This document shows positions 1 through 64,000 of a stretch of DNA of 64,000 nt, piece after piece. The stretch spans positions 124,001 through 188,000 of the forward strand of contig JAILQX010000018.1 of the NCBI GenBank assembly GCA_024698705.1. Direction: 5' to 3'. Origin of the DNA: Lachnospiraceae bacterium (lineage in GTDB: Bacteria > Bacillota > Clostridia > Lachnospirales > Lachnospiraceae). The notes beneath the pieces were generated by a model, which searched no databases, was not told the origin of the DNA, and saw only the letters and a program-made list of their open reading frames with translations. The translations under genes and the position numbers were made by a program. How positions within the stretch are numbered: position 1 is the first letter of the stretch; each line of letters opens with the position of its first letter.

Positions 1-304
1 GTTTGTCATAATCAACACCGGCGAATTCCGAAAATTCATTTATCGGAAATATCCCCTTTTCCCGAGATGTGTACAGATGATGATATCCGTGAAGTGCAAC
101 GATCCAGCCTGCTCTTTCCAGTTCTGATATCATCTTCGGAAATTCTTCATGCGGCTTCTCTATCCGGAGCGTCTCATCCCTGCTGTACGGCACAACACCA
201 ATAAGCGGCTTTATTCCAGCCGCTTCAAGTATCGCTTTTACTCTGCCAAATTTTGCATGATTCATGTCGGGCGTGATATCGTCCATTCTGATCGCAGTCT
301 TCAT
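1..304 (-). CDS. DUF2334-type polysaccharide deacetylase-like protein (C-terminus off the left edge)
   Basis: Reading the minus strand from an ATG at 304 gives 101 codons before the window ends, so only the N-terminus is present. It opens with MKTAIRMDDITPD (residues 1-13), the Asp-Asp signature of the DUF2334 branch of NodB-like deacetylases, and has HGYHH at residues 72-76, typical of the metal-binding His of that fold. Members are thought to remove acyl groups from glycans at the cell surface. This is known for the wider superfamily but not shown for this protein. The start follows GGAG at 7-nt spacing. The same ribosome binding site and ATG occur a second time 39 bp upstream because of a tandem duplication. 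It lies 65 bp downstream of the dehydrogenase gene and probably shares its transcript. Confidence 0.8.
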   Translation of the reverse strand, partial: MKTAIRMDDITPDMNHAKFGRVKAILEAAGIKPLIGVVPYSRDETLRIEKPHEEFPKMISELERAGWIVALHGYHHLYTSREKGIFPINEFSEFAGVDYDK

Positions 305-375
305 CAGTCAGCTCCGCATATATTCAGGTCTTACGGTCTTCATCAGTCAGCTCCGCATATATTCAAATCTTACAG
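298..375. repeat. 39-bp tandem duplication carrying a ribosome binding site and start codon
   Basis: Two adjacent 39-bp units (298-336 and 337-375) differ at only a few bases. On the minus strand each holds GGAG, seven spacer bases, then ATG. The upstream unit also contains the stop codon of the dehydrogenase gene (370-372). Translation from the upstream ATG (341-343) would give an 11-residue peptide ending just before the real start at 304. Confidence 0.9.
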
Positions 376-1683
376 TCTCCAATATGAATAACCGTCAGCA
401 AAATCATCCTTGTTATATAAGCCCTTGATATCGGCAAGCACCTTGATCTTGTTGGATCCGTTGAAGAATGCATCTATGTCTGATCTGCCAAGTTTCTTGA
501 ATTCATCATGAGCTACAGCCACAATGACCGCATCCATATCCTTCATATCATCCATGGTACCGAACTCGATACCATATAATCTCTTTGCTTCGGCTGCATC
601 TGCCGTAGTATCCACTACAACCGGTGTGATACCGTATTCACCGAGTTCTCTGTATATGTCTATAACCTTTGTATTTCTTGTATCCGGACAGTTTTCCTTG
701 AATGTAAAGCCAAGAATGGCAACCTTTGCATTACGTACCGCGAGGTCCGCTGCTATAAGCTTCTTTACAACGCTCTCAGCCACATATTTGCCCATGTCAT
801 CATTGATACGACGGCCCGAAAGGATTATCTGTGAATGATATCCGAGCTGTTCCGCCTTGTATGTAAGGTAATAAGGATCCACACCAATACAATGTCCACC
901 AACAAGACCCGGAGAAAATTTAAGGAAATTCCACTTTGTGCCTGCTGCCTCGAGTACGGATTTGGTATCTATACCCATCTTATTGAAAATGATGGAGAGC
1001 TCGTTCATAAAAGCTATGTTTATGTCTCTCTGGCTGTTCTCTATAACCTTTGCTGCTTCAGCAACCTTGATCGATTCCGCACGATGTACTCCGGCTTCTA
1101 CGACCAGTTCATAAACATTTGCCACTTCTTCGAGAGTTTCTGCATCCATACCGGAAACTATCTTAGTGATCGTCTCCAGCCTGTGAACCTTATCACCGGG
1201 ATTGATACGTTCCGGCGAATAACCGATCTTAAAGTCCACGCCGCACTTAAGTCCGGATTCCTTCTCGATGATCGGAACACATACTTCCTCGGTAACTCCC
1301 GGATATACGGTAGACTCAAATACGACTATCGATCCCTTCGTGAGATTCTGTCCGAGCAGTCTGCTTGCGCCCTCAACAGGTGTCAGATCCGGCGTGTGAT
1401 CGTCATTTACCGGAGTGGGAACCGCAACTATATGAAATTTGGCTTCCTTAAGCTTTGCGGGATCAGCGGTAAACTCCACTGAAGTACTCTTTATGACATC
1501 ATTTCCCACTTCGTTTGTAGGATCTATTCCGTTCTTATACAGATCTATCTTTGCCGAATTGAGATCAAAGCCGATTACCTTAACCTTCCTTGCAAATGCT
1601 ACCGCTATCGGCATTCCGACATAACCCAGACCCACAAGCGATATCTTCTCTTCTCCGGCAAGTATCTTTTCATATAAACTCAT
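370..1683 (-). CDS. UDP-N-acetylhexosamine 6-dehydrogenase (TviB/WbpA/CapL type nucleotide-sugar dehydrogenase)
   Basis: The 437-residue protein is full length for the UDP-glucose/GDP-mannose dehydrogenase family. The N-terminal Rossmann motif VGLGYVGMP is at residues 17-25, the YSPERINPGD segment of the HexNAc-oxidising branch at 155-164, and the catalytic cysteine in GGHCIGVDPYY is C265. The family oxidises the C6 hydroxyl of UDP-sugars twice with NAD, making UDP-HexNAc uronic acids. The divergent neighbour at 1896 is a HexNAc C4-epimerase of the WbpP/TviC kind. The TviB/TviC pairing makes UDP-GalNAcA, so this is the best-supported product here (inference). The start is preceded by GAGG eight bases upstream. 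A candidate promoter lies at 1744-1772. Confidence 0.9.
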   Translation of the reverse strand: MSLYEKILAGEEKISLVGLGYVGMPIAVAFARKVKVIGFDLNSAKIDLYKNGIDPTNEVGNDVIKSTSVEFTADPAKLKEAKFHIVAVPTPVNDDHTPDLTPVEGASRLLGQNLTKGSIVVFESTVYPGVTEEVCVPIIEKESGLKCGVDFKIGYSPERINPGDKVHRLETITKIVSGMDAETLEEVANVYELVVEAGVHRAESIKVAEAAKVIENSQRDINIAFMNELSIIFNKMGIDTKSVLEAAGTKWNFLKFSPGLVGGHCIGVDPYYLTYKAEQLGYHSQIILSGRRINDDMGKYVAESVVKKLIAADLAVRNAKVAILGFTFKENCPDTRNTKVIDIYRELGEYGITPVVVDTTADAAEAKRLYGIEFGTMDDMKDMDAVIVAVAHDEFKKLGRSDIDAFFNGSNKIKVLADIKGLYNKDDFADGYSYWRL

Positions 1684-1743
1684 TTTTTTATCCTCTTTTC
1701 TGTTGCTTCATACGTGCAAGATAACACACACATAAACATAGGT

Positions 1744-1772
1744 ATTTTACCGCAAATCCTACAATAACACAA
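1744..1772 (-). promoter_or_regulatory. Candidate sigma-A promoter for the dehydrogenase gene
   Basis: On the minus strand TTGTGT (1767-1772), a 17-bp spacer and TAAAAT (1744-1749) resemble a sigma-A promoter. It points at the start codon at 1683, giving a leader of roughly 50 nt. The -35 box matches poorly, so the call is tentative. Confidence 0.45.
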
Positions 1773-1775
1773 GAT

Positions 1776-1820
1776 TCTGTGATATAATGCCAATATTTGA
1801 AATCTGTGTTATAATGCCAT
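1776..1820 (+). promoter_or_regulatory. Two repeated extended -10 boxes ahead of the epimerase gene
   Basis: An 18-bp direct repeat (1776-1793 and 1803-1820, 27 bp apart) carries TGATATAAT and TGTTATAAT, both perfect extended -10 elements (TGnTATAAT), each followed by GCCA. They point at the gene starting at 1896. Neither has a good -35 box. They could be tandem promoters, or one promoter plus a repeated operator. Confidence 0.55.
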
Positions 1821-1895
1821 TGTTTGTTTAATATGTTTGGGTTTGCGTTCCGCTGATAAAGATACGGCGCATTCGGGCAGAAACGGAGAATTACT

Positions 1896-2870
1896 ATGGG
1901 ATACAAAAATTTAAAATTTCCTGAGGGATCTAAATTTCTGGTTACAGGCGGTGCGGGATTTATAGGTTCAAATCTGTGTGAAGCCATACTGGATCTGGGA
2001 TATGAAGTGAGATGTCTGGATGACCTTTCGACCGGAAAGCAGGCCAACGTCGATCTTTTTAAGGATCGTAAGGGATATACATTCATAAAAGGTGATATAA
2101 AGGATCTTGAAACCTGTATGAAAGCCTGTGAAGGCATGGATTTCGTTCTGCACCAGGCTGCATGGGGTAGTGTTCCGAGAAGTATAGAAATGCCTCTTTT
2201 CTATGATCGGAACAATATAACCGGAACCCTCAACATGATGGAAGCCGCCCGTCAGAAAGGCATTAAGAAGTTTGTATATGCATCAAGCTCATCTGTATAC
2301 GGAGATCATCCCGTTCTTCCTAAGGTTGAAGGTCAGGAGGGCAATCTGCTCTCACCTTACGCTCTTACCAAAAGAGTAACCGAGGAATACGGTAAGCTCT
2401 ATCATAAGCTCTATGGTCTGGATACCTATGCACTGAGATATTTTAACGTATTCGGCCGCAGACAGGATCCCGACGGTGCTTATGCCGCCGTTATCCCCAA
2501 GTTTTTGAAAATGCTCATCAATGGTGAAACCCCGACCATAAACGGTGACGGAAAGCAATCCCGTGATTTTACTTACATAGATAACGTCATCGAGGCCAAC
2601 TTAAAAGCATGTCTTGCTGACACCGAAGCTGCCGGCAACGCTTTCAACATAGCCTACGGCGGAAGAGAATATCTCATAGACATTTATTACGATCTTTGCA
2701 AAGCTCTGAACATAGAAAGAGAGCCCAATTTCGGTCCCGACAGACCGGGAGATATCAAGCATTCAAATGCCGACATCTCCAAGGCTCGCAGATTACTCGG
2801 TTATGATCCCGACTATGATTTCTCACGCGGGATCGAACTGGCTATCAACTGGTATAAAGAGAATCTGTAG
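1896..2870 (+). CDS. UDP-N-acetylglucosamine C4-epimerase (WbpP/TviC-like, extended SDR)
   Basis: This 324-residue short-chain dehydrogenase has the NAD motif TGGAGFIG at residues 17-24, a serine cluster ASSSSVYG at about 129-136 and the catalytic YxxxK as Y155/K159. The segment HQAAWGSVPRSI (86-97) is characteristic of epimerases that prefer N-acetylated sugars, such as WbpP and TviC, which interconvert UDP-GlcNAc and UDP-GalNAc. It is one of few plus-strand genes in the glycan locus and is divergent from the dehydrogenase at 370, with 212 bp between them holding promoters in both directions. It probably feeds UDP-GalNAc or its uronate into the glycan. The gap to the convergent gene at 2917 is only 46 bp and shows no strong terminator. 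Confidence 0.9.
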   Translation: MGYKNLKFPEGSKFLVTGGAGFIGSNLCEAILDLGYEVRCLDDLSTGKQANVDLFKDRKGYTFIKGDIKDLETCMKACEGMDFVLHQAAWGSVPRSIEMPLFYDRNNITGTLNMMEAARQKGIKKFVYASSSSVYGDHPVLPKVEGQEGNLLSPYALTKRVTEEYGKLYHKLYGLDTYALRYFNVFGRRQDPDGAYAAVIPKFLKMLINGETPTINGDGKQSRDFTYIDNVIEANLKACLADTEAAGNAFNIAYGGREYLIDIYYDLCKALNIEREPNFGPDRPGDIKHSNADISKARRLLGYDPDYDFSRGIELAINWYKENL

Positions 2871-2916
2871 GTCTTAATGACACTTAAGATCCATATATCA
2901 GATATGCAACGCAATC

Positions 2917-4260
2917 TCAATAATATATATGCGTGACTGTCGTTTCTTCACCGGGTGCTATATATAACCATACATTATCAAACTGTTCACCCGTTTCATG
3001 ATCATAGACCGTCACGCTGAGGCTGTAGGCTTCATCAAAGGCCGAGCACTCATCCGAATACTGTACTTTTCTTTCGGGATATTTCCCCGAAACAAACGCA
3101 GATCTGCCCCCTGATACCACATCAGTATTTATCCCCAGATTTCTTATCAGGTTTCCAAACAGTTCGTCATCAATACAGTTTCTGTTATTCCACTCAAGTT
3201 TTACATCAAGATCATCATCATTTATCAGCATCATATATATGCGCGGATCGGTCTGATATATGATCTCATCCTTTTTATCCTGCATATATTTTTCTTCATC
3301 TTCATGCCAGCTTTCATATCCCGCATCCTGTCTGTGATCGGGAATGTCAAAATTATCATTTATGAACTTGCCGACATAATTCGTCACCTTCATGGCTCCC
3401 GACGGATTAAGGTGCGAATCCTCATCATAGAGGTCCGTATTGTAATCCACTGTATCCATGTCCCAGAAATTGATATAATCTATCCCGTATTCACCGGCCA
3501 CATCGTAGATCACATGTGCCGCCGCCTGTGCTTCATTTCTGTGCGGGGGATAAGGTATCCACGTGAGCACTATATCAATATCCCTGCTCTGGCATTCCTG
3601 TATGATCTTTTCGGCATATGTTCTTGCAAGTGAAATGTCCTCATACTTTATACTCGGGTCGATGATCTCGTATTCCACAGGTGTTGCGACTTCGATCCTT
3701 CTGTCAGCGCCTCTCTGCCTGTTATACTCCACATTGAAGTCCTTCTCTTCCAGCTGGTTCCAGCGATTGTGATACAGGCAGAAATCCCACAGCATTTCAG
3801 CCGTATCCGCTTCGGGGTTGTCCCATGTCAGATCATAGACGGCACGTACCTTGTTGACGCTGAGCGGGAAACAATCCATCGCCTTGTGCAGGTATGCATA
3901 TTCTCCGGAAATCTTTTCATTTTCCGTCCATCCGTAGCAGTCAAGTACCACCAGTTTCGGCTCTGCATAATCCAAGGCATTTATAAGAGTCCAGTAAGAT
4001 ACTGCAAGTGTTGTGGAATGGTTTGCCAGATTATATGATGTGTACCCATACTCGTGCCACAGCTCATTTGGGTAAATACCGTTTACCACATGACTTGTTC
4101 CCAGAAACAGGATGTCATAATCCTCGCAGTCGTCAAAGAAAGCTTTATTCTTTACATCGCTTTCCCTTCGGCGCACAACATCAGAGACCTTTACTAACAT
4201 TGCAAAGGTCAGGGCTGCTGTTGCAAGTATGCTTATTGTACGAAATAAAACCTTTTTCAT
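2917..4260 (-). CDS. SGNH/DltD-like membrane-anchored protein, partner of the MBOAT acyltransferase
   Basis: The 447-residue protein starts with a lysine-arginine N-terminus and one hydrophobic segment (about residues 7-24), so the rest is probably extracytoplasmic. It has a GTSH nucleophile block (54-57, Ser56) and DSHLNPSG (281-288), the usual positions of the Ser and Asp/His of SGNH-fold acyl-transfer proteins such as AlgX and DltD. In such systems the SGNH partner moves an acetyl group from the MBOAT protein to the exported polysaccharide. The gene directly follows the MBOAT gene at 4342, with an 81-bp gap. The start has GGAGAG five bases upstream. The polysaccharide substrate cannot be read from sequence. 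Confidence 0.75.
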   Translation of the reverse strand: MKKVLFRTISILATAALTFAMLVKVSDVVRRRESDVKNKAFFDDCEDYDILFLGTSHVVNGIYPNELWHEYGYTSYNLANHSTTLAVSYWTLINALDYAEPKLVVLDCYGWTENEKISGEYAYLHKAMDCFPLSVNKVRAVYDLTWDNPEADTAEMLWDFCLYHNRWNQLEEKDFNVEYNRQRGADRRIEVATPVEYEIIDPSIKYEDISLARTYAEKIIQECQSRDIDIVLTWIPYPPHRNEAQAAAHVIYDVAGEYGIDYINFWDMDTVDYNTDLYDEDSHLNPSGAMKVTNYVGKFINDNFDIPDHRQDAGYESWHEDEEKYMQDKKDEIIYQTDPRIYMMLINDDDLDVKLEWNNRNCIDDELFGNLIRNLGINTDVVSGGRSAFVSGKYPERKVQYSDECSAFDEAYSLSVTVYDHETGEQFDNVWLYIAPGEETTVTHIYY

Positions 4261-4341
4261 AGTTCTCTCCGATAAAACGTGTCACCGTTTACCATGCCTG
4301 TTGTAAATCATTTCGACTTTGCTCGGTTTTAGGGCCTGCAC

Positions 4342-5838
4342 TCAGAATTGGAAATATATAAAGCTTGCCTCACTGAACTGCGATCCCCAGACCCCAAACA
4401 GAAGAATGGCTGTTATGGAAAGTGCGATCACCACCCATTTAAACCACCAGTCCTGTTTAAGGATCACTTCCCTTAATCTTATACCTGCGCGATTAAACAT
4501 ATCTACAACGATGAGCAGTAATATGCATGCAAGCATCAACGTAAAATTCTTTCTGTCAAGACCGCAATTATACAGGCTGTCGTCAAAGAATATCCATGGA
4601 TTTCTTACATTTATCATGGCCGAAAGCACTTCTTTCGATCTTGTCATGCTCTGACTTCTGAAAAATATCCACGCAAAGTCCACAAGTATGAACGTGCATA
4701 ATGCCTTTGCCAGTTTATGACCTATACTCTCCCTGTTGAGCCTTAACACTTTTACGAGCTTATTCCTTACCGGTTCAAGTATTTCTCCGATCACCTGGTA
4801 AAGCCCGTGCAGACCGCCCCATATGACAAATGACCATGACGCTCCGTGCCACAGACCGCTGACCAGAAAGACGATCATTTTATTGATATGTTTTCTTATC
4901 TTCCCTTTTCTGTTACCTCCGAGCGGTATATACAGGTAATCCCTGAACCATGTACTGAGTGAGATATGCCATCTGCCCCAGAATTCCCTGACAGATAATG
5001 ATGTATACGGCGCATTGAAGTTCTCCATGAGTTCTATGCCCAGCATCTGTGCCGTGCCCTTCGCGATACATGAATATCCTCCGAAATCACAGTATATCTG
5101 AAATGCAAACAAAACAGATGCCACTATAAGATACCAGCCTCCGAAACTTGCTGTATCGTTATACGCACTGTCAACAAAGAGTGCTATGCGGTCCGCAACG
5201 ACTATTTTCATAAAAAAGCCCCACAGCATGAGCATGAATCCGTTTACCATCTTGTCATATTCCGGCTTTACGGGCTTTGCCAGTTGTGAAAGAAGATTTT
5301 TCGATCTTTCGATGGGGCCCGCTACCAGCTGAGGGAAGAAGGAAACAAACAGCGCATAACGAAGAAAGTTTTTCTCGGCCTGAACTTCCCCTCTGTAGAT
5401 ATCCATCGTATAACTTAAAGCCTGGAAAATATAAAATGATATGCCCACGGGCAACAATATATCAAATACAGGCAGGTTTAACTCGATATGTATCAGATTA
5501 AATGCCTTATTCAATGTTTCCATGAGGAAATTGGTATATTTGAAATAACACAGAACTCCGAGATTAAGGACAAAACTGGCGGCAACACATAGTTTCATTC
5601 GTGTCTTTTTTACCCGTTCCTCAGTTTCGGAGTGTGAGATCTTATCTATAAACAGTCCGCTCAGATATGTTACCAGTGTTGAAAACAGGATCAATAATGC
5701 ATATTTTGCATTCCAGCACATATAGAAATAATAGCTGGCAACAAGCAGCCATATGTACCTGATCTTTTTGGGTATGATGAAGTAAACCAACAGAACTATT
5801 GGAAAAAATATAAGAAATTGCAATGAATTAAAAAGCAT
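4342..5838 (-). CDS. MBOAT family O-acyltransferase (AlgI-like)
   Basis: A 498-residue polytopic membrane protein. It has the two conserved histidines of the AlgI/DltB group: H291 in the FWGRWH segment and H331 in GLWHGASW. The block YIPLGGN lies between them and the QLVAGPIERS segment comes earlier (about 170-179). These enzymes carry acetyl groups across the membrane for polysaccharide O-acetylation. It is followed by the SGNH protein at 2917 and preceded by a sulfatase-fold protein with an 11-bp gap, so the three probably form one operon with the glycosyltransferases upstream. A second MBOAT/SGNH pair sits at 32-34.8 kb, so the locus probably has two acetylation modules. Confidence 0.9.
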   Translation of the reverse strand: MLFNSLQFLIFFPIVLLVYFIIPKKIRYIWLLVASYYFYMCWNAKYALLILFSTLVTYLSGLFIDKISHSETEERVKKTRMKLCVAASFVLNLGVLCYFKYTNFLMETLNKAFNLIHIELNLPVFDILLPVGISFYIFQALSYTMDIYRGEVQAEKNFLRYALFVSFFPQLVAGPIERSKNLLSQLAKPVKPEYDKMVNGFMLMLWGFFMKIVVADRIALFVDSAYNDTASFGGWYLIVASVLFAFQIYCDFGGYSCIAKGTAQMLGIELMENFNAPYTSLSVREFWGRWHISLSTWFRDYLYIPLGGNRKGKIRKHINKMIVFLVSGLWHGASWSFVIWGGLHGLYQVIGEILEPVRNKLVKVLRLNRESIGHKLAKALCTFILVDFAWIFFRSQSMTRSKEVLSAMINVRNPWIFFDDSLYNCGLDRKNFTLMLACILLLIVVDMFNRAGIRLREVILKQDWWFKWVVIALSITAILLFGVWGSQFSEASFIYFQF

Positions 5839-5849
5839 GGATCTCTACC

Positions 5850-7514
5850 TCATTTGGCGTGTTGTTCGTATACCGTATCCGTGGTTATCAGAGAATCTTT
5901 ATTATCAGCTCTCCCACTGAATCTGCATTCATAGATATCTGCAGTAAAATAATCATTTTTCCCAATTCCCGTGTTATTGTCAAACTTCAGATATCTGCGG
6001 TCTTCTGTACTGTGTGAATACACGATCTTTTTAATACTTTCTTCGCCGCCTCCGTTACTTATTGCTTCATATATCTCTTGAAGTTCCGCATAGGAAAAAG
6101 GCGTATCATTTATTTCAAGTTCATGATCTGCTCCGCTTGACTTAACTAAAAATACGGGATTCCAAAGGATTTCCTTTCCATGATCTCCCAAAACTATAAC
6201 AGTAGTATTTTCATACAATCCTGTTTCACGTAGTTTATTCATATATCCATCGAGCATGACCAGCAAACCTTTACATGCGCTGATCTTATCTGTCCCGATA
6301 TCGGAATAGATAAAGTCTTCCGTTATATTATAGGGTGGATGAGCACCAAACAATTCATACAAATGGAACGATCTGTCCATATCCCCTATCTGCATATCGC
6401 AATAAGCATTTGCAAAGTCAAAATTATTATCTCCATAGATTGATACATCTTCCTTTGTATCTCTTAACTCAGAAGCAATATCATCCGCATAAAACCAGAA
6501 AAACCTTTTCAAAGGCTGAGGCATGTATCGAAAGCCCACAAGTTTATACATGTAACCTGCCAGCCTTCTGTGTGAGCTGACCGTAAGATTCAGTTTTTTA
6601 CAATTATCGGCTTTTAAAGCTATATCGGAATCAGGTATTCTGTTTTGATTGTATACACCTATATACCAGCCATCGTTTCTCAGATCATTCAGCAAAACCG
6701 AGTTTTCATAGGTTTTGTTCAGAAATTCTTCGTAAGTACAGTCATTATGATACTCCACTCCGCCTATAAGATACGGAAGTGCAAATCCTGTTGATCTGTA
6801 CATTCCCGTAGTATCCGGATAAAATACAAAATCCTTTAAATATCCTCTGTATGTACCGTCATCCTCCTCCAGAATACGTGTAAGTGTGGTGCTTTCATAG
6901 GTATCAAGCATCAGGATCACAAAGTTCTCCTCAGAGCCGTATACCATTTCATTTTCAGTCGTTGCAAGATATGTTGATTCTTTATTCAGCCCGTTATTTT
7001 GTATAAGGAGAGTCACTATGGCAACAAGTTGTATAAGAAATATATAAATGGCAACGGTGCGTATGGTTTTTATAAACAGCTCGTCTTTAAGTTTGATGAT
7101 CAAAACTGTCATTATGACTTCTAAGATCACAAACAAAACCACGGAAATAATGCCCTCTTTTATATATAATGTCCAATCTATCGGATTCCCATCAAGAGTA
7201 CCGTAATCATTTTTTAGGAAGTTACCCTGAATGTACATGGCAAGAATTAATCCGAAACCAACGCCCAAAACCGCATCGTGAGCCTTTTCACGTATATTCA
7301 TCACTGTAATAAGCAACAGAAGTATGATCAAAGACAATGCCATAAAAGCAAGAAACGAAAACGGGATCATCTCAAACCCGTTAAAAAAGAAAAAGTCCTT
7401 ATTGGAAAGGTATATCTCAAACGGTGCAAAAACACACACGGTAAAAGAAGAACATAACGCGATCACCACATCAGTTTTTAATCTTTTTTTCATATTCTCT
7501 TTTAATACTCTCAT
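5850..7514 (-). CDS. Membrane-anchored sulfatase/alkaline-phosphatase-fold enzyme
   Basis: The 554-residue protein has about five N-terminal membrane segments (to about residue 172), then a soluble domain. The domain begins with ILMLDTYESTT, where D204 and T205 match the first metal ligand and the nucleophile of the phosphatidyl-head-group transferase branch. It continues with GAHPPY (390-395) and LGDHGKE (442-448), whose Asp-His pair is the second metal site. This layout resembles LtaS and phosphoethanolamine transferases, so transfer of a phospho-group onto a glycan or lipid is plausible but unproven. The first ATG (7514) lies 5 nt after the upstream gene's stop and lacks a clear ribosome binding site. 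An alternative ATG is seven codons in. Confidence 0.75.
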   Translation of the reverse strand: MRVLKENMKKRLKTDVVIALCSSFTVCVFAPFEIYLSNKDFFFFNGFEMIPFSFLAFMALSLIILLLLITVMNIREKAHDAVLGVGFGLILAMYIQGNFLKNDYGTLDGNPIDWTLYIKEGIISVVLFVILEVIMTVLIIKLKDELFIKTIRTVAIYIFLIQLVAIVTLLIQNNGLNKESTYLATTENEMVYGSEENFVILMLDTYESTTLTRILEEDDGTYRGYLKDFVFYPDTTGMYRSTGFALPYLIGGVEYHNDCTYEEFLNKTYENSVLLNDLRNDGWYIGVYNQNRIPDSDIALKADNCKKLNLTVSSHRRLAGYMYKLVGFRYMPQPLKRFFWFYADDIASELRDTKEDVSIYGDNNFDFANAYCDMQIGDMDRSFHLYELFGAHPPYNITEDFIYSDIGTDKISACKGLLVMLDGYMNKLRETGLYENTTVIVLGDHGKEILWNPVFLVKSSGADHELEINDTPFSYAELQEIYEAISNGGGEESIKKIVYSHSTEDRRYLKFDNNTGIGKNDYFTADIYECRFSGRADNKDSLITTDTVYEQHAK

Positions 7515-7519
7515 GCCGT

Positions 7520-8731
7520 TTATTTGTATATCCTTTCAACCAGCCAATCGGTATAGCTCTCAACCGTATCAAAGCCGGTGTTTTTACATTCCTTTTCCAT
7601 GGAATCCTGTTTTTCGGTATCATTCCACAGCTTAAAGATCACATCCGTCAGTTCATCGGCATCACCGCTTGTAAATTCCAGTCCCGAACGGCCGTCACCT
7701 ATGAGTTCGGGTATGCCTCCTATGGACGCACCTATGACAGGAGTTCCGTAGCTTATGGATTCCATAACGGAAAAAGGACAATTCTCATACCATTCCGAAG
7801 GATAGATACTGAATCTTGCCTGTCTTATCAGCTTATGAAGTTCTGTTCCGGATAAGAAGCCCCTGTTTTCAATATTTTCCCCGTCAAGGTATTTTTCGAG
7901 CGGGCCGCTTCCCGCAAATACAAACGGTATCTCCGGCAGATCTTTCACGGCTGTCAGTAACGTCCCCACGCCTTTTTCTTCCGAATAACGGCCAAAATAA
8001 AGAACGTAATCCTTTTTGGGCAGCTTCATGATCTCATCATAATCCTCACCCTTTATAAAGAAATTATGTTTTACGACAAGATCTTCTTCCCTGAAGGCTT
8101 CGTTTCTGCTAAACTTGTTATACAGAAAAACACTGGGACAGATGATCTTATCTATCTTAGCATAGGTTTTTCTGCTCTTATACAGATACGCCTCGATCGT
8201 TCCGAGGAGGCTTTTAACTCTCGAATTATGTATGCACCTGTTCTTGGCGCAGTTCATATATTTACCCGAAAGACACTTATCACAGTTCTCCCCCGATGAT
8301 GGTATCCTCATCATATGATTGGGACATATCCACTGGTAATCATGTGCGGTAGCCACAAGTTTTACTGTATGTCCGGACTCTTTTTCAAAGGCTCGTATCT
8401 CATCTATGATCGAGGGTGTGATCTGAAAATTGATGTTGTTGAGATGTACCACATCCGGCTTCATATCTTCAAGCACCTTACGGATCTGTCTTCGAGCTTC
8501 GCGGGAATAAATGATCTTAAATGGGTAGAGAAGCTTAGCCGCTTTATTGCCGTGAAAATCCATATCGGAGGTGTATGAATTCACTTTGTTGCCGACAATA
8601 CGCCCTTTATGTTCCATGCCGAAATACTGCACCTCATGCCCCAAACGCTCAAGCTGCTTTCCGATCTCAAATATATATGTCTCCGATCCCCCGTTGGGAT
8701 ACAGGAATTTGTTAACTATCAGTATCTTCAA
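7520..8731 (-). CDS. GT4-family glycosyltransferase with a cysteine-rich insert
   Basis: This 403-residue GT-B enzyme opens with KILIVNKFLYPNGGSE, the sugar-acceptor side glycine loop of family GT4. It has the nucleotide-sugar half with LYFGRYSEEKG and the E-x7-E stretch in the PFSVMESISYGTPVIG region. Between the two lies a cysteine-rich loop starting at WICPNH (about residues 130-170) with six cysteines, common in one GT4 subgroup and possibly structural or zinc-binding. It should add a sugar from a nucleotide donor to the lipid-linked glycan at the cytoplasmic face. Donor and acceptor are unknown. It is flanked by another GT4 gene and the sulfatase-fold gene on the same strand. Confidence 0.85.
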   Translation of the reverse strand: MKILIVNKFLYPNGGSETYIFEIGKQLERLGHEVQYFGMEHKGRIVGNKVNSYTSDMDFHGNKAAKLLYPFKIIYSREARRQIRKVLEDMKPDVVHLNNINFQITPSIIDEIRAFEKESGHTVKLVATAHDYQWICPNHMMRIPSSGENCDKCLSGKYMNCAKNRCIHNSRVKSLLGTIEAYLYKSRKTYAKIDKIICPSVFLYNKFSRNEAFREEDLVVKHNFFIKGEDYDEIMKLPKKDYVLYFGRYSEEKGVGTLLTAVKDLPEIPFVFAGSGPLEKYLDGENIENRGFLSGTELHKLIRQARFSIYPSEWYENCPFSVMESISYGTPVIGASIGGIPELIGDGRSGLEFTSGDADELTDVIFKLWNDTEKQDSMEKECKNTGFDTVESYTDWLVERIYK

Positions 8732-8759
8732 ATCGTTTCCCCATACAGTGCTCAGTGAT

Positions 8760-9848
8760 CTATAAACCGAGTTTTTTCAGTCGTTTCATGTACTCGTCCA
8801 CCACGATCCGACGGTCAAATCTTTCAGAGACATACTCTCTTCCGGCTTTGCCCATTTCCCGCTGTTCATCCTCGGATAAGGCTATGAATCTGCGGACAGC
8901 CTCCGTAAGCTTCTCCTTATCTTTCATAGGAACCACGTATCCGGTTTTTCCGTCTATAACCGTCTCGAGGCATCCCGCTTTATCGGTCGTTATGACCGCT
9001 CTTCCGCAGGCTGCGGATTCCAGGCAGACATTGGACATGCCTTCGGGATAAAATGACGGATGTATGATACATTTGACCTGTTCGATGTACGGTCTGACAT
9101 CCTTCACGCTTCCGTGATAACTGATCACGCCCTCACTGTCCAGTTTCTTAAGCTCATCCTCGTAGGCTTCCTCACAATATCCAAGGATATGAAATTCAGC
9201 TTCCGGATGTTCCTCATGGATGGCCTTTGCACATGCCAGGTATTCCTCTATACCCTTTTCCTTCATGACCCTGCTGATAAATATAAATGCTGTTTTCCCT
9301 TCGGGCCACGGCAGATAAGAAAAACGCTCCGTATTTACCCCCGAGCCGGGCAGAAGCACCATTTCTGATCCCGTCATCTTATTGTCTTTAAAAAACTGAA
9401 GATTGCTCTCATTTTGCAAAAAAACCGCAGATGCTTTTTTTATGCCGCATTTGTAAAGTATTTTAGCCAATTTCCTGAGCATGCCGGGGTTTTCGAGTGC
9501 CGAACCCAGACCTGTGATATTGACCATATACGGTATCCTTTTAAGGCGGCAGGCCATTCCGCCGTATATATTGGGCTTTATTGTGTAACTCAATACTGCA
9601 TCCGGACGTATCTGCGAGAGTATCTTCATATACGACAAAAAGAGCTTAAAGTCCTGGACAGGATTCATTCCCCGCCTGTTCAGCCGCGTCTCGATGATCC
9701 TGCAGCCTTCCTTTTCAAGCTCTTCGTTATTGGTGGTATCCGGAAGTGATGCGTATACCTCGTATTCTTTTAGCAGATTTAAGACCAGTTCATTGCGAAA
9801 GCCATAGAGGCCGCTCGATGAATTGGCCAGGATAAGTATCTTCTTCAC
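8760..9848 (-). CDS. GT4-family glycosyltransferase (PglA-like)
   Basis: A 362-residue GT-B protein with an N-terminal acceptor half (KKILILANSSSGLYGFRNEL), NITGLGSALEN and LQNESN typical of PglA/CapM-like enzymes, and a donor half with FISRVMKEKGI and the motif YPEGMSNVCLESAACGR. PglA adds GalNAc to undecaprenyl-diphospho-bacillosamine in Campylobacter. The gene follows a PglC-like and an ATP-grasp gene, so it probably adds the second sugar here (inference). It starts with GTG and shares one base with the stop codon of the upstream gene (TAGTG at 9846-9850), a sign of translational coupling. A few dozen bases separate it from the next GT4 gene. Confidence 0.85.
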   Translation of the reverse strand: MKKILILANSSSGLYGFRNELVLNLLKEYEVYASLPDTTNNEELEKEGCRIIETRLNRRGMNPVQDFKLFLSYMKILSQIRPDAVLSYTIKPNIYGGMACRLKRIPYMVNITGLGSALENPGMLRKLAKILYKCGIKKASAVFLQNESNLQFFKDNKMTGSEMVLLPGSGVNTERFSYLPWPEGKTAFIFISRVMKEKGIEEYLACAKAIHEEHPEAEFHILGYCEEAYEDELKKLDSEGVISYHGSVKDVRPYIEQVKCIIHPSFYPEGMSNVCLESAACGRAVITTDKAGCLETVIDGKTGYVVPMKDKEKLTEAVRRFIALSEDEQREMGKAGREYVSERFDRRIVVDEYMKRLKKLGL

Positions 9849-10828
9849 TATGGTACAAGCTCCGTATCACTCATGTCTTTTATCATGATCTCATTGTATT
9901 TCATCATGACTATACCATCTTTATAATCCCCGATCGTTATGGGGTTTTTATTTCCACTGAGATTGTTTATGATCTGTCTCGGGACATTTACTCCGCAGGC
10001 GTAAGCATGCGGATATCCGCCTCCGAATCTCGGATTGATCTCCGAGAAATAATACTCTCCGTCGACCTCAAATATATCTATATCGATTATCCCCTTAAAT
10101 CCGACCTCCTCAACAAATCTTACTATATCATCGGCAAGTTCGGGTATATGCACAGAAACGGATTTATCTGTTTCTCCGGCGCGCATCTTTATCTTCTTTT
10201 TGATGAATACCGAAGTGCATTTGCCGCTGAGCATGTCAATATAGGCATCAACACCATACTCTGTTCCGTCCATGTACTCTTGGATCATCAGGTCATCATA
10301 CATTGCAAATAAACCTTCAAGTTCCTTATCGGATGAAACCTTGTTGATATGCAGGCTTGCACTTCCGCATACCGGTTTTACAAATACCGGATAATCGATC
10401 TCTCCGGCCTTCTTTGCCTCGTAAAATGAAGCTGTATCCAGATAACACTTTGCTGTTTTTAGGCCTTTTTCCTTAAACAGTTTAGACATTCTATATTTGT
10501 TGAAACATGTTTCCACAAGATCATAGTCCGAAATGATCGGTGTCACACCGATCGCCTTAAACCTGTCGGCCTCTTTGGCCAGCATACTGAGTTCGGGATC
10601 TATGAGTGAGAGTACCGCATTTATCCCCTCTTCCCTGCATATATCCAGTATCCTGTCCATATAGCCGGGTACATTGATCCTCGGAACAAGGCAGAACTTA
10701 TCCGCATCATAAACAGCCGGTGCAAGATTACTGCAATCAGTGGCAACAACCTTACCGTCTTTTATCTCATTTTTAAAAAACTGAACCACCTTATTACGGG
10801 TTCCAGCGCTCAAAATAAGTATATTCAT
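9848..10828 (-). CDS. ATP-grasp enzyme of the glycan locus (substrate unknown)
   Basis: The 326-residue protein has an N-terminal Rossmann-like preATP-grasp part (MNILILSAGTRNKVV), then YPVFVKPVCGSAS with the ATP-binding Lys, and the metal-binding EINPRFGGG near residue 270. ATP-grasp enzymes make amide or ester bonds through acyl phosphates. In Campylobacter the acetyltransferase PglD accompanies PglC and PglE. Here no acetyltransferase is nearby and this gene takes that place, between the PglC-like and PglA-like genes. A reasonable inference is that it acylates the new amino group with an amino acid or other carboxylate. It could instead be a CarB-like ligase with an unrelated task. It is tightly coupled to its downstream neighbour. 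Confidence 0.75.
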   Translation of the reverse strand: MNILILSAGTRNKVVQFFKNEIKDGKVVATDCSNLAPAVYDADKFCLVPRINVPGYMDRILDICREEGINAVLSLIDPELSMLAKEADRFKAIGVTPIISDYDLVETCFNKYRMSKLFKEKGLKTAKCYLDTASFYEAKKAGEIDYPVFVKPVCGSASLHINKVSSDKELEGLFAMYDDLMIQEYMDGTEYGVDAYIDMLSGKCTSVFIKKKIKMRAGETDKSVSVHIPELADDIVRFVEEVGFKGIIDIDIFEVDGEYYFSEINPRFGGGYPHAYACGVNVPRQIINNLSGNKNPITIGDYKDGIVMMKYNEIMIKDMSDTELVP

Positions 10829-10831
10829 GTA

Positions 10832-11524
10832 TCAATCCTGTTCTTTTTCGAGTTTTCCGGTCCTCGCAAGTCTTTCCCGTCTGATCTCGGCAAAATTGCC
10901 TTCGATCATACGCGTGTCTTCGGCAACCTGATCGGAGTGACCGATCACCGTTTTTATCGTCATCCCGATGACCTTCATATCCATAAGAAAGCTCAGATTC
11001 TCCACGTACTTAACGTCCATTTCAAAACGTTTATCCCAGTCAACCGTATTTCTTCCGCTTGCCTGGGCCAGCCCCGTAAGTCCGGGTCTTACCGTATGTC
11101 TGAGTTTTTCTCTTTCGGTATAATAGGGCAGATAAGCCACAAGAAGAGGCCTGGGGCCTATAAAACTCATATCACCTTTTATTATGCAAAAAAGTTCCGG
11201 CAGTTCGTCAAGACTGGTCTTTCTCAAAAATATACCGAATTTTGTAAGTCTGACATTGTCCGGCAGGAGTTTTCCGTTTTCATCTCTTTCATCGGTCATT
11301 GTCCTGAATTTGTATAACCTGAAGATCTTTTCATCCTTACCGGGTCTGTCCTGTGTAAATAAGACCGGCGATCCCAGTTTAATGCGTACCAGAACAGCCA
11401 CTATCAGATACAGCCAGCAAAATAATACAAGCACGAGCAAGCCGCAGATAAGATCCAGAGGACGTTTTATAAACTTTTCATAGATACCGTACGGCTTGTG
11501 TGTATTACCCACTAAACAAAGCAC
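10832..11524 (-). CDS. PglC-like phosphoglycosyl transferase (initiating sugar transferase)
   Basis: A 230-residue monotopic transferase of the small PglC type: one N-terminal membrane helix (about residues 22-45), then the catalytic domain with KFRTMTDERDENG, the Asp-Glu dyad in SLDELPEL, GDMSFIGPRPLLV and the VRPGLTGLAQASGRN segment. It resembles Campylobacter PglC along its whole length. PglC moves a phospho-sugar from a UDP-sugar to undecaprenyl phosphate, so this enzyme probably starts a lipid-linked glycan, likely with a diamino-trideoxy sugar made by the two genes upstream. The chosen start overlaps the upstream aminotransferase gene by 13 bp. A start a few codons later is possible. 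Confidence 0.88.
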   Translation of the reverse strand: MLCLVGNTHKPYGIYEKFIKRPLDLICGLLVLVLFCWLYLIVAVLVRIKLGSPVLFTQDRPGKDEKIFRLYKFRTMTDERDENGKLLPDNVRLTKFGIFLRKTSLDELPELFCIIKGDMSFIGPRPLLVAYLPYYTEREKLRHTVRPGLTGLAQASGRNTVDWDKRFEMDVKYVENLSFLMDMKVIGMTIKTVIGHSDQVAEDTRMIEGNFAEIRRERLARTGKLEKEQD

Positions 11525-12690
11525 CTCTTAACTGTTGCTATTATCCTTTCCATATCTTCCGGTGTGTTCTTTATATCACTCGGAAGACAGAGACCGTGTC
11601 TGAATATATCCCCTCCAACGGATCCGTCCCAGCCTTCACCGTTGTCTCCCTTTACAGGTGCGGTATTCGGCTGAATACCGTCGATAGTAAAGAAATCATT
11701 TTCGGCATATACGGGCTGCAGGTTCATTGGCTTCCATATCGGTCTGCTTTCGATATTTTCCGAATCGAGTGCATCCATGACCATATCGGGCGTTGTGTCA
11801 CTGAGTTTCGGATCTATTAACATACATGAGAGCCAGCAGTTGGCATCTCCGTCGGGATTGAGCGGATTCATCGTGATCGCGGGTATGTCCGCAAAGGCTT
11901 CCTTATATTGCCTGTAAATATCTTTTTTCAGCTTCTTATGTTCAGCCAGATGCAGCAGCTGGCCTCTTCCTATACCGGCCACTATATTGCTCATACGGTA
12001 ATTATAGCCTATCTCGGTATGCTGATAATACCTAGCGGGATCCCTTGTCTGGGTCGCATACCATGTAGCCTTCTTTGTATCTTCTTCATTGTTGCTGACA
12101 AGCATTCCGCCACCCGAGGTGGTTATTATCTTATTGCCGTTAAAACTGTATATGCCAATGTTACCGAAGGTTCCGCAATATCTTCCCTTATAGGTCGATC
12201 CGAGAGCCTCTGCGGCATCTTCTATGACAGGGGTTCCGTGCTCGGCCGCTATTGCCATGATCTCGTCGATCTTTGCCGGTGTTCCGTAAAGATGTGCATA
12301 GACGATCGCCTTGGGATCCGGATATTTTTCGTATGCCTTTTTCAGGGCCTCCGGATCAAGATTCCATGTGTTTCTCTCCGAATCTATGAATACGGGCACC
12401 GCCTTCTCATATGTAATGGGATTGCAGGTTGCCGCAAATGTAAGGGATGATGTAAATACGATATCTCCCTGTTTAACATTAAGGAGCTTCAATGCAAGAT
12501 GTATCGCCGCTGTTCCGGATGAAAGTGCCGAAGCATGACCGATACCCACATACTCAGCCATTTCCTTCTCAAAAGCCGTAACATTCGGTCCCAGTGGAGC
12601 TACCCAGTTGGTATCGAAAGCCTCCTTTATGAATTGCTGTTCCTCACCGTGCATAGCGGGTGAAGACAGATATATCCTTTTTGTATCCAT
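11512..12690 (-). CDS. DegT/DnrJ/EryC1 sugar aminotransferase (PglE-like)
   Basis: This 392-residue PLP enzyme has SGTAAIHLAL for phosphate binding, the aspartate in PVIEDAAEALGS, and the cofactor lysine in SFNGNKIITTSGGG, a stretch typical of PglE. PglE converts UDP-4-keto-6-deoxy-GlcNAc to the 4-amino sugar. The substrate would come from the membrane dehydratase encoded immediately upstream at 12715. The C-terminal part carries an unusual glycine-rich segment (GDNGEGWDGSVGGD) before the final helices. It might alternatively act in the first steps toward pseudaminic acid, since no PseC is seen in the window, but its motifs favour the bacillosamine-type reaction. Confidence 0.88.
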   Translation of the reverse strand: MDTKRIYLSSPAMHGEEQQFIKEAFDTNWVAPLGPNVTAFEKEMAEYVGIGHASALSSGTAAIHLALKLLNVKQGDIVFTSSLTFAATCNPITYEKAVPVFIDSERNTWNLDPEALKKAYEKYPDPKAIVYAHLYGTPAKIDEIMAIAAEHGTPVIEDAAEALGSTYKGRYCGTFGNIGIYSFNGNKIITTSGGGMLVSNNEEDTKKATWYATQTRDPARYYQHTEIGYNYRMSNIVAGIGRGQLLHLAEHKKLKKDIYRQYKEAFADIPAITMNPLNPDGDANCWLSCMLIDPKLSDTTPDMVMDALDSENIESRPIWKPMNLQPVYAENDFFTIDGIQPNTAPVKGDNGEGWDGSVGGDIFRHGLCLPSDIKNTPEDMERIIATVKRCFV

Positions 12691-12714
12691 AAAAACCTCC
12701 CGAAGACCGCACCT

Positions 12715-14589
12715 TTATTTTGGCCCATTGTCTTTATTGTATACATAGGTCGGTACAATCTCATGAATCCTTTCTCTTATATCCGCACACTCATTCTTTG
12801 TCTCTTCCTTGAGTTCCTTGAGCTGGGCATAGAATTTCATCTCATCTATCTCGATGGGCTTTCCGATATGGATAAGCTTGTTGTCCGTCTCCTTCATGCC
12901 CTCTTCATCCATCAAAAGTTCTTCGTAGAGCTTTTCGCCGGGTCTTAAGCCCGTAAATTCTATCTTTATATCTTCATTTACCTTATATCCGGAGAGTCTG
13001 ATCAGGTTCTGGGCAAGATCAAGTATCTTCACCGGTTCACCCATATCAAGTACGAATATCTCTCCGCCCTTCGCATAGACACCTGCCTGAAGGACAAGCG
13101 ATACCGCTTCAGGTATGGTCATAAAGTATCTTATGATATCCGGATGAGTGACCGTTACGGGCCCTCCTGCGGCTATCTGCTTCTTGAACAGAGGTATTAC
13201 GGATCCGTTGCTTCCCAGGACATTTCCGAACCTTACCGCAACAAATTCGGTATCGTAATGCTTGTCGAAGCTTTGTATTATCATTTCACAGATACGCTTG
13301 CTCGCTCCCATGATATTGGTGGGATTAACAGCCTTATCCGTACTTATCATGACAAATTTCTTAACCCCGTAGAATGCCGCTGCCTGCGCGGTCTTCCATG
13401 TTCCGAATACGTTGTTCTTTATTGCTTCGTTGGGGCTGGTCTCCATCAGCGGAACATGCTTATGTGCAGCCGCATGATAAACGATATCCGGCTTATATTG
13501 TTCAAATATGCTGTTCATGCGGTTTGTATTTCGCACTGAAGCTATCAGTACTATGAGGTCCAGTTCGGGATATTTGTATAAAAGCTCCTGCTGTATCTCA
13601 TAAGCACTGTTCTCATATATATCAACTATGATGAGTCTTGCCGGATTATGGCCCGCTATCTGCCTACACAACTCGCTTCCGATGGAACCACCTCCACCGG
13701 TTACAAGAACGGTCTTTCCGCCTATGTAACCCATGATCGCGTCCAGATCCACATTTACGGGCTCTCTTCCGAGAAGGTCTTCAACTTCAACATCACGCAG
13801 CTTGCTTACGCTCACTTCACCGTTTACAAGCTGGTAGATACCGGGCAGGACACGCAGTTTACATTCGGTATCCTTGCATATATCAAGTATTTCCCTTATG
13901 ACGAGCCTGTTCGCACTCGGTATGGCCACAAATATCTCATCTATCGAATGTGTGTCAACACACTCAATGATCTTGTCCCTGCCGCCTTCGACCTTAACAC
14001 CCTGGATGTAACTGCCCCATTTACTCTTATCGTCATCGATGAGACACGCAACGGTCATGGTCGAATAATTGCTTGTAACTATTTCCCTTATGATTGAATT
14101 GCCCGCATCACCCGCACCGATGATCATGACTCTCGTCGCATTGTTGCGGTTCATCATCTTATGCTTCTTGCTCCGCAAAAACCTGTATGAGAACCTGCTG
14201 GCAAATATCATCATTATCAGTACGAATACGTACATAAAATAATAGCTCTTCGGAACACCCTGTACACCGATCCTCATGATATGGAGGCCCAGCCCGTCAA
14301 CTGCTCCGGAAACAATACATGCAAATACAAGATTCTGCAGTTCGGTCTCACCCGCAAATGCCCAGAGACTGCTGTAGAGCTTGAAAAAATAGAATATGGC
14401 TATGGTGAACAGTATATTGATCGGCAGATATCTGGTTATGGTACCCATGAAATGCGAAGGTATAGAATCCCAATTCAATTCGTACCTGATCCAGATCGCC
14501 GCATAACTTGCAACAACTATGCTGATAACATCATATATGATTAGAAATGTTCTCCTGTAAAGGAGCTTTGCATTAATTACTTTCTTCAT
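12715..14589 (-). CDS. Membrane UDP-GlcNAc 4,6-dehydratase (PglF/WbpM/CapD-like)
   Basis: About 624 residues: four N-terminal membrane helices, a CoA-binding-like Rossmann domain (VMIIGAGDAGNSIIRE), then an SDR dehydratase domain with VLVTGGGGSIGSEL and the SMK-type catalytic region around STDKAVNPTNIMGASKR. This is the full PglF/WbpM layout. The enzyme dehydrates UDP-GlcNAc to UDP-4-keto-6-deoxy-GlcNAc, the substrate for the aminotransferase encoded next. I chose the ATG at 14589 because AAGGG lies five bases upstream and the protein then begins MKKVINAKLLYRR. An ATG at 14631 adds 14 residues but overlaps the upstream gene more. The shorter form still overlaps that gene by 17 bp. Confidence 0.9.
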   Translation of the reverse strand: MKKVINAKLLYRRTFLIIYDVISIVVASYAAIWIRYELNWDSIPSHFMGTITRYLPINILFTIAIFYFFKLYSSLWAFAGETELQNLVFACIVSGAVDGLGLHIMRIGVQGVPKSYYFMYVFVLIMMIFASRFSYRFLRSKKHKMMNRNNATRVMIIGAGDAGNSIIREIVTSNYSTMTVACLIDDDKSKWGSYIQGVKVEGGRDKIIECVDTHSIDEIFVAIPSANRLVIREILDICKDTECKLRVLPGIYQLVNGEVSVSKLRDVEVEDLLGREPVNVDLDAIMGYIGGKTVLVTGGGGSIGSELCRQIAGHNPARLIIVDIYENSAYEIQQELLYKYPELDLIVLIASVRNTNRMNSIFEQYKPDIVYHAAAHKHVPLMETSPNEAIKNNVFGTWKTAQAAAFYGVKKFVMISTDKAVNPTNIMGASKRICEMIIQSFDKHYDTEFVAVRFGNVLGSNGSVIPLFKKQIAAGGPVTVTHPDIIRYFMTIPEAVSLVLQAGVYAKGGEIFVLDMGEPVKILDLAQNLIRLSGYKVNEDIKIEFTGLRPGEKLYEELLMDEEGMKETDNKLIHIGKPIEIDEMKFYAQLKELKEETKNECADIRERIHEIVPTYVYNKDNGPK

Positions 14590-17113
14590 CTTTACCCTTT
14601 TTAACCGGCTCACCGGCAGGTGTTCCGACACATTCCCGATAACACAGAGGCATCATCGCAAGAAATACTGCGCAGGCAAACGGATTGCACGGGTGCAGTA
14701 TCCATTCCACAAGGCTCGCCATACAGAAGCAGACCAGTATGACACTTCCGAATATCCTGTATTCATCCTCCCTGTTTTTAAATGCCCTTATCAAATATAT
14801 AATTATAACATATCCTGTGAACAATAGAAAATATATACCCAATACTATGCCGTGATCGTGTGCGACCTGAAGGAAGGTATTGTGCGCATGGATGACCGTC
14901 TCACCGTTAGGCATGACCGTTTCCATTTCCTCATGTCCCCACAGGTTCCAGTTTTCGATATAATTCCTGAAAATATCAAGTCGGCCGTTACTCATGTCGG
15001 TAACATCCTCTTCGGATCCGCCGTCATTTTCATCCGGTGCTTCTTCAGCAGCGTATACCGGTAATGTAAACATAGGTGCGGAAGCCGCAAATGTCTCCCG
15101 AGCGGCATCTGCCGTATTGGCCTTAAGATCGATCTTTGCCACTTCGGCGTCCGGATCGTAATTGAATACCTTCTTTGCAAATTCCTTTGCAAACTGCTCT
15201 ATGGTCATATAATCTGCATCGGCATAGGGCATACCCTTGCCGAAACTGAAATCCCTGACTTCAAACTCAAATACCACGGGATCGTTGGCAAGCCTCGGAA
15301 CCGTGTCCGTAAGCGCAAACGTAACCGGAAACATGTATATGACCGCGGCCGCCATAAGACCGGCCAGTTTTATCCCACTCTTGATCCTGTCTGCCCGGCA
15401 ATAATATGATCCTGTCACTGTAAGACCGAATAAAAGCATTGTAAATGCAGACAGAAAACCGGTTCTCGACATCGTAAATATAAGATACGAGAATACCATG
15501 CCGAAGGTGAATAATCTCGGCAGATATGTCTTTATGCCCTTTCCCTTTCTGTATACCTCATAAAGTCTCATCCATGCCGCACAGAGTATCATGGCCAGGT
15601 AGTAAGCCGTTACTGTCACAGTGTGATATCCCATGTTGTATCTGTAATAAACATAATAGTAATAAGGCCTGTGACGAAGTGAATACCAGACCATCATGTA
15701 AAACGTAAGTATGATCCCGCTGCACAGATCCTTTGTAAATCCTTCCCTGTCCTTCCAGAAAAACAGCCGGTGCATCAGGAGCACACAAGCTCCGACCAGA
15801 AGCCAGGTCCAGTTTCTGCCGTTGTTGAGCGCGCATATCCCTATCGCAAATACCGCAAAAGGTATGAGGAACATAAGATTCGGTTTCGGTAATGAAACCT
15901 TTTTACGGCAGGCTCTGACTGTTGAAAAGATCAGATTTATTATGACAAATCCTCCGACAGCTATTGCCCAGGCGTTCAGTCTGAAGAGCTCGTTCCAATA
16001 TTCCTCGGCGCTGCCGAAATTATTTTTGTAATACACATATCCAAGTATCGGTCCGGCTATGAGCCATATACCGTTAAAGATGTTCAGTATCTCTTTTCTG
16101 TCATATGTCGATATGAGCACAAAGCAAAAGGCTATGACAAATTTCGTCACACTGTAGTAATGATATATATCATACAGACCGTTCATATACTCATAGCAAT
16201 ACCACAGGACAGTAGCGATCGCTGTGATCCTGACTATCCTTCCGATCGGCAATGATCCGAAACGGGCCTTTAGGCTGACATGCCTTGTTTCAAAAAGTTT
16301 TCCCCAAAGCACATCACAGAAATTAACGATATAAGCCAGAAATGCTATGAGCATCCATATGCCCATAGTTATAAATGCGTTATTCTTTGTATCAAAACCA
16401 AATATCTTTGTGACCATGACGATATAAGCCGTTGCAAGAGCGGCTGCCGCAAGCAAAGGATTGCATGCATATGCGATATATCGCCTGATCATGACTTCTT
16501 TTTTGAGTTTCTTGAACACAAAGGCCAAACCGCCGCAAAGAGCTATAAGAACGAGCGTTGCAATAAGGCATACCCACCACTTGAACGGACATCTGTAGTT
16601 ATATCTGACTATCAGATCGTATTCCGGAACTTCAGCTCCGCCGTAGGCCATAAAATAATTGACGGGCGAGGTCGTGGTACTTCTGTCCTCGTAAGCCAGA
16701 TAAAGATCCGCCGTCAGTCCTTCCACTATAAATGAATACTCTTTTCCCGCTTCCATTGGATATCTTATCGGGATATGTATAAATCCCGGCGCGGCAAAAT
16801 CCACGTCAACGTTATAAAACTGCTCATATATCTGTTCATGATTCTCATCATACAGTCTGAAGGTGACTATCTGTCCCGACATATCATTGCATACATAGAG
16901 ATCGACGCTCTTAAGCTCGCCTTTAACACCCTCAAACATCTGAGCCATGTTGTATTCAACACTGACGGGGTCCGATTCCCTTGCGATGATCTCATCGGAT
17001 CTTGCCGTAAAGCCGTAAGTGATAAGACCGGACCAGAGACCAATCGCGATCAATATCGCAATAATGACAACCGTATATTCAATTGCATGTCCCAAAGAAA
17101 CCTTTTTATTCAT
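14573..17113 (-). CDS. O-antigen polymerase/ligase-like polytopic membrane protein (Wzy_C family)
   Basis: The 846-residue protein has an N-terminal helix, a short extracytoplasmic beta-rich domain (about residues 40-170), then a long series of membrane helices. A large outer loop near the C-terminus ends in GRLDIFRNYIENWNLWG followed by HAHNTFLQVAHDHGI. That His-containing block is the hallmark of the Wzy/WaaL/PglL superfamily, whose members polymerise lipid-linked repeats or ligate them to acceptors on the outer face. The N-terminal extracytoplasmic domain is an addition to the core family fold. Its place between the bacillosamine-type genes and the YidC-TagF-like fusion suggests it polymerises or attaches this glycan (inference). 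Confidence 0.8.
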   Translation of the reverse strand: MNKKVSLGHAIEYTVVIIAILIAIGLWSGLITYGFTARSDEIIARESDPVSVEYNMAQMFEGVKGELKSVDLYVCNDMSGQIVTFRLYDENHEQIYEQFYNVDVDFAAPGFIHIPIRYPMEAGKEYSFIVEGLTADLYLAYEDRSTTTSPVNYFMAYGGAEVPEYDLIVRYNYRCPFKWWVCLIATLVLIALCGGLAFVFKKLKKEVMIRRYIAYACNPLLAAAALATAYIVMVTKIFGFDTKNNAFITMGIWMLIAFLAYIVNFCDVLWGKLFETRHVSLKARFGSLPIGRIVRITAIATVLWYCYEYMNGLYDIYHYYSVTKFVIAFCFVLISTYDRKEILNIFNGIWLIAGPILGYVYYKNNFGSAEEYWNELFRLNAWAIAVGGFVIINLIFSTVRACRKKVSLPKPNLMFLIPFAVFAIGICALNNGRNWTWLLVGACVLLMHRLFFWKDREGFTKDLCSGIILTFYMMVWYSLRHRPYYYYVYYRYNMGYHTVTVTAYYLAMILCAAWMRLYEVYRKGKGIKTYLPRLFTFGMVFSYLIFTMSRTGFLSAFTMLLFGLTVTGSYYCRADRIKSGIKLAGLMAAAVIYMFPVTFALTDTVPRLANDPVVFEFEVRDFSFGKGMPYADADYMTIEQFAKEFAKKVFNYDPDAEVAKIDLKANTADAARETFAASAPMFTLPVYAAEEAPDENDGGSEEDVTDMSNGRLDIFRNYIENWNLWGHEEMETVMPNGETVIHAHNTFLQVAHDHGIVLGIYFLLFTGYVIIIYLIRAFKNREDEYRIFGSVILVCFCMASLVEWILHPCNPFACAVFLAMMPLCYRECVGTPAGEPVKKGKDEESN

Positions 17114-17121
17114 TGTCCGTC

Positions 17122-18996
17122 CTATTTCTTAGAGTATTCTATAAGCTTTTTGATTATGTATTTACCGCCGACTTCGCCGCTCTTTCCGATGTTGTAAAGG
17201 TATTGATCCCTTACCTTCTCAAGTGATTCGGGCGTGTATTCATTGTCATTTAACAGTTTTCTGACTGTATCCGCCAAAGTATCAAGCTTGTCCGGATCCA
17301 CGGATATGCCGATCTCGTCACGTACCGTGATATCGAACGGTTCGATATCTATTTCCTCATAGTCCGGATTCATGACCTTCATGGGCGTATTGATGAACAG
17401 AGTAGGTTTAAGTGTCGTAAATGAATACTCATAGGCGATCCCCGACCAGTCCGTTATCATAACATCCGCATTGAATACGGTCTTGTTGGAAGAAAAATCC
17501 GTCTGGAGTTCAAAGTCCTCGTGACCTTTGTATCTGTCCCTGAGTGCTTCCAGCTTATCCTCAAAATGACGGACATACTGTGGATGCGGCCGCACGATCA
17601 CATGCCATCCGTTTCCGAGAAGACTGTCAAGCATGGGTTCTATGCACAGATCCATCAGATTGTCCTGCTGCCATGAGGGTGCGATAAGGATCTCCTTAGG
17701 ATCATTTGCGGGTTCACCGCTATTCTTATAGGCCTCGATCATGTTGTCTATAAGTCCGTATCCGACCTTTACGAGTTCCTTAGGTTCAAGTCCGTATTTT
17801 GCCTCCTGAGCTCTGAATTCCTTGTAGGTGATGTCATTGGGAACAAATATCGTATCAAATGCATCAAATGCATGCTTTCTGAAGGTCATATTGACGCTTC
17901 CGATCGCGTGGTCCATGTAGATATATTCAACATCATCCACCATAGACTTCTTGATGTGGTATCTCTGCAGATCGGGAGTCGTCATTACGCATATGTCCGC
18001 TTCAAGCTTCATAAGCTGGACGATGAGCTTATTTTCACTCATATAATAGACTCTGAAATTATCCGACGCTTTATTGAACACGTCATCCTTCGGATCGTTG
18101 GTGATGTAGTGGATGATTATGTCAGTCTTAGCGAGGATGTATTCTATGACATTTGCAAAATACTTGTAGAAGCCGTTCTTTTCCGAATAGAATACGATCT
18201 GCTTGTAGCCGAATTTATTGAATCTTTTGATGTCTTCCTTCTCTTTTGAAACAAATTCCTTATCGACCTTTTTCTTATTTGCCGCGGCAAAACCGGCAAC
18301 CTTATCAAGTTCCTTCTTGGACTCGGCAAGTGCTTCATAATCGATATGCTTCTTGGGATTGATACAGAAATTAAGTATATACATCTGGATTATCGCCAGA
18401 ATATTTCCGACTATCCAATACAGTCCGACACCGCCCTGGACAAAAAATCCGAGATAGAGTGAAAGTCCCACGGAAATACCCATGGTTATCATCTTATTGG
18501 CCTTGCCCTGCTCTGACTGGAGCACATTGGACAGATTTTGTGTAAAGCACATAAGCCACGCACTGACGGCCGCCACAATGGGGATCAATATACTTTTGCC
18601 GCCCACCTTTGAAGGTACAGCTCCCAGATTGATTCCTAAAAACATCGTATCGCTCACATCAAAAGCCTTCAGACCTTCAACGACTCCCATAAGTATTATC
18701 AACTGTACTATGACAGGGATAAGGTCGTACATGGGATGATAATTATGCTTTTTATACAGCTTGTAGTTCTCTTCCGATATAAGATCGCTGCTTCCGAAGA
18801 ACTTTGCCTTTATCATGTTCATCTCGGGGTACATTTTGACCATCTTTATGGAGTTGATCTGTACCATGATGGAAATGGGCAGCTGGATCACCTTTGCCAC
18901 CAGTGTGAAAAATACTATTGACCATCCGTAATCGCCGATGAGTTTGTAACAGATGCTCATCAGATATGCGAATATCTTACCGAAAAATGCTATCAT
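17122..18996 (-). CDS. Fusion of a YidC/Oxa1-like insertase with a CDP-glycerol glycerophosphotransferase (TagF/TarB-like) domain
   Basis: Starting at the ATG at 18996 the protein has 624 residues. Residues 1 to about 215 are YidC-like: LMSICYKLIGDYGWSIVFFT, then LPISIMVQINSIKMVKMYP, MYDLIPVIVQLIILMG, and a last helix pair with GVGLYWIVGN. The conserved groove arginine is Lys here (VAKVIQLP). After a charged linker (about 220-260), residues 265-624 match Glyphos_transf: YIYMDHAIGS, VPNDITYKEF, IAPSWQQ, VRPHPQY and ITDWSGIAYEYS. TagF-type enzymes polymerise glycerol phosphate. AAAGGA precedes this ATG at 5-nt spacing. A longer frame to 19080 would begin in palindromic intergenic DNA. I infer a membrane-tethered phosphoglycerol transferase. 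Confidence 0.85.
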   Translation of the reverse strand: MIAFFGKIFAYLMSICYKLIGDYGWSIVFFTLVAKVIQLPISIMVQINSIKMVKMYPEMNMIKAKFFGSSDLISEENYKLYKKHNYHPMYDLIPVIVQLIILMGVVEGLKAFDVSDTMFLGINLGAVPSKVGGKSILIPIVAAVSAWLMCFTQNLSNVLQSEQGKANKMITMGISVGLSLYLGFFVQGGVGLYWIVGNILAIIQMYILNFCINPKKHIDYEALAESKKELDKVAGFAAANKKKVDKEFVSKEKEDIKRFNKFGYKQIVFYSEKNGFYKYFANVIEYILAKTDIIIHYITNDPKDDVFNKASDNFRVYYMSENKLIVQLMKLEADICVMTTPDLQRYHIKKSMVDDVEYIYMDHAIGSVNMTFRKHAFDAFDTIFVPNDITYKEFRAQEAKYGLEPKELVKVGYGLIDNMIEAYKNSGEPANDPKEILIAPSWQQDNLMDLCIEPMLDSLLGNGWHVIVRPHPQYVRHFEDKLEALRDRYKGHEDFELQTDFSSNKTVFNADVMITDWSGIAYEYSFTTLKPTLFINTPMKVMNPDYEEIDIEPFDITVRDEIGISVDPDKLDTLADTVRKLLNDNEYTPESLEKVRDQYLYNIGKSGEVGGKYIIKKLIEYSKK

Positions 18997-19025
18997 TACT
19001 GTCTGTCCTTTATTCTTATTCGCGC

Positions 19026-19077
19026 ATGCAGATTTGCCTTCGGCAAAGCGCGATCGCTGCATAGCACCCCTGCGGGG
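19026..19077. other. Cluster of short palindromes upstream of the YidC-TagF-like gene
   Basis: ATGCAG (19026-19031) pairs with CTGCAT (19057-19062) around a TTTGCC-TTC-GGCAAA hairpin (19033-19047). CCCC-TGC-GGGG (19067-19077) follows. It lies between the terminator of the small membrane-protein gene and the ribosome binding site at about 19003-19008. It may be a REP-like element or an RNA structure in the leader. No function can be assigned. Confidence 0.6.
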
Positions 19078-19094
19078 CACTACATTTTACGAAC

Positions 19095-19122
19095 AAAAGC
19101 CAAGCTGTTTTGCTTGGCTTTT
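19095..19122 (-). terminator. Rho-independent terminator after the small membrane-protein gene
   Basis: An 11-bp perfect stem AAAAGCCAAGC/GCTTGGCTTTT with loop TGTTTT, followed on the minus strand by TTTTGTT. It begins 16 bp after the stop codon at 19138 and would uncouple this gene, at least in part, from the fusion gene downstream. Confidence 0.85.
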
Positions 19123-19137
19123 GGTTAATTCCCTGAA

Positions 19138-19404
19138 TTACTTATCCGTGTTATCTTCAACCTCTTCATCGAAGTGTATTTCCCTCTTTTCCTGAGCCCC
19201 TTTATCCTTCTTGAAAAAAGCCGCTATCTTGTGTCTGAATACCGTGATCACGGCTCCGAGTGCTATGATGACCGCTCCGACTGCCTGTATCACGTATGTC
19301 GTAGCCGAAGGATCTATGTATGCGTGTGCGTAACACGTCATTGTCACAAACATTGCCGAGAAGAAATAAACAAACTTAAGCACGTTAAATACTGTTTTTT
19401 TCAT
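19138..19404 (-). CDS. Small membrane protein with a YIDP motif, next to the YidC-TagF-like fusion
   Basis: The 88-residue protein has an N-terminal signal-like helix (about residues 8-27) ending in YAHAYIDPSATTY, a second hydrophobic helix (about 38-56), and a charged tail rich in Lys then Glu/Asp. Small proteins with a YIDP-plus-helix layout often lie beside sulfatase or glycan genes in Firmicutes (recollection of the pattern, not checked). It might be an accessory of the neighbouring fusion protein, but function is unknown. It has its own promoter-like sequence, a hairpin beside its AAAAAGGAG ribosome binding site, and its own terminator. Confidence 0.75.
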   Translation of the reverse strand: MKKTVFNVLKFVYFFSAMFVTMTCYAHAYIDPSATTYVIQAVGAVIIALGAVITVFRHKIAAFFKKDKGAQEKREIHFDEEVEDNTDK

Positions 19405-19419
19405 AATATAAACTCCTTT

Positions 19420-19498
19420 TTGCGGAACATATCCGCAAGATATTATCCTTTTGGTGATACACCGCCTATAATATTAGCACATTTTCATATTTTGTCCA
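19420..19498 (-). promoter_or_regulatory. Promoter and leader hairpin of the small membrane-protein gene
   Basis: On the minus strand TGGACA (19493-19498), a 16-bp spacer and TAATAT (19471-19476) form a plausible sigma-A promoter. The leader carries a perfect TTGCGGA/TCCGCAA hairpin (19420-19438) that ends at the AAAAAGGAG ribosome binding site. The hairpin could influence translation. Confidence 0.55.
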
Positions 19499-19540
19499 AT
19501 GTATTACGGGCATTTTAATACTTTAACAGCGGTAATATAT

Positions 19541-20341
19541 CTATCCGAATACCTTTTTTATGTATCCCAAAGTTTTCTGCGGCTGCTGAAGGTCATCCGC
19601 CGTCTTCATCTCGAGCGAAACATAACCGTCATAATTGCCTTCCCTCAATACCTTTGCCAGGTCAAAATGAAGATCTCTTTTTTCTATGGGAACAAGTCCC
19701 GGCTCGCTTATATGCACGTGATTGACAAACTTTATATTGTCTCTTACAAGGCCGATCTTTTCCTGACACGCGATCATAGTCCCGGCATCCAGATTGAGTT
19801 TGAATCCGGGAGTGTTTATCTGTTTTACCAGATCGATAGCCTCACCTGTCGTATTGCCGAAATTCGTATTGTATACCGGCGGATTGGCTTCGAATGCAAG
19901 CACGGTATTGTGCGAATAAGCGTATTCACCGAGTTCCGCAAAAAAGGCAACCGCTATATCCGCATATTCATCGGCTTTTGTTTCATCCGGCATGTTCCTG
20001 TTTTTCGGACAGCCGAATACAAGATTCCCGCAATCGATAGCCTCAGCAAAATTGATAGCCTTCTTTGTGTATTGCATAAGGATGTCACGTTCCTGCTTTG
20101 ATGCGAATATGTTTTCCTGCCTTCCGTACCATATCGACTGCATCGATGATATCTTAAGTCCGTATCTGTCGGACAGAGATGCGGCAAATCTCTTTGCATC
20201 GGTTATATTATCATACGGATTCTCCACCAGTATCCTTGTCGGCGCGATCTCCAACCCCTCTATGCCGTTTTGTGCCATCCATTCATACATCCTGGCGTCG
20301 TATTGATTTTTCCACCCTATATTTGATGCTGATAATCTCAT
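19541..20341 (-). CDS. Sugar phosphate isomerase/epimerase-like TIM-barrel protein
   Basis: The 266-residue protein belongs to the xylose-isomerase-like/AP-endonuclease-2 TIM barrel group. Conserved acidic and histidine residues that bind a divalent metal are visible in LAFEANPP, FKLNLDAGTM, NHVHISEPGL and VSLEMK. Members isomerise or epimerise keto sugars or break down inositol-like compounds. Which reaction applies here cannot be told. The start codon overlaps the stop of the upstream SDR gene by 4 bp (20338-20341). It is the last of four coupled genes with a GT2 enzyme and an FAD oxidoreductase, so a modified sugar made and transferred by this cassette is the likely context. Confidence 0.78.
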   Translation of the reverse strand: MRLSASNIGWKNQYDARMYEWMAQNGIEGLEIAPTRILVENPYDNITDAKRFAASLSDRYGLKISSMQSIWYGRQENIFASKQERDILMQYTKKAINFAEAIDCGNLVFGCPKNRNMPDETKADEYADIAVAFFAELGEYAYSHNTVLAFEANPPVYNTNFGNTTGEAIDLVKQINTPGFKLNLDAGTMIACQEKIGLVRDNIKFVNHVHISEPGLVPIEKRDLHFDLAKVLREGNYDGYVSLEMKTADDLQQPQKTLGYIKKVFG

Positions 20342-21279
20342 GCTTCACCGACTCTTTCCACAAAGTTCTTTATACTTTCAAGTACCTCTTTTTTATCGCA
20401 GATATATCCGTCTTTCCCGCCGAATACTCCCGCATGTTTCGTTCTGAAATCATAGAAGGGAGCATTTCCTGTCTCATTGACAAATGTTTTTCCTCCCGTA
20501 AGCACTCCGTAAACCTCAGAGATTGATACCGGTTCCGTGGCTATATTGAGCAGTTTTATGTCATTTGCCAATGCTGTCTCAATGTCACTCCACAATCTCC
20601 CAAGATCATAGAACTGATAAACTCCCTTTGAATCCGTAAAATTCAATGCCGAAAAACCGACCTTTCCGAACTCTTCCTTCAGAGCAACTCTCTTTGCATC
20701 CTCAGACAATACACTGCATTTGTAAAAGCCGTTTCCCATGTCTGTATACGACTTTGTTATAAGATCGCTCTCCTTGGCCAGTTCGTTGTATTTGTCTGCT
20801 TTAAGCATCGTCGGTATAACGTTTATAAAGTCATATATGAAATTCTTTCTGATGTTTTTACCGAAAAGCCCCGGCAACCTGATGATCAATGCATCCGCGA
20901 ACTCATTTCTTACAAGACACTCAAGTTCATACCGGTTCGCACCGTAAGCACCCATGTCGGAAGCATCAATCCGGGTATCCTCATCGACGCCTTTCGGGTC
21001 TTTATATACATCAACCGTGGAAATAAGTACGACCTTTCCCGGTCGTATGCCTTTTATCCTCTCAAATGCGTCCAATATGGTTGCCCTGTCCTTTTCGGGT
21101 TCATGGTTTGCAAGATATTTTTCTGCCCTGAGGCCGGCATAAATAAGAAGATCGGGCTTTTTGCCGATCGCATCGTCACTGTTTTTCGAATTGATCCTGT
21201 ATGTGAATTGATGTGCTGCATCTATATTTGAACCGACAAAGCCCGTGTATCCCACAAGCATGCTTGTTTTGTATTCCAT
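20338..21279 (-). CDS. NAD(P)-dependent sugar epimerase/dehydratase-like SDR
   Basis: This 313-residue SDR begins with SMLVGYTGFVGSNID, a variant of the usual GxxGxxG loop (GYTGFVG). It has VVLISTVDVY followed by YGANRYELE, matching the serine and the YxxxE/K position of the active site. The last residue of YGANRYE is Glu where extended SDRs normally have Lys, so the catalytic tetrad may be degenerate. It may act as a reductase of the RfbD kind, or on a non-standard substrate. It is translationally coupled to the isomerase gene downstream. The GT2 gene upstream ends 39 bp before it. Confidence 0.7.
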   Translation of the reverse strand: MEYKTSMLVGYTGFVGSNIDAAHQFTYRINSKNSDDAIGKKPDLLIYAGLRAEKYLANHEPEKDRATILDAFERIKGIRPGKVVLISTVDVYKDPKGVDEDTRIDASDMGAYGANRYELECLVRNEFADALIIRLPGLFGKNIRKNFIYDFINVIPTMLKADKYNELAKESDLITKSYTDMGNGFYKCSVLSEDAKRVALKEEFGKVGFSALNFTDSKGVYQFYDLGRLWSDIETALANDIKLLNIATEPVSISEVYGVLTGGKTFVNETGNAPFYDFRTKHAGVFGGKDGYICDKKEVLESIKNFVERVGEA

Positions 21280-21318
21280 GATATATCCCTTTCAGATTCC
21301 GAGTAAAATGAAACGGTC

Positions 21319-22266
21319 CTACAGTTTTTCCACACTTTCAAACATATATCTCTGCTTCTTGAAGTTCAGGTTGAGTATGAGTGAAAGATATTTGATCACA
21401 ACGGTAAGTATCACGAACAGCCCGAAAAATGCGAAGCTCAAAAACAGCATGGTCGTGGTCCAGCCTTCGATGGCTATCCCGCTTACATACATGACTATCG
21501 CATATATCGCACTGAATATCATGACCGCCGCCATGATCAGCGAGAGCGTGAGCGTAAGTTTGAATCCCACTCCCGTGAAAAGAAGAAGCGAATCGAATGC
21601 AAGCATCCTTCTTGTCTTCTTTTCCCTCTTATCGTGGCTGTAATCGCTCTCTGCAGTGGGCTTGTATGAAATATTCTTAAGCTTCAGTCCGCAGTTTGCG
21701 TACATCGCCTTTCTGTAAGGAATAGCCCTGTTCAGGGACTGTATCCTGTTGATACCGCGTCTTGAGAGTATCCTGAAATTATCACTTTCAAGTTTGTACT
21801 CAATATCCGAAAATCTGTTGAATATACCGTAAAAACCGTTGGATGAAACACTGTTTTTCCTATCGTCCGAACAGCTTACGATATCGTAATCCTTAAGGCA
21901 CTCATCATAGACAAGTTTTATCTGGTCTTCCGGGAAATTATAACTGCACTCATCAAACTCAAACACAAAGTCACCTATGGCAAGGTCTCTTCCTGCGTTC
22001 ATGCTCATTTCCATGCCCTGATACGTGCTCATGTGAAGTATTGTCACGGAAGCAGACTCATGCTTCTCCTTGCACTCCCTCGCGACCTTAATGTAACTTT
22101 CGTCCGTGTCGTCATCCACGAGTATAACTTCGAATTTCTGCCAGTTTTCTTCAAAACTTTTAAGTATCCCCTCAAGGAATTCACGAAGCTTTTCGGCTGA
22201 ACCGGCCGTATTCATGTAAACTACTGCCGATATAAAGTTTTTATCAAGATTTTCTTTTGTACTCAT
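21319..22266 (-). CDS. GT2-family glycosyltransferase with two C-terminal membrane helices (GtrB/ArnC-like)
   Basis: The 315-residue protein has a GT-A domain with FISAVVYMNTAGSAEKL, VILVDDDTDES and an FEFDECSYNFP segment at the usual DxD position. Two membrane helices near the C-terminus (about 226-255 and 265-290) match the GtrB/DPM1-like layout. Such enzymes load a sugar onto a polyprenyl phosphate at the cytoplasmic face. The metal motif reads FEFDE rather than a plain DxD. Its start overlaps the end of the FAD oxidoreductase gene by 4 bp, so the two are probably co-translated. The sugar is likely the product of the neighbouring isomerase/SDR/oxidoreductase genes (inference). Confidence 0.8.
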   Translation of the reverse strand: MSTKENLDKNFISAVVYMNTAGSAEKLREFLEGILKSFEENWQKFEVILVDDDTDESYIKVARECKEKHESASVTILHMSTYQGMEMSMNAGRDLAIGDFVFEFDECSYNFPEDQIKLVYDECLKDYDIVSCSDDRKNSVSSNGFYGIFNRFSDIEYKLESDNFRILSRRGINRIQSLNRAIPYRKAMYANCGLKLKNISYKPTAESDYSHDKREKKTRRMLAFDSLLLFTGVGFKLTLTLSLIMAAVMIFSAIYAIVMYVSGIAIEGWTTTMLFLSFAFFGLFVILTVVIKYLSLILNLNFKKQRYMFESVEKL

Positions 22267-23429
22267 GCTCTTTCCCTCAAAAGTATCTCGTCGAGATCAT
22301 AAACCGTATTGATCTTTCCCGACAGAACGCTCACCCATGTGGGTTTTTCGGTCAGTGTCTTTATGACTGTCGGTCTGGAATCATCTATTTCCGTGGTCTT
22401 AAGTATGGGCTTCATGGAAAACAGTGAATGCCTGTACGAAAAACCGTATTCTTCTTTAAGGTATTTGTGCGCGAGGCTTGACATATAAGGCCATGCGCTT
22501 TCGGGCTTGGCAGGACATTCGTTACAGTTTCCGAGTATATCGGGGCTGCAGAATCCGCCGCTTCTTTGCTGACACTCAAATGTCGGCTTAACATCATAAC
22601 TTGTAGCATGCGGTGTAAATGTCACACTGGTGAGTGAGTGCAAACCTGTTTTGCCAAACGGCATTATAGAAAAGAACGGTCCGTCCATTACTGTTATGCC
22701 TCTGTCCTTCAACGGTCCGGTCACATCACAGAGGATTATCTCACAAAGCTCGTATTTGATCCGGAACGGTTCGATCTTCTTTTCCGGATCTCCTCCGTCT
22801 TTTTCAAGCTTGTCCATGATCTGATTCGTGGATGCATAGGTTGCGTTCAGCACGAAATCCGATGCAAATTCATCACCGTTTTTAAGTCTGACCGTATAGT
22901 GATCCTTTTCCTGCTTAATGGTATCTATCCTTGCATTGCAGCACATCCATACGTTTTTACAATGCCTTATCTCCTTCAGAAAATGATCTCTGAGTATCAT
23001 AGCATCGTAGGTATCTTCTTTTGTCCTGAAGGCTCCGTCGCAATAGCCTTCGTTAAATATGCCGTTCGGATCGATCTGCTCGCAGAATATACCCGCATCC
23101 TTGCAGAATTTGACGAACTCTCCGGCATTCGTCCATGAGAACTGCCCGCTGGTCGCATATATCTGGTCAAATGTATCATATATGCAAAACCCGTAATCCT
23201 CATGAAATCTGTCGTAATATCCTGCACTCTTAACTGCTGTTGATAATGACCTCGGGTAATGATACCCCATATGGACTCTTGCCTGGTTGATGTAGGTCGC
23301 CCTCATAAACGGCTTGGGGTCATACTCAAGCACCGCAACACTCTGTCCGCGTTTTGCGCAGAACAACGCTGCATAAAGGCCGTACAGGCCCGCTCCTATT
23401 ATCAATCTGTCAACGGTAGTCGTACTCAT
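22263..23429 (-). CDS. FAD-dependent oxidoreductase (DAO family) with a four-cysteine cluster
   Basis: Read from the ATG at 23429 the protein has 388 residues and starts with the FAD-binding motif DRLIIGAGLYGLYAA, followed by VAVLEYDPKPF and later DFVLNATYAS. This matches the amine/amino-acid oxidase (DAO) fold. In the C-terminal third, four cysteines lie close together (FECQQ, GFCSP, GNCNEC), an uncommon feature that could bind zinc or an iron-sulfur cluster. The longer frame to 23471 has no ribosome binding site. AAGGA precedes 23429 by eight bases. The gene heads a four-gene cassette and is divergent from the gene at 23620. The substrate may be an amino sugar or a nucleotide sugar (inference). 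Confidence 0.75.
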   Translation of the reverse strand: MSTTTVDRLIIGAGLYGLYAALFCAKRGQSVAVLEYDPKPFMRATYINQARVHMGYHYPRSLSTAVKSAGYYDRFHEDYGFCIYDTFDQIYATSGQFSWTNAGEFVKFCKDAGIFCEQIDPNGIFNEGYCDGAFRTKEDTYDAMILRDHFLKEIRHCKNVWMCCNARIDTIKQEKDHYTVRLKNGDEFASDFVLNATYASTNQIMDKLEKDGGDPEKKIEPFRIKYELCEIILCDVTGPLKDRGITVMDGPFFSIMPFGKTGLHSLTSVTFTPHATSYDVKPTFECQQRSGGFCSPDILGNCNECPAKPESAWPYMSSLAHKYLKEEYGFSYRHSLFSMKPILKTTEIDDSRPTVIKTLTEKPTWVSVLSGKINTVYDLDEILLRERA

Positions 23430-23527
23430 AAATCCATTCCTTTTTGTTTGCCGCGTTTTTGTATACGGCACATTTATTGTAGTAAATAATAATGATGTAT
23501 GTCAAACCCGGCCAATGTGTTTAACCG

Positions 23528-23546
23528 GCCGGACTGCCTGTCCGGC
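23528..23546. other. GCCGGAC/GTCCGGC hairpin in the divergent intergenic region
   Basis: A perfect 7-bp stem with loop TGCCT, followed by TTTCTG on the plus strand, lies in the 190-bp gap between the divergent genes at 23429 and 23620. As neither gene ends here, it is not an ordinary terminator. It could be a leader structure or a REP-like unit. I see no convincing promoter boxes in the gap. Confidence 0.5.
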
Positions 23547-23619
23547 TTTCTGTGTCAGGGAGCTGCGCAGACCGAACGAGCGACTTGTGTTTTACCTTAG
23601 GATTATTTACAATTAATGC

Positions 23620-25161
23620 ATGAAAAAAATAACCGATGTATGCAAAAACAATCGCCTGTCTCTGGTTTACTCATTTGTACTGAGTTTTCTTGTGATCTAT
23701 GGCTTTATATTGTACCGCGGTTCAAAGGACAGTATTGCCGCATTGCTGCTCACTATCACTGCTGCTCTTTGCTTATGTCCTTTTGTAAATCTTGCCGTGG
23801 TATGGCTTATCGGCCTCGAACCCGGTGAACGTGCTACCGCAGGGAAACCCGGAGTGCTTTTCGGGGCGCTTTGCTTTGCTTTGATGTTCATACTGCAATT
23901 GCCGACATTTCTGGCATTTTACCCCGGCATCATCTTCTACGATATCAACACACAGATCGAGCAATATGAAGCAAGAGCTTTTTCCGCAAGTCACCCGTTG
24001 CTCCATACATTTTTTATGGGTTTTTTCAAAAATCTTTTTGCCGATCCCAATACCGGCTATGCATGGGCCACAGTTGTTCAAATGATACTGGCCGATCTGT
24101 GTCTGGCCTATATCCTGTTATATGTGGGCTCTAAGATCGGCAGCTACATCCTTCCGATCATCACAGCCTGCTTTTACGGTGCATTTCCTCTTTGTTCGTT
24201 GCTTATGATCTCTTCCACCAAGGATATATTGTTTTCGGTTCTTCTGTCCGTGGTATTTATCGATATATACAGGCAGCTTACCGAAGATTGTTCCAAACCG
24301 ACACTTATACGTATGATCTTTTGCGGCATACTCATGATACTCATGCGTTCCAATGCCATCCATGCAATGATGATCGCCGCTGTTATCATTCTCGCGGTTC
24401 TGATATATAAGAAATTACCCTGCAGAAAGATCGCCATTTATATGCTGACTGTGATCCTTGTATCCAAATTTGCCCAGACAGCCATGATACGCTGCCTTGA
24501 TGCTTATCCCGGGTCCATAAAAGAAGCAATGAGCGTTCCGATACAGATCATGGGGCGCATCTATGTTACGACAGATGATCCGGAAGAACAAAAGATCATC
24601 GAAAAATACATTCCGGATCCCGGTGAATATACTTATTACATCTCAGACCCTTTAAAGAAACAGCCTGAATTTGACACGCTGGACAGTGAATGCAAGCATT
24701 TCCTTCTGGATACCGCATTGCTGTCGCTCAAGCACCCGCTTATTGCCTTCAACGCATTTATGCTGAATACACAGGGTTATTGGGATATGTGGCACAGCGC
24801 TTATCAGGAAGAGCATCATTATCTTGCAAGAGAAGATCTGCGCGGAGGAGCATATATCGCTTCGAAGCTGCCCGCTCTCAAGGATCTCTACCTTGCCCAT
24901 TTCAGGTATCTGGATCTCAGTATTTACAACCCATTAAGTCCGTTTCTGCAGATGGGTATATATTTTCATATAATGCTCTTTATACTTCTGCGCTCCGTAA
25001 AGCGTCGTGACCTTCCGATGTCATTGTCACTTATGCTTCCCGCCGCTTATACACTGACTCTTCTGTTCGGACCGTCGGCTATCTTAAGATACGGCTTTGC
25101 GTTCATCATACTTGCTCCGGTGGTCTTACTCCTCAGTTACCGAAGGAGTATTTCCCTTTAA
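23620..25161 (+). CDS. DUF6020-like polytopic membrane protein (possible GT-C glycosyltransferase)
   Basis: A 513-residue protein with about ten membrane helices. After the second or third helix comes LAFYPGIIFYDINTQIEQYE and then SASHPLLHTFFMG. An acidic residue in the first outer loop plus a conserved HPLLH are features of the DUF6020 family and resemble the first loop of GT-C enzymes. A large loop (about 310-430) precedes the last helices. Function is not established. A lipid-linked-sugar glycosyltransferase is likely from context. The gene is on the opposite strand to its neighbours, and its 3' end overlaps that of the related gene at 25126 by 36 bp. Its ribosome binding site is weak. Confidence 0.7.
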   Translation: MKKITDVCKNNRLSLVYSFVLSFLVIYGFILYRGSKDSIAALLLTITAALCLCPFVNLAVVWLIGLEPGERATAGKPGVLFGALCFALMFILQLPTFLAFYPGIIFYDINTQIEQYEARAFSASHPLLHTFFMGFFKNLFADPNTGYAWATVVQMILADLCLAYILLYVGSKIGSYILPIITACFYGAFPLCSLLMISSTKDILFSVLLSVVFIDIYRQLTEDCSKPTLIRMIFCGILMILMRSNAIHAMMIAAVIILAVLIYKKLPCRKIAIYMLTVILVSKFAQTAMIRCLDAYPGSIKEAMSVPIQIMGRIYVTTDDPEEQKIIEKYIPDPGEYTYYISDPLKKQPEFDTLDSECKHFLLDTALLSLKHPLIAFNAFMLNTQGYWDMWHSAYQEEHHYLAREDLRGGAYIASKLPALKDLYLAHFRYLDLSIYNPLSPFLQMGIYFHIMLFILLRSVKRRDLPMSLSLMLPAAYTLTLLFGPSAILRYGFAFIILAPVVLLLSYRRSISL

Positions 25162-27018
25162 TATGTGTACCAGCATCATCGGGACCGCAAACCACAGGAT
25201 CAGAACATATCTCACCAGTACCGTCGGGCCGAGCAATACCGTAAGCCACAGTATAAGGACCGGAAGATAAACGATCATTGCTTTCCTATCCTTCTCCCTG
25301 ATAAATCCAACGAAAGCCCAGGCAAATATCCACATCATAAAGCCCGGTGCGAACAGCATGCTTATCACAGGCACTGTCTGCTGGAACAGTTCAAGGGAAA
25401 TATTACGATAGAATCTCTCATATAACGGAAACAGACTGACTCGCTTTCCGGGTGGTTCCGTTTCAAATCCGAAATAAGAACTGTTCTCATATCTGTAGGT
25501 ATACATCTGCTGCCCGCCGTATACATTGATGATCATATCCGGATACCAGAAGCCGTAGCTGTTCACAAGCCACGCGTTGAGATAAACGAGCGGCTTTCTC
25601 ATACCGATCTTAAGCCACAGTTTTCGGTATTTTCCGGGATCTCTTTCATACGCCCCATTATCAAAGCCGGACTTGAGTATATCCGAGCATCTGGCACTGT
25701 AGGTTATCAGATAGTTTTCCGGAAGGACCTCATACAAGGTCTGTTTTTCCTCTTCCGAAAATGTTTCGGGTGCATATTTATAAACTCTTGCCATCTGCTG
25801 TATGCCTACGGTCAGCATCTCCTGATGCTCTCCGTCACTTGCATGGGTGGCAAGTTTAAGACAATGATCGGTTCCAAGATACAGGATGATACTCAATGCC
25901 ATAAGTATGACGATACGGTATTTGAATATCTTATTTCCTTTACCGGCGTTTTCTTTGGTTTCACCGGCATTCTCCCTGCGTTCACGAACGGATATCATAA
26001 GAAGGATGATGATCGCGGAAACGATATATGCATAAACACCGTTTTTGCGAAGCAGCATCATAAGAACCGACATGAGGGTCAATAGCAGAGGCTTCTCCTT
26101 TGATTCAAATATCCATTCGTACATCAGTATGATAAGCATAAGAAATGCCATCGTGAACAGTTCGTCCTTTGCCGAACAAACGGCATACATCGGAAATAGG
26201 GGGAACAGTCCGAAGAAAAAGACAAAGCCGACAACGCCCTTTCTTCCGATCCCCATATCAAACAGCTTAAGTATGAAATATCCAACCGCAAGAGAGCATA
26301 CGATCATCTGCAGCAGTGTATACACCGCGATGCCCGTATTTGTTCCCAATCCCAGTACTTCTGCCGCACGTATTATTTTCCCTAAAAGCAGCACGTGAAG
26401 CAGCGGATGATGTGCGTTGTATATATTTGTAAATGCCTGTGCGTATTCATCTGTAGCATCATAGACGAACGCTCCCGGGAAAAAGGCCATAAACGTCGGG
26501 AACCACAATATGAATATCATGGCCCATATCTTTACAAGCCGGGGTCTTGTTTCATCTGTTTTTTTTTGCGCGGATTTCGCTCTGAAGACAGACCACAGAG
26601 CATTTATCACAGGTGCCATAAATAAACCAAAGCAGATCGCTCCGGCATAAAAAAAGAGATCCTTAAAGTTAACATTATCCGTGGATTCCAGCGATGCGCC
26701 CATATGAAGGGCAAAAGACAATGCAAAAGAAAAGACATAAGCAAATACCCTGTCTCTTGCCGACGCCGATCTGAAGCCGGCCATAAGCTTATACAGGATA
26801 TATGCACCCATTCCGAAAAATAAAAATGCAAAAAAACTGTTTGTATATGTGATCCTTGATATCCTGTCGTAAATAACCGCCCCTTCCCTGCCGAGGCTGC
26901 CGGATATCGAGATCGTACCGGGGGCGACTATCCCCACCGTACCGACAGTTCCCATAAATGCAAGGATAAAAGAAAGACAGATGTCGGAGATCTTTGTGTT
27001 ATTATCACTTTTTTTCAT
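25126..27018 (-). CDS. DUF6020-like polytopic membrane protein (paralogue of the gene at 23620)
   Basis: The protein has about 630 residues and twelve or so membrane helices. The signature AFFPGAFVYDATDEYAQAF followed by NAHHPLLHVLLLG matches the same region of the convergent gene at 23620, so both belong to one family. Both also share a late segment with PVLILW and GPTVLVRY. The ATG at 27018 (MKKSDNNTK) is preferred. A frame to 27045 overlaps the upstream GT2 gene further and lacks a ribosome binding site. The gene overlaps the GT2 gene at 27005 by 14 bp, suggesting a coupled pair in which the GT2 enzyme makes a polyprenyl-phosphate sugar that this protein transfers outside (inference). Confidence 0.7.
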   Translation of the reverse strand: MKKSDNNTKISDICLSFILAFMGTVGTVGIVAPGTISISGSLGREGAVIYDRISRITYTNSFFAFLFFGMGAYILYKLMAGFRSASARDRVFAYVFSFALSFALHMGASLESTDNVNFKDLFFYAGAICFGLFMAPVINALWSVFRAKSAQKKTDETRPRLVKIWAMIFILWFPTFMAFFPGAFVYDATDEYAQAFTNIYNAHHPLLHVLLLGKIIRAAEVLGLGTNTGIAVYTLLQMIVCSLAVGYFILKLFDMGIGRKGVVGFVFFFGLFPLFPMYAVCSAKDELFTMAFLMLIILMYEWIFESKEKPLLLTLMSVLMMLLRKNGVYAYIVSAIIILLMISVRERRENAGETKENAGKGNKIFKYRIVILMALSIILYLGTDHCLKLATHASDGEHQEMLTVGIQQMARVYKYAPETFSEEEKQTLYEVLPENYLITYSARCSDILKSGFDNGAYERDPGKYRKLWLKIGMRKPLVYLNAWLVNSYGFWYPDMIINVYGGQQMYTYRYENSSYFGFETEPPGKRVSLFPLYERFYRNISLELFQQTVPVISMLFAPGFMMWIFAWAFVGFIREKDRKAMIVYLPVLILWLTVLLGPTVLVRYVLILWFAVPMMLVHILKGNTPSVTEE

Positions 27019-27949
27019 CTGTTCCGAGAACCTCTCTGACAACATACTGAGGAGCGTTGTTCATGCCTATATACATCCGTCCTATGTATTCACCGAGAAG
27101 CCCCAACATGAACAATATCATACCACCGAGAAACATTATACCCGACATGAGAGCCGAAAAACCTACAGCCACCATATCCTGCATTACGAGTTTTTTAATG
27201 ATCGTATATATTCCGTACAGGAAGCCGAAAAACGCGCATGTCATACCCGTATATGTGGCGATCCTCAAAGGCTTTACCGAAAATGCGGTAAATCCGTTCA
27301 TCCACAATCCGAGCAATTTCCCGAGAGTATATCCGGAATGTCCGACTTCACGCTCTCTGTGGTTTACGTCCACGTTGGCTATCTTCTTCGTCGATCTGAG
27401 CACAAGGCCGATGACATAGGGATATGATTTGTCATATCTGAGCATCTCATCGACGATAAATCTCCTTGCGGCAAAATAACTTGAAACATACAGTTCCTTT
27501 GGCTTTCCAAGCAAAAAACGCGTCATCTGCTCATTGATGCTGCTTCCGAAATTCCTGAACATCGAATGCTTCTTATGCTCATATCTCGCATACACGACAT
27601 CCTCGCCCTCTTCGAGCTTGTCAAGAAGCTTTCCGACTTCATTTGCGGGAGTCTGTCCGTCATCATCAAGACATACAAGTATATCTCCGGTGACATAATG
27701 GAATCCCGCCATGAGAGCAGCATGCTGTCCGAAATTTTTGGCAAGATCCACACCTGTTATATTGTCATATTTTTCCGTGAGTGAACGTATCACATTGAAA
27801 GTCCCGTCGGGACTGCAATCATTTACAAGGATGATCTCGTAAACATATCTGTCCTTCATCGACTCCATCGTGGTCATTATCTCATCGATTACTCCGGTAA
27901 GGGTCTGTTCACTTCTGTAACACGGTATGCAAAAACTTATCTTTTTCAT
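27005..27949 (-). CDS. GT2-family polyprenyl-phosphate glycosyltransferase (GtrB/ArnC-like)
   Basis: The 314-residue protein has a GT-A domain with ISFCIPCYRSEQTL, EIILVNDCSPDGT and LVCLDDDGQTP (the DxD metal site), then VNHREREVGHSGY, which is typical of ArnC/GtrB enzymes. Two C-terminal membrane helices (about 228-250 and 263-290) complete the family layout. These enzymes attach a sugar to undecaprenyl phosphate. A dTDP-Fuc4N-type aminotransferase (29849) lies upstream on the same strand, so a deoxyamino sugar is one possible donor (inference). The downstream DUF6020-like gene overlaps its end. Confidence 0.88.
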   Translation of the reverse strand: MKKISFCIPCYRSEQTLTGVIDEIMTTMESMKDRYVYEIILVNDCSPDGTFNVIRSLTEKYDNITGVDLAKNFGQHAALMAGFHYVTGDILVCLDDDGQTPANEVGKLLDKLEEGEDVVYARYEHKKHSMFRNFGSSINEQMTRFLLGKPKELYVSSYFAARRFIVDEMLRYDKSYPYVIGLVLRSTKKIANVDVNHREREVGHSGYTLGKLLGLWMNGFTAFSVKPLRIATYTGMTCAFFGFLYGIYTIIKKLVMQDMVAVGFSALMSGIMFLGGMILFMLGLLGEYIGRMYIGMNNAPQYVVREVLGTDEKK

Positions 27950-27970
27950 ATTTGTCTCCGGATGAATAGA

Positions 27971-28047
27971 ACCCTCGCCGATTAATATTTTGGCTTCGCC
28001 AAACGGCTCGGGCTACATGTCAGTTTTTTATGGAAACTCTGACACAT
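27971..28047. repeat. Copy C of a dispersed palindromic repeat (diverged)
   Basis: The gap between the genes at 27949 and 28064 holds TTTGGC-TTC-GCCAAA inside an imperfect outer stem, followed by TGTCAG (28018-28023) and CTGACACATCT (28039-28049) around an AT-rich loop. The order and the TGTCAG/CTGACACATCT part match the copies at 34474 and 49075, though this copy is diverged. Confidence 0.6.
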
Positions 28048-28063
28048 CTCCAAAAATATCGCA

Positions 28064-29812
28064 TCATTTCATAACATACACGTAAATTGTCGTGCCGTCC
28101 GCCGCTGTCAGTTCTTCTTCCACATCCCATTTGTCGGACAGATCATCAACACTGATAAATCTCCAGTCTTCTTTGTTCTTGTAAAATGACTGTTTGTAAT
28201 CGTCCAGCGGACTCAGTGCAGCCCATCCGCCTGCGAGCTGGGTGTTGCCCTTGCTCCTTTGATGATCACCCGTTATCTTTTCCGTAAATCCGACTGTGGA
28301 ATATACATCAAGAAGGTAATAATTTCGGGGATTTGAACCGGTATACTCATAGATGGCATCCCTTACGGTATTGTTCTTTTCACGCAACTCGGACTTGTAT
28401 CTTATATCATTCCTGATCGTCGAAGGAATGTATATGGCCGCGATGACCATTGCCGCCGCAAATCCCGTTATTATGAGCCATCCCGTTACTTTTTTTACCC
28501 TGTCTGTCGTAAAATCCGTCTCGATCCAGGCCATGATCAGGATACCTACCAGTATAAGGATCTCAGTTATATAAAGCGGGTGTGTTATCCTTGCATTTAC
28601 CCTGCCCCTGTAGGATATATATACCCACGATACCATTCGCATGATAAATAACACCGGCAGAGTATATGCCCATCTGATATCCTTCGCTTTAATGGCCGCA
28701 ATGACGCACAGCGCATATAAAAATACAACTATCATGTTGAACGGGATATGCTGTTTTGCATTATCCTCATAAAATGCGACCGTAGTGTCATTGTAACGGC
28801 TCCGGCCTTCCGGCAGCTTCCAGTTTACGGTATGTTTTATGTTTTCAAATACGGCCTGAGGGATACTCCTTTTATAAATACTGTGGTCCCCTGCGTATTC
28901 TGCTATCTTCTCCAAAAGCGATGCATTGACTCTTCCCGAAAGTACATAGTTATAATCAACAAGTCTGTCGTAGTCTTCTTTCAATGCATGCTGCGAATCA
29001 TAGAAGGCTTTATTTTCGTCATAACTCGGTATTCCGGTGAAATCATATACTTCTGTCCTTGCATCAAACAGTCTGTTAAATTCTTTCCATTCTTCGGATC
29101 TGTATGCATATGCATTTATCCCGACAGTCAGTGCCATGCCGGCGAGTACCAGTCCGATCGACAGGAAATACCTTTTATTGGTCTCTTTATCAAACCCTTC
29201 CGATATCCATCTGCAAAATCCCACTGTTGCCAAAAAAGGACACAGGAGCAGGAGCATCTCGCTCCTAATGTTAAATGCGACTATTGCCAGGATGATCGGC
29301 ACGAGCCTGCTCCCCACCTCATTTTCCCGGTCGGTGTAAATGAGAAACGCCGCCGTCGCCGTCAGTAATCCGCTGACAACGGTATACTGAACCATTACCA
29401 GTTCCCACAGACATATGCCGAGAGCAAATACGATATATACAATATACATGCTGCCTATAAACAGCACTCTTTTTACCGTGCTTTCGATATTATTCTGCAA
29501 AAGATTCTGTGTTCTTGCCGTTATGCATACCGCACAGAGCCACATCAGGCCTATTTCCACGATCCCCATCCACTTAAACTGCGGGTAGAATACATACAGC
29601 TGTTTTATAAGCCACGCGATCGGATACATCATCTGGATATTGTGTGCATCCGGTGTGCCGGTATATGCTCCGGACAATATATCCGCCATCAGCACATCAT
29701 CGTTCAGATCATAATAAAACCCGAATGTATAAGCTATAAAAGCAAATAATCCGCTGCAGATGATAACCGCGCATATCGAAGCGGTAAAACTGTTATTACT
29801 TTTGGTTTCCAT
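28064..29812 (-). CDS. Polytopic membrane protein of unknown family (possible GT-C enzyme)
   Basis: I do not recognise this 582-residue protein. It has an N-terminal helix followed by YYDLNDDVLMADILSGAY in the first outer loop, where the acidic pair DD recalls the catalytic loop of GT-C glycosyltransferases. Eleven or so helices follow, with a large outer loop in the middle (about 235-330). The C-terminal soluble domain (about 460-582) ends in YVYVMK. The position after an RffA-like aminotransferase gene and before a GtrB-like gene suggests a role in transferring lipid-linked sugars. The gap to its upstream neighbour is 36 bp, so it is probably co-transcribed. Confidence 0.65.
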   Translation of the reverse strand: METKSNNSFTASICAVIICSGLFAFIAYTFGFYYDLNDDVLMADILSGAYTGTPDAHNIQMMYPIAWLIKQLYVFYPQFKWMGIVEIGLMWLCAVCITARTQNLLQNNIESTVKRVLFIGSMYIVYIVFALGICLWELVMVQYTVVSGLLTATAAFLIYTDRENEVGSRLVPIILAIVAFNIRSEMLLLLCPFLATVGFCRWISEGFDKETNKRYFLSIGLVLAGMALTVGINAYAYRSEEWKEFNRLFDARTEVYDFTGIPSYDENKAFYDSQHALKEDYDRLVDYNYVLSGRVNASLLEKIAEYAGDHSIYKRSIPQAVFENIKHTVNWKLPEGRSRYNDTTVAFYEDNAKQHIPFNMIVVFLYALCVIAAIKAKDIRWAYTLPVLFIMRMVSWVYISYRGRVNARITHPLYITEILILVGILIMAWIETDFTTDRVKKVTGWLIITGFAAAMVIAAIYIPSTIRNDIRYKSELREKNNTVRDAIYEYTGSNPRNYYLLDVYSTVGFTEKITGDHQRSKGNTQLAGGWAALSPLDDYKQSFYKNKEDWRFISVDDLSDKWDVEEELTAADGTTIYVYVMK

Positions 29813-29848
29813 TTCCCTTCAATTCCTTTATCAGCAAAATGATAAGAT

Positions 29849-30979
29849 CTACTTTCTGAAAAAATCCTTCACTTTTTCACAGATATGATCCACTTCGCTT
29901 TCCTTTAATCCGTAGTATAAAGGAAGTCTTGTAAGCCTTTCGCTCTCTCTCGTCGTATATATGTCTTCACCGGCAAATCTGCAATATTTCACTCCGGCAG
30001 GTGCGCTGTGAAGAGGAATATAATGAAATACGCTTAAGATCCCGTTGGCTTTCATATATTCTATAAATCGGTCACGTTCAGTGATATCCCCGAGTTTGAT
30101 ATAAAACATGTGCGCATTGTGTTTGCAATGCTCAGGAATATAAGGTAGTTCTATAAGGCCTTTATCCGCAAGTTCTCCAAGCTGTTCATAGTAGCTGTTC
30201 CAGCTTCTCATACGGTCGGCCGTAATCTCATCGGCCATCTCGAGCTGAGCCCACAGATATGCCGCATTCAGTTCACTCGGAAGATAACTTGAACCGAAAT
30301 CCTGCCATCTGTATTTGTCAACCTGGCCTCTGTAATACTTGCTGCGGTCAGTTCCCTTTTCCCTGAATATCTCGGCTGCTTCTATATCTTTTGCATCCTT
30401 TATCAATAAGGCTCCGCCCTCTCCCATCGAAAAATTCTTGGTCTCATGGAAACTGTAGCACCCGAAGTCACCTATGCTTCCCAATGGCTTTCCCTTATAG
30501 GTCGCCATAATACCCTGAGCGGCATCCTCTATGACATAAAGATCATGCTTTTTTGCGATATCCATGATCACATCCATCTCACAGCCGACACCCGCATAAT
30601 GAACGGGCACTATCGCTCTTGTATGCTCCGTGATCGCCTGTTCAATCAGTTTCTCGTCCATGTTCATTGTATCGGGTCTGATGTCGATAAAAACAGGAGT
30701 GGCTCCCCTTAATACAAATGCATCCGCCGTCGAACAGAATGTATATGACGGCATGATGACTTCATCGCCCGGTTTTATACCCGCCAGAAGAGCGGAAAGC
30801 TCGGTCGCATGTGTGCACGATGTTGTGAGCAGCACCTTGCTGCTCCCCGTCTTTTCCTCCATCCAGGCACTGCATTTTTTTGTATATTGTCCGTCACCGC
30901 ATATTTTCTGTGCTTCCACGGCCTGTCTTATGTATTCATAGGCTTTCGGTGCAACGGGCGGCACATTAAAATTGATCAT
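29849..30979 (-). CDS. rffA: dTDP-4-amino-4,6-dideoxygalactose transaminase (RffA/WecE)
   Basis: The 376-residue PLP aminotransferase matches RffA/WecE along its length: NVPPVAPKAYEYI near the start, PSYTFCSTADAFVLRGATPVF, the aspartate in VIEDAAQGI, and the cofactor lysine in CYSFHETKNFSMGEGGAL. The enzyme turns dTDP-4-keto-6-deoxyglucose into dTDP-Fuc4N. The acetyltransferase (RffC) and the RmlA/RmlB enzymes that supply the substrate are not in this window and should lie elsewhere. GAGG lies seven bases ahead of the start. It stands between GT2 and GT-C-like genes and probably supplies one sugar of the same glycan. Confidence 0.9.
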   Translation of the reverse strand: MINFNVPPVAPKAYEYIRQAVEAQKICGDGQYTKKCSAWMEEKTGSSKVLLTTSCTHATELSALLAGIKPGDEVIMPSYTFCSTADAFVLRGATPVFIDIRPDTMNMDEKLIEQAITEHTRAIVPVHYAGVGCEMDVIMDIAKKHDLYVIEDAAQGIMATYKGKPLGSIGDFGCYSFHETKNFSMGEGGALLIKDAKDIEAAEIFREKGTDRSKYYRGQVDKYRWQDFGSSYLPSELNAAYLWAQLEMADEITADRMRSWNSYYEQLGELADKGLIELPYIPEHCKHNAHMFYIKLGDITERDRFIEYMKANGILSVFHYIPLHSAPAGVKYCRFAGEDIYTTRESERLTRLPLYYGLKESEVDHICEKVKDFFRK

Positions 30980-31034
30980 GTTATGTCCTCGTTTATGGAT
31001 ATTATAAAGTTTGAATCAAAAGGACCGGATCCGT

Positions 31035-31832
31035 TTACGGGTTATAATCTCCGTGAAGATTCTTTATGAGTATTTTCATAAGATCGCTGTTACCCTTAAC
31101 GGCACTTATCTTTGTAGGTGTCTTGCCTTCCTTGGGATAAACCCTGTCTACGGGTACTTCACAAGCCTTCAATCCCACCTGTGTTGCCCTGGTCGAAAGA
31201 TATGCGAGCAATTCGTAGGTAACAAATACATCCCTCAACGGCTGCACATCCTTATGTTCCAGATATCTCCTCGAATATGCCCTGAAATTGTTTGTTGTAT
31301 CGGTAAACTTATGCTTTGCCGTCAATGAGATCACCGGTGCATGTATCAGCTTTACCGAGAACAATCTGACCAGAGGCGTCCTTACGGCATGTCCACCCTC
31401 CAGAAACCTGGAGCCCTGAACATAATCATAGCCTTCCTTCAGTTTATCTATGAAACGTCCGACATGTTCTATACTGTCCTTGTTATTGCCGTCTATGGTC
31501 AATATCCCTTCATATCCGCGTTTTAATGCATAATATATGCCCATCCTCAACTGGGCGCCCTGCTTTCCGGGACCTTTCTTGACAAGCAGAGTGTTGACAT
31601 CCATGCTTTTAAGCATCTCCTCCGCCGTACATCCGTCCGTGGAATCTCCGTCACAAATGATGATATCCACAGCATCCGATACTCCGAATCTTTTGGCTCT
31701 TGCGAGCTCTTTTCCGATCCTGTCTCCCTCGTTGATTATGGGGATCAACAAACAGTATGCTTTTTTCTTCTCTGCGTATTCCGTATATTCGAAATCCGGA
31801 ACCCCCGCAACTTTCTCGATTCTTTCAGCCAT
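31035..31832 (-). CDS. GT2-family glycosyltransferase (DPM1-like, no membrane helices)
   Basis: The 265-residue protein has a GT-A domain with YCLLIPIINEGDRI, DIIICDGDSTDGC and ILTIDGNNKDS in the metal-site region, and a C-terminal stretch with VDRVYPKEGKTPTK. It lacks the C-terminal helices of GtrB, as do the soluble DPM1-like enzymes that make polyprenyl-phosphate sugars. The metal motif DGNNKD differs from a plain DxD. The ribosome binding site is weak. Directly upstream lies a large palindromic element (31882-32096), so it may be the first gene of a transcript or be affected by that structure. Confidence 0.8.
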   Translation of the reverse strand: MAERIEKVAGVPDFEYTEYAEKKKAYCLLIPIINEGDRIGKELARAKRFGVSDAVDIIICDGDSTDGCTAEEMLKSMDVNTLLVKKGPGKQGAQLRMGIYYALKRGYEGILTIDGNNKDSIEHVGRFIDKLKEGYDYVQGSRFLEGGHAVRTPLVRLFSVKLIHAPVISLTAKHKFTDTTNNFRAYSRRYLEHKDVQPLRDVFVTYELLAYLSTRATQVGLKACEVPVDRVYPKEGKTPTKISAVKGNSDLMKILIKNLHGDYNP

Positions 31833-31881
31833 ATCTCGTTATATTTTATCAAACTATTCCCATAAAGTAAACTTTTGCGAG

Positions 31882-32096
31882 CCGGCCCCGTATATCCGCA
31901 CGGCACAAATCATTCGCCAAACGGCACTAAGGGGTTCACCGGTTTTTTTATATGTTTTCGGGACCATTCGCAATGACGGCATCCATGCCGCTTGCTCATT
32001 TGAATTGCCGTCCGGGCAATTCATCCCTGCATACTTATGAACCCCTAAGTGCCGCTAAGCTCATTTTTACGTGCCTTTGCGGATATACGGGGCCGG
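31882..32096. other. 215-bp nested palindrome (candidate structured RNA or fold-back element)
   Basis: A perfect 19-bp outer stem (31882-31900 with 32078-32096) encloses a second 17-bp stem with one mismatch (31922-31938 with 32038-32054). The apical part holds two more hairpins: CGGCAT-CC-ATGCCG (31977-31990) and a perfect 8-bp GAATTGCC/GGCAATTC stem (32002-32022). It fills most of the 294-bp gap between the genes at 31832 and 32127. The size, perfect arms and extra hairpins exceed what a terminator needs. I know no family that fits with certainty. Confidence 0.85.
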
Positions 32097-32126
32097 ATCA
32101 TCTGTTTACCTTGCGGGATCATCCCG

Positions 32127-33218
32127 TCAGTTTTCGAGCTGCTCGGCCTCGCTTTGGTAATCCTCGAGGATACGACGAACGTTATCTAGGTGCTCATCTA
32201 TGTTCTCATGGTTCACTATGTAGGCGTCACAGTATTTGCCGGATCCGTTTATGGTATCGCGGACGCATTCGTAGATAAATCTGTTGCCCTGAGGGTCATG
32301 GTGGCATACATCCCTGTATCTCGAAAGGTCTGTCACAAGTTCTTCATCATCCTGGAAATTGAAGATCAGCACATTATCACAGGTAAGAAGACGCTCCATG
32401 GAAACCCGATAGAGTTCCAGAACATCCTCGCAATTGTCCTCGGCCACGGCCTCTTCCCAGAAAAGCACGCTGTAAGGCGGGTAATAGAACACAAAACGGG
32501 TGTCGGGATGTTCTTTTATCGTATAGATGAGATAATCCATGTTCTGTCTGCATTTTTCCAGCATTTCCTCACGGGTGCTTCTGGTATATGAACCGTCTTC
32601 ACATGACAGCTTCAGCTGTTCAACAAACGTATCATAGTCTTTTCTTGCATTTTCTTCCGAGAAAAGCTCGGCTTCTTCCCATGTATATGAGTCATCCAGT
32701 TTGAGATCATGGTAAAATCCGGCTTCAAGAGCCCTGTCTGCGGACTCCCAGAATACGTCATCATTAAAAATATACCCTGTGTCATTTATGATCCTGTCGT
32801 CATACAGATATGAGGGGTATTCCTCATAAACAGCCTCTACTTCGCTTAAAAGCTGGAACTCATTGATATCGGTCATGACGAGTTTGACCTGGTTCCCACT
32901 TTCGAATACCTTGTCAATGATCGTCTTGTAATCCCTGAATTTCGCGCCTGCATAGGATAGCTTGAGCAGTTTAAGATCCATCTCTTCAAACCATGACGAC
33001 CTGAAATTCTCCGTCATGCTCGATCCGACGATGACCGCATCGTAAGTAAAATGCTTGGCTGCTCCGGGTGTCTGGTAGACGGCATTATCCATATAGGCTT
33101 CTTCGTTAAATAAGGGTCCGTGATAGTGGTAGAAGGGGTCTTCGATGTACACAAATACTCCTATCATCACAAACAAAAGCAGTAATGTAATTGTAAAAGA
33201 CACAAGAAATCTTTTCAT
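32127..33218 (-). CDS. SGNH/DltD-like membrane-anchored protein, partner of the second MBOAT
   Basis: The 363-residue protein has one N-terminal membrane helix (about residues 5-25) and an extracytoplasmic domain. DAVIVGSSMTENF supplies the nucleophile serine of an SGNH-like fold, and DVCHHDPQGNRF near residue 315 is the probable acidic/His block. It follows the MBOAT gene at 33231 with a 12-bp gap, the same arrangement as at 2917-5838, though the two SGNH proteins are clearly different in sequence. It probably transfers acyl groups to a glycan outside the membrane. A short hairpin overlaps its stop codon. Confidence 0.72.
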   Translation of the reverse strand: MKRFLVSFTITLLLLFVMIGVFVYIEDPFYHYHGPLFNEEAYMDNAVYQTPGAAKHFTYDAVIVGSSMTENFRSSWFEEMDLKLLKLSYAGAKFRDYKTIIDKVFESGNQVKLVMTDINEFQLLSEVEAVYEEYPSYLYDDRIINDTGYIFNDDVFWESADRALEAGFYHDLKLDDSYTWEEAELFSEENARKDYDTFVEQLKLSCEDGSYTRSTREEMLEKCRQNMDYLIYTIKEHPDTRFVFYYPPYSVLFWEEAVAEDNCEDVLELYRVSMERLLTCDNVLIFNFQDDEELVTDLSRYRDVCHHDPQGNRFIYECVRDTINGSGKYCDAYIVNHENIDEHLDNVRRILEDYQSEAEQLEN

Positions 33219-33230
33219 GCTCCGGCCACA

Positions 33231-34775
33231 CTAAAAATTAAAATAAATAAATGTATTGACGTTCGTGAATGTCATGATCGATAAGACTGCCATCAGGGCA
33301 AACACCGGACCTTCCCAGCCACGGATATCCTTTTTTACCGAGATATCATGACTTGAGGGAAATATCCATACCATGATCAGTGTTACGATCATCATTATGA
33401 TCATGCAGACCTGGTTGTACATCGGGATAAAGGCATCAAATCCCGGGATATTCTTAAGCAGCAACGACAGGTTATTTCCTGCAAATGCCTGAGTGAGCAG
33501 CGAAAACGTATCCGTCACTCCGCCTTTTAAGAGATACGTAAATATCATTCCTGCCTGATAAGTCCCTTCACTTCTGAAAAACACCCATGCAAAGTTGACA
33601 AATACAAACGTGATCAGTCCAGTGATGACCTTAGGCACACGTTTTAATCTCTTTCCGAAAGCCCTGTGAAAGCAAACTGCGATCCCGTGAAGCAGTCCCC
33701 ACTCCACAAACGACCAGCCTGCACCGTGCCAGAGTCCGCTTACCGCAAATACGATCAATGTATTGATATATGTGCGCACCTTGCCTTTACGGCTGCCCCC
33801 GAGCGGGATATAAACATACTTGGTAAAAAATCCCGTCATGGTCATGTGCCATCTCTTCCAGAACATTCCTATATCCGTGGCCTTGTAAGGCATGTCAAAA
33901 TTCACAGGCAACTCGAATCCGAGCATTTTCCCGAGACCGATCGCCATATCGCTGTATCCGCTGAAATCCAGATATATCTGCAATGTATATGCAAGGATAA
34001 TGAGCGCCGCGGACGGTGTATCCCAGTGCGTTTCAAACCTGTAACCCAGATCCGACACTCTTCCCCATGCATCCGCCATCATGGTCTTCTTGAAAAGTCC
34101 TATCACAAAATATCTGACGCCCTCGCCGAACCGGTCGACATTGAACTTAAATCTGCTTTCATCGCGAAACTGCGGTATGAGCTGGCTGTGCAGAACGATG
34201 GGACCTGCGACGAGCTGCGGGAAAAAGCTGACAAACAAACAATAATCCGTGAAATCATAGTCCTTTGCCTCACCCCTGTATGAATCCACTACAAATGAAA
34301 CCTGCTGGAATGTAAAAAAGCTTATCCCGAGAGGCAACAGGATATTTCTGGTGACCCAGTCCGTATGCAGAAATCTGTTGGAGTTCTCTATAAAGAAATC
34401 AAAATATTTGAAATAAAAAATGATGCCAAGGTTGACCAGAAGGGCTGCGATCAGTATAAGTCTTCTCCCCTTTTTGAACATCGGCCCATTGGAATTCGAC
34501 TGCGTCGAAGGGCCGACGCTGCATGTCAGGTCTTCACAGAAAACCTGACACATCTTTGAAGCGCGGGAAAGGATCTTGTATATCATGAAATTGAACAGAA
34601 TGCTGAATATAAGTATGAGCAGATACACGGGATGATTATATCCGTAGAATATAAAAGATGCCGCGATCAAAGAGACCTTGGCAAGCGTATGCATACCAAG
34701 CTTATGAAGCCCGTAATACACGATAAGTACAAGCGGAAGAAATATGAAGATGAATATCTGTGAATTGAATAACAC
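33231..34775 (-). CDS. MBOAT O-acyltransferase carrying an in-frame palindromic repeat insertion
   Basis: The 514-residue AlgI-like protein has both conserved histidines: H310 in FWKRWH and H350 in GLWHGAGW, with YIPLGGSRKGK between them. Residues about 73-101 (KMCQVFCEDLTCSVGPS and following) are encoded by a repeat that also occurs in the intergenic DNA at 49.1 kb. In the paralogue at 4342 the corresponding loop lacks this stretch, so the repeat looks like an insertion into the loop between membrane helices 2 and 3. The frame stays open and all family motifs remain, so the enzyme may still work. It is followed by its SGNH partner and preceded by a GT-C-like gene. Confidence 0.88.
   Translation of the reverse strand: MLFNSQIFIFIFLPLVLIVYYGLHKLGMHTLAKVSLIAASFIFYGYNHPVYLLILIFSILFNFMIYKILSRASKMCQVFCEDLTCSVGPSTQSNSNGPMFKKGRRLILIAALLVNLGIIFYFKYFDFFIENSNRFLHTDWVTRNILLPLGISFFTFQQVSFVVDSYRGEAKDYDFTDYCLFVSFFPQLVAGPIVLHSQLIPQFRDESRFKFNVDRFGEGVRYFVIGLFKKTMMADAWGRVSDLGYRFETHWDTPSAALIILAYTLQIYLDFSGYSDMAIGLGKMLGFELPVNFDMPYKATDIGMFWKRWHMTMTGFFTKYVYIPLGGSRKGKVRTYINTLIVFAVSGLWHGAGWSFVEWGLLHGIAVCFHRAFGKRLKRVPKVITGLITFVFVNFAWVFFRSEGTYQAGMIFTYLLKGGVTDTFSLLTQAFAGNNLSLLLKNIPGFDAFIPMYNQVCMIIMMIVTLIMVWIFPSSHDISVKKDIRGWEGPVFALMAVLSIMTFTNVNTFIYFNF
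34474..34558. repeat. Copy A of a dispersed palindromic repeat, inside the MBOAT coding sequence
   Basis: The segment runs from TTGAACATCGGCCCATTGG to CCTGACACATCTT. It holds a TTCGAC-TGC-GTCGAA stem extended by CGGCCC/GGGCCG (34482-34515) and a TGTCAGG/CCTGACA hairpin (34524-34550). Both ends match the copy at 49075-49236 nearly base for base, but this copy lacks the extra inner segment of about 78 bp. It adds roughly 28-30 codons in frame. Confidence 0.85.
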
Positions 34776-34792
34776 TTCTCGTCCTCCGCACC

Positions 34793-36541
34793 TTATGGTC
34801 TCGTATATACCTTGTATTCGTCATTGGAATATGACAGTTCGTATTGATTCATTGCTATAAAATCCGCGATCAGATCCATCTTTACCGCAGAATTTATGCT
34901 TGTGCCCTCAATATTTCTTATGATGACGGGCACCCGATAACTGTCTGAAAGACTCGTGCTGACATTTATCAGATCCTCATCCACGTCCTCTATCGAGTTG
35001 GAATCCAGATCCGCCCATGATGTAAATATGGCACTCGGCCTCTCAAGAACGTATGTAAGCCCGGGACAGTCTCCGTAAAGTATGACTTCATCGGCTTCGA
35101 TCGAATCCATATATTCATAAAGCCCCTCTATATCTGAGGCCTTTGCTTCATTGGTAAATATACCTTCAAGGCACGGTACTCCCGTGATCCTCGTATCTCT
35201 CTTCTCACCGCGCATACCGTCCCTGAAAACAAAGCTTCTGTGGAACCCGAAGCTCTGCACGAGTATGCAGATCAAAAGCAGTATGATACCGGTGGCAACC
35301 GGCCACTTGATGTATCTTACGGCTTTGACGTAATCCTTTTCACCTGCACCCGATATTGCAAGTGTTTTAATGATATCGATGCAGATATAGAAGGTCAAAG
35401 GCATGACAAGGAACATGTTATTGAGATTCTGGTATGTATTATTGTTGCTTCCGAGCGGCGCTATCATTATTATCACAATGGAAATAAGTGCGAGCGGAAG
35501 CTGCTTTTCATATTTTTTTGAAAATATCACGATAAGATCAACGGCTATACTCATAAACAGGGCTATCATACCCCATTCATATATGCTTGTATAATCCTCA
35601 TAATATCTGAAGCTGAACATGCCTCTGCCCCAGAAAAACCTGATCATAAGCGCAAGCACCGCCAGATAGATCATCCTTTTTACATGCTCATATCTTCCCG
35701 GAAGGATACGGAACATGAGCATACCGCAGGCTGTTACGAGCAATATAAGAGCCACCCATTTTAAGCTTCTGCCATAGGCTTTTAATGTATCCGTTATCAT
35801 TGATAAGGGCGTGTAACTCTCATCTGTCGACGTGATGCCCATAAGACCGTTTATCATCTGTCCCAGACCGGATATCCCATATCTTGCAATAAGCATCAGC
35901 AGAGGTATCATGACACCTGTTACATATCCGCCGATACAGATAAACACTGCCTTTACAATGCCCTGTTTTTTCCAAAGTATATAAGTGACGATCAAAACCG
36001 CTATGAGCACGGTCTGCGTAACATTCGGTATCCTTACAAATACATTTGATCCCAGCACAAACCCCGCAAGGAAGAAAAGATGCTTCTTTTCGGACACGAT
36101 CGCTTTCCACAGCAGCAATGCCCCGACCGTAAGAAGAAGATAGGTCAGATAGTTATACAGGATGCCTGTCGGGATCCAGCACATGCTGACTGCCGTAAAT
36201 TCTCCCAGAAATGCGCACGCCTCCCCGACTTCTTCCTTAAGTACGAAATAGACGATAAGCGCCGTACATGAAAGAACAAGTCCCGTATAAAGATTGGCGA
36301 TCACCAGCCTGTCGGCTCCGGGCAGCTTCATGATCAATGAACCAACCAGATTGGAGAGATATGTGGACATTACCCACATACCGTCAAGCCTGTCACCGAA
36401 CATATAGTTTCCCAGACTGTACATACTGTCCGATACGTCAAAGCCCTGATTTATCTTGAGCAGCGGAAGTATGAACAACGCAACGGGGTAGATAAATCTG
36501 CCGATATTCAGTTTTTTCTTATCGGGTAAACCAACGCTCAT
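34793..36541 (-). CDS. Polytopic membrane protein of unknown family (possible GT-C enzyme)
   Basis: The 582-residue protein is not one I can name. It has a first helix, then QGFDVSDSMYSLGNYMFGD in the first outer loop with two acidic residues, as in GT-C glycosyltransferases. About eleven helices follow, then a C-terminal extracytoplasmic domain (about 445-582) containing DEVILYGDCPGLTYVLERPS. It begins 21 bp after the GtrA-family gene and lies upstream of the second MBOAT gene, so the three are likely co-transcribed. A GtrA flippase with a GT-C transferase is a known functional pairing, which supports but does not prove the role. Confidence 0.65.
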   Translation of the reverse strand: MSVGLPDKKKLNIGRFIYPVALFILPLLKINQGFDVSDSMYSLGNYMFGDRLDGMWVMSTYLSNLVGSLIMKLPGADRLVIANLYTGLVLSCTALIVYFVLKEEVGEACAFLGEFTAVSMCWIPTGILYNYLTYLLLTVGALLLWKAIVSEKKHLFFLAGFVLGSNVFVRIPNVTQTVLIAVLIVTYILWKKQGIVKAVFICIGGYVTGVMIPLLMLIARYGISGLGQMINGLMGITSTDESYTPLSMITDTLKAYGRSLKWVALILLVTACGMLMFRILPGRYEHVKRMIYLAVLALMIRFFWGRGMFSFRYYEDYTSIYEWGMIALFMSIAVDLIVIFSKKYEKQLPLALISIVIIMIAPLGSNNNTYQNLNNMFLVMPLTFYICIDIIKTLAISGAGEKDYVKAVRYIKWPVATGIILLLICILVQSFGFHRSFVFRDGMRGEKRDTRITGVPCLEGIFTNEAKASDIEGLYEYMDSIEADEVILYGDCPGLTYVLERPSAIFTSWADLDSNSIEDVDEDLINVSTSLSDSYRVPVIIRNIEGTSINSAVKMDLIADFIAMNQYELSYSNDEYKVYTRP

Positions 36542-36562
36542 TTTTCCGATCCGTTTCCGTTA

Positions 36563-37042
36563 TCAGGCTTCCTGATCTGCCTTTTTGCTGCCTTTACCTT
36601 CTTTTTTGAATATCCACAGTTTACTGAAAACATAGTTGGCCACTATGACCACAAATTGTGTTATGAGCTGAACTATCATTGCATCACTGACTATCCGAAG
36701 ATGGTATGAATCCTTGTCAAAGCCAAGAACGTCGCATCCCAGCCATATCATGATCTCGCTCAATACCAGTGTAAATATCCTGGCCGCAAAGAATTCAACA
36801 AACTCCCTTAAAAACGCAGCCACCGATTTCGACTTTGATCTGAACACAAAGAATTTATTGGTAAAAAAAGCAAATACGATGACGATAAAATTATCTATCA
36901 GAGTTGCGAATTTTTCTTCCCACCCGAGTTTATCTATAAATATCCATATGATGAACATATACAGGAAGAACGCAACCGCTCCCCAGAAGAGGTAATCGAT
37001 GACCTCTCTGTATTTTTTATAAAGATCCCAGATTTTTTTCAT
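36563..37042 (-). CDS. GtrA-family membrane protein (putative lipid-linked sugar flippase)
   Basis: This 159-residue protein has four predicted membrane helices and the family features: YLFWGAVAFFLYM in the first helix, then FFTNKFFVFRSK, and ANYVFSKLWIFKK at the end. GtrA-like proteins are thought to move undecaprenyl-phosphate sugars across the membrane and usually travel with a GtrB glycosyltransferase and a GT-C transferase. All of these are present in the locus. The start follows the pseI stop by one base, with AAGGAG formed from the end of pseI, so translation is coupled. Confidence 0.88.
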   Translation of the reverse strand: MKKIWDLYKKYREVIDYLFWGAVAFFLYMFIIWIFIDKLGWEEKFATLIDNFIVIVFAFFTNKFFVFRSKSKSVAAFLREFVEFFAARIFTLVLSEIMIWLGCDVLGFDKDSYHLRIVSDAMIVQLITQFVVIVANYVFSKLWIFKKEGKGSKKADQEA

Positions 37043-37043
37043 G

Positions 37044-38105
37044 TTACTCCTTCCGGCCTATATCATCCGGCCTCAGCGGCTCGCCCATTTTGATATCCTT
37101 TGCAAATGTCTTACCAAGGATCTCTTCGTAATATTTTGTTTCCAATCCCGCATGAGGACGCACCGACCTGATATTCTCAGGTGTTATCTTATCTCCGGCC
37201 TTCACATCCGCCGCAACGAACAGCGATCTCGACAGGTCCCTCTCTCCGATCTGTTTGGGTGTAAGCCCGTATTCGCTCTTACCGAGCGCTTTTTCCATAA
37301 TACGGATATCGGTGACCATTTTCCTGAATTCATCAGGTTCCATCGAGAATCCGGAATCAACTCCTCCGTCAGCCCTCTTTAATGTGAGATGCTTTTCGAC
37401 CATCTTTATCCCAAGTGCCGCAGCTCCTACGGGAACCGTACTTCCCATGGTATGGTCGGATAATCCGACAAGGCAGCCGTACATCTCTTTGAGAGTCGGT
37501 ATCATGTTGAGGTTCACATCTTCATACGGCGTGGGATATGCCGATACGCACTTGAGAAGGAACACCTCTTCATTGCCCTCTTCCCTGCATATCTGCATCG
37601 CCAGATCCAGATCCTCTTTAAGAGCTATACCCGTGGCAAATATGATCGGCTTATGCATGGAAGCGGCCTTTCTTATAAGGTTTACTTCATTGATCTCATA
37701 TGAAGCTATCTTGTAAGCAGGCATATTCCATTCATGCATGCGCTCCACAGCATCGATGTCAAAAGGAGATGAAAAACATTCCATTCCCAGGCTGTTTGCA
37801 AGTTCCATGAGCTTCGGCTGCCATTCATAAGGTGTGGCTGCCTCGGTATAAAGATCATAAAGATTACGTCCGTCCCACAGACCGCCGTTCTTTAATCTGA
37901 AATACTCATTATTGCAGTTGAGCGCAAGTGAATCCGCCGTATATGTCTGCAGTTTAACGGCATCCGCTCCCGCTTCGTGGGCGGCATATATTATCTCCTT
38001 TGCTCTCTCAAAACTTCCGTTATGGTTTCCGGACAGTTCCGCAACACAATAACAGGGATGACCCTGTCCGACTGTTTTTTCTCCGATCTTAAATTCCTGT
38101 TTCAT
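37044..38105 (-). CDS. pseI: Pseudaminic acid synthase
   Basis: The 353-residue NeuB-family enzyme shows pseudaminic-specific signatures: AELSGNHNGSFERA, WDGRNLYDLYTEAATPYEW and ADGGVDSGFSMEPDEF, plus a C-terminal SAF (antifreeze-like) domain from LSRSLFVAADVKAGD. It condenses the 6-deoxy-diacetamido-altrose made by PseG with phosphoenolpyruvate to give pseudaminic acid. I chose the ATG at 38105, which has GAAAGG six bases upstream. A frame to 38171 runs into the upstream gene. It is followed by the GtrA gene and preceded by a DUF6044-like gene, which separates it from pseH, pseF and pseG. Confidence 0.92.
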   Translation of the reverse strand: MKQEFKIGEKTVGQGHPCYCVAELSGNHNGSFERAKEIIYAAHEAGADAVKLQTYTADSLALNCNNEYFRLKNGGLWDGRNLYDLYTEAATPYEWQPKLMELANSLGMECFSSPFDIDAVERMHEWNMPAYKIASYEINEVNLIRKAASMHKPIIFATGIALKEDLDLAMQICREEGNEEVFLLKCVSAYPTPYEDVNLNMIPTLKEMYGCLVGLSDHTMGSTVPVGAAALGIKMVEKHLTLKRADGGVDSGFSMEPDEFRKMVTDIRIMEKALGKSEYGLTPKQIGERDLSRSLFVAADVKAGDKITPENIRSVRPHAGLETKYYEEILGKTFAKDIKMGEPLRPDDIGRKE

Positions 38106-38167
38106 AATCTGCCTTTCAAAAACACAAGATAACGGCATCGATATGCCGGAGATCCTCATAACACGGA

Positions 38168-39922
38168 TCATTGCACCTTATAAACATATATCGTATACGG
38201 ACTGTCATATCCCGAATATTCACCGGTTTCGGTGATCCCGAGTTCATCCGCATTTTCAAATTCTATCCTTGAGAAGATATATCTGCAATCCAGATTTTTC
38301 AATTCATCGATGTCAACCATGAGCCTGTTGTCCGCGAGGTTCATGACGCGGAGCGGTGCGTAGGTATTTTCATCCGAACCCGAATAAAGGTACACCCTGG
38401 CTCCCCATCCGTCGAAATAATCCCTGAAAGAAGGCGATCCTTCAAGTGCCGGAGCTATGACCTTTCGCCATTTTTCCTTATATTCCTGAGAGTACATGCC
38501 CAGATATCCGTCCACGGTGGCTATACCGTTATACTGTAAAACCGCGGGATGAAGTCCATAGGCAGCCGACCATTCTCCGTTATATCCGATATCTTCGGTT
38601 ATATGACCGAAAAGATCCGTTGAGTAAAACTCCCTGTAATTAACCGTACTTGTTTCACTGTGTTTAAGTATCTTGTATGCGTAATTATAGCAGGTATAAT
38701 AAAGATCGTTATAGGTTGCCGGCACGAACATGACTATCAGAACAGCGATCGTAACTATCGCATTTGCACAGAATATCTTCTTATTTTTTCCGGTATCGTA
38801 AAGTCTTGTCAATATGACCAACAAAAGCGCAAACCAAAGGAACGTATTGAAAAATGCGGTCCTTGCGAATTCAAAGCCCTTCAGTTTCGGAACGAGTTTC
38901 TCAACAAATGTCCTGAAGGCTTCATTTTCATACAATCCGAATATCAGACAATTGAACACCATCCATAAAAATATCAGGTTCGCAGGATCCTTTAATATCA
39001 GTTTAGCCTTTTTATGCTTGATATGCAGGATATTGATAATGATGAGTCCGGCCATGCAGATCCAGAATACAAAATACACATGATCATCCTGACTGTGAAA
39101 TGATGTCTTAAAAAATTCTTCCCATGCAGCCCGCAATGCCTCTGCAAGTGTAAGCTGTCCGTGATCCATCGTTGAGCGTATGGTCACCGTATCGTCAAAG
39201 AGCATGGCAGAAAACAGTCTGTATTCCCATGCTATGTATCCGAGCGAAAGTATACAGAGTGATGCGAACATCGTCTTCGGAAATCTCTTGTCCCTGACAA
39301 ATAGTATGATAAAAGCACAAACCATGTAACACAGGATGAAAAATCCGTGATATGAAAAATACGATATGAGCGGGTAGCAGAATACACACGCATAGAGTAT
39401 CAGCCGTTTCTTAAATTCTTCTGTTCTGTAAAGTCTTATGAGGAGCCATACTATGACAGGTACGGATGTAAATGCTATACCGTATGTCGGAAAGACCGGG
39501 ATCATACCGTAAGCTGCGGCTATGACCACCGCGATCGGTCTATAATCCGCATATTTTTCACCATAAACTTCTTTTGCGAGCAGGATAAAGCCTCCGAATC
39601 CGATCGCGATCTTGAGCAGATATCCCACATAATAGGCCGCACAATCTGGCAGGATGATATACAGGAAATTATACAGTAAGAACTCCGAACCGAGCAGATC
39701 CCTGTCTATACCGTGAAGCATTGGCATGTTCACGTTATGCGCAAAGAATCCGTGATTCAGCTTGATCATCCGGTAATGCGCCATAAACAGGTCCAGATTA
39801 TCGTGTATCTGGATATAACCGTTGTCCCTGAAGATCAGGATGACCAGCACCTGAAGCCCGAACAGTATCCCCACGAGCCATTTATACCAATTATTTCTTA
39901 ATGACTGAAATAACTTATCCAC
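38168..39922 (-). CDS. DUF6044-like polytopic membrane protein (YkoS type, possible GT-C enzyme)
   Basis: The predicted protein has 584 residues and about twelve membrane helices. The first outer loop reads NGYIQIHDNLDLFMAHYRM followed by MLHGIDRDLLGSEFLLYNF, the arrangement known from YkoS and the DUF6044 family. It ends with an extracytoplasmic domain that includes EDIGYNGEWSAAYGLHP. I prefer the GTG at 39922. It follows AGTGAGGGCG at 7-nt spacing and does not overlap pseH, whereas ATG codons at 39949 and 39979 overlap it and lack good ribosome binding sites. Its place within the pse cluster suggests it handles a pseudaminic-acid-containing glycan (inference). Confidence 0.75.
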   Translation of the reverse strand: MDKLFQSLRNNWYKWLVGILFGLQVLVILIFRDNGYIQIHDNLDLFMAHYRMIKLNHGFFAHNVNMPMLHGIDRDLLGSEFLLYNFLYIILPDCAAYYVGYLLKIAIGFGGFILLAKEVYGEKYADYRPIAVVIAAAYGMIPVFPTYGIAFTSVPVIVWLLIRLYRTEEFKKRLILYACVFCYPLISYFSYHGFFILCYMVCAFIILFVRDKRFPKTMFASLCILSLGYIAWEYRLFSAMLFDDTVTIRSTMDHGQLTLAEALRAAWEEFFKTSFHSQDDHVYFVFWICMAGLIIINILHIKHKKAKLILKDPANLIFLWMVFNCLIFGLYENEAFRTFVEKLVPKLKGFEFARTAFFNTFLWFALLLVILTRLYDTGKNKKIFCANAIVTIAVLIVMFVPATYNDLYYTCYNYAYKILKHSETSTVNYREFYSTDLFGHITEDIGYNGEWSAAYGLHPAVLQYNGIATVDGYLGMYSQEYKEKWRKVIAPALEGSPSFRDYFDGWGARVYLYSGSDENTYAPLRVMNLADNRLMVDIDELKNLDCRYIFSRIEFENADELGITETGEYSGYDSPYTIYVYKVQ

Positions 39923-39932
39923 CTGTACGCCC

Positions 39933-40472
39933 TCACTCTTTTTCTTCATAAGGGTTAAGCTTTCCGAGAATGACCACATTCAGGAAAGAGCCGTCACAGA
40001 ATACGCTGTCTTTGAGGACAGCTTCTTTTTCAAAACCGCAATGCAGGAAACTGTACAATGACGGATAGTTATCCTCCCTGACTCTTGCATATATCCTGTG
40101 GAGCTTAAGTTCCTTAAATGCATAGTCAACGGTCAGATTGAGTATCTCTTTACCGATACCCCTGCCGCGTGCATCTGTTTCGCCTAAAAATACTCCGTAT
40201 TCCGCCTTTTTATTGTCGTAGTCCACATCTCTGATATAAGTACAGCCGACCGGTCTGTCGCCTTCCTTCATACATACGATGAACTGTACGACTTTTCCGG
40301 TCTCAACCTTTTCGCGCATCCATCTTTCATGGCTTTCCTTATCAAATACTCCGCGGTAAAAGAAGTATCTGTTAACATTCTCCTGGTTGCGCCACTTGAC
40401 CATGAGCGGCGTATCTTCATATGTTATCGAACGCAGATAAACCCTGTCTCCGTCCAGCTTTACATTTTTCAT
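39933..40472 (-). CDS. GNAT acetyltransferase (PseH-like)
   Basis: The 179-residue protein is a GNAT-fold N-acetyltransferase: VYLRSITYEDTPLMVKWRN at the start, then YGVFLGETDARGRGIGKEIL with the acetyl-CoA pyrophosphate loop (ARGRGIGKE), and YPSLYSFLHCGFE in the last conserved motif. PseH acetylates the 4-amino group of the UDP-diamino-trideoxy sugar, and the location beside pseF, pseG and pseI makes that role likely. A general sugar or amino-acid acetyltransferase cannot be excluded. GAGGTG lies seven bases ahead of the start. Confidence 0.82.
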   Translation of the reverse strand: MKNVKLDGDRVYLRSITYEDTPLMVKWRNQENVNRYFFYRGVFDKESHERWMREKVETGKVVQFIVCMKEGDRPVGCTYIRDVDYDNKKAEYGVFLGETDARGRGIGKEILNLTVDYAFKELKLHRIYARVREDNYPSLYSFLHCGFEKEAVLKDSVFCDGSFLNVVILGKLNPYEEKE

Positions 40473-40514
40473 AATATGTCACCTCATTACCGTATCCGAT
40501 CGCTCTGTCCGATC

Positions 40515-41213
40515 TTATCGGGCCTTTTTATCTGCCAGAAAACCGTATTTGAGCTCGGCAAGTTTCCAATCCTCTTCCGTATCTATATCCTGGACTTCCA
40601 TCTCATCCAGCTCCATAGGTATTATATTGCCCAGCATTATGTTTTTATTGCTCTTAAATGCTTCCGTCCTGAACACATAAAACTGTCCCGCATCATGATA
40701 TTGCTTTTCAAGGTCCTGCGACCTTGTGATAAGATTTTCGGGATATTTGAACACAAGATGCCCGTCTTCTATAACAAGTGCCCGCTGCGGCGGATATGAA
40801 AACCGTACCACGGGGATAAGCGTATCGGCATCACTCTTTTTCAGCTCCTCGACGGCCTGCTTCAGCCTTTCCGCTGTTATGAACGGCGCTGTCGGGTAAA
40901 TGCAGCAGGCGATATCAAATTTATCGCCCCGCTTTTCGTATTCTTCGATGACCTCCAGAAGTACATCGGTGGTAGTCGCAAAGTCCGAAGCTGTTTTTTC
41001 GCTTCTGAAAAAAGGTACTTTCGCTCCGTAATGCTTCGATATCTCAGCTATCTCCTTATCCTCGGTGGAAACCATGACTTCATCAAATGCTCCCGATCCG
41101 AGGGCACTCTCTATCGAATAAGCCATGATCGGTTTGCCGCAGAATTCCTTTATATTTTTCCTTGGTATTCTTTTGCTGCCACCTCTGGCCGTGATTATCG
41201 CCAAAATCTTCAT
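40515..41213 (-). CDS. pseF: Pseudaminic acid cytidylyltransferase
   Basis: The 232-residue enzyme has the NeuA/PseF motif ILAIITARGGSKRIPRKNIK at the N-terminus, CCIYPTAPF in the active site region and YHDAGQFYVF near residue 180, the last being typical of PseF. It activates pseudaminic acid with CTP to CMP-pseudaminic acid. Two starts are possible: ATG at 41213 (AGGG eight bases upstream) and GTG at 41222 (AAGGTG five or six bases upstream). I favour ATG because it matches the family N-terminus. A strong terminator-like hairpin separates it from pseG upstream. Confidence 0.92.
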   Translation of the reverse strand: MKILAIITARGGSKRIPRKNIKEFCGKPIMAYSIESALGSGAFDEVMVSTEDKEIAEISKHYGAKVPFFRSEKTASDFATTTDVLLEVIEEYEKRGDKFDIACCIYPTAPFITAERLKQAVEELKKSDADTLIPVVRFSYPPQRALVIEDGHLVFKYPENLITRSQDLEKQYHDAGQFYVFRTEAFKSNKNIMLGNIIPMELDEMEVQDIDTEEDWKLAELKYGFLADKKAR

Positions 41214-41276
41214 ATCTGTCACCCTGTCACCTTATTTTCCGATATGTCCGTTATGGATCATATTTTTCATATAATA

Positions 41277-41307
41277 AAAATGAAGCTTAAAACCCAAGCT
41301 TCATTTT
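41277..41307 (-). terminator. Terminator-like hairpin between pseG and pseF
   Basis: A perfect 12-bp stem AAAATGAAGCTT/AAGCTTCATTTT with a 7-base loop, followed on the minus strand by TTTTTATTATAT. It begins about 30 bp after the pseG stop and could end or attenuate transcription before pseF. Confidence 0.75.
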
Positions 41308-41338
41308 ATACTATCCGCCTATAATTGGCAATTATAAG

Positions 41339-42364
41339 TCATAGAAGGTTCAATATCTCCTCAGCCGTTCTTTCGGCTCCGTGTCCGTCGCAGATCTCGC
41401 GCATTTTCAGGCTCTGGGCGGCTCTTGTGTCGCGGTCATAGTTTTTAAGCTGCGCAAAGACCGCCTCAAAAACATCGTCTTTTCTTATATCACCCATATA
41501 CTTCACAGCGCCCGCTGCATTAAAGGCTTTGAGCGAAAACTTCTGATTATCGGCTATACAGATCCCCATTGTCGGGATACCGAGCGCGCACAGTTCATAG
41601 AGAGTTGTTCCGCCGGCGGATATCGCCATATCACATTTTAGCATTACATCCGCCATGTCCGATACATGTTCATATATCCTGATCGGTTTTCCGTCCGATG
41701 CCATTTGCTTTAATTCAGAACCGTCCGTATTTGACGCTCCGACAACAAGGTGCAATGTTACACCCGGAAAATCTTCATAAGGAAAGTTTTTGACAAGACC
41801 AAGCTGCATATGTTCCCTGTCCGTATTGCCGGTCAGGATCAGGATATCGCGGATATCATCACGTATCTCGGTCTTTTTACCTGCAAACTGTCTTCTGAGC
41901 GGTGCATACTTTCCCCCGAGCAGCACGCGTTTTGCCCGCTTGTAGCTGTTCATGTATTCGGCATTCATATCGTCCGTTACTATGTCATAGTTGATGACCA
42001 GATCACAGTTCATGTCCTGCTCTCTGATATCATCTATATAAGCTACCTTCGCAAATCTCTCCAGTCCGTCCACGTATTCTGCAGTGACCGCATAACTGTC
42101 CAATAAGATAACACAATCTTTACCCGTTACCGCTTTTACCGTTTCCGGTTCATGATAGTTTCCGTCTCCCATGACCGTTTTTTTAATGTCGCTGTATTTC
42201 CGGTCAAGACAGGCTTCAAACATTTGAACGCTCTCATCATCCGACAGGAGAAAATGAGGTTCCGCTCCAAGGTCGCTGAGCGCATATGCTACCGAAAGGC
42301 ATCTCATGATATGCCCCGATGCTATATTCTTATTGCCATCCGTTCGGATATATATCTTTGCCAT
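41339..42364 (-). CDS. pseG: UDP-2,4-diacetamido-2,4,6-trideoxy-altropyranose hydrolase
   Basis: The 341-residue GT-B-fold enzyme begins with IYIRTDGNKNIASGHIMRCL, the PseG signature in which His17 of the GHIMRC motif is the catalytic base. It also contains AISAGGTTLYELCALGIP in the UDP-binding half. PseG removes UDP from the diacetamido sugar before PseI acts. With pseI, pseF and the PseH-like gene it gives four of the six pathway steps. PseB and PseC are not in this window. The start has GAGGGATG upstream, and a perfect extended -10 box lies at 42392-42400. A terminator follows it. Confidence 0.92.
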   Translation of the reverse strand: MAKIYIRTDGNKNIASGHIMRCLSVAYALSDLGAEPHFLLSDDESVQMFEACLDRKYSDIKKTVMGDGNYHEPETVKAVTGKDCVILLDSYAVTAEYVDGLERFAKVAYIDDIREQDMNCDLVINYDIVTDDMNAEYMNSYKRAKRVLLGGKYAPLRRQFAGKKTEIRDDIRDILILTGNTDREHMQLGLVKNFPYEDFPGVTLHLVVGASNTDGSELKQMASDGKPIRIYEHVSDMADVMLKCDMAISAGGTTLYELCALGIPTMGICIADNQKFSLKAFNAAGAVKYMGDIRKDDVFEAVFAQLKNYDRDTRAAQSLKMREICDGHGAERTAEEILNLL

Positions 42365-42391
42365 AAGCCATCCCTCATTATTTCAAAGTTC

Positions 42392-42400
42392 ATTATAACA
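42392..42400 (-). promoter_or_regulatory. Extended -10 promoter element for pseG
   Basis: The minus strand reads TGTTATAAT, a perfect extended -10 box, about 28 bp upstream of the pseG start. No good -35 box is seen, as is common for extended -10 promoters. It would start a short leader ending in GAGGGAT. Confidence 0.6.
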
Positions 42401-42452
42401 TATCTGTTACAAGGGCGTTATATCCTATCCGCATCCGTAAGTCCGGTGACGA

Positions 42453-42481
42453 TTGTTTTAACCTGCAAATTGCGCTATAAT
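42453..42481 (+). promoter_or_regulatory. Promoter of the AI-2E-family permease gene
   Basis: TTGTTT (42453-42458), a 17-bp spacer and TATAAT (42476-42481) point toward the start codon at 42506. The leader is short and contains AGAGGAG. Confidence 0.65.
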
Positions 42482-42505
42482 CATAATCTGAGAGGAGATG
42501 ACAAC

Positions 42506-43759
42506 ATGAATCCCAAAGTCAAAACTTATCTTAAGGTACTTGCCAATCTGCTTACCGCCGTATTGGTCGTACTCATTATAATATTTCTGATACCCAAATT
42601 GATCGTATTCTTCATGCCGTTTATAATCGGCTGGATAATCTCACTGATCGCAAAGCCCATCGTTGAATTCTTCGAAAAGAAGATAAAGATCAAACGAAAA
42701 GCCGGCTCTGCGATAGTCATAATCCTGGTTCTTGCGATAGTCATTGCCATCGTGTACGGGATCTGCTATTTTCTCGTAAACCAGGTGATAGATTTTGTTC
42801 AGGATTTCCCGAGACTGTGGTCCGGACTTGTGGTTGAATTCGAGCAGGTAGGCGATTCCCTGATGGGTGTATATACCAAACTTCCCGCTTCAATACGAAG
42901 CACTCTGGATTCCTTTGCAGCAAACAGCCAGAAGTATTTCAGCAATCTTTCAGTCGGTTCCGGTGCTCTCGACCTGCCTTCTGTCGGCAACGTGGTCACC
43001 AAGATCCCGGATCTGATCATGGCAGTTGTCATGGCGCTGCTGTCATCATATTTCTTCGTTGCGGACAAGGATTACCTTAAAAAGACTTCCGAAAAATATC
43101 TTCCCGCTTCGGTCGTATATAATTGGGAAATAATTAAAAGAAGCATCAGAAATGCTTTTGGCGGCTACTTCAAAGCCCAGTTCAAGATCGAGATCTGGAT
43201 CTATCTCGTGACCGTGATCGGTCTGTTCATCATAAGGGTCGATTATGCAATACTCGTTGCGCTCGGCATCTGCTTCATGGATTTCCTTCCGGTTTTCGGA
43301 GCAGGCACGGTTATGATTCCGTGGGCTATCATAAAATTCTTCAACGGTGAATATGCGATCGGCATCGGTCTCCTCATCATTTGGGGTGTCGGCCAGCTGC
43401 TCAGGCAGATCATCCAGCCCAAGATCGTCGGAGAGTCCGTCGGTATGGATTCGATCCCGACTCTTTTCCTGCTGTTCATCGGTTTTGCCGTTAAGGGTGT
43501 TCTTGGCATGATCCTTGCCATCCCGATCGGCATCATCCTTAAGAACCTCTATGAGGAGGGCGCTTTCAACACAACCTTTGAAAGCATCAGCATTCTTTTC
43601 GCCGGCTTCAACAATTTCCGTCGTTTCGGCGACTCGGATCGTGAAGTCATCCGGAAATACGAAAGCGTAGTTGCCAAAACCTACGAAGAGCAAATCAAGA
43701 ACGAAACCGATAATGATGCGTCCGATTCAGAATCGTCCGACAAATCAACCGACAGCTAA
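42506..43759 (+). CDS. AI-2E family transporter-like membrane protein (PerM/YtvI type)
   Basis: The 417-residue protein has eight or so membrane helices: an N-terminal pair, a central soluble segment (about 80-170), then a run of helices with DFLPVFGAGTVMIPWAI and LRQIIQPKIVGESVGMD, both diagnostic of this family. The family includes putative exporters of autoinducer-2 and cation/proton antiporters, so the substrate is unknown. Start ATG at 42506 follows AGAGGAG by eight bases. A longer open frame upstream overlaps pseG and has no support. The stop codon abuts a fold-back element that probably serves as a two-way terminator. Confidence 0.85.
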   Translation: MNPKVKTYLKVLANLLTAVLVVLIIIFLIPKLIVFFMPFIIGWIISLIAKPIVEFFEKKIKIKRKAGSAIVIILVLAIVIAIVYGICYFLVNQVIDFVQDFPRLWSGLVVEFEQVGDSLMGVYTKLPASIRSTLDSFAANSQKYFSNLSVGSGALDLPSVGNVVTKIPDLIMAVVMALLSSYFFVADKDYLKKTSEKYLPASVVYNWEIIKRSIRNAFGGYFKAQFKIEIWIYLVTVIGLFIIRVDYAILVALGICFMDFLPVFGAGTVMIPWAIIKFFNGEYAIGIGLLIIWGVGQLLRQIIQPKIVGESVGMDSIPTLFLLFIGFAVKGVLGMILAIPIGIILKNLYEEGAFNTTFESISILFAGFNNFRRFGDSDREVIRKYESVVAKTYEEQIKNETDNDASDSESSDKSTDS

Positions 43760-43933
43760 AACCGCCGGTATACCTCAGGGGGAATGATAGACCAAGCCCC
43801 TTGATGAACAGTGATTTTAAATAGGGTGTTTCAAGGTTTGTGAAACGCATGACCTTGAAACACCCTTGTATTTTTTAAAATCGCTGTGAATCTAGTAGGC
43901 GGGTCGTATTCCACCTGAGGTATACCGGCGGTT
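43760..43933. other. 174-bp fold-back element between convergent genes (includes bidirectional terminator)
   Basis: A perfect 20-bp outer stem (43760-43779 with 43914-43933, arms ACCGCCGGTATACCTCAGG) encloses an inner hairpin: GGGTGTTTCAAGG (43824-43836) with CCTTGAAACACCC (43853-43865), extended outward by an AT-rich GATTTTAA/TTAAAATC pairing. The inner part can act as a terminator for the converging genes on both sides. The outer arms are unusual and run into a tandem array on the right. Confidence 0.8.
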
Positions 43934-44049
43934 GGTACGACAGGCGGATGATTTGCCGGCGGTTGGTACTACCGGCGGATGATTTGCCGGCGGTTGGTGC
44001 GACCGGCGGTTTGCTTTGCCGTCGGTTGGTGCGACCGGCGGATGATTTG
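43925..44049. repeat. Four-unit 31/32-bp GC-rich tandem repeat
   Basis: Units start at 43925, 43956, 43987 and 44019. Each begins CCGGCGGTTGGT or a close variant and ends in a TTTG block. Lengths are 31, 31, 32 and 31 bp. A partial fifth unit follows. The first unit overlaps the right arm of the fold-back element, from which the array seems to have grown. It ends 15 bp before the NlpC/P60 stop codon. With the fold-back element it accounts for the whole 305-bp gap from 43760 to 44064. Confidence 0.85.
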
Positions 44050-44064
44050 CCGGCGTATTCATTT

Positions 44065-45291
44065 CTACACGATCCTTCTGACTGCGAGAATCTCCCTGTA
44101 GGTCGCATTACCTATCTTGATGCCCGATGAAGGGGTTGAAGCATGGACTATCTGGCCATTGCCGATGTAAATGGCGACATGTCCCGCATAGCAGATGATA
44201 TCGCCCGGCTGGGCTTCTGCATAGGTGACACCCGTTCCTGCATTTCTCTGGGATGTAGAGCTTCTTGGCAGGCTGTAACCGTAGGCCTGATATACAGACA
44301 TTGTGAAGCCGGAGCAGTCACATCCGTTGGTGAGGCTGGTGCCACCGGCCACATAGGGATTTCCTATGAATTTACATCCGTAATTGGCGATCTCCTTGCC
44401 AAGCTGGCTGCCCGATGAACTGCTTATCACAGTGGCTGTATCTGTTGATGATGAACTACCCGACGATGAAGATGTTGAGGACGTATCGCCTCCGCCGGCC
44501 GCTAAGGCCGCAGCCTTCTTCTTGGCCTCTTCCTCAGCTTTTTTCCGGGCCTCTTCCTGAGCTTTCCTTCTGGCTTCCTCTTCCAATTTCTTTATCTGGC
44601 TGTTCTGCTGCTTGATCTTGGCTTTGTATGCGGCAGCATCCTGTTTTGCCCTTGCTATCTGTGTATCGTAATCCTCTGCCTCGCTCTTTTTCTGCTCCAG
44701 TAGGTTATTGAGTTCTGCCTGCTCAAGTTCCAGCTCATAGTGAGCCGTTTCAAGTTCTTCCTGTTCTTCCTCCAGCGCAAGCTTGGCTGCCGCCACGGCT
44801 TCTTTGGCTGCTATGTATTCGTTAAGTTTTTCTCTGTCATATGCATAAAGTTCATCTATATAATCTGCTTTATTGACCAGATCACCCATGTTCTTTGATT
44901 CGAACAGAAGCTGTACATAAGTCGAATCTCCTTTTTCATACATGAATTTGATCCTGGTCTTCATGGCCTCATATTGCTCCTCTTCAACCTTCTCGGCATC
45001 CGCAAGTTCGGTCTTCTTTACCTCGATCTGACCCTCAATATCCTCGATCTCATCTTCGAGAATGCTTATGGACGTCATAAGATCGACGAGTTCATCATCG
45101 ATCTGTTCTATCTCGTCGGTTATACCCTTACGTACCTCTGTCAGGTTCTCTATTTCGTTATTGGTCTCTTCGAGCTGCTTCTTGGTATCCTGCTGTTCCT
45201 TTTTGATATCATCTATAGTGGTCGCATAGACCGACAGCGGAAGCGTGATGATCAATAATGAAATTGTGAGCGTCTTAAGCATTTTTTTCAT
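44065..45291 (-). CDS. Secreted NlpC/P60 peptidoglycan endopeptidase with coiled-coil N-terminus
   Basis: The protein has 408 residues. A signal peptide (KKMLKTLTISLLIITLPLSV, cleaved near YAT) is followed by long coiled-coil helices rich in Glu, Lys and Gln (about 25-245), as in CwlO and PcsB. After a Ser/Gly/Thr-rich linker the C-terminal NlpC/P60 domain has the catalytic Cys326 in CDCSG, His371 in GHVAIYIG and His383 in IVHAST. It cuts peptide cross-links in the cell wall. The ATG at 45291 is preferred because it starts the signal peptide. The TATAAT only five bases upstream could mean a leaderless transcript. Confidence 0.9.
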   Translation of the reverse strand: MKKMLKTLTISLLIITLPLSVYATTIDDIKKEQQDTKKQLEETNNEIENLTEVRKGITDEIEQIDDELVDLMTSISILEDEIEDIEGQIEVKKTELADAEKVEEEQYEAMKTRIKFMYEKGDSTYVQLLFESKNMGDLVNKADYIDELYAYDREKLNEYIAAKEAVAAAKLALEEEQEELETAHYELELEQAELNNLLEQKKSEAEDYDTQIARAKQDAAAYKAKIKQQNSQIKKLEEEARRKAQEEARKKAEEEAKKKAAALAAGGGDTSSTSSSSGSSSSTDTATVISSSSGSQLGKEIANYGCKFIGNPYVAGGTSLTNGCDCSGFTMSVYQAYGYSLPRSSTSQRNAGTGVTYAEAQPGDIICYAGHVAIYIGNGQIVHASTPSSGIKIGNATYREILAVRRIV

Positions 45292-45309
45292 AGGTTCATT
45301 ATAACATAA

Positions 45310-45331
45310 AAGGCAGGTCTGAACCTGCCTT
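45310..45331 (-). terminator. Terminator after asnS
   Basis: A perfect 9-bp stem AAGGCAGGT/ACCTGCCTT with a 4-base loop, followed on the minus strand by TTTATG. It lies 42 bp after the asnS stop codon. A TATAAT box for the next gene begins directly after it. Confidence 0.75.
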
Positions 45332-45372
45332 GATGTAAAAAAGTATATTTTGTATTTACCCAAATATGTTCT

Positions 45373-46758
45373 TTAGAAATCACATGATCTTGGTGTACGA
45401 GGATAAGGGATGACGTCTCTTATATTTTCCACGCCGGTCAGATACATGATGAGTCTTTCAAATCCCATTCCGAAACCGCTGTGGATGCAACCGCCGTATC
45501 TTCTGGTATCGAGATACCAGTCAATGCCTTCCTTGTCGACTCCCATTTCATCCATACGCCCGATGAGCTTGTCGAGGTCTTCCTCTCTCTGGCTCCCGCC
45601 CATAAGCTCGCCGGCCTGCGGAACGAGCAGATCAACTGCAGCGACAGTCTTATCATCAGGGTTAAGCTTCATGTAATATGCCTTGATGTCCTTCGGCCAG
45701 TCGGTCACAAATACCGGTCCGTTAAAATATTCCGTTATGTACCTCTCATGCTCTTTTGCGATATCCTCACCGTAATCGGGTTCGAATTCCCACTTAACAT
45801 CGGCCTTTTTAAGGATATCTATGACCTCACGATGTGATATACGCGTGAAATGAGAACTGAGCAGATCATCCAGTTTTTTCTTAAGTCCCTTGGAAACAAA
45901 CTGATCACAGAAAGCGATCTCCTCAGGGCAGTTTTCACATACATAGCCTACAACAAACTTAAGCATTTCCTCTTCTATGTCCATGAGTCCGTTCAGATCG
46001 CAGAATGCCATCTCGGGCTCTATCATCCAGAATTCGTTGGCATGAGTCTGTGTATTGGAATTCTCTGTTCTGAATGTCGGTCCGAATGTATAGATATCTC
46101 CGAATGCCATGGCAAATGTTTCACCCTGGAGCTGTCCCGATCCGGTAATGAATGACTGCTTTCCGAACAGGTCCTTTGAGAAATCAACCTTTCCCTCTTC
46201 ATCAAGCGGAAGCTCGTTCATATTGAAGGTCGTTATCTTGAACATTTGATCCGAACCTTCACAGTCCGCACCTGTTATAAGAGGTGTATGTACGTATACA
46301 TAGCCTCTGTCCTGGAAATATTTATGTATGGCCATAGCTGCCACGCTTCTTACCCTGAATACCGCACTGAAAAGATTGGTCCTCGGGCGGAGATGCGCAA
46401 CACTCCTCAAAAATTCTCTCGTATGTCTCTTGGGCTGTATCGGATAATTCTCCGGGCAGTCACCGAGCATTATAACTTCCGTGGCATGTACTTCAAACGG
46501 CTGCTTCATATCGGGTGTGAGTACCACTTTACCCTTAACCTGTACGGATGCTCCCACGCGGATCTTTGATATATCTTCAAAGTTAGCAAGATCCTGTTCG
46601 TAAACAATCTGGAGCGATTCGAAGAATGAACCGTCGTTTACGGTAAGGAATCCGAACTGAGCCTGTGCTCTGTTGGTCCTTACCCATGCACATACCATGA
46701 CTTCTTTATCTGCATATTCCTCTGTATTTCTGAACAATTGTTTAATCTTGGTTCTCAT
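45373..46758 (-). CDS. asnS: Asparaginyl-tRNA synthetase
   Basis: The 461-residue class IIb synthetase has an N-terminal OB-fold anticodon domain (ADKEVMVCAWVRTNRAQ) and class II motifs: FRVRSVAAMAIHKYF, then FGPTFRTENSNT with ARTE-like motif 2, and GGCIHSGFGMGFERLIMYL as motif 3. The DPDDKTVAAVDLL-like segment and lack of an Asp-specific insert fit AsnRS rather than AspRS. I chose ATG 46758 because GAGG lies seven bases upstream. A frame to 46812 begins in palindromic intergenic DNA. The 85-bp gap upstream holds small palindromes (TATCCC/GGGATA at 46776-46836 and TGCCT/AGGCA inside) but no T-box-like leader. Confidence 0.95.
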   Translation of the reverse strand: MRTKIKQLFRNTEEYADKEVMVCAWVRTNRAQAQFGFLTVNDGSFFESLQIVYEQDLANFEDISKIRVGASVQVKGKVVLTPDMKQPFEVHATEVIMLGDCPENYPIQPKRHTREFLRSVAHLRPRTNLFSAVFRVRSVAAMAIHKYFQDRGYVYVHTPLITGADCEGSDQMFKITTFNMNELPLDEEGKVDFSKDLFGKQSFITGSGQLQGETFAMAFGDIYTFGPTFRTENSNTQTHANEFWMIEPEMAFCDLNGLMDIEEEMLKFVVGYVCENCPEEIAFCDQFVSKGLKKKLDDLLSSHFTRISHREVIDILKKADVKWEFEPDYGEDIAKEHERYITEYFNGPVFVTDWPKDIKAYYMKLNPDDKTVAAVDLLVPQAGELMGGSQREEDLDKLIGRMDEMGVDKEGIDWYLDTRRYGGCIHSGFGMGFERLIMYLTGVENIRDVIPYPRTPRSCDF

Positions 46759-46843
46759 TGTATTTCCTCTTGATGTATCCCCATTGAAATTATGCCTTAG
46801 GCAAAGGGGCAAGCTCTATGATGTCCCTTCGGGATATCAATTC

Positions 46844-47938
46844 TTATTCTGCAGTCACGTCCGGTGTGGGCGGAACAACCTTTACATTGTCAACTATTAT
46901 CTGTGCAGCCTTCTCATTGATAAGGTATGACTTGTAGTCATCGATATCTATCTGCGCAAGGAACTCTTCAACGGAATTGAAGCCGAATGAGCTGTAGTTT
47001 GCCTTAACCGCTTCATCCACGTCCTTCTTTGTGATCTTTTCCTTTTCAAGCTGAAGGATCTTTACCATTGCAAGGTCAAGCTGTGTTGCCCTGATCGCGG
47101 AATCCTTTATATCTGAGTAATAATCATCGACATTTTCATATCCGTAATACGACTTGATTATCGTATCGATATCGGTTCCGTACTGTGAAGCGTAGCCTTC
47201 TGCTTCATTTATCATTGAATCATAATAATAATTGTATCTTTCCGGAGGGACTTCATCCGTGAATTCGCAGATGTTCAGAAGCTGCTCCATCGCTTCCGAT
47301 TCAAGTCGTGAATTATAATCATCCTGAGCTGTTTCCATAAGCTGTTTCTTAACTTCTGCCTTAAATTCATCCACTGTCGTGACGCCTTCAAGACCGAGCC
47401 CAGCCACATATTCTTCCGTCAGATCCGGGATCTGCTTCTCATATATGTTATTGAGCTTAACCGTAAATACAGCCGGTTTTCCTGCAAGGTCGGATACCTG
47501 GTAATCAGTGGGAAATGTAACATCTATATCACGTGTTTCACCGATCTCCATACCGATAAGAGCGTCTTCAAATCCGTCTATAAACGAGCCGGAACCTATC
47601 TCGAGCTCCTGTCCCTGTGCCGTACCGCCGTTAAATGCAACGCCGTCGACCTTTCCTTCAAAATCGATATTGGATACATCACCGTTCTGAAGCGTTCTTC
47701 CCGTTACCTCAACTTTTTCGGGTGCGCTTGCAAGCATGTAATAGATCGCCGTTTCCACATTTTCATCGGTTATTTCCTGTAACTCGGCCTCTACGGTTAT
47801 GTTCTTGTAATCTCCTATGCTTACGAGATATTTATCGACGTCGATCTTGGAAATATCCTTTGACGCGTCATCGGTACAACCACATAAAGCCGCCGTTGTC
47901 ATCAAAGCCACGATAAGTGCTGTCAGTCTTTTTTTCAT
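46844..47938 (-). CDS. Trigger-factor-like FKBP-type peptidyl-prolyl isomerase lipoprotein
   Basis: This 364-residue protein has a lipoprotein signal peptide with lipobox AALCGC (Cys20 by the chosen start), then an FKBP domain with NGDVSNIDFEGKVDGVAFNG and GSFIDGFEDALIGMEIGE. The C-terminal half is helical and Trigger-factor-like (LTEEYVAGLGLEGVTTVDEF onward). Cytoplasmic trigger factor has an N-terminal ribosome-binding domain, which is missing here. The protein is therefore probably an extracytoplasmic folding catalyst attached to the membrane. Start ATG at 47938 follows GAGG by six bases. The gene lies just downstream of the plus-strand divergent gene at 48102, with a shared 163-bp promoter region. 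Confidence 0.85.
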   Translation of the reverse strand: MKKRLTALIVALMTTAALCGCTDDASKDISKIDVDKYLVSIGDYKNITVEAELQEITDENVETAIYYMLASAPEKVEVTGRTLQNGDVSNIDFEGKVDGVAFNGGTAQGQELEIGSGSFIDGFEDALIGMEIGETRDIDVTFPTDYQVSDLAGKPAVFTVKLNNIYEKQIPDLTEEYVAGLGLEGVTTVDEFKAEVKKQLMETAQDDYNSRLESEAMEQLLNICEFTDEVPPERYNYYYDSMINEAEGYASQYGTDIDTIIKSYYGYENVDDYYSDIKDSAIRATQLDLAMVKILQLEKEKITKKDVDEAVKANYSSFGFNSVEEFLAQIDIDDYKSYLINEKAAQIIVDNVKVVPPTPDVTAE

Positions 47939-48101
47939 AATTATCCTCATTTCCTATTTATATATGTGTAACATCACAATTTCTATTTATATCATATTTC
48001 AAGGTCTTTATAAAGTCTTTCTTGTATTTTCATAGACTTTTCACATTATAAATGCTAAAATAAGTTTTGTTTTTGAGAGAAGTTCTTAGGAGGTATTTTA
48101 A

Positions 48102-48578
48102 TTGAAGACAGGTACTATAATCGCACTTATAATTATAGCTGTTCTGATTATAGCCATAGTGGTTTTGTATTTTCTCGGAAAGAAAGCCCAGAAAAAACAG
48201 GAAGAACAGAAGGAAGCCATTGAAGCCGCAAAACAGTCGGTATCAATGTTCATAATCGATAAAAAACGTATGAAACTCAAAGATGCGGGATTTCCGCAAT
48301 CCGTTCTCGACCAGACACCCAAGCTTATGAGAAATGCAAAAGTTTCCGTGCTCAAGGCAAAGGTCGGGCCCCAGACGATGTCTCTGATATGTGATGACAA
48401 GATCTTTGAATCCGTTCCCGTCAAGAAGGAGGTCAAAGCCTCCGTCAGCGGAATGTACGTTACCGAAGTAAAAGCTCTTCACGGCAAACCGATCGTGGTT
48501 GAACAGAAGAAGAAAAGCCGTTTCAGACAGGCTTTGGAAAGGGCACAGGAAAAAGCGGGTGCAAAGCCCATCAAATAA
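48102..48578 (+). CDS. Single-pass membrane protein of unknown function
   Basis: The 158-residue protein starts with TTG at 48102, eight bases after a perfect AGGAGG. It has one N-terminal membrane helix (about residues 6-26), then a Lys/Glu/Gln-rich stretch (about 28-45) and a soluble C-terminal domain with VSVLKAKVGPQTMSLICDDK, ending in a basic tail. I do not recognise the family. The upstream gap with the divergent lipoprotein gene contains a weak TATAAA box at 48047. A strong terminator follows the gene, so it is probably monocistronic. Confidence 0.8.
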   Translation: MKTGTIIALIIIAVLIIAIVVLYFLGKKAQKKQEEQKEAIEAAKQSVSMFIIDKKRMKLKDAGFPQSVLDQTPKLMRNAKVSVLKAKVGPQTMSLICDDKIFESVPVKKEVKASVSGMYVTEVKALHGKPIVVEQKKKSRFRQALERAQEKAGAKPIK

Positions 48579-48580
48579 TA

Positions 48581-48620
48581 AAAAAGACATGGCGCGTTTT
48601 CACGTACCATGTCTTTTTTT
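48581..48620 (+). terminator. Terminator, probably bidirectional
   Basis: AAAAAGACATGG (48581-48592) pairs with CCATGTCTTTTT (48607-48618) and is followed by further T residues. The A-run on the left could serve the convergent gene ending at 48635. Confidence 0.9.
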
Positions 48621-48634
48621 GCACTTTTACCCGT

Positions 48635-49060
48635 TTATACCAGTAAATGCGCCGTTATGTCTATCCTTGAATTTGCAAAGAATTCACCGTTCATCTCAAG
48701 TCTGTAATCTATCAAAAGCCTGTATTCGCAGTCGTTTTCAAATACCGCTATATTATTTGTATATATACCCATCCTGAGAGTCCCGTGACCCGTGTCGTAG
48801 CCCGCGCTCTTCCTCTTGTCAGCCACAAAATGCATCTCTGCATTGACAGCTCCCTTTTTTACTACGGTCACTTCGTTAAGCTCGATCTTCACCAGATTGG
48901 CTGTTACCGAATCCGTCCCCTCCAGTACCTCATCATACTTGAGATAAGCCTTTTCACGCTGCTTTACCAGTATCCCGTCATGTTCTGTTTTAATGACCTC
49001 GGGTTCGCAATCGTCATTCCATTGCGTACCTGTTACGGTTATATGTACACGTTTAGTCAT
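48635..49060 (-). CDS. DUF1934 (YwiB-like) beta-barrel protein
   Basis: The 141-residue protein has the beta-strand pattern of DUF1934: KRVHITVTGTQW at the start, DGILVKQREKAYLKYDE, and then DYRLEMNGEFFANSRIDI near the end. The family forms a lipocalin-like barrel of unknown function (B. subtilis YwiB). I chose the ATG at 49060 preceded by GGTGGGG. A longer frame to 49132 would start in the palindromic repeat at 49075-49236. It lies downstream of a GntR regulator and ispE on the same strand, separated from them by that repeat. Confidence 0.85.
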   Translation of the reverse strand: MTKRVHITVTGTQWNDDCEPEVIKTEHDGILVKQREKAYLKYDEVLEGTDSVTANLVKIELNEVTVVKKGAVNAEMHFVADKRKSAGYDTGHGTLRMGIYTNNIAVFENDCEYRLLIDYRLEMNGEFFANSRIDITAHLLV

Positions 49061-49074
49061 ATCCCCACCGCTAT

Positions 49075-49236
49075 CTTTTGAACATCGGCCCATTGGAATT
49101 CGACTACTTATTGTAATGCTCTGAAAGAGCATTATGTAGCGCTCGCCCTTCGCCGTAGGCGAATTTTACATGGGCGAGCGTTCATATTCGAAGGGCCGAC
49201 GCTGCATGTCAGGTTTTCATAGAAAACCTGACACAA
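49075..49236. repeat. Copy B of a dispersed palindromic repeat (long form)
   Basis: The intergenic copy starts TTTTGAACATCGGCCCATTGG and ends CCTGACACAATCT, like copy A at 34474. It holds an additional inner segment of about 78 bp with hairpins TAATGCTC/GAGCATTA and CGCTCGCCC/GGGCGAGCG enclosing TTCGCC/GGCGAA. A perfect 12-bp stem TGTCAGGTTTTC/GAAAACCTGACA lies at 49207-49233. It sits between the stop of the GntR gene and the start of the DUF1934 gene. Confidence 0.88.
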
Positions 49237-49240
49237 TCTG

Positions 49241-49909
49241 TTATGATTCATCCAGTCTTATCTGACGGATGATCGATTCCTCCTGATTCTTGATATGGAC
49301 GGAGATCTCCTTGGTTGCCGCTACCACATCGCCCGCAAGGATCGCATCATATATCCTTCTGTGTTCCTCCACGAGCCGCATATGTCCGCTTCTGTCCTTG
49401 ATATATTCGAACCTGTATCTGTACATCTGCTCCGCAAGATTGTTCAACATCTGGACCAGTCTTGGATTTCCCGTCGCTTCAAATATCTCATCATGAAATG
49501 CAACATCGGCCTTCGCGATCTCACCCGCATCCTCATTACCGATGATATCCTCAAATGCAAGCAATGCCGTCTTCAGTCTCTCCTTCTGTTCGTAATCGAT
49601 CCTCCGGCATGCCAGCTCGACCGCGAGCTTCTCAAGTGCAAGGCGCACCTCAAGTACATCCGACATGCTCTTTTCGGTTATGCTCGCAACCTGGGCACCC
49701 TTTCTGGGTATCATGATCACAAGTCCCTCCAGTTCAAGCTGTCTGATCGCTTCTCTGATGGGTGTTCTCGAAACCCCGAGTTTATTGGCAAGATGTATCT
49801 CCATCAGTCTTTCACCCGGTTTGAGTTCCCCGGTGAGGATCGCCTGTCTCAATGTCTTGAATACGACATCCCTTAGCGGCAAAAATGCATTTTCCATGTA
49901 GTTTTCCAT
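49241..49909 (-). CDS. GntR-family regulator, FCD (FadR) subgroup
   Basis: The 222-residue protein has an N-terminal winged helix-turn-helix (LRQAILTGELKPGERLMEI, then LGVSRTPIREAIRQLELEG) and an all-helical FCD effector domain (SDVLEVRLALEKLAVELACR, FHDEIFEATGNPRL and EEHRRIYDAI). The latter contains the Asp/His residues that often bind a metal in this group. FCD regulators usually respond to small carboxylic acids. Targets are unknown. The gene lies 29 bp after ispE and precedes DUF1934. GGGAG lies six bases ahead of the start. Clear GntR operators could not be identified by eye. Confidence 0.9.
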   Translation of the reverse strand: MENYMENAFLPLRDVVFKTLRQAILTGELKPGERLMEIHLANKLGVSRTPIREAIRQLELEGLVIMIPRKGAQVASITEKSMSDVLEVRLALEKLAVELACRRIDYEQKERLKTALLAFEDIIGNEDAGEIAKADVAFHDEIFEATGNPRLVQMLNNLAEQMYRYRFEYIKDRSGHMRLVEEHRRIYDAILAGDVVAATKEISVHIKNQEESIIRQIRLDES

Positions 49910-49938
49910 ACTTTTCTCCCATATTAGGACAGATCACG

Positions 49939-50811
49939 CTAACATATCACACATGAACTGTCGACAAACTCCGTAACAGATCCCCTGCTCACTTCTCCCG
50001 TATCCATAAGCTTCTTAAGTGCTACCTCGGCTCTTGTCCTGTCCTCAAACAGTCCGAATACCGTCGGCCCGCTTCCGCTCATTATCGCATTGGCTGCTCC
50101 GTTTTCCTTCATGATGGTTTTCAACTCTGCGATCACCGGGTATTGTTTTTCGGTCACATTTTCAAGTATATTGTCCATCTTTGCAGCCATATCGCGGAAA
50201 TCTCCTCTTTCTATGGCATCAAGCATACCATCTATATCGGGGTGTTTTGTGATATTTTCCACATGAAGATTCTCATACACATACCCGGTCGATACCCCTA
50301 TATGTGGTTTTACAACGACAACATGGCACTTCGGTGCCGGCTTTAAATCCGTCAGCTTCTCACCTATACCTTCCGAAAGCTTTGTCCCGCCCTCTATACA
50401 GTAAGGTATGTCTGCACCGAGCTTTACACCCATTTCACGTAGTTTTTGCTTACTGTAACCAAGACCCAGGATCTCGTTGATCGCCGTAAATGTCGCAGCC
50501 GCATCTGTACTTCCTCCGGCCATACCTGCCGCTATCGGAATATTCTTGGTAAGCTTTATATCAAAACCGCAGGACACTCCGGCTTCATCCATTATCATCC
50601 GTGCGGCTTTATATATAAGGTTGTCCTCATTGCATTCCAGTCCGGCATTGTCGCAGATTATCCTTATCTCATCATCGTCACGCTTTTCAAATACAAGTTC
50701 ATCATGCAATGACAGTGTCTGCATTATCATCCTGACCTCGTGATACCCGTCTTCCCTGCGTCTTAGAACGTCAAGTCCGAGATTGATCTTTGACATTGCC
50801 AATATCTTCAT
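49939..50811 (-). CDS. ispE: 4-diphosphocytidyl-2-C-methyl-D-erythritol kinase
   Basis: The 290-residue GHMP kinase begins MKILAMSKINLGLDVL, has the ATP loop PIAAGMAGGSTDAAATF and the last motif AIMSGSGPTVFGLF. It phosphorylates the 2-hydroxyl of the MEP-pathway intermediate. I chose the ATG at 50811 from the family N-terminus. GGGGA lies about ten bases upstream, and an ATG three codons earlier is less likely because of spacing. The upstream region is very AT-rich. ispE followed by a GntR gene suggests a co-transcribed pair. Confidence 0.93.
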   Translation of the reverse strand: MKILAMSKINLGLDVLRRREDGYHEVRMIMQTLSLHDELVFEKRDDDEIRIICDNAGLECNEDNLIYKAARMIMDEAGVSCGFDIKLTKNIPIAAGMAGGSTDAAATFTAINEILGLGYSKQKLREMGVKLGADIPYCIEGGTKLSEGIGEKLTDLKPAPKCHVVVVKPHIGVSTGYVYENLHVENITKHPDIDGMLDAIERGDFRDMAAKMDNILENVTEKQYPVIAELKTIMKENGAANAIMSGSGPTVFGLFEDRTRAEVALKKLMDTGEVSRGSVTEFVDSSCVIC

Positions 50812-50907
50812 CGGTATCATTTCCCCAATCTTTTTATGTTTATTGTATATTGTGTACTGTATACAAAGATTGTACAAAAAAAAATACAATTTTTCAATAT
50901 TATATGT

Positions 50908-50934
50908 TAATATTGTATGTATAAATGCCGATAT
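50908..50934 (+). promoter_or_regulatory. Sigma-28 (SigD)-like promoter of the gene at 51008
   Basis: TAAT (50908-50911), a 15-bp spacer and GCCGATAT (50927-50934). The -10 part is identical to the Bacillus SigD consensus GCCGATAT, and the -35 matches TAAA in three of four bases. The leader of about 65 nt holds a GTGAAG/CTTCAC hairpin (50946-50971) and AGGAGG. Confidence 0.7.
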
Positions 50935-51007
50935 AAGATATACAAGTGAAGTCTCTTTTTTAAGGCTTCACAGAGGCATAAAGAATCTATCACAAGGAGG
51001 TATCTTA

Positions 51008-51619
51008 ATGAATGTAAATGGAGTTACAGGTGGAGTTAACGCGTACGATGCTTATGCTTCAACGGCAAAGGCCACAAAAGAGACCACATCCGATGTGAGT
51101 CAGAAATCAAATGAGGCAATCGGATCGGGAGTTGTTTATGAACCAAGCGATAAAGCAGCTTCCTCAAGCAATACACAGAAAACTTATACACCTAACACCG
51201 AATTGGTAAACAAACTCAAGGCAGATGCAGAGGCCAGAACCTCACAGCTTCGCAGTCTTGTTGAAAAGCTCATCAGCGGTCAGGGCAACGCCATCGGTTC
51301 AGCCGATGACATATGGAGCTTCCTAAGAAGCGGAGAATTTACCGTAGATCCGGCTACCAAGGCTCAGGCTCAGGCTGATATTGCAGAAGACGGTTACTGG
51401 GGTGTCAATCAGACGTCAGACAGGATCCTTGACTTCGCCAAAGCTCTCAGCGGAGGTGATCCGAGTAAAATTGAAGAGCTGAGAGATGCCTTTAAGAAAG
51501 GCTTTGAAATGGCTACAAAGACCTGGGGCGACACACTTCCTGATATTTCCCAGAGAACCTACGAAGCAACGATGAGCAAATTTGATAAGTGGGCCGAAGA
51601 AGCAAACAATCTGTTATAG
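51008..51619 (+). CDS. Unrecognised 203-residue protein, candidate motility-regulon member
   Basis: The protein begins MNVNGVTGGVNAYDAYAST and has no signal peptide, membrane helix or cysteine. Residues 1 to about 60 are rich in Ser, Thr, Asn and Lys and look disordered. The rest is helical, with LVEKLISGQGNAIGSADDIW and DILDFAKALSGG-like segments. I cannot name the family. A sigma-28-like promoter lies upstream, and the disordered Sec-less N-terminus is like that of flagellar export substrates, so a flagellar or secreted role is an inference. The start has a perfect AGGAGG seven bases upstream, and a terminator follows. Confidence 0.8.
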   Translation: MNVNGVTGGVNAYDAYASTAKATKETTSDVSQKSNEAIGSGVVYEPSDKAASSSNTQKTYTPNTELVNKLKADAEARTSQLRSLVEKLISGQGNAIGSADDIWSFLRSGEFTVDPATKAQAQADIAEDGYWGVNQTSDRILDFAKALSGGDPSKIEELRDAFKKGFEMATKTWGDTLPDISQRTYEATMSKFDKWAEEANNLL

Positions 51620-51645
51620 AGACTTTAACCTCAAAAACACAAGGT

Positions 51646-51673
51646 CGGGGGATTTGATTATCCCCCGGCTTTT
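51646..51673 (+). terminator. Rho-independent terminator after the gene at 51008
   Basis: CGGGGGAT (51646-51653) pairs with ATCCCCCG (51660-51667) around a six-base loop, followed by GCTTTTC. It lies between convergent genes and may be less effective in the other direction. Confidence 0.88.
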
Positions 51674-51733
51674 CAATTGCATTTATATTTGCATTTGTTA
51701 CGATTTTTACGTATAGGACCGCATTTGGATCTT

Positions 51734-52639
51734 TCAGTCGACACATCCTATGATATCGCGTATATCATCTATCTTATTCTTTACCAGAAATGTTTCAATC
51801 CCGTCTGCCATTTCCTCGGTAAGATAAGGATTGACGAAATTCATCGCACCGGCTGCTACAGCCGTGGCACCGGCCATCATGAATTCTATGGCGTCCTCTG
51901 CCGAAGCTATGCCGCCCATTCCGATGATCGGTATCTTTACCGCGTGCGCACATTGATAAACCATCCTTACCGCTATGGGTTTTATGGCAGGTCCGGACAT
52001 GCCGCCTGTTTTATTTGCAAGCACAAAGGCGCGCCTGTTAATGTCTATCTTCATACCGGTTATCGTATTGATGAGTGAGATCGCATCAGCTCCCGCGGCT
52101 TCTGCGGCTTTTGCCATCTCCGTGATATCCGTAACATTGGGGCTGAGTTTCATGATAACGGGTTTTGTGGACTTATCGACTATCTGCTTTGTGATATCGT
52201 AGACCGATTCGGCCTTCTGTCCGAATGCGATCGCCCCTTCCTTGACGTTGGGACAGGAAATATTGATCTCCATCATGTCAACGTCCGTATCGTTCAGTCT
52301 CTCTACAACCTCAAGATAATCCGAAACGGATCTTCCGCACACATTGACGATAACATTGGTATCGTAGTCCTTAAGAAATGCAAGGTCTCGCTCAATAAAC
52401 ACATCTATACCCGGATTCTGCAAGCCTATGGCATTTAGCATACCGCCGTAGACCTCCGCAACCCTCGGTGTGGGATTACCCGGCCACGGTACATTGGCCA
52501 CTCCCTTAGTCACTACTCCTCCGAGTTTGTTAAGATCCACAAATTCACCGTATTCCATGCCGGAACCGAAGGTTCCCGAAGCAGTCACGACCGGATTTTT
52601 GAATTCCACTCCGGCAATGGTCACCTTTGTTGAAGCCAT
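51734..52639 (-). CDS. pyrD: Dihydroorotate dehydrogenase, class 1B catalytic subunit
   Basis: The 301-residue TIM-barrel FMN enzyme has KNPVVTASGTFGSGMEYG at the N-terminus, the catalytic-loop cysteine in MEINISCPNVKEG, VIMKLSPNVTDI and PIIGMGGIASAEDAIEFM. Class 1B enzymes pass electrons through PyrK to NAD, and pyrK lies directly upstream with a one-base overlap (position 52639). It oxidises dihydroorotate in pyrimidine synthesis. Confidence 0.95.
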   Translation of the reverse strand: MASTKVTIAGVEFKNPVVTASGTFGSGMEYGEFVDLNKLGGVVTKGVANVPWPGNPTPRVAEVYGGMLNAIGLQNPGIDVFIERDLAFLKDYDTNVIVNVCGRSVSDYLEVVERLNDTDVDMMEINISCPNVKEGAIAFGQKAESVYDITKQIVDKSTKPVIMKLSPNVTDITEMAKAAEAAGADAISLINTITGMKIDINRRAFVLANKTGGMSGPAIKPIAVRMVYQCAHAVKIPIIGMGGIASAEDAIEFMMAGATAVAAGAMNFVNPYLTEEMADGIETFLVKNKIDDIRDIIGCVD

Positions 52640-53439
52640 TATATAACCACCTCCCTGCTGTCAAATACGGGTCCGTCCGTACATATCCTTGCATTGTTCA
52701 CATGGCTGTGGCTGTTCTTCGATGTGGTAGTGCATACGCATCCCAGGCAGGCTCCTACACCGCAGGCCATGCGTTCCTCAAGTGAAATATAAGCGCAGAT
52801 GCCTCTTTCCTCGGCTGTATGCTTGATCCCTCTGAGCATTGGCATGGGGCCGCACGCATATATGATATCAGGATTTATATCCTCCGCTTTCATCGCATCT
52901 ATGACATTGCCCTTTGTTCCGAGGCTTCCGTCATCTGTCGCGATATATACCTTTCCGTATTGTTCAAGTTCCTCCACAAGAAACGTCTCCGCATCCCTGA
53001 ACCCCAATATGATGCTGACCCTGTCTGCCGTCTTTGCAACATACCCACCGCATCCGCTCAGAGACTTTGCCAACTCAACTATAGGCGGAATACCTATGCC
53101 TCCGCCCATAAGTATGGCATGTTTGCCTTTTGCAGCTGACGTGGGATAGCCGTTTCCGAGCATTCCGAGAAGCATTATCCTTCTTCCGGACTGCAGGTGG
53201 GAGAATTCGCCTGTACCTTTACCTACGACCCTGTACACCAGCCTCAGTGCATTTCTCTCTTTGTTTACTTCGCATACGCTTATTGGTCTCGGGAGCAATG
53301 CAGATCTGTCATTGGTATACACTCCGACGAATTGTCCCGGCATTGCAAACGCCGCGATTTCGGTATTTATCCACATACTGAAGATATCTGTGGCTATTTC
53401 CTCGTTCTTGATAACAAAACCAACTGTTTTTTTCTTCAT
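52639..53439 (-). CDS. pyrK: Dihydroorotate dehydrogenase electron-transfer subunit
   Basis: The 266-residue subunit has an FAD-binding domain (ALLPRPISVCEV), an NAD-binding region (HAILMGGGIGIPP) and a C-terminal [2Fe-2S] site with the cysteines of RMACGVGACLGCVC plus a fourth in ARICTDGPVF. It links PyrD to NAD. Start ATG 53439 follows AAAAGGAAAG. The 149-bp gap to pyrC upstream is AT-rich with a small hairpin near 53463-53480. I see no PyrR-type site on the sense strand. Confidence 0.95.
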   Translation of the reverse strand: MKKKTVGFVIKNEEIATDIFSMWINTEIAAFAMPGQFVGVYTNDRSALLPRPISVCEVNKERNALRLVYRVVGKGTGEFSHLQSGRRIMLLGMLGNGYPTSAAKGKHAILMGGGIGIPPIVELAKSLSGCGGYVAKTADRVSIILGFRDAETFLVEELEQYGKVYIATDDGSLGTKGNVIDAMKAEDINPDIIYACGPMPMLRGIKHTAEERGICAYISLEERMACGVGACLGCVCTTTSKNSHSHVNNARICTDGPVFDSREVVI

Positions 53440-53588
53440 ATTGATTTCTTTCCTTTTCAGGGTCCCGTAAGAGGACTTTTTACCCTCAAAAAACACATTA
53501 AATCGTGTTTTAGATAACTGTAGTTATTTTGCAAACAATACAATATATTGTGGTTAAATCACTACAATTGCAAGTTTACCTACAAATA

Positions 53589-54890
53589 TTAAATCCTGTA
53601 GATTATCTTTCCCGAGCAGATCGTCATCACTATTCCGGCCTTGAAAATATGGCCAAAAAACGGGCTGTTTGATGATTTTGAAAGTGTCTTTTCGTATTTT
53701 TTTGACATATTTTCATCAATTATGACAACATCTGCAATTTCATTTTTTGCAAGTTTTCCTGCAGAAATATTATATAATCTTGCAGGATTCAGACTCATCT
53801 TGCAAAAAACCTTCAAAAGTGAAAATTTATTTTCTTCGACCAGTTTCTCGTAAATTATCGGGAATGATGTCTCCAGACCGATGATCCCGCTGGGGGCTTC
53901 GGTGATCGGTTTTGCCTTTTCTTCCGCCGAATGCGGGGCATGATCGGTGGCTATAAAGTCTATGGTATCATCCTTTATTGCCTCTATTATGGCCTGTCTG
54001 TCCTCTTCTGTCCTTAACGGCGGATTCATCTTGGCAAGTGTTCCGTGTTTTATCACATCTTCTTCCGTCAACGCTATATGATGCGGTGTTGCCTCTGCAA
54101 ATACATGCTGATAAGGGTATTTATTATTCTTTTTGGCCTCTCTTATGAGTTCCAGTGTCTCCTTTGCGGATATATGCTGGATGTTGATCTTGGCTCCCGT
54201 CTGTTCGGAAAGCTTCAGATCGCGTGCCACCATGCTTATCTCCGCCTGTCGGTCGCTTCCTCCTATATTATAGTATTCGGAAGCCCTGCCTCTGTTCACT
54301 CCGTTATTGGTTATATACTTCGGATCTTCTTCATGAAAGCTCAGCACCGAATCGGATTTCGCAGCTTCCTGCATCGCCTTTAGCGCGATCTCTTCATCCT
54401 TAAGCGGGATACCGTCATCCGTGAAACCTATCGCTCCCAGTTTTTTTAAGCCCTCAAAATCCGTGAGCTTTTCGCCCTTAAGTCCGTATGTTACATTGGC
54501 GCAGCTGTAGACATGTATCTTTGTCTGCGCTCCCTTTTCTAGTACATACCGAAGTGTTTCTTCGTTATCGATGGCAGGTTTTGTGTTGGCCATCATGATG
54601 ACGGATGTAAATCCACCTGCCGCTGCGGCCTCCGCTCCGGTAAATATATCTTCCTTATAAGTAAAACCGGGATCTCTGAAATGAACATGTATGTCCACAA
54701 GGCCGGGACCCACTGTTTTTCCTCTGCAATCTATGGTTTCAAGTTCGGATCCGTCTCCTGCCTCATCGATCTCGTCCTTTCCTATATTCTGTCGCACCAG
54801 GGCGATCCTGTCGCCGACTATGAGAACATCGGCGATCTCATCAAGATCATTATCGGGATTTATGACCCGTCCGCCTTTCAATAAGATCAT
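53589..54890 (-). CDS. pyrC: Dihydroorotase
   Basis: The 433-residue amidohydrolase has the metal motif DIHVHFRDPG at about residues 67-76, NIQHISAKETLELI with a second His, and FIATDHAPHSAEEKA with the catalytic Asp. It closes carbamoyl aspartate to dihydroorotate. It comes first in the order pyrC-pyrK-pyrD on the minus strand, so pyrimidine genes are grouped. The upstream region is shared with plsC on the other strand. A TATAAT box on the minus strand lies at 54947-54952. Confidence 0.95.
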   Translation of the reverse strand: MILLKGGRVINPDNDLDEIADVLIVGDRIALVRQNIGKDEIDEAGDGSELETIDCRGKTVGPGLVDIHVHFRDPGFTYKEDIFTGAEAAAAGGFTSVIMMANTKPAIDNEETLRYVLEKGAQTKIHVYSCANVTYGLKGEKLTDFEGLKKLGAIGFTDDGIPLKDEEIALKAMQEAAKSDSVLSFHEEDPKYITNNGVNRGRASEYYNIGGSDRQAEISMVARDLKLSEQTGAKINIQHISAKETLELIREAKKNNKYPYQHVFAEATPHHIALTEEDVIKHGTLAKMNPPLRTEEDRQAIIEAIKDDTIDFIATDHAPHSAEEKAKPITEAPSGIIGLETSFPIIYEKLVEENKFSLLKVFCKMSLNPARLYNISAGKLAKNEIADVVIIDENMSKKYEKTLSKSSNSPFFGHIFKAGIVMTICSGKIIYRI

Positions 54891-54970
54891 ATCTTTCCTC
54901 TTATATCAAATATCTATATTTTGTGGTTTTTATATGCACAGTTATCATTATACTACATCATATCGATATC

Positions 54971-54999
54971 TTGCCACATTTATATTCATAGGATATAAT
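54971..54999 (+). promoter_or_regulatory. Sigma-A promoter of plsC
   Basis: TTGCCA (54971-54976), a 17-bp spacer and TATAAT (54994-54999). This is a near-consensus promoter with one -35 mismatch. It gives a leader of about 55 nt before the ATG at 55063. Confidence 0.8.
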
Positions 55000-55062
55000 A
55001 AATCTCGTGGCATCTTTGGATAAATACGTTTTGGTTGCAACGTATCAGCAGGAGTTTTATAT

Positions 55063-55800
55063 ATGGTAAGAATTGTAATAATCATGATCGCAGTGGTATT
55101 GTTCCTTATATTTTCACTTCCGCTGCTTCTTGTTGAATGGATAATCGGCAAATTTAATCCCGGTATCAAGGACCGCAGTTCACTTGCCGTTGTTCAATGG
55201 GCCTTCAGGGTCGTCCTTTTCATGGCCGGTACAAAGGTCACCGTCATCGGGAAGGAAAACCTTCCGACGGACCGGAGTGTTTTGTACATATGCAACCATC
55301 GGAGCTATTTTGATATCATCATCAACTACTCCCTTATGCCCGGTCTGACCGGTTTTATCAGTAAAAAGGAAATGGGCAAGATCCCTTCCTTCAGGCTGTG
55401 GATGCTGAACGTAAAATGCCTTTTCCTCGACAGACATGACATAAAACAGGGTATGCAGACCATACTTACCGCTATCGATTACATAAAATCGGGTATAAGC
55501 ATATTTATTTTCCCCGAGGGAACACGCAATCAGACAAACGATCAGACCATGCTTCCCTTTAAGGGCGGAAGCTTTAAGATCGCCACAAAGAGTGGCTGCG
55601 ACATAATACCCGTGTCGATCAACAATTCGGAGTCGATATTTGAAAGCCACTTCCCCCGCGTGGTAAAATCCCATGTAGTCGTTGAATACGGCAAACCTAT
55701 CCCTGTAAAGGATATGTCAAGGGATGAGATAAAAGCCCTGCCGGAGATGGTAAGAGGCCGGATAATCGATATGTACGAAAAGAACAAAGAAGCCGTGTGA
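55063..55800 (+). CDS. plsC: 1-acyl-sn-glycerol-3-phosphate acyltransferase
   Basis: The 245-residue protein has an N-terminal membrane helix and the acyltransferase motifs NHRSYFD (HX4D), FISKKEMGK, the FPEGTRN motif and a conserved VPVSI-like stretch (IIPVSINNS). It makes phosphatidic acid from lysophosphatidic acid at the inner face of the membrane. CAGGAG is eight bases ahead of the start. It is convergent with murF and shares a terminator with it. Confidence 0.93.
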   Translation: MVRIVIIMIAVVLFLIFSLPLLLVEWIIGKFNPGIKDRSSLAVVQWAFRVVLFMAGTKVTVIGKENLPTDRSVLYICNHRSYFDIIINYSLMPGLTGFISKKEMGKIPSFRLWMLNVKCLFLDRHDIKQGMQTILTAIDYIKSGISIFIFPEGTRNQTNDQTMLPFKGGSFKIATKSGCDIIPVSINNSESIFESHFPRVVKSHVVVEYGKPIPVKDMSRDEIKALPEMVRGRIIDMYEKNKEAV

Positions 55801-55804
55801 TAAC

Positions 55805-55830
55805 AAAAAACCACCGAAAGGTGGTTTTTT
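55805..55830. terminator. Bidirectional terminator between plsC and murF
   Basis: AAAAAACCACC-GAAA-GGTGGTTTTTT is a perfect stem with a stable GAAA loop. A/T runs on both sides allow it to work for both converging genes. Confidence 0.93.
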
Positions 55831-55835
55831 TCTTG

Positions 55836-57239
55836 TTATTTCAGTTCTTCCAGGATCGTATTGAAATGCATTCCGTTTGAAGCCTTTATAAGTATCGTAT
55901 CTCCCTCGCAAAGTATATTCTTTCTTGCACTGAAATCCTTTTTTTCGGGGAAATAGTATATCTCCTGTTTTTCACACATCAATGCGCTCATCGCACCGTC
56001 ATACATATGTTTTGCAAGCTTTCCGATGCATATTATGACCTCAACACCTGATCCCGCCGCATACCTGCCGACATTTTCATGAAGTTTTGCTTCATCCGTC
56101 CCGAGTTCAAACATATCTCCGAGGATGGCAACCTTTCTTCCTTCAGCAATCATGAGCATGTCGATCGCTGCCTTCATGGATGTGGGATTTGCATTGTAGC
56201 AATCATCTATCAGGATATAACTGTCTGTTTTTATCACGTTGCTTCTTCCGGACGTAGCCCTTACCGCTTCTATCCCGCTTATGATCTCTTCCGTTGTCAA
56301 GCCCATTATAATGCCTGCCATAGTTGACGTAAGAGCGTTGTTGATCATGTGTTTTCCGGGGAGCGGCACATGGACTTTAAAGCTGTCTTTCGGGTTTGCC
56401 GCTATATTCACGGTTATATCGGAGCCAAGCAACCCTCTGTCCTTTATATCCGTTGCATATACATCATCAATGTTCCTGCCGAATCTGAACGGTTTTTTAC
56501 CGTTTACCTCGCCAACGGTACAAAGCTTATCGTCAAAACCGTTTAGTATTACCTCTCCGTTTTCAGACATCGATGTAAATATTGCTGTTTTTGCTTTCAG
56601 AACGCCGTCCCTGTCTCCGAGATTCTCAAGATGGCACTCGCCTATATTGGTGATTATGCATATGTCCGGTCTCGCAAATTCGGAGAGCCTTTCCATTTCG
56701 CCGAATTCGCTTATACCCATCTCGAGGACCGCGACCTCGGTATCATCACTTATTGAAAGGATCTCCAACGGTACACCGATCTGGTTATTCTGATTTCCCT
56801 GTGTCTTATGTACCTTATAATGCCTGCTTAAAACAGATGCCACGAACTCTTTTGTGCTGGTCTTGCCGACGCTTCCGGTTATCCCGACAACCTTAACGGT
56901 ATCTCCCAGTATCCTTCTGTACTCACGGGCAAGTGTCTTCAACGCCTCTATACTGTTTTCGACCTTGAAAAATACACCCGGATACTCTTCATAGTCTTCC
57001 GGTATATGTTCGCATATCACGGCAACGGCTCCCTTTTCAAAGACATCTCGAATGAACTCATGTCCGTCTCTTCTTTCACCCTTTGAGGCCACAAAAACAA
57101 AGCCTTTCCCGGCCTTTCTTGAGTCGATAGTAACGCCTGATATTTTTTGATGTTTTATTTTTTCAAAGTTGACCGAATTTGAACAAACAAGCTCTGCGCT
57201 GCATATTTCCGTTATTTTTGTTAATTCCAGATTTAACAT
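55836..57239 (-). CDS. murF: UDP-N-acetylmuramoyl-tripeptide--D-alanyl-D-alanine ligase
   Basis: The 467-residue Mur ligase has the ATP loop VGITGSVGKTSTKEF at about residues 117-131, the VAVLEMGISEFGEM region, and DDCYNANPTSMKAAI, the C-terminal-domain signature of MurF. It adds D-Ala-D-Ala to the peptidoglycan precursor. ddl lies one base upstream on the same strand, so the enzyme that makes the dipeptide and the one that uses it are encoded together. Confidence 0.95.
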   Translation of the reverse strand: MLNLELTKITEICSAELVCSNSVNFEKIKHQKISGVTIDSRKAGKGFVFVASKGERRDGHEFIRDVFEKGAVAVICEHIPEDYEEYPGVFFKVENSIEALKTLAREYRRILGDTVKVVGITGSVGKTSTKEFVASVLSRHYKVHKTQGNQNNQIGVPLEILSISDDTEVAVLEMGISEFGEMERLSEFARPDICIITNIGECHLENLGDRDGVLKAKTAIFTSMSENGEVILNGFDDKLCTVGEVNGKKPFRFGRNIDDVYATDIKDRGLLGSDITVNIAANPKDSFKVHVPLPGKHMINNALTSTMAGIIMGLTTEEIISGIEAVRATSGRSNVIKTDSYILIDDCYNANPTSMKAAIDMLMIAEGRKVAILGDMFELGTDEAKLHENVGRYAAGSGVEVIICIGKLAKHMYDGAMSALMCEKQEIYYFPEKKDFSARKNILCEGDTILIKASNGMHFNTILEELK

Positions 57240-57240
57240 T

Positions 57241-58269
57241 TTATTTCCTATTCACTGCCATCATTATTATTTTCTCAAGCAATTCATTAAAGCTTATTCC
57301 CGCAGCCTTTGCTTCTACCGGGATCAACGAAGTATTGGTCATGCCCGGAAGTGTATTGGCCTCGAGACAGTACATCTGTCCGTCCTGTGACATCATGAAA
57401 TCCATCCTTGCATAATCACGCAGCCTTAAGACCGTGAATGCCCTCTCGGCATATTGCTGCATCTGCTTCGTCTTTATATCATCGATCTCTGCCGGACAGG
57501 TTTCTACTGTCGATCCTTCCTGATATTTGTTCTTGTAATCATAAAAGCCTTTAATAGGAGCTATCTCAATGATGGGAAGGGCTTTGCCCTCTATGACACC
57601 AACTGAGAACTCTCTTCCTTTTATATATTGCTCGATTATGATCTCGTCATCATATTTAAAGCTGTCCGCAAGGGCCGCCTTATATTCTTCCTCGTCATTG
57701 GCGATGCTGACACCTACGCTTGAGCCGCCGTTATTGGCTTTGACCACACAGGGATATCCTATGCTGTTGATCATGTCGCTGCCCTTAAACATTCTTACGC
57801 TCTTCGGTGTGGGGATACCGTTGTATGCCATTATCTCTTTTGCAAGCGACTTGTTGAGACACACTGCTGAACTGAGCGTATCGGTTCCTGTGTACTTAAT
57901 GCCCTCAAGGTCAAAAGCCGCCTGTATCTTGCCGTTTTCTCCGTTCTCGCCGTGTAATGCCATGAATACCACATCTGCTTCCTTACACAGTTTAATGACA
58001 TTCGGTCCGAAGAACCCGGTGTACTTTGCCGGTCTCATTGCTTTGATCTTTTCTATATCGGGATCATTCTCACCTATCGCGCTTATCTTTGAAGTCCAGT
58101 CTATATCTGCCCCAAACAATCCTTCGGTCTCACCTTCATAACCCATATACGGATCCACGATTATTGCATCATGTCCGTTCTCTTTTAATGCTGAGTATAT
58201 ATTCTGGCCCGTCACGAAAGAAACATCCCTCTCCGTGCTGGTTCCACCTGCAAGTACTACGATCTTCAT
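57241..58269 (-). CDS. ddl: D-alanine--D-alanine ligase
   Basis: The 342-residue ATP-grasp enzyme begins KIVVLAGGTSTERDVS, has ALHGENGENGKIQAAFD, PCVVKANNGGSSVGVSIA and a final YCLEANTLPGMTNTSLIP, matching the Ddl signatures. It makes D-Ala-D-Ala. The residue set around the glycine-rich loop is that of D-Ala-D-Ala rather than D-Ala-D-Lac enzymes as far as can be judged by eye. It is divergent from the gene at 58574, with 304 bp between them. Confidence 0.95.
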   Translation of the reverse strand: MKIVVLAGGTSTERDVSFVTGQNIYSALKENGHDAIIVDPYMGYEGETEGLFGADIDWTSKISAIGENDPDIEKIKAMRPAKYTGFFGPNVIKLCKEADVVFMALHGENGENGKIQAAFDLEGIKYTGTDTLSSAVCLNKSLAKEIMAYNGIPTPKSVRMFKGSDMINSIGYPCVVKANNGGSSVGVSIANDEEEYKAALADSFKYDDEIIIEQYIKGREFSVGVIEGKALPIIEIAPIKGFYDYKNKYQEGSTVETCPAEIDDIKTKQMQQYAERAFTVLRLRDYARMDFMMSQDGQMYCLEANTLPGMTNTSLIPVEAKAAGISFNELLEKIIMMAVNRK

Positions 58270-58438
58270 TGTCTTCCTCCCGGTCTCTGAGCCTTCGGCC
58301 CATTTACAGTTATTTTCGCCAAAGAGCTTCGGCTGTGCATCAAATGATATATTCCCGCATTGCCTCAGGTCTTTTGCATCCCTATGATTATACTACCGAT
58401 TTCATCTTCTCACAACACCCGCCGGATCGATCTACTCC

Positions 58439-58466
58439 TAAATTAATCGACCTGCCATACCGATAT
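58439..58466 (+). promoter_or_regulatory. Sigma-28 (SigD)-like promoter of the gene at 58574
   Basis: TAAA (58439-58442), a 16-bp spacer and ACCGATAT (58459-58466). The -35 is a perfect match to the SigD consensus TAAA and the -10 matches GCCGATAT in seven of eight bases. It lies in the 304-bp gap (58270-58573) between ddl and the divergent gene. Apart from short GCCTTCGGC-type palindromes, I see nothing else there. Confidence 0.7.
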
Positions 58467-58573
58467 ATTATATAGCTGTACTACATTTCTGCAGAACGGA
58501 TCATCTGCTTACACATCTGCTCAGGATGAGCGCATTTTATCCTCAAAAATGAGAAAAGGAAAGGAGCAGAAAC

Positions 58574-59662
58574 TTGAAGATTGAATCCTACGATCTAAGA
58601 ATGGATTCTGCCCGGTCATACAGACTGGATTCTACAAGGAAGTTACAGGTCGGCTACCGCGGAGGGATGAATTCTCTCCCACAGAAAAACTTTGGGGAAA
58701 CCCTCAGTAACATAGCCGATAACGAAACAACAAAAACCGGAGAGACCTTTGCCACAACGGCTGCAAAAGCCTCCCACTCCCCAACCCCGGAATTAAGGGA
58801 CATCCAGAGCATCCGACAACAGTTTGTCCTGTATCTTTGGAGAATGCTGTTCGGTGATGAATCCGCGCGGAAAATGAGTGAAAAATACGGGATCGCCCCT
58901 CAATCCGCCGAACCCTCTGCCACCCTGCAGAGTCCCGCCACTCTTACTCTGTACGGGATCCGCGAAACACACACGATCGAAGAGCAATACGTTTCGTTTG
59001 CTTCGAGCGGAAATGTAAAGACCGCAGACGGACGATCGATCGATTTTAACGTCGCGTTTGAGATGAGCAGCCGCTTTGAGCAGTATTACAGAGAGGAAAG
59101 TGTGGACGTCATCAATCTGTGTGACCCGCTCGTCCTTAATATTTCCGGCGATATGATAGGACTGTCTGACCAGAAGTTCTTCTTTGATCTTGACGCGGAC
59201 GGACAGGAAGAACTGATAAGCAGCCCTCTTAAAGGCAACGCTTTTCTTGCACTTGATAAAAATAAGGATGGTCTCATAAACGACGGTTCGGAGCTTTTCG
59301 GGACAAAGTCCGGTGACGGATTTTCCGATCTGTCTGCCTATGATACGGACCAAAACGGCTGGATAGATGAAAATGATGCCGTTTTTGATCTTCTGAAGGT
59401 CTGGTACAAGGACGAGAGCGGTGAGGACAAACTGCTTTCACTGAAGGAAAGCGGTGTCGGTGCCATCTATCTCGGAAGTGCGGACACAAACTATGTGCTG
59501 AGAAACAGTTTAAATAACACAGAAGCGGATAACGCATCCGATAATGCCAATGAAGTATCTGACTCGTCAGATGTCAACGGTGTTCTCCGCCGGACGGGTA
59601 TTTTCCTGTATGAAAATGCCATGGCGGGCTTAATAGCACATCTGGATATGAATACAGCTTAG
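58574..59662 (+). CDS. Unrecognised 362-residue protein with EF-hand-like calcium-binding repeats
   Basis: It starts with TTG at 58574, seven bases after AAAGGAG. There is no signal peptide or membrane helix. Residues 1-75 look disordered. Residues 200-275 hold three DxDxDG-type loops: FDLDADGQEE (204-213), LDKNKDGLIN (227-236) and YDTDQNGWID (256-265). Between them is SELFGTKSGDGFSDL, a motif seen in proteins with RTX-linked EF-hand domains. Calcium binding is therefore likely. A sigma-28-like promoter precedes it. A motility-linked surface or secreted protein exported without Sec is an inference. A terminator follows the gene. Confidence 0.82.
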   Translation: MKIESYDLRMDSARSYRLDSTRKLQVGYRGGMNSLPQKNFGETLSNIADNETTKTGETFATTAAKASHSPTPELRDIQSIRQQFVLYLWRMLFGDESARKMSEKYGIAPQSAEPSATLQSPATLTLYGIRETHTIEEQYVSFASSGNVKTADGRSIDFNVAFEMSSRFEQYYREESVDVINLCDPLVLNISGDMIGLSDQKFFFDLDADGQEELISSPLKGNAFLALDKNKDGLINDGSELFGTKSGDGFSDLSAYDTDQNGWIDENDAVFDLLKVWYKDESGEDKLLSLKESGVGAIYLGSADTNYVLRNSLNNTEADNASDNANEVSDSSDVNGVLRRTGIFLYENAMAGLIAHLDMNTA

Positions 59663-59708
59663 GATCACCGTTCCAAACAGTATTATGTGTATTGGCAATA
59701 AAAAAAAA

Positions 59709-59740
59709 CGCCGGTCATTCAATGAATGGCCGGTGTTTTT
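59709..59740 (+). terminator. Terminator after the calcium-binding-protein gene
   Basis: CGCCGGTCATTC pairs with GAATGGCCGGTG around an AAT loop, followed by TTTTT. An A-run of nine precedes it, so it may also act for the aconitase gene converging from the right. Confidence 0.88.
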
Positions 59741-59773
59741 GCTCTTTTATATATCGCATGTAATGTTTGATTA

Positions 59774-62056
59774 TTAAATCCTGTTATAATTTATTAAGCA
59801 TCCTTTGAGTATTATCTCTCGTTCCTCATCGGTAAGATCTCCGAGTGTAAGATCGAACTCAGAAAGCCCATTTCCCACATTATAGGCTTTTATAACACCT
59901 GTTTTGTTTTCAATGGCTTTCCTTATACCGGGTATGTATATGTAATCCAGATTTTTAAACGGAAGGTCTCCCTCCTTGATGATGAACGGAAGCATACCCC
60001 AGTTGATGAGGTTCGAACGATAACGCTTGGTTGCATATTCGTTGGCGATGTTCGCCCAACCACCGAGTACCTTCTGGCAGCTTGCTGCCTGTTCTCTTGC
60101 AGAACCGTCACCCGGCTTTACGGCAAATATCGTCGATCCGTATCCTATGTTGCCTGCCGCATCCGGATATTGCTTTGTTATGATATCCATCACTTCTTTA
60201 AGATCCGGTTTTGCCGCAAATACGTCCCCGCCTTCCATGAGTGCGTTCTGAGCCTTCTGCATCTCTTTTGCGCGTCCGACATATTCGGGATCCTTTCTTG
60301 AAAGTGTAAACTCCGCAAGTCCGAGAGGATTTGATCGGTATGATGAGGTTTCTCCGGAAGGTATGAGCTCATCGGTTGTCGTTACGGGATCATGTATCTC
60401 GCTGACAACCCTGAGGACAAGGTTCTCGGGAAGTTCGCACATCTGCGGCCAGTCCTTTATATTGGGACCGAACTTGATCTCAATGCTCGGATCTGCCACT
60501 CCCTTGCTGTCAAATACCCTGTTCTTGTAAATATTGCTGTCAAAATGATATTTGTACGCGCCTATGCGCTCTTCCATCTCGGTTGCAGGTGTGAGATAGC
60601 CCTTATTTGCCGCTGTCGCAGCGATGGATCTCGCATCCATGAGTGCAACGGAAGCTATCTGGCCGTTCTGTACCTTTGAGCCTTCACGGTTCGGGAAGTT
60701 ACGTGTGCTGTGTCTGATAGAGAATGCTCCGTTTGCAGGTGTGTCGCCCGCACCGAAGCAGGGTCCGCAGAATGCCGTCTTTAAGATGGCACCCGTTTCA
60801 AGCAGAGTAGCAGCACAGCCGTTCTTCATAAGTTCCATATATATCGGTGTTGATGCGGGATATACATTAAGTGTGAATTCATCGGCACCTATATAACAGC
60901 CATTCAATATGTCAGCTGCGGCACATATATTTTCAAAGCCACCGCCGGCACAGCCTGCGATAACGCCCTGATCCACGTATAATCTGCCGTTTTTTATCTT
61001 ATCCTGAAGACTGAAGCTTACCTTATCACCGAAGCTTACCTTAGCTCTCTCCTCCACTTCATGAAGTACATCCTTAAGATTTGCATTTACCTCATCGATG
61101 GTATAAGCGTTTGAAGGATGGAAGGGCATAGCTATCATAGGCTTAACCTTATCGAGATCGATGGTGATCATACCGTCGTAATATGCCACATCGGCAGGAT
61201 CGAGCTGCTTATAATCCTCGCTTCTTTCATGGATATCAAAGAAATCCTTTATCTTATCATCCGTTTTCCAGATCGATGAAAGGCATGTGGTCTCCGTGGT
61301 CATTACATCGACACCGATCCTGAAATCAGCACTCAGATCTGCCACTCCGGGACCCACAAACTCCAGTACCTTATTCTTTACATATCCGTTGGCAAATACA
61401 GCTCCTATGAGGGCAATAGCGACGTCCTGAGGGCCTACACCCTTAGACGGCTTTCCTGTCATATATACACCGATAACGCCGGGTCTGTCTATGTCATATG
61501 TCTGGTTTAAGAGCTGCTTTACAAGCTCAGGTCCGCCTTCACCCATGGCCATGGTACCGAGAGCACCGTAACGTGTATGCGAGTCGGATCCGAGTATCAT
61601 CCTTCCGCCGCCCGCAAGCATTTCTCTTGCAAACTGGTGGATGACAGCCTGATGAGGAGGTACATATATACCGCCGTATCTCTTGGCGCATGAAAGTCCA
61701 AACATGTGATCATCTTCATTGATCGTACCGCCTACCGCACAAAGTGAGTTATGGCAGTTTGTAAGTACATAGGGGATGGGGAACTTCTCCAGTCCCGAGG
61801 CCCTGGCTGTCTGTATGATCCCGACAAATGTGATATCATGGCTGGTAAGCTTGTCAAATTTGATCTTCAGCTTATCCATGTTGCCGGAGGTATTGTGACT
61901 CTTTAGTATACCGTAAGCAATGGTACCCTCTATAGCCTTCTCTTTATCGACATCCTTACCTGTTCTGGCTTTTACGGCGGCCGCTGCGTCAGCATTATCT
62001 TCGATAATGTCAACCCCGTTTATCAGATAAGCACCACCTTTTGATAATTTGATCAT
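59774..62056 (-). CDS. Aconitate hydratase
   Basis: The 760-residue protein has aconitase motifs: [37 protein letters not shown] and [13 protein letters not shown], with cysteines for the [4Fe-4S] cluster, and a C-terminal swivel domain with [17 protein letters not shown]. Length and order match the mitochondrial-type or Clostridial subgroup rather than AcnB. It isomerises citrate and isocitrate. Homologous dehydratases for homoaconitate or methylcitrate are hard to exclude by eye. The start overlaps the end of glgP by 4 bp (ATGA), indicating coupled translation. Confidence 0.88.
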
Positions 62057-64000
62057 TCAACCGTCTCCTTTTTCTTTTTAGGCAGCTTAACCTTGTCAAG
62101 ATGCCATATTTCGTCTACGTATTCCTGTATGGTCCTGTCCGATGTGAATTTGCCCGAGCATGCCACGTTAAGTATGGCCGATCTTGCCCAGTTTTCTTCA
62201 TCACGGTAATAAGCCTCTACCTTCTTCTGTGCTTCCGCATAGGATCTGAAATCCTTTAAAATGAAATATCTGTCAGCTTTATCCGTGGACTGTGTATTAA
62301 GAAGAGAATTGTAAAGTGTTCTGAACAGTTCCGGATCATTCGGTGAATAGAATCCGTTCACAAGCTGCATCAGGACCTTTCTTATATCCTCATCACTGTT
62401 AAATATCTCCATCGGATCGTAGCCGCCGTTATTCTCGTAATTGATAACTTCATCCGAGCTCAGACCGAAGATAAATGCATTTTCCTTTCCGACCTCTTCC
62501 ACGATCTCAACATTGGCACCGTCCATGGTTCCGAGTGTAAGTGCACCGTTGAGCATGAATTTCATATTTCCGGTACCGCTGGCTTCCTTACTTGCGGTCG
62601 ATATCTGCTCTGAAACATCACTTGCGGCAAATATCAGCTCTGCGTTGGAAACCCTGTAATTTTCTATAAATACTACCTTTATCTTGCCTTCTATACTCTC
62701 ATCGTTATTGACAACATCTGCCACGGAATTGATGAGCTTGATCGTAAGCTTGGCATTCTTGTAGCCTGCTGCCGCTTTTGCACCGAAGATAAATGTTCTC
62801 GGATAGAAATCCATGTCCGGATGTTCCTTGATCTGATTGTACAGATACATAACATGAAGTATGTTGAGAAGCTGTCTCTTATATTCATGAAGTCTCTTGA
62901 CCTGTACATCGAATATGGATCTGGGGTCGACCTCTATACCGTTGTGCTGCTTGATATACCTGGCAAGCCTTACCTTATTCTGATATTTGATATTCATGAA
63001 TTCCTGACGGCACTGCTCGTCACCGGCATATACCTTAAGTTTCTTGATCTTGCTGAGATCCGTGATCCAGTCATCACCGATATGTGCGGTTACCCAGTCG
63101 GCAAGGAGCGGATTACCGTGAAGAAGAAATCTTCTCTGTGTGATACCGTTGGTCTTGTTGTTGAATTTCTCCGGGAACATCTCGTAGAAATCCTTGAGTT
63201 CCTGCTTCTTGAGTATCTCGGTATGAAGCCTTGCAACACCGTTTACCGAATATCCGGCTACGATCGCAAGGTGTGCCATCTTGACCTGACCGTCGTAGAT
63301 GATTGCCATCTTCTTGATCTTGTCCTGCGTTACACCGGTTTCATAAGGGTATTTCTTCTCGATCTCGATTATGAACCTTCTGTTGATCTCCTCAACTATC
63401 TGATAGATACGCGGAAGAAGTCTTGAGAAGAGTTCTATGGGCCATTTTTCAAGCGCTTCGGCCATGATCGTATGGTTTGTGTATGCGCATACCTTTGTCG
63501 TTACATCCCATGCCTCGTCCCATGTGAGATAATGCTCATCCATGAGTATACGCATGAGCTCTGCGATGGCAACCGTCGGATGCGTGTCATTGAGCTGGAA
63601 GGTAACCTTCTCATGCATCTTCTTTATATCATCATGTGTACGCATGTATTTCGCAACAGCCTCCTGAACAGAAGCCGAAATAAAGAAATACTGCTGTTTT
63701 AACCTGAGTTCCTTACCTGCGTAATGATTGTCGTTGGGATAAAGTACCTCAACTATGTTACGGGCAAGGTTTTCCTGCTCAACAGCCTTCTGATATTCAC
63801 CTTTGTCAAACGAATCAAGCTGGAAACACTCAACAGGCTGAGCATCCCATATCCTCAGTGTGTTTACTATGCCGTTGCCGTATCCGACGATCGGAAGATC
63901 GTAAGGTACCGCATTTACTGCCTGATAGCCTTCCTGCGAAAATACATTCCTGCCGTTTTCATCAACAGATACCCTTACGTATCCGCCAAACTTGACCATC
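62053..64000 (-). CDS. glgP: Glycogen/starch/maltodextrin phosphorylase (5' end beyond the right edge)
   Basis: The 648 residues seen begin at about the first third of the GT35 family protein, so the N-terminal part is outside the window and the Met at 63999 is probably internal. Visible motifs are [45 protein letters not shown]-like [14 protein letters not shown], and [20 protein letters not shown] with the PLP-binding lysine. It releases glucose-1-phosphate from alpha-glucans. The aconitase gene follows with a 4-bp overlap, an unexpected partner. Confidence 0.95.

Follow-up and report, generated by a model that had tools for sequence, protein, structure and literature searches.

Members of the YidC/Oxa1/SpoIIIJ family (PF02096; PDB 3wo7, 3wvf, 6al2) and of the TagF/TarL/TagB family (PF04464; PDB 3l7l, 8va1) are the closest described relatives of the two halves of the protein analyzed here. 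PF04464 enzymes act on cytosolic lipid-linked sugars, and we know of no TagF with a YidC domain. MprF is a lipid flippase fused to a lipid-modifying synthase. Lipid scrambling has been observed in vitro for E. coli YidC, Oxa1, and Get1, and in simulation for those Oxa1 members that were examined (PMC10491306); YidC also cooperates with the glycolipid MPIase (PMC10881803). For the Pnt systems, which tailor surfaces using CMP-AEP, LicD-like transferases are indicated, and neither "YidC" nor "glycerophosphotransferase" occurs in the main text of their description (Rice et al. 2019, PMC6697681). A literature search that reached a minority of subscription journals gave no description of a YidC-transferase fusion, and the available portion of a paper on SecY/YidC evolution (PMC8675477) contains nothing on a YidC-GT fusion. 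The window, a 64,000-nucleotide stretch of a draft Lachnospiraceae genome, encodes such a fusion in a glycan locus (Table 1).

Domains and setting of the fusion

The first-pass annotation had described one polypeptide with a YidC core and a TagF-like domain, and profile searches assign both halves to the named families. PF02096 matches residues 23–209 with 95.4 bits (cut-off 35), PF04464 covers residues 263–534, and the NCBIfam model TIGR03592 scores 90 bits (cut-off 84.3). The predicted structure has a YidC fold in its N-terminal half and a GT-B fold that matches TagF 3l7l at a Foldseek E of 4e-11. A PDB sequence search with the fusion profile matched YidC and OXA1L and no TagF-type chain up to E 1; the GT match rests on Pfam and structure. 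The model thus places a YidC/Oxa1 fold and a predicted TagF-type GT-B fold in one chain. Because the YidC C-terminus is cytosolic, the GT domain would lie on the cytosolic side. The RPHPQ and DWSG motifs, reported earlier as retained, are present, and a motif check found the GT motifs in 82 of 82 fusions.

Table 1. Features of the fusion locus in window coordinates
Feature	Position	Strand	Basis or remark
AlkP-superfamily membrane enzyme, 554 aa	5850..7514	minus	~10 kb downstream of the fusion, same strand; probable partner
Downstream glycan genes	9848..14631	minus	Pfam and NCBIfam
Multi-TM protein, 846 aa	14573..17113	minus	Next gene downstream of the fusion; ten hydrophobic stretches (simple scan)
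YidC-GT fusion gene, 624 aa	17122..18996	minus	ORF and translation, Pfam, structure model and structure matches
GT-B transferase domain, TagF/TarL type, residues 262–624	17125..18213	minus	PF04464 E 1.3e-9
GT domain motifs H363, RPHPQ (469–473), TDWSG (515–519)			Residue numbers of the window fusion
Linker, residues 217–261, two predicted helices	18214..18348	minus	Model helices 220–239, 246–262
YidC/Oxa1-like domain, residues 1–216	18349..18996	minus	N-terminal helix, TM1, cytosolic hairpin C1, TM2–TM5
Groove Lys35 codon (Arg in classical YidC)	18892..18894	minus	
Small membrane protein, 88 aa, AYIDPSATTYVIQ core	19138..19404	minus	A3 HMM E 6.8e-40; directly upstream of the fusion

The downstream glycan genes code for a 638-aa dehydratase (Polysacc_synt_2), a LegC-like aminotransferase, a sugar-1-P transferase (Bac_transf), and an ATP-grasp protein. 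The 846-aa protein has no NCBIfam match and no Pfam match at E 0.001 (weak DUF1634, 0.92); by eye it looks like an O-antigen ligase or polymerase. Adjoining the AlkP gene are an MBOAT O-acyltransferase (4342–5838, minus) and a weak GDSL-like match (2917–4260, minus), a pair that resembles acyl decoration of glycans. Elsewhere in the window, two convergent, slightly overlapping, and mutually similar genes (23620–25161, plus; 25126–27045, minus) code for DUF6020 membrane proteins (PF19484).

Occurrence, constraint, and phylogeny

A collection scan of 84,980 species genomes gave 146 candidate stretches and 110 relatives, of which the best 80 were used. With the loci of the window's genus added, 94 loci were reduced to 82 by merging those with identical last 520 residues; four YidC-AlkP loci and L154 and L155 stand outside this set, and ORFs were called by first start codon. 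There are at least 82 distinct fusions, mostly from Lachnospiraceae records, and these locus counts share ancestry and are not independent events. Both domains were matched in all 80 scan loci (best 80 of 110), one of which is cut at a contig end, and other sources among these 80 are some Oscillospiraceae, Ruminococcaceae, and Clostridia and one Solobacterium. Fusion-bearing records without a MAG mark include NC2008, A4, IMSAGC_002, IMSAGC_011, and An861. A false join of two genes by sequencing or assembly, which the first-pass annotation gave as grounds for refutation, is vanishingly improbable: the source assembly is a draft in 54 contigs, but 82 distinct fusions, isolates included, and the 80 scan loci with both domains rule it out. 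Many gut and rumen bacteria carry a YidC-enzyme fusion as a real, conserved protein. Among 41 genomes, YidC-GT fusions occur in 12, all of the window's genus, with that of G009 cut by a contig end. Three matches at E ≤1e-60 were found in 398 genomes spread evenly over the phylum (the source genome, fusion G442, and the GT-only homolog G420), so the fusion is uncommon across the phylum.

The source genome (2.54 Mb) carries a second fusion (L005:5144–7078, 644 aa) that is 46%–47% identical to that in the window. No PF02096 gene beyond the two fusions was found in this draft assembly; rpmH and rnpA are likewise missing, so its housekeeping yidC is probably in an assembly gap. A separate yidC near the origin, a check proposed at first pass, is present in five sister genomes (L137–L141), where it codes for 428–441 aa at an rnpA locus adjoining dnaA (gene names by eye). 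The fusion is thus distinct from housekeeping YidC and away from the rnpA/rpmH position, in agreement with the earlier reading of a two-domain membrane transferase in a glycan locus.

The change of the groove Arg to Lys, also noted at first pass, holds for the window fusion and, overall, for 80 of the 82 fusions, with Arg in the other two. The same position is Asn in four of four YidC-AlkP proteins, and groove chemistry may therefore differ in these. Within the fusions, polar and aromatic TM residues Q98, N198, Y193, and W194 are invariant. Conservation was compared between 27 fusions and 22 housekeeping rows (<75% identity), and because the fusions are closer-knit, only differences between regions count: the entropy ratio of fusions to housekeeping YidC is 0.32 in C2, 0.43 in TM4, and 0.60 in C1, which are more constrained, and 1.03 in the outer loop, which is not. 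Judged from these alignments, the constrained inner loops and TM4 would fit a contact surface for the GT domain and its substrate. A tree was built from 61 YidC domains, of which 31 come from the 82 fusions, 26 are housekeeping, and four are YidC-AlkP rows; in it, GT fusions form a single clade with support of 100/100. A sister relationship of GT-fusion and AlkP-fusion YidC domains has an AU p of 0.45, with both on long branches.

The housekeeping proteins have a pattern of their own at the groove Arg position. Tyr occupies it in 11 of 12 from the window's family (L018, L019, L021, L022, L023, L025–L030) and Lys in the twelfth (L031); among the 14 from other families, ten have Arg and four have Lys. 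The family's housekeeping insertase would, by its sequence, be without the classical positive charge of the groove.

A recurring module and its donor genes

Two further proteins recur with the fusion as a module: a small protein with one TM and a membrane enzyme of the AlkP superfamily. Both, like the triple fusions described below, fall outside the coordinates covered at first pass. Members of the small-protein family share the core AYIDPSAVTYVIQ and have a signal-like stretch followed by one TM. In 69 of 82 fusion loci the small-protein gene is immediately upstream of the fusion, with a median gap of 12 nt. By HMM it occurs in 11 of 12 fusion genomes and in none of the 29 others; inside the genus the figures are 11 of 12 with a fusion versus zero of eight without. 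Four genomes carry it on a different contig from the fusion. Among the 13 other loci, it is downstream of the fusion in L005, separated from the fusion by one gene in L045, L071, L072, and L074, fused to the AlkP gene in L131, and absent upstream in L090, where the fusion is at the contig start. Six genus loci (L038, L039, L041, L042, L043, and L046) have no adjoining small-protein gene, and all of their genomes except that of L041 hold one elsewhere. In seven of 74 small proteins, taken from the first start codon, fewer than 22 residues precede the YIDP core; short N-tails are of the kind that YidC can translocate.

A protein of 113–146 aa ("sm6") replaces the small TM protein directly upstream of the fusion in L038, L041, L042, L043, and L046, and Pfam and NCBIfam searches found no known domain in the L043 copy. 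In the window, the gap between the small-protein gene and the fusion is 141 nt, and positions 19060–19137 (minus) form two strong hairpins (−33.5 kcal/mol, z −5.3). No terminator-like match was found in this region or on the minus strand searched; the hairpins are perhaps an attenuator or a repeat element. Promoter-like sites 5' of the small-protein gene are at chance level.

A member of the AlkP family is fused to, or within 8 kb on either strand of, 52 of 82 fusions, a count that leaves out the window copy ~10 kb away. Among the 58 loci flanked by 5 kb or more on each side (full-flank loci), 41 have such a member and 17 have no AlkP gene within 8 kb. Separate AlkP genes are on the strand of the fusion in 42 loci and only on the opposite strand in four. 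The source genome (2.54 Mb) has five family members, for which our arithmetic gives a chance expectation of ~3%–4% within 8 kb. The family occurs in 17 of the 41 genomes: all 12 with a fusion, three of eight others of the genus, and two outside it (G023, which has a YidC-AlkP protein, and G030, a weak partial match).

The partner has an AlkP fold, with five predicted N-terminal helices ahead of the AlkP domain. Its best sequence match is LtaS (E 2e-10), and by structure sulfatases tie with YejM. The Asn (of N-x6-D), Asp, Thr, and DHG are present in 23 of 23 rows of the family alignment (A4). None of these rows has the sulfatase CxPxR at the nucleophile, the only C-x-P-x-R being in L131 at residue 22, well away from the Thr, and the pattern is absent from the six triple fusions (residue 641 onward) and the four YidC-AlkP proteins. 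T-x-x-S-x-P, the motif of EptA-type enzymes, is complete in eight of 23 rows (Ser in 14, Pro in 15) and incomplete in the window copy.

The YidC-like domain is joined to the inner (GT) or the outer (AlkP) enzyme, depending on the protein. Plain YidC-GT proteins account for 76 of the 82 fusions, and the G442 protein (L155 locus) is a further one. Six of 82 are YidC-GT-AlkP triple fusions of 1205–1420 aa; Pfam was run on four of these, and in L127 the PF00884 match is weak (E 0.0017), yet the family HMM gives 5e-132. Four proteins of 842–910 aa are YidC-AlkP fusions, among them L051, which has a separate GT next door. The small protein is fused to AlkP in two cases (L131 and L155). A fusion of the small protein to the GT in L051 was dropped as a motif resemblance of 1.0 bit.

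The distant genome G420 has, in a row and without a YidC domain, AEP genes (28%–46% identity to our seeds by BLAST), a stand-alone GT (E 2e-99), the small protein (2e-8), and a pair of AlkP-like genes (7e-9 and 2e-5). Its sole PF02096 gene is a 243-aa frame. Going by this single case, the common core may consist of the GT, the small protein, and AlkP; one lineage may have acquired the YidC-like domain, or the other may have lost it.

Donor genes were sought within 8 kb of each fusion, with neighbor calls from BLAST and HMM seeds taken from the same loci and with Pfam and NCBIfam run on representatives only. They are present at 51 of 58 full-flank loci (AEP 37, choline 6, NTPt/CobD-like 6, GCT-Gfo 2; none at 7). 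Over all 82 loci, 65 have donor genes of some kind, and the counts are AEP 47, choline 7, NTPt/CobD-like 7, GCT-Gfo 3, AEP transaminase only 1, and none 17; those with none are the window locus and 16 others, including all six triple fusions, and some are cut by contig ends. The AEP set comprises an AEP transaminase (TIGR03301, 470 bits in L043), a CTP_transf-PEP mutase (TIGR02320), an NTP transferase, and a phosphonopyruvate decarboxylase (TIGR03297), and PEPM or PPD adjoins 37 of the 58 full-flank loci. The seven choline loci have an NTPt-choline kinase fusion or a choline kinase, and four have a BCCT choline transporter (Pfam, representatives). Some fusion loci have an NTPt-CobD-like enzyme that scores below the cut-off of the CobD model; CobD-like enzymes can decarboxylate phosphoserine to phosphoethanolamine. 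Beside the second fusion of the source genome are a class-V aminotransferase and a cytidylyltransferase (CTP_transf)-Gfo/Idh oxidoreductase fusion (L005:2325–3671, minus), which may make another CDP-amino-polyol. An AEP set unlinked to the window lies on contig C21 of the same genome, with AEPT, PEPM, and PPD 81%, 84%, and 68% identical to those of L043.

The donor class is well supported by gene neighborhood, and to judge from these neighbors the common feature of the donors would be a zwitterionic amino-alkyl phospho- or phosphonyl group. The enzyme half probably modifies cell-surface molecules with groups of a phosphocholine-like or phosphonate kind. Phosphoglycerol, named at first pass as the likely group, and CDP-glycerol as its obvious donor are disfavored, since neighboring genes point to AEP, choline, or ethanolamine-type donors, and do so in 51 of 58 loci.

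Possible mechanisms and comparison with known systems

We favor a membrane-embedded head-group transferase with a lipid path and an AlkP partner, an explanation that as a whole comes close to probable. Its first step is likely: with CMP-aminoethylphosphonate, CDP-choline, or a CDP-ethanolamine-type compound as donor, the cytosolic GT domain would pick up a zwitterionic amino-alkyl phospho or phosphonyl group. In the window genome the donor would be CMP-AEP from the unlinked cluster. Placement of this head group on a lipid or lipid-linked sugar seated in the YidC-like groove is somewhat probable. It is possible that the YidC-like domain, alone or together with the small TM protein, would then hold the lipid and let the head group cross the membrane. 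We suggest tentatively that the AlkP enzyme might decorate an exported glycan with the product outside, a step given less weight because the EptA-like Thr motif is so often incomplete. A lipid path through the YidC fold is plausible by analogy, since Oxa1 proteins scramble lipids in vitro.

Two other readings give the YidC half a different role, and G420 bears on both. Decoration might be cytosolic only, with the GT acting directly on a lipid-linked glycan on the inner side of the membrane, the YidC-like domain doing no more than dock the undecaprenyl-linked substrate, an ordinary flippase exporting the glycan, and AlkP acting as a separate hydrolase or transferase. This would agree with the cytosolic lipid-linked substrates of PF04464 enzymes in general, with the strongest constraint in the inner-face loops, and with a G420 GT that has no YidC, but it leaves the YidC-AlkP, YidC-GT-AlkP, and small protein-AlkP chains unexplained, and we consider it rather unlikely. 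Alternatively, the YidC half could be a dedicated insertase that places the small TM protein, and possibly AlkP as well, beside the transferase using them. The position of the small-protein gene, its near-perfect co-occurrence with the fusion, the short N-tails, and the retained groove Lys all favor insertion; G420 has the small protein and GT and no dedicated YidC, the YidC-AlkP proteins have Asn in the groove, and relatives possess a housekeeping YidC, and we regard this reading as unlikely. Of the roles proposed at first pass for the insertase half, a path for a lipid-linked substrate is therefore compatible with the data, and insertion of partners is a live rival.

That the YidC fold is simply an anchor or scaffold with no groove function is improbable. 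A YidC-less GT exists in G420, but Lys or Arg in the groove of 82 of 82 fusions, the four invariant TM residues, and the constraint on TM4 and the inner loops exceed what an anchor needs. G420 argues against an essential role for YidC, and the YidC part is absent from at least one version of the module, as this genome has no dedicated one. The preferred transferase with a lipid path can be carried further, to an Oxa1-superfamily insertase fold turned into a dedicated translocase of lipids or lipid-linked glycans that would load inside, flip via the YidC groove, and hand over to an AlkP-type transferase outside. We raise this as a possibility on the doubtful side; if true, the triple fusions would hold all three steps (load, flip, hand over) in a single polypeptide.

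The fusions suggest an insertase fold put to work on lipids or glycans, not only on proteins. In vitro scrambling by YidC/Oxa1 (PMC10491306) raises the question of whether insertase folds move lipids in living cells, and a natural protein that welds the YidC fold to a head-group transferase in the cytosol, with an AlkP-type enzyme added in six cases, makes this testable with one gene. For decoration with CMP-AEP and CDP-choline in Lachnospiraceae of the gut and rumen, the fusion also provides a candidate transferase. Since at least three fusions pass NCBI's YidC model, such enzymes may be named YidC by automatic annotation.

Compared with YidC/Oxa1/SpoIIIJ, the fusion has the same fold, five core TMs, cytosolic hairpin, and positive groove residue, and it is set apart by the enzyme domain at its C-terminus, its place in a glycan locus, inner loops with invariance specific to the fusions, and a long branch away from housekeeping YidC. 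It shares with TagF/TarL/TagB the predicted GT-B fold, the RPHPQ and DWS[SG] motifs, and His363, whereas its neighbors mostly make AEP, choline, or amino-alcohol donors and not clearly CDP-glycerol. With Pnt surface tailoring, as described by Rice et al. (2019, PMC6697681), it has in common PEP mutase and nucleotidyltransferase domains, an AEP transaminase, and a phosphonopyruvate decarboxylase; a Pnt-type gene set linked to the transferase is found in fusion loci, and that of the window genome is at an unlinked place. The AlkP partner resembles LtaS and other lipid-using AlkP-superfamily transferases in its five predicted N-terminal helices, AlkP domain, DHG, and Thr, although structure comparison singles out no such branch. 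The logic is like that of MprF, a cytosolic enzyme with a membrane domain that could flip its product, an analogy for which we claim no homology. Both domains and the CMP-AEP pathway are already known, and we regard their combination as a fresh variation on surface-decoration systems, one that would count as a different kind of system should the YidC half prove to move lipid.
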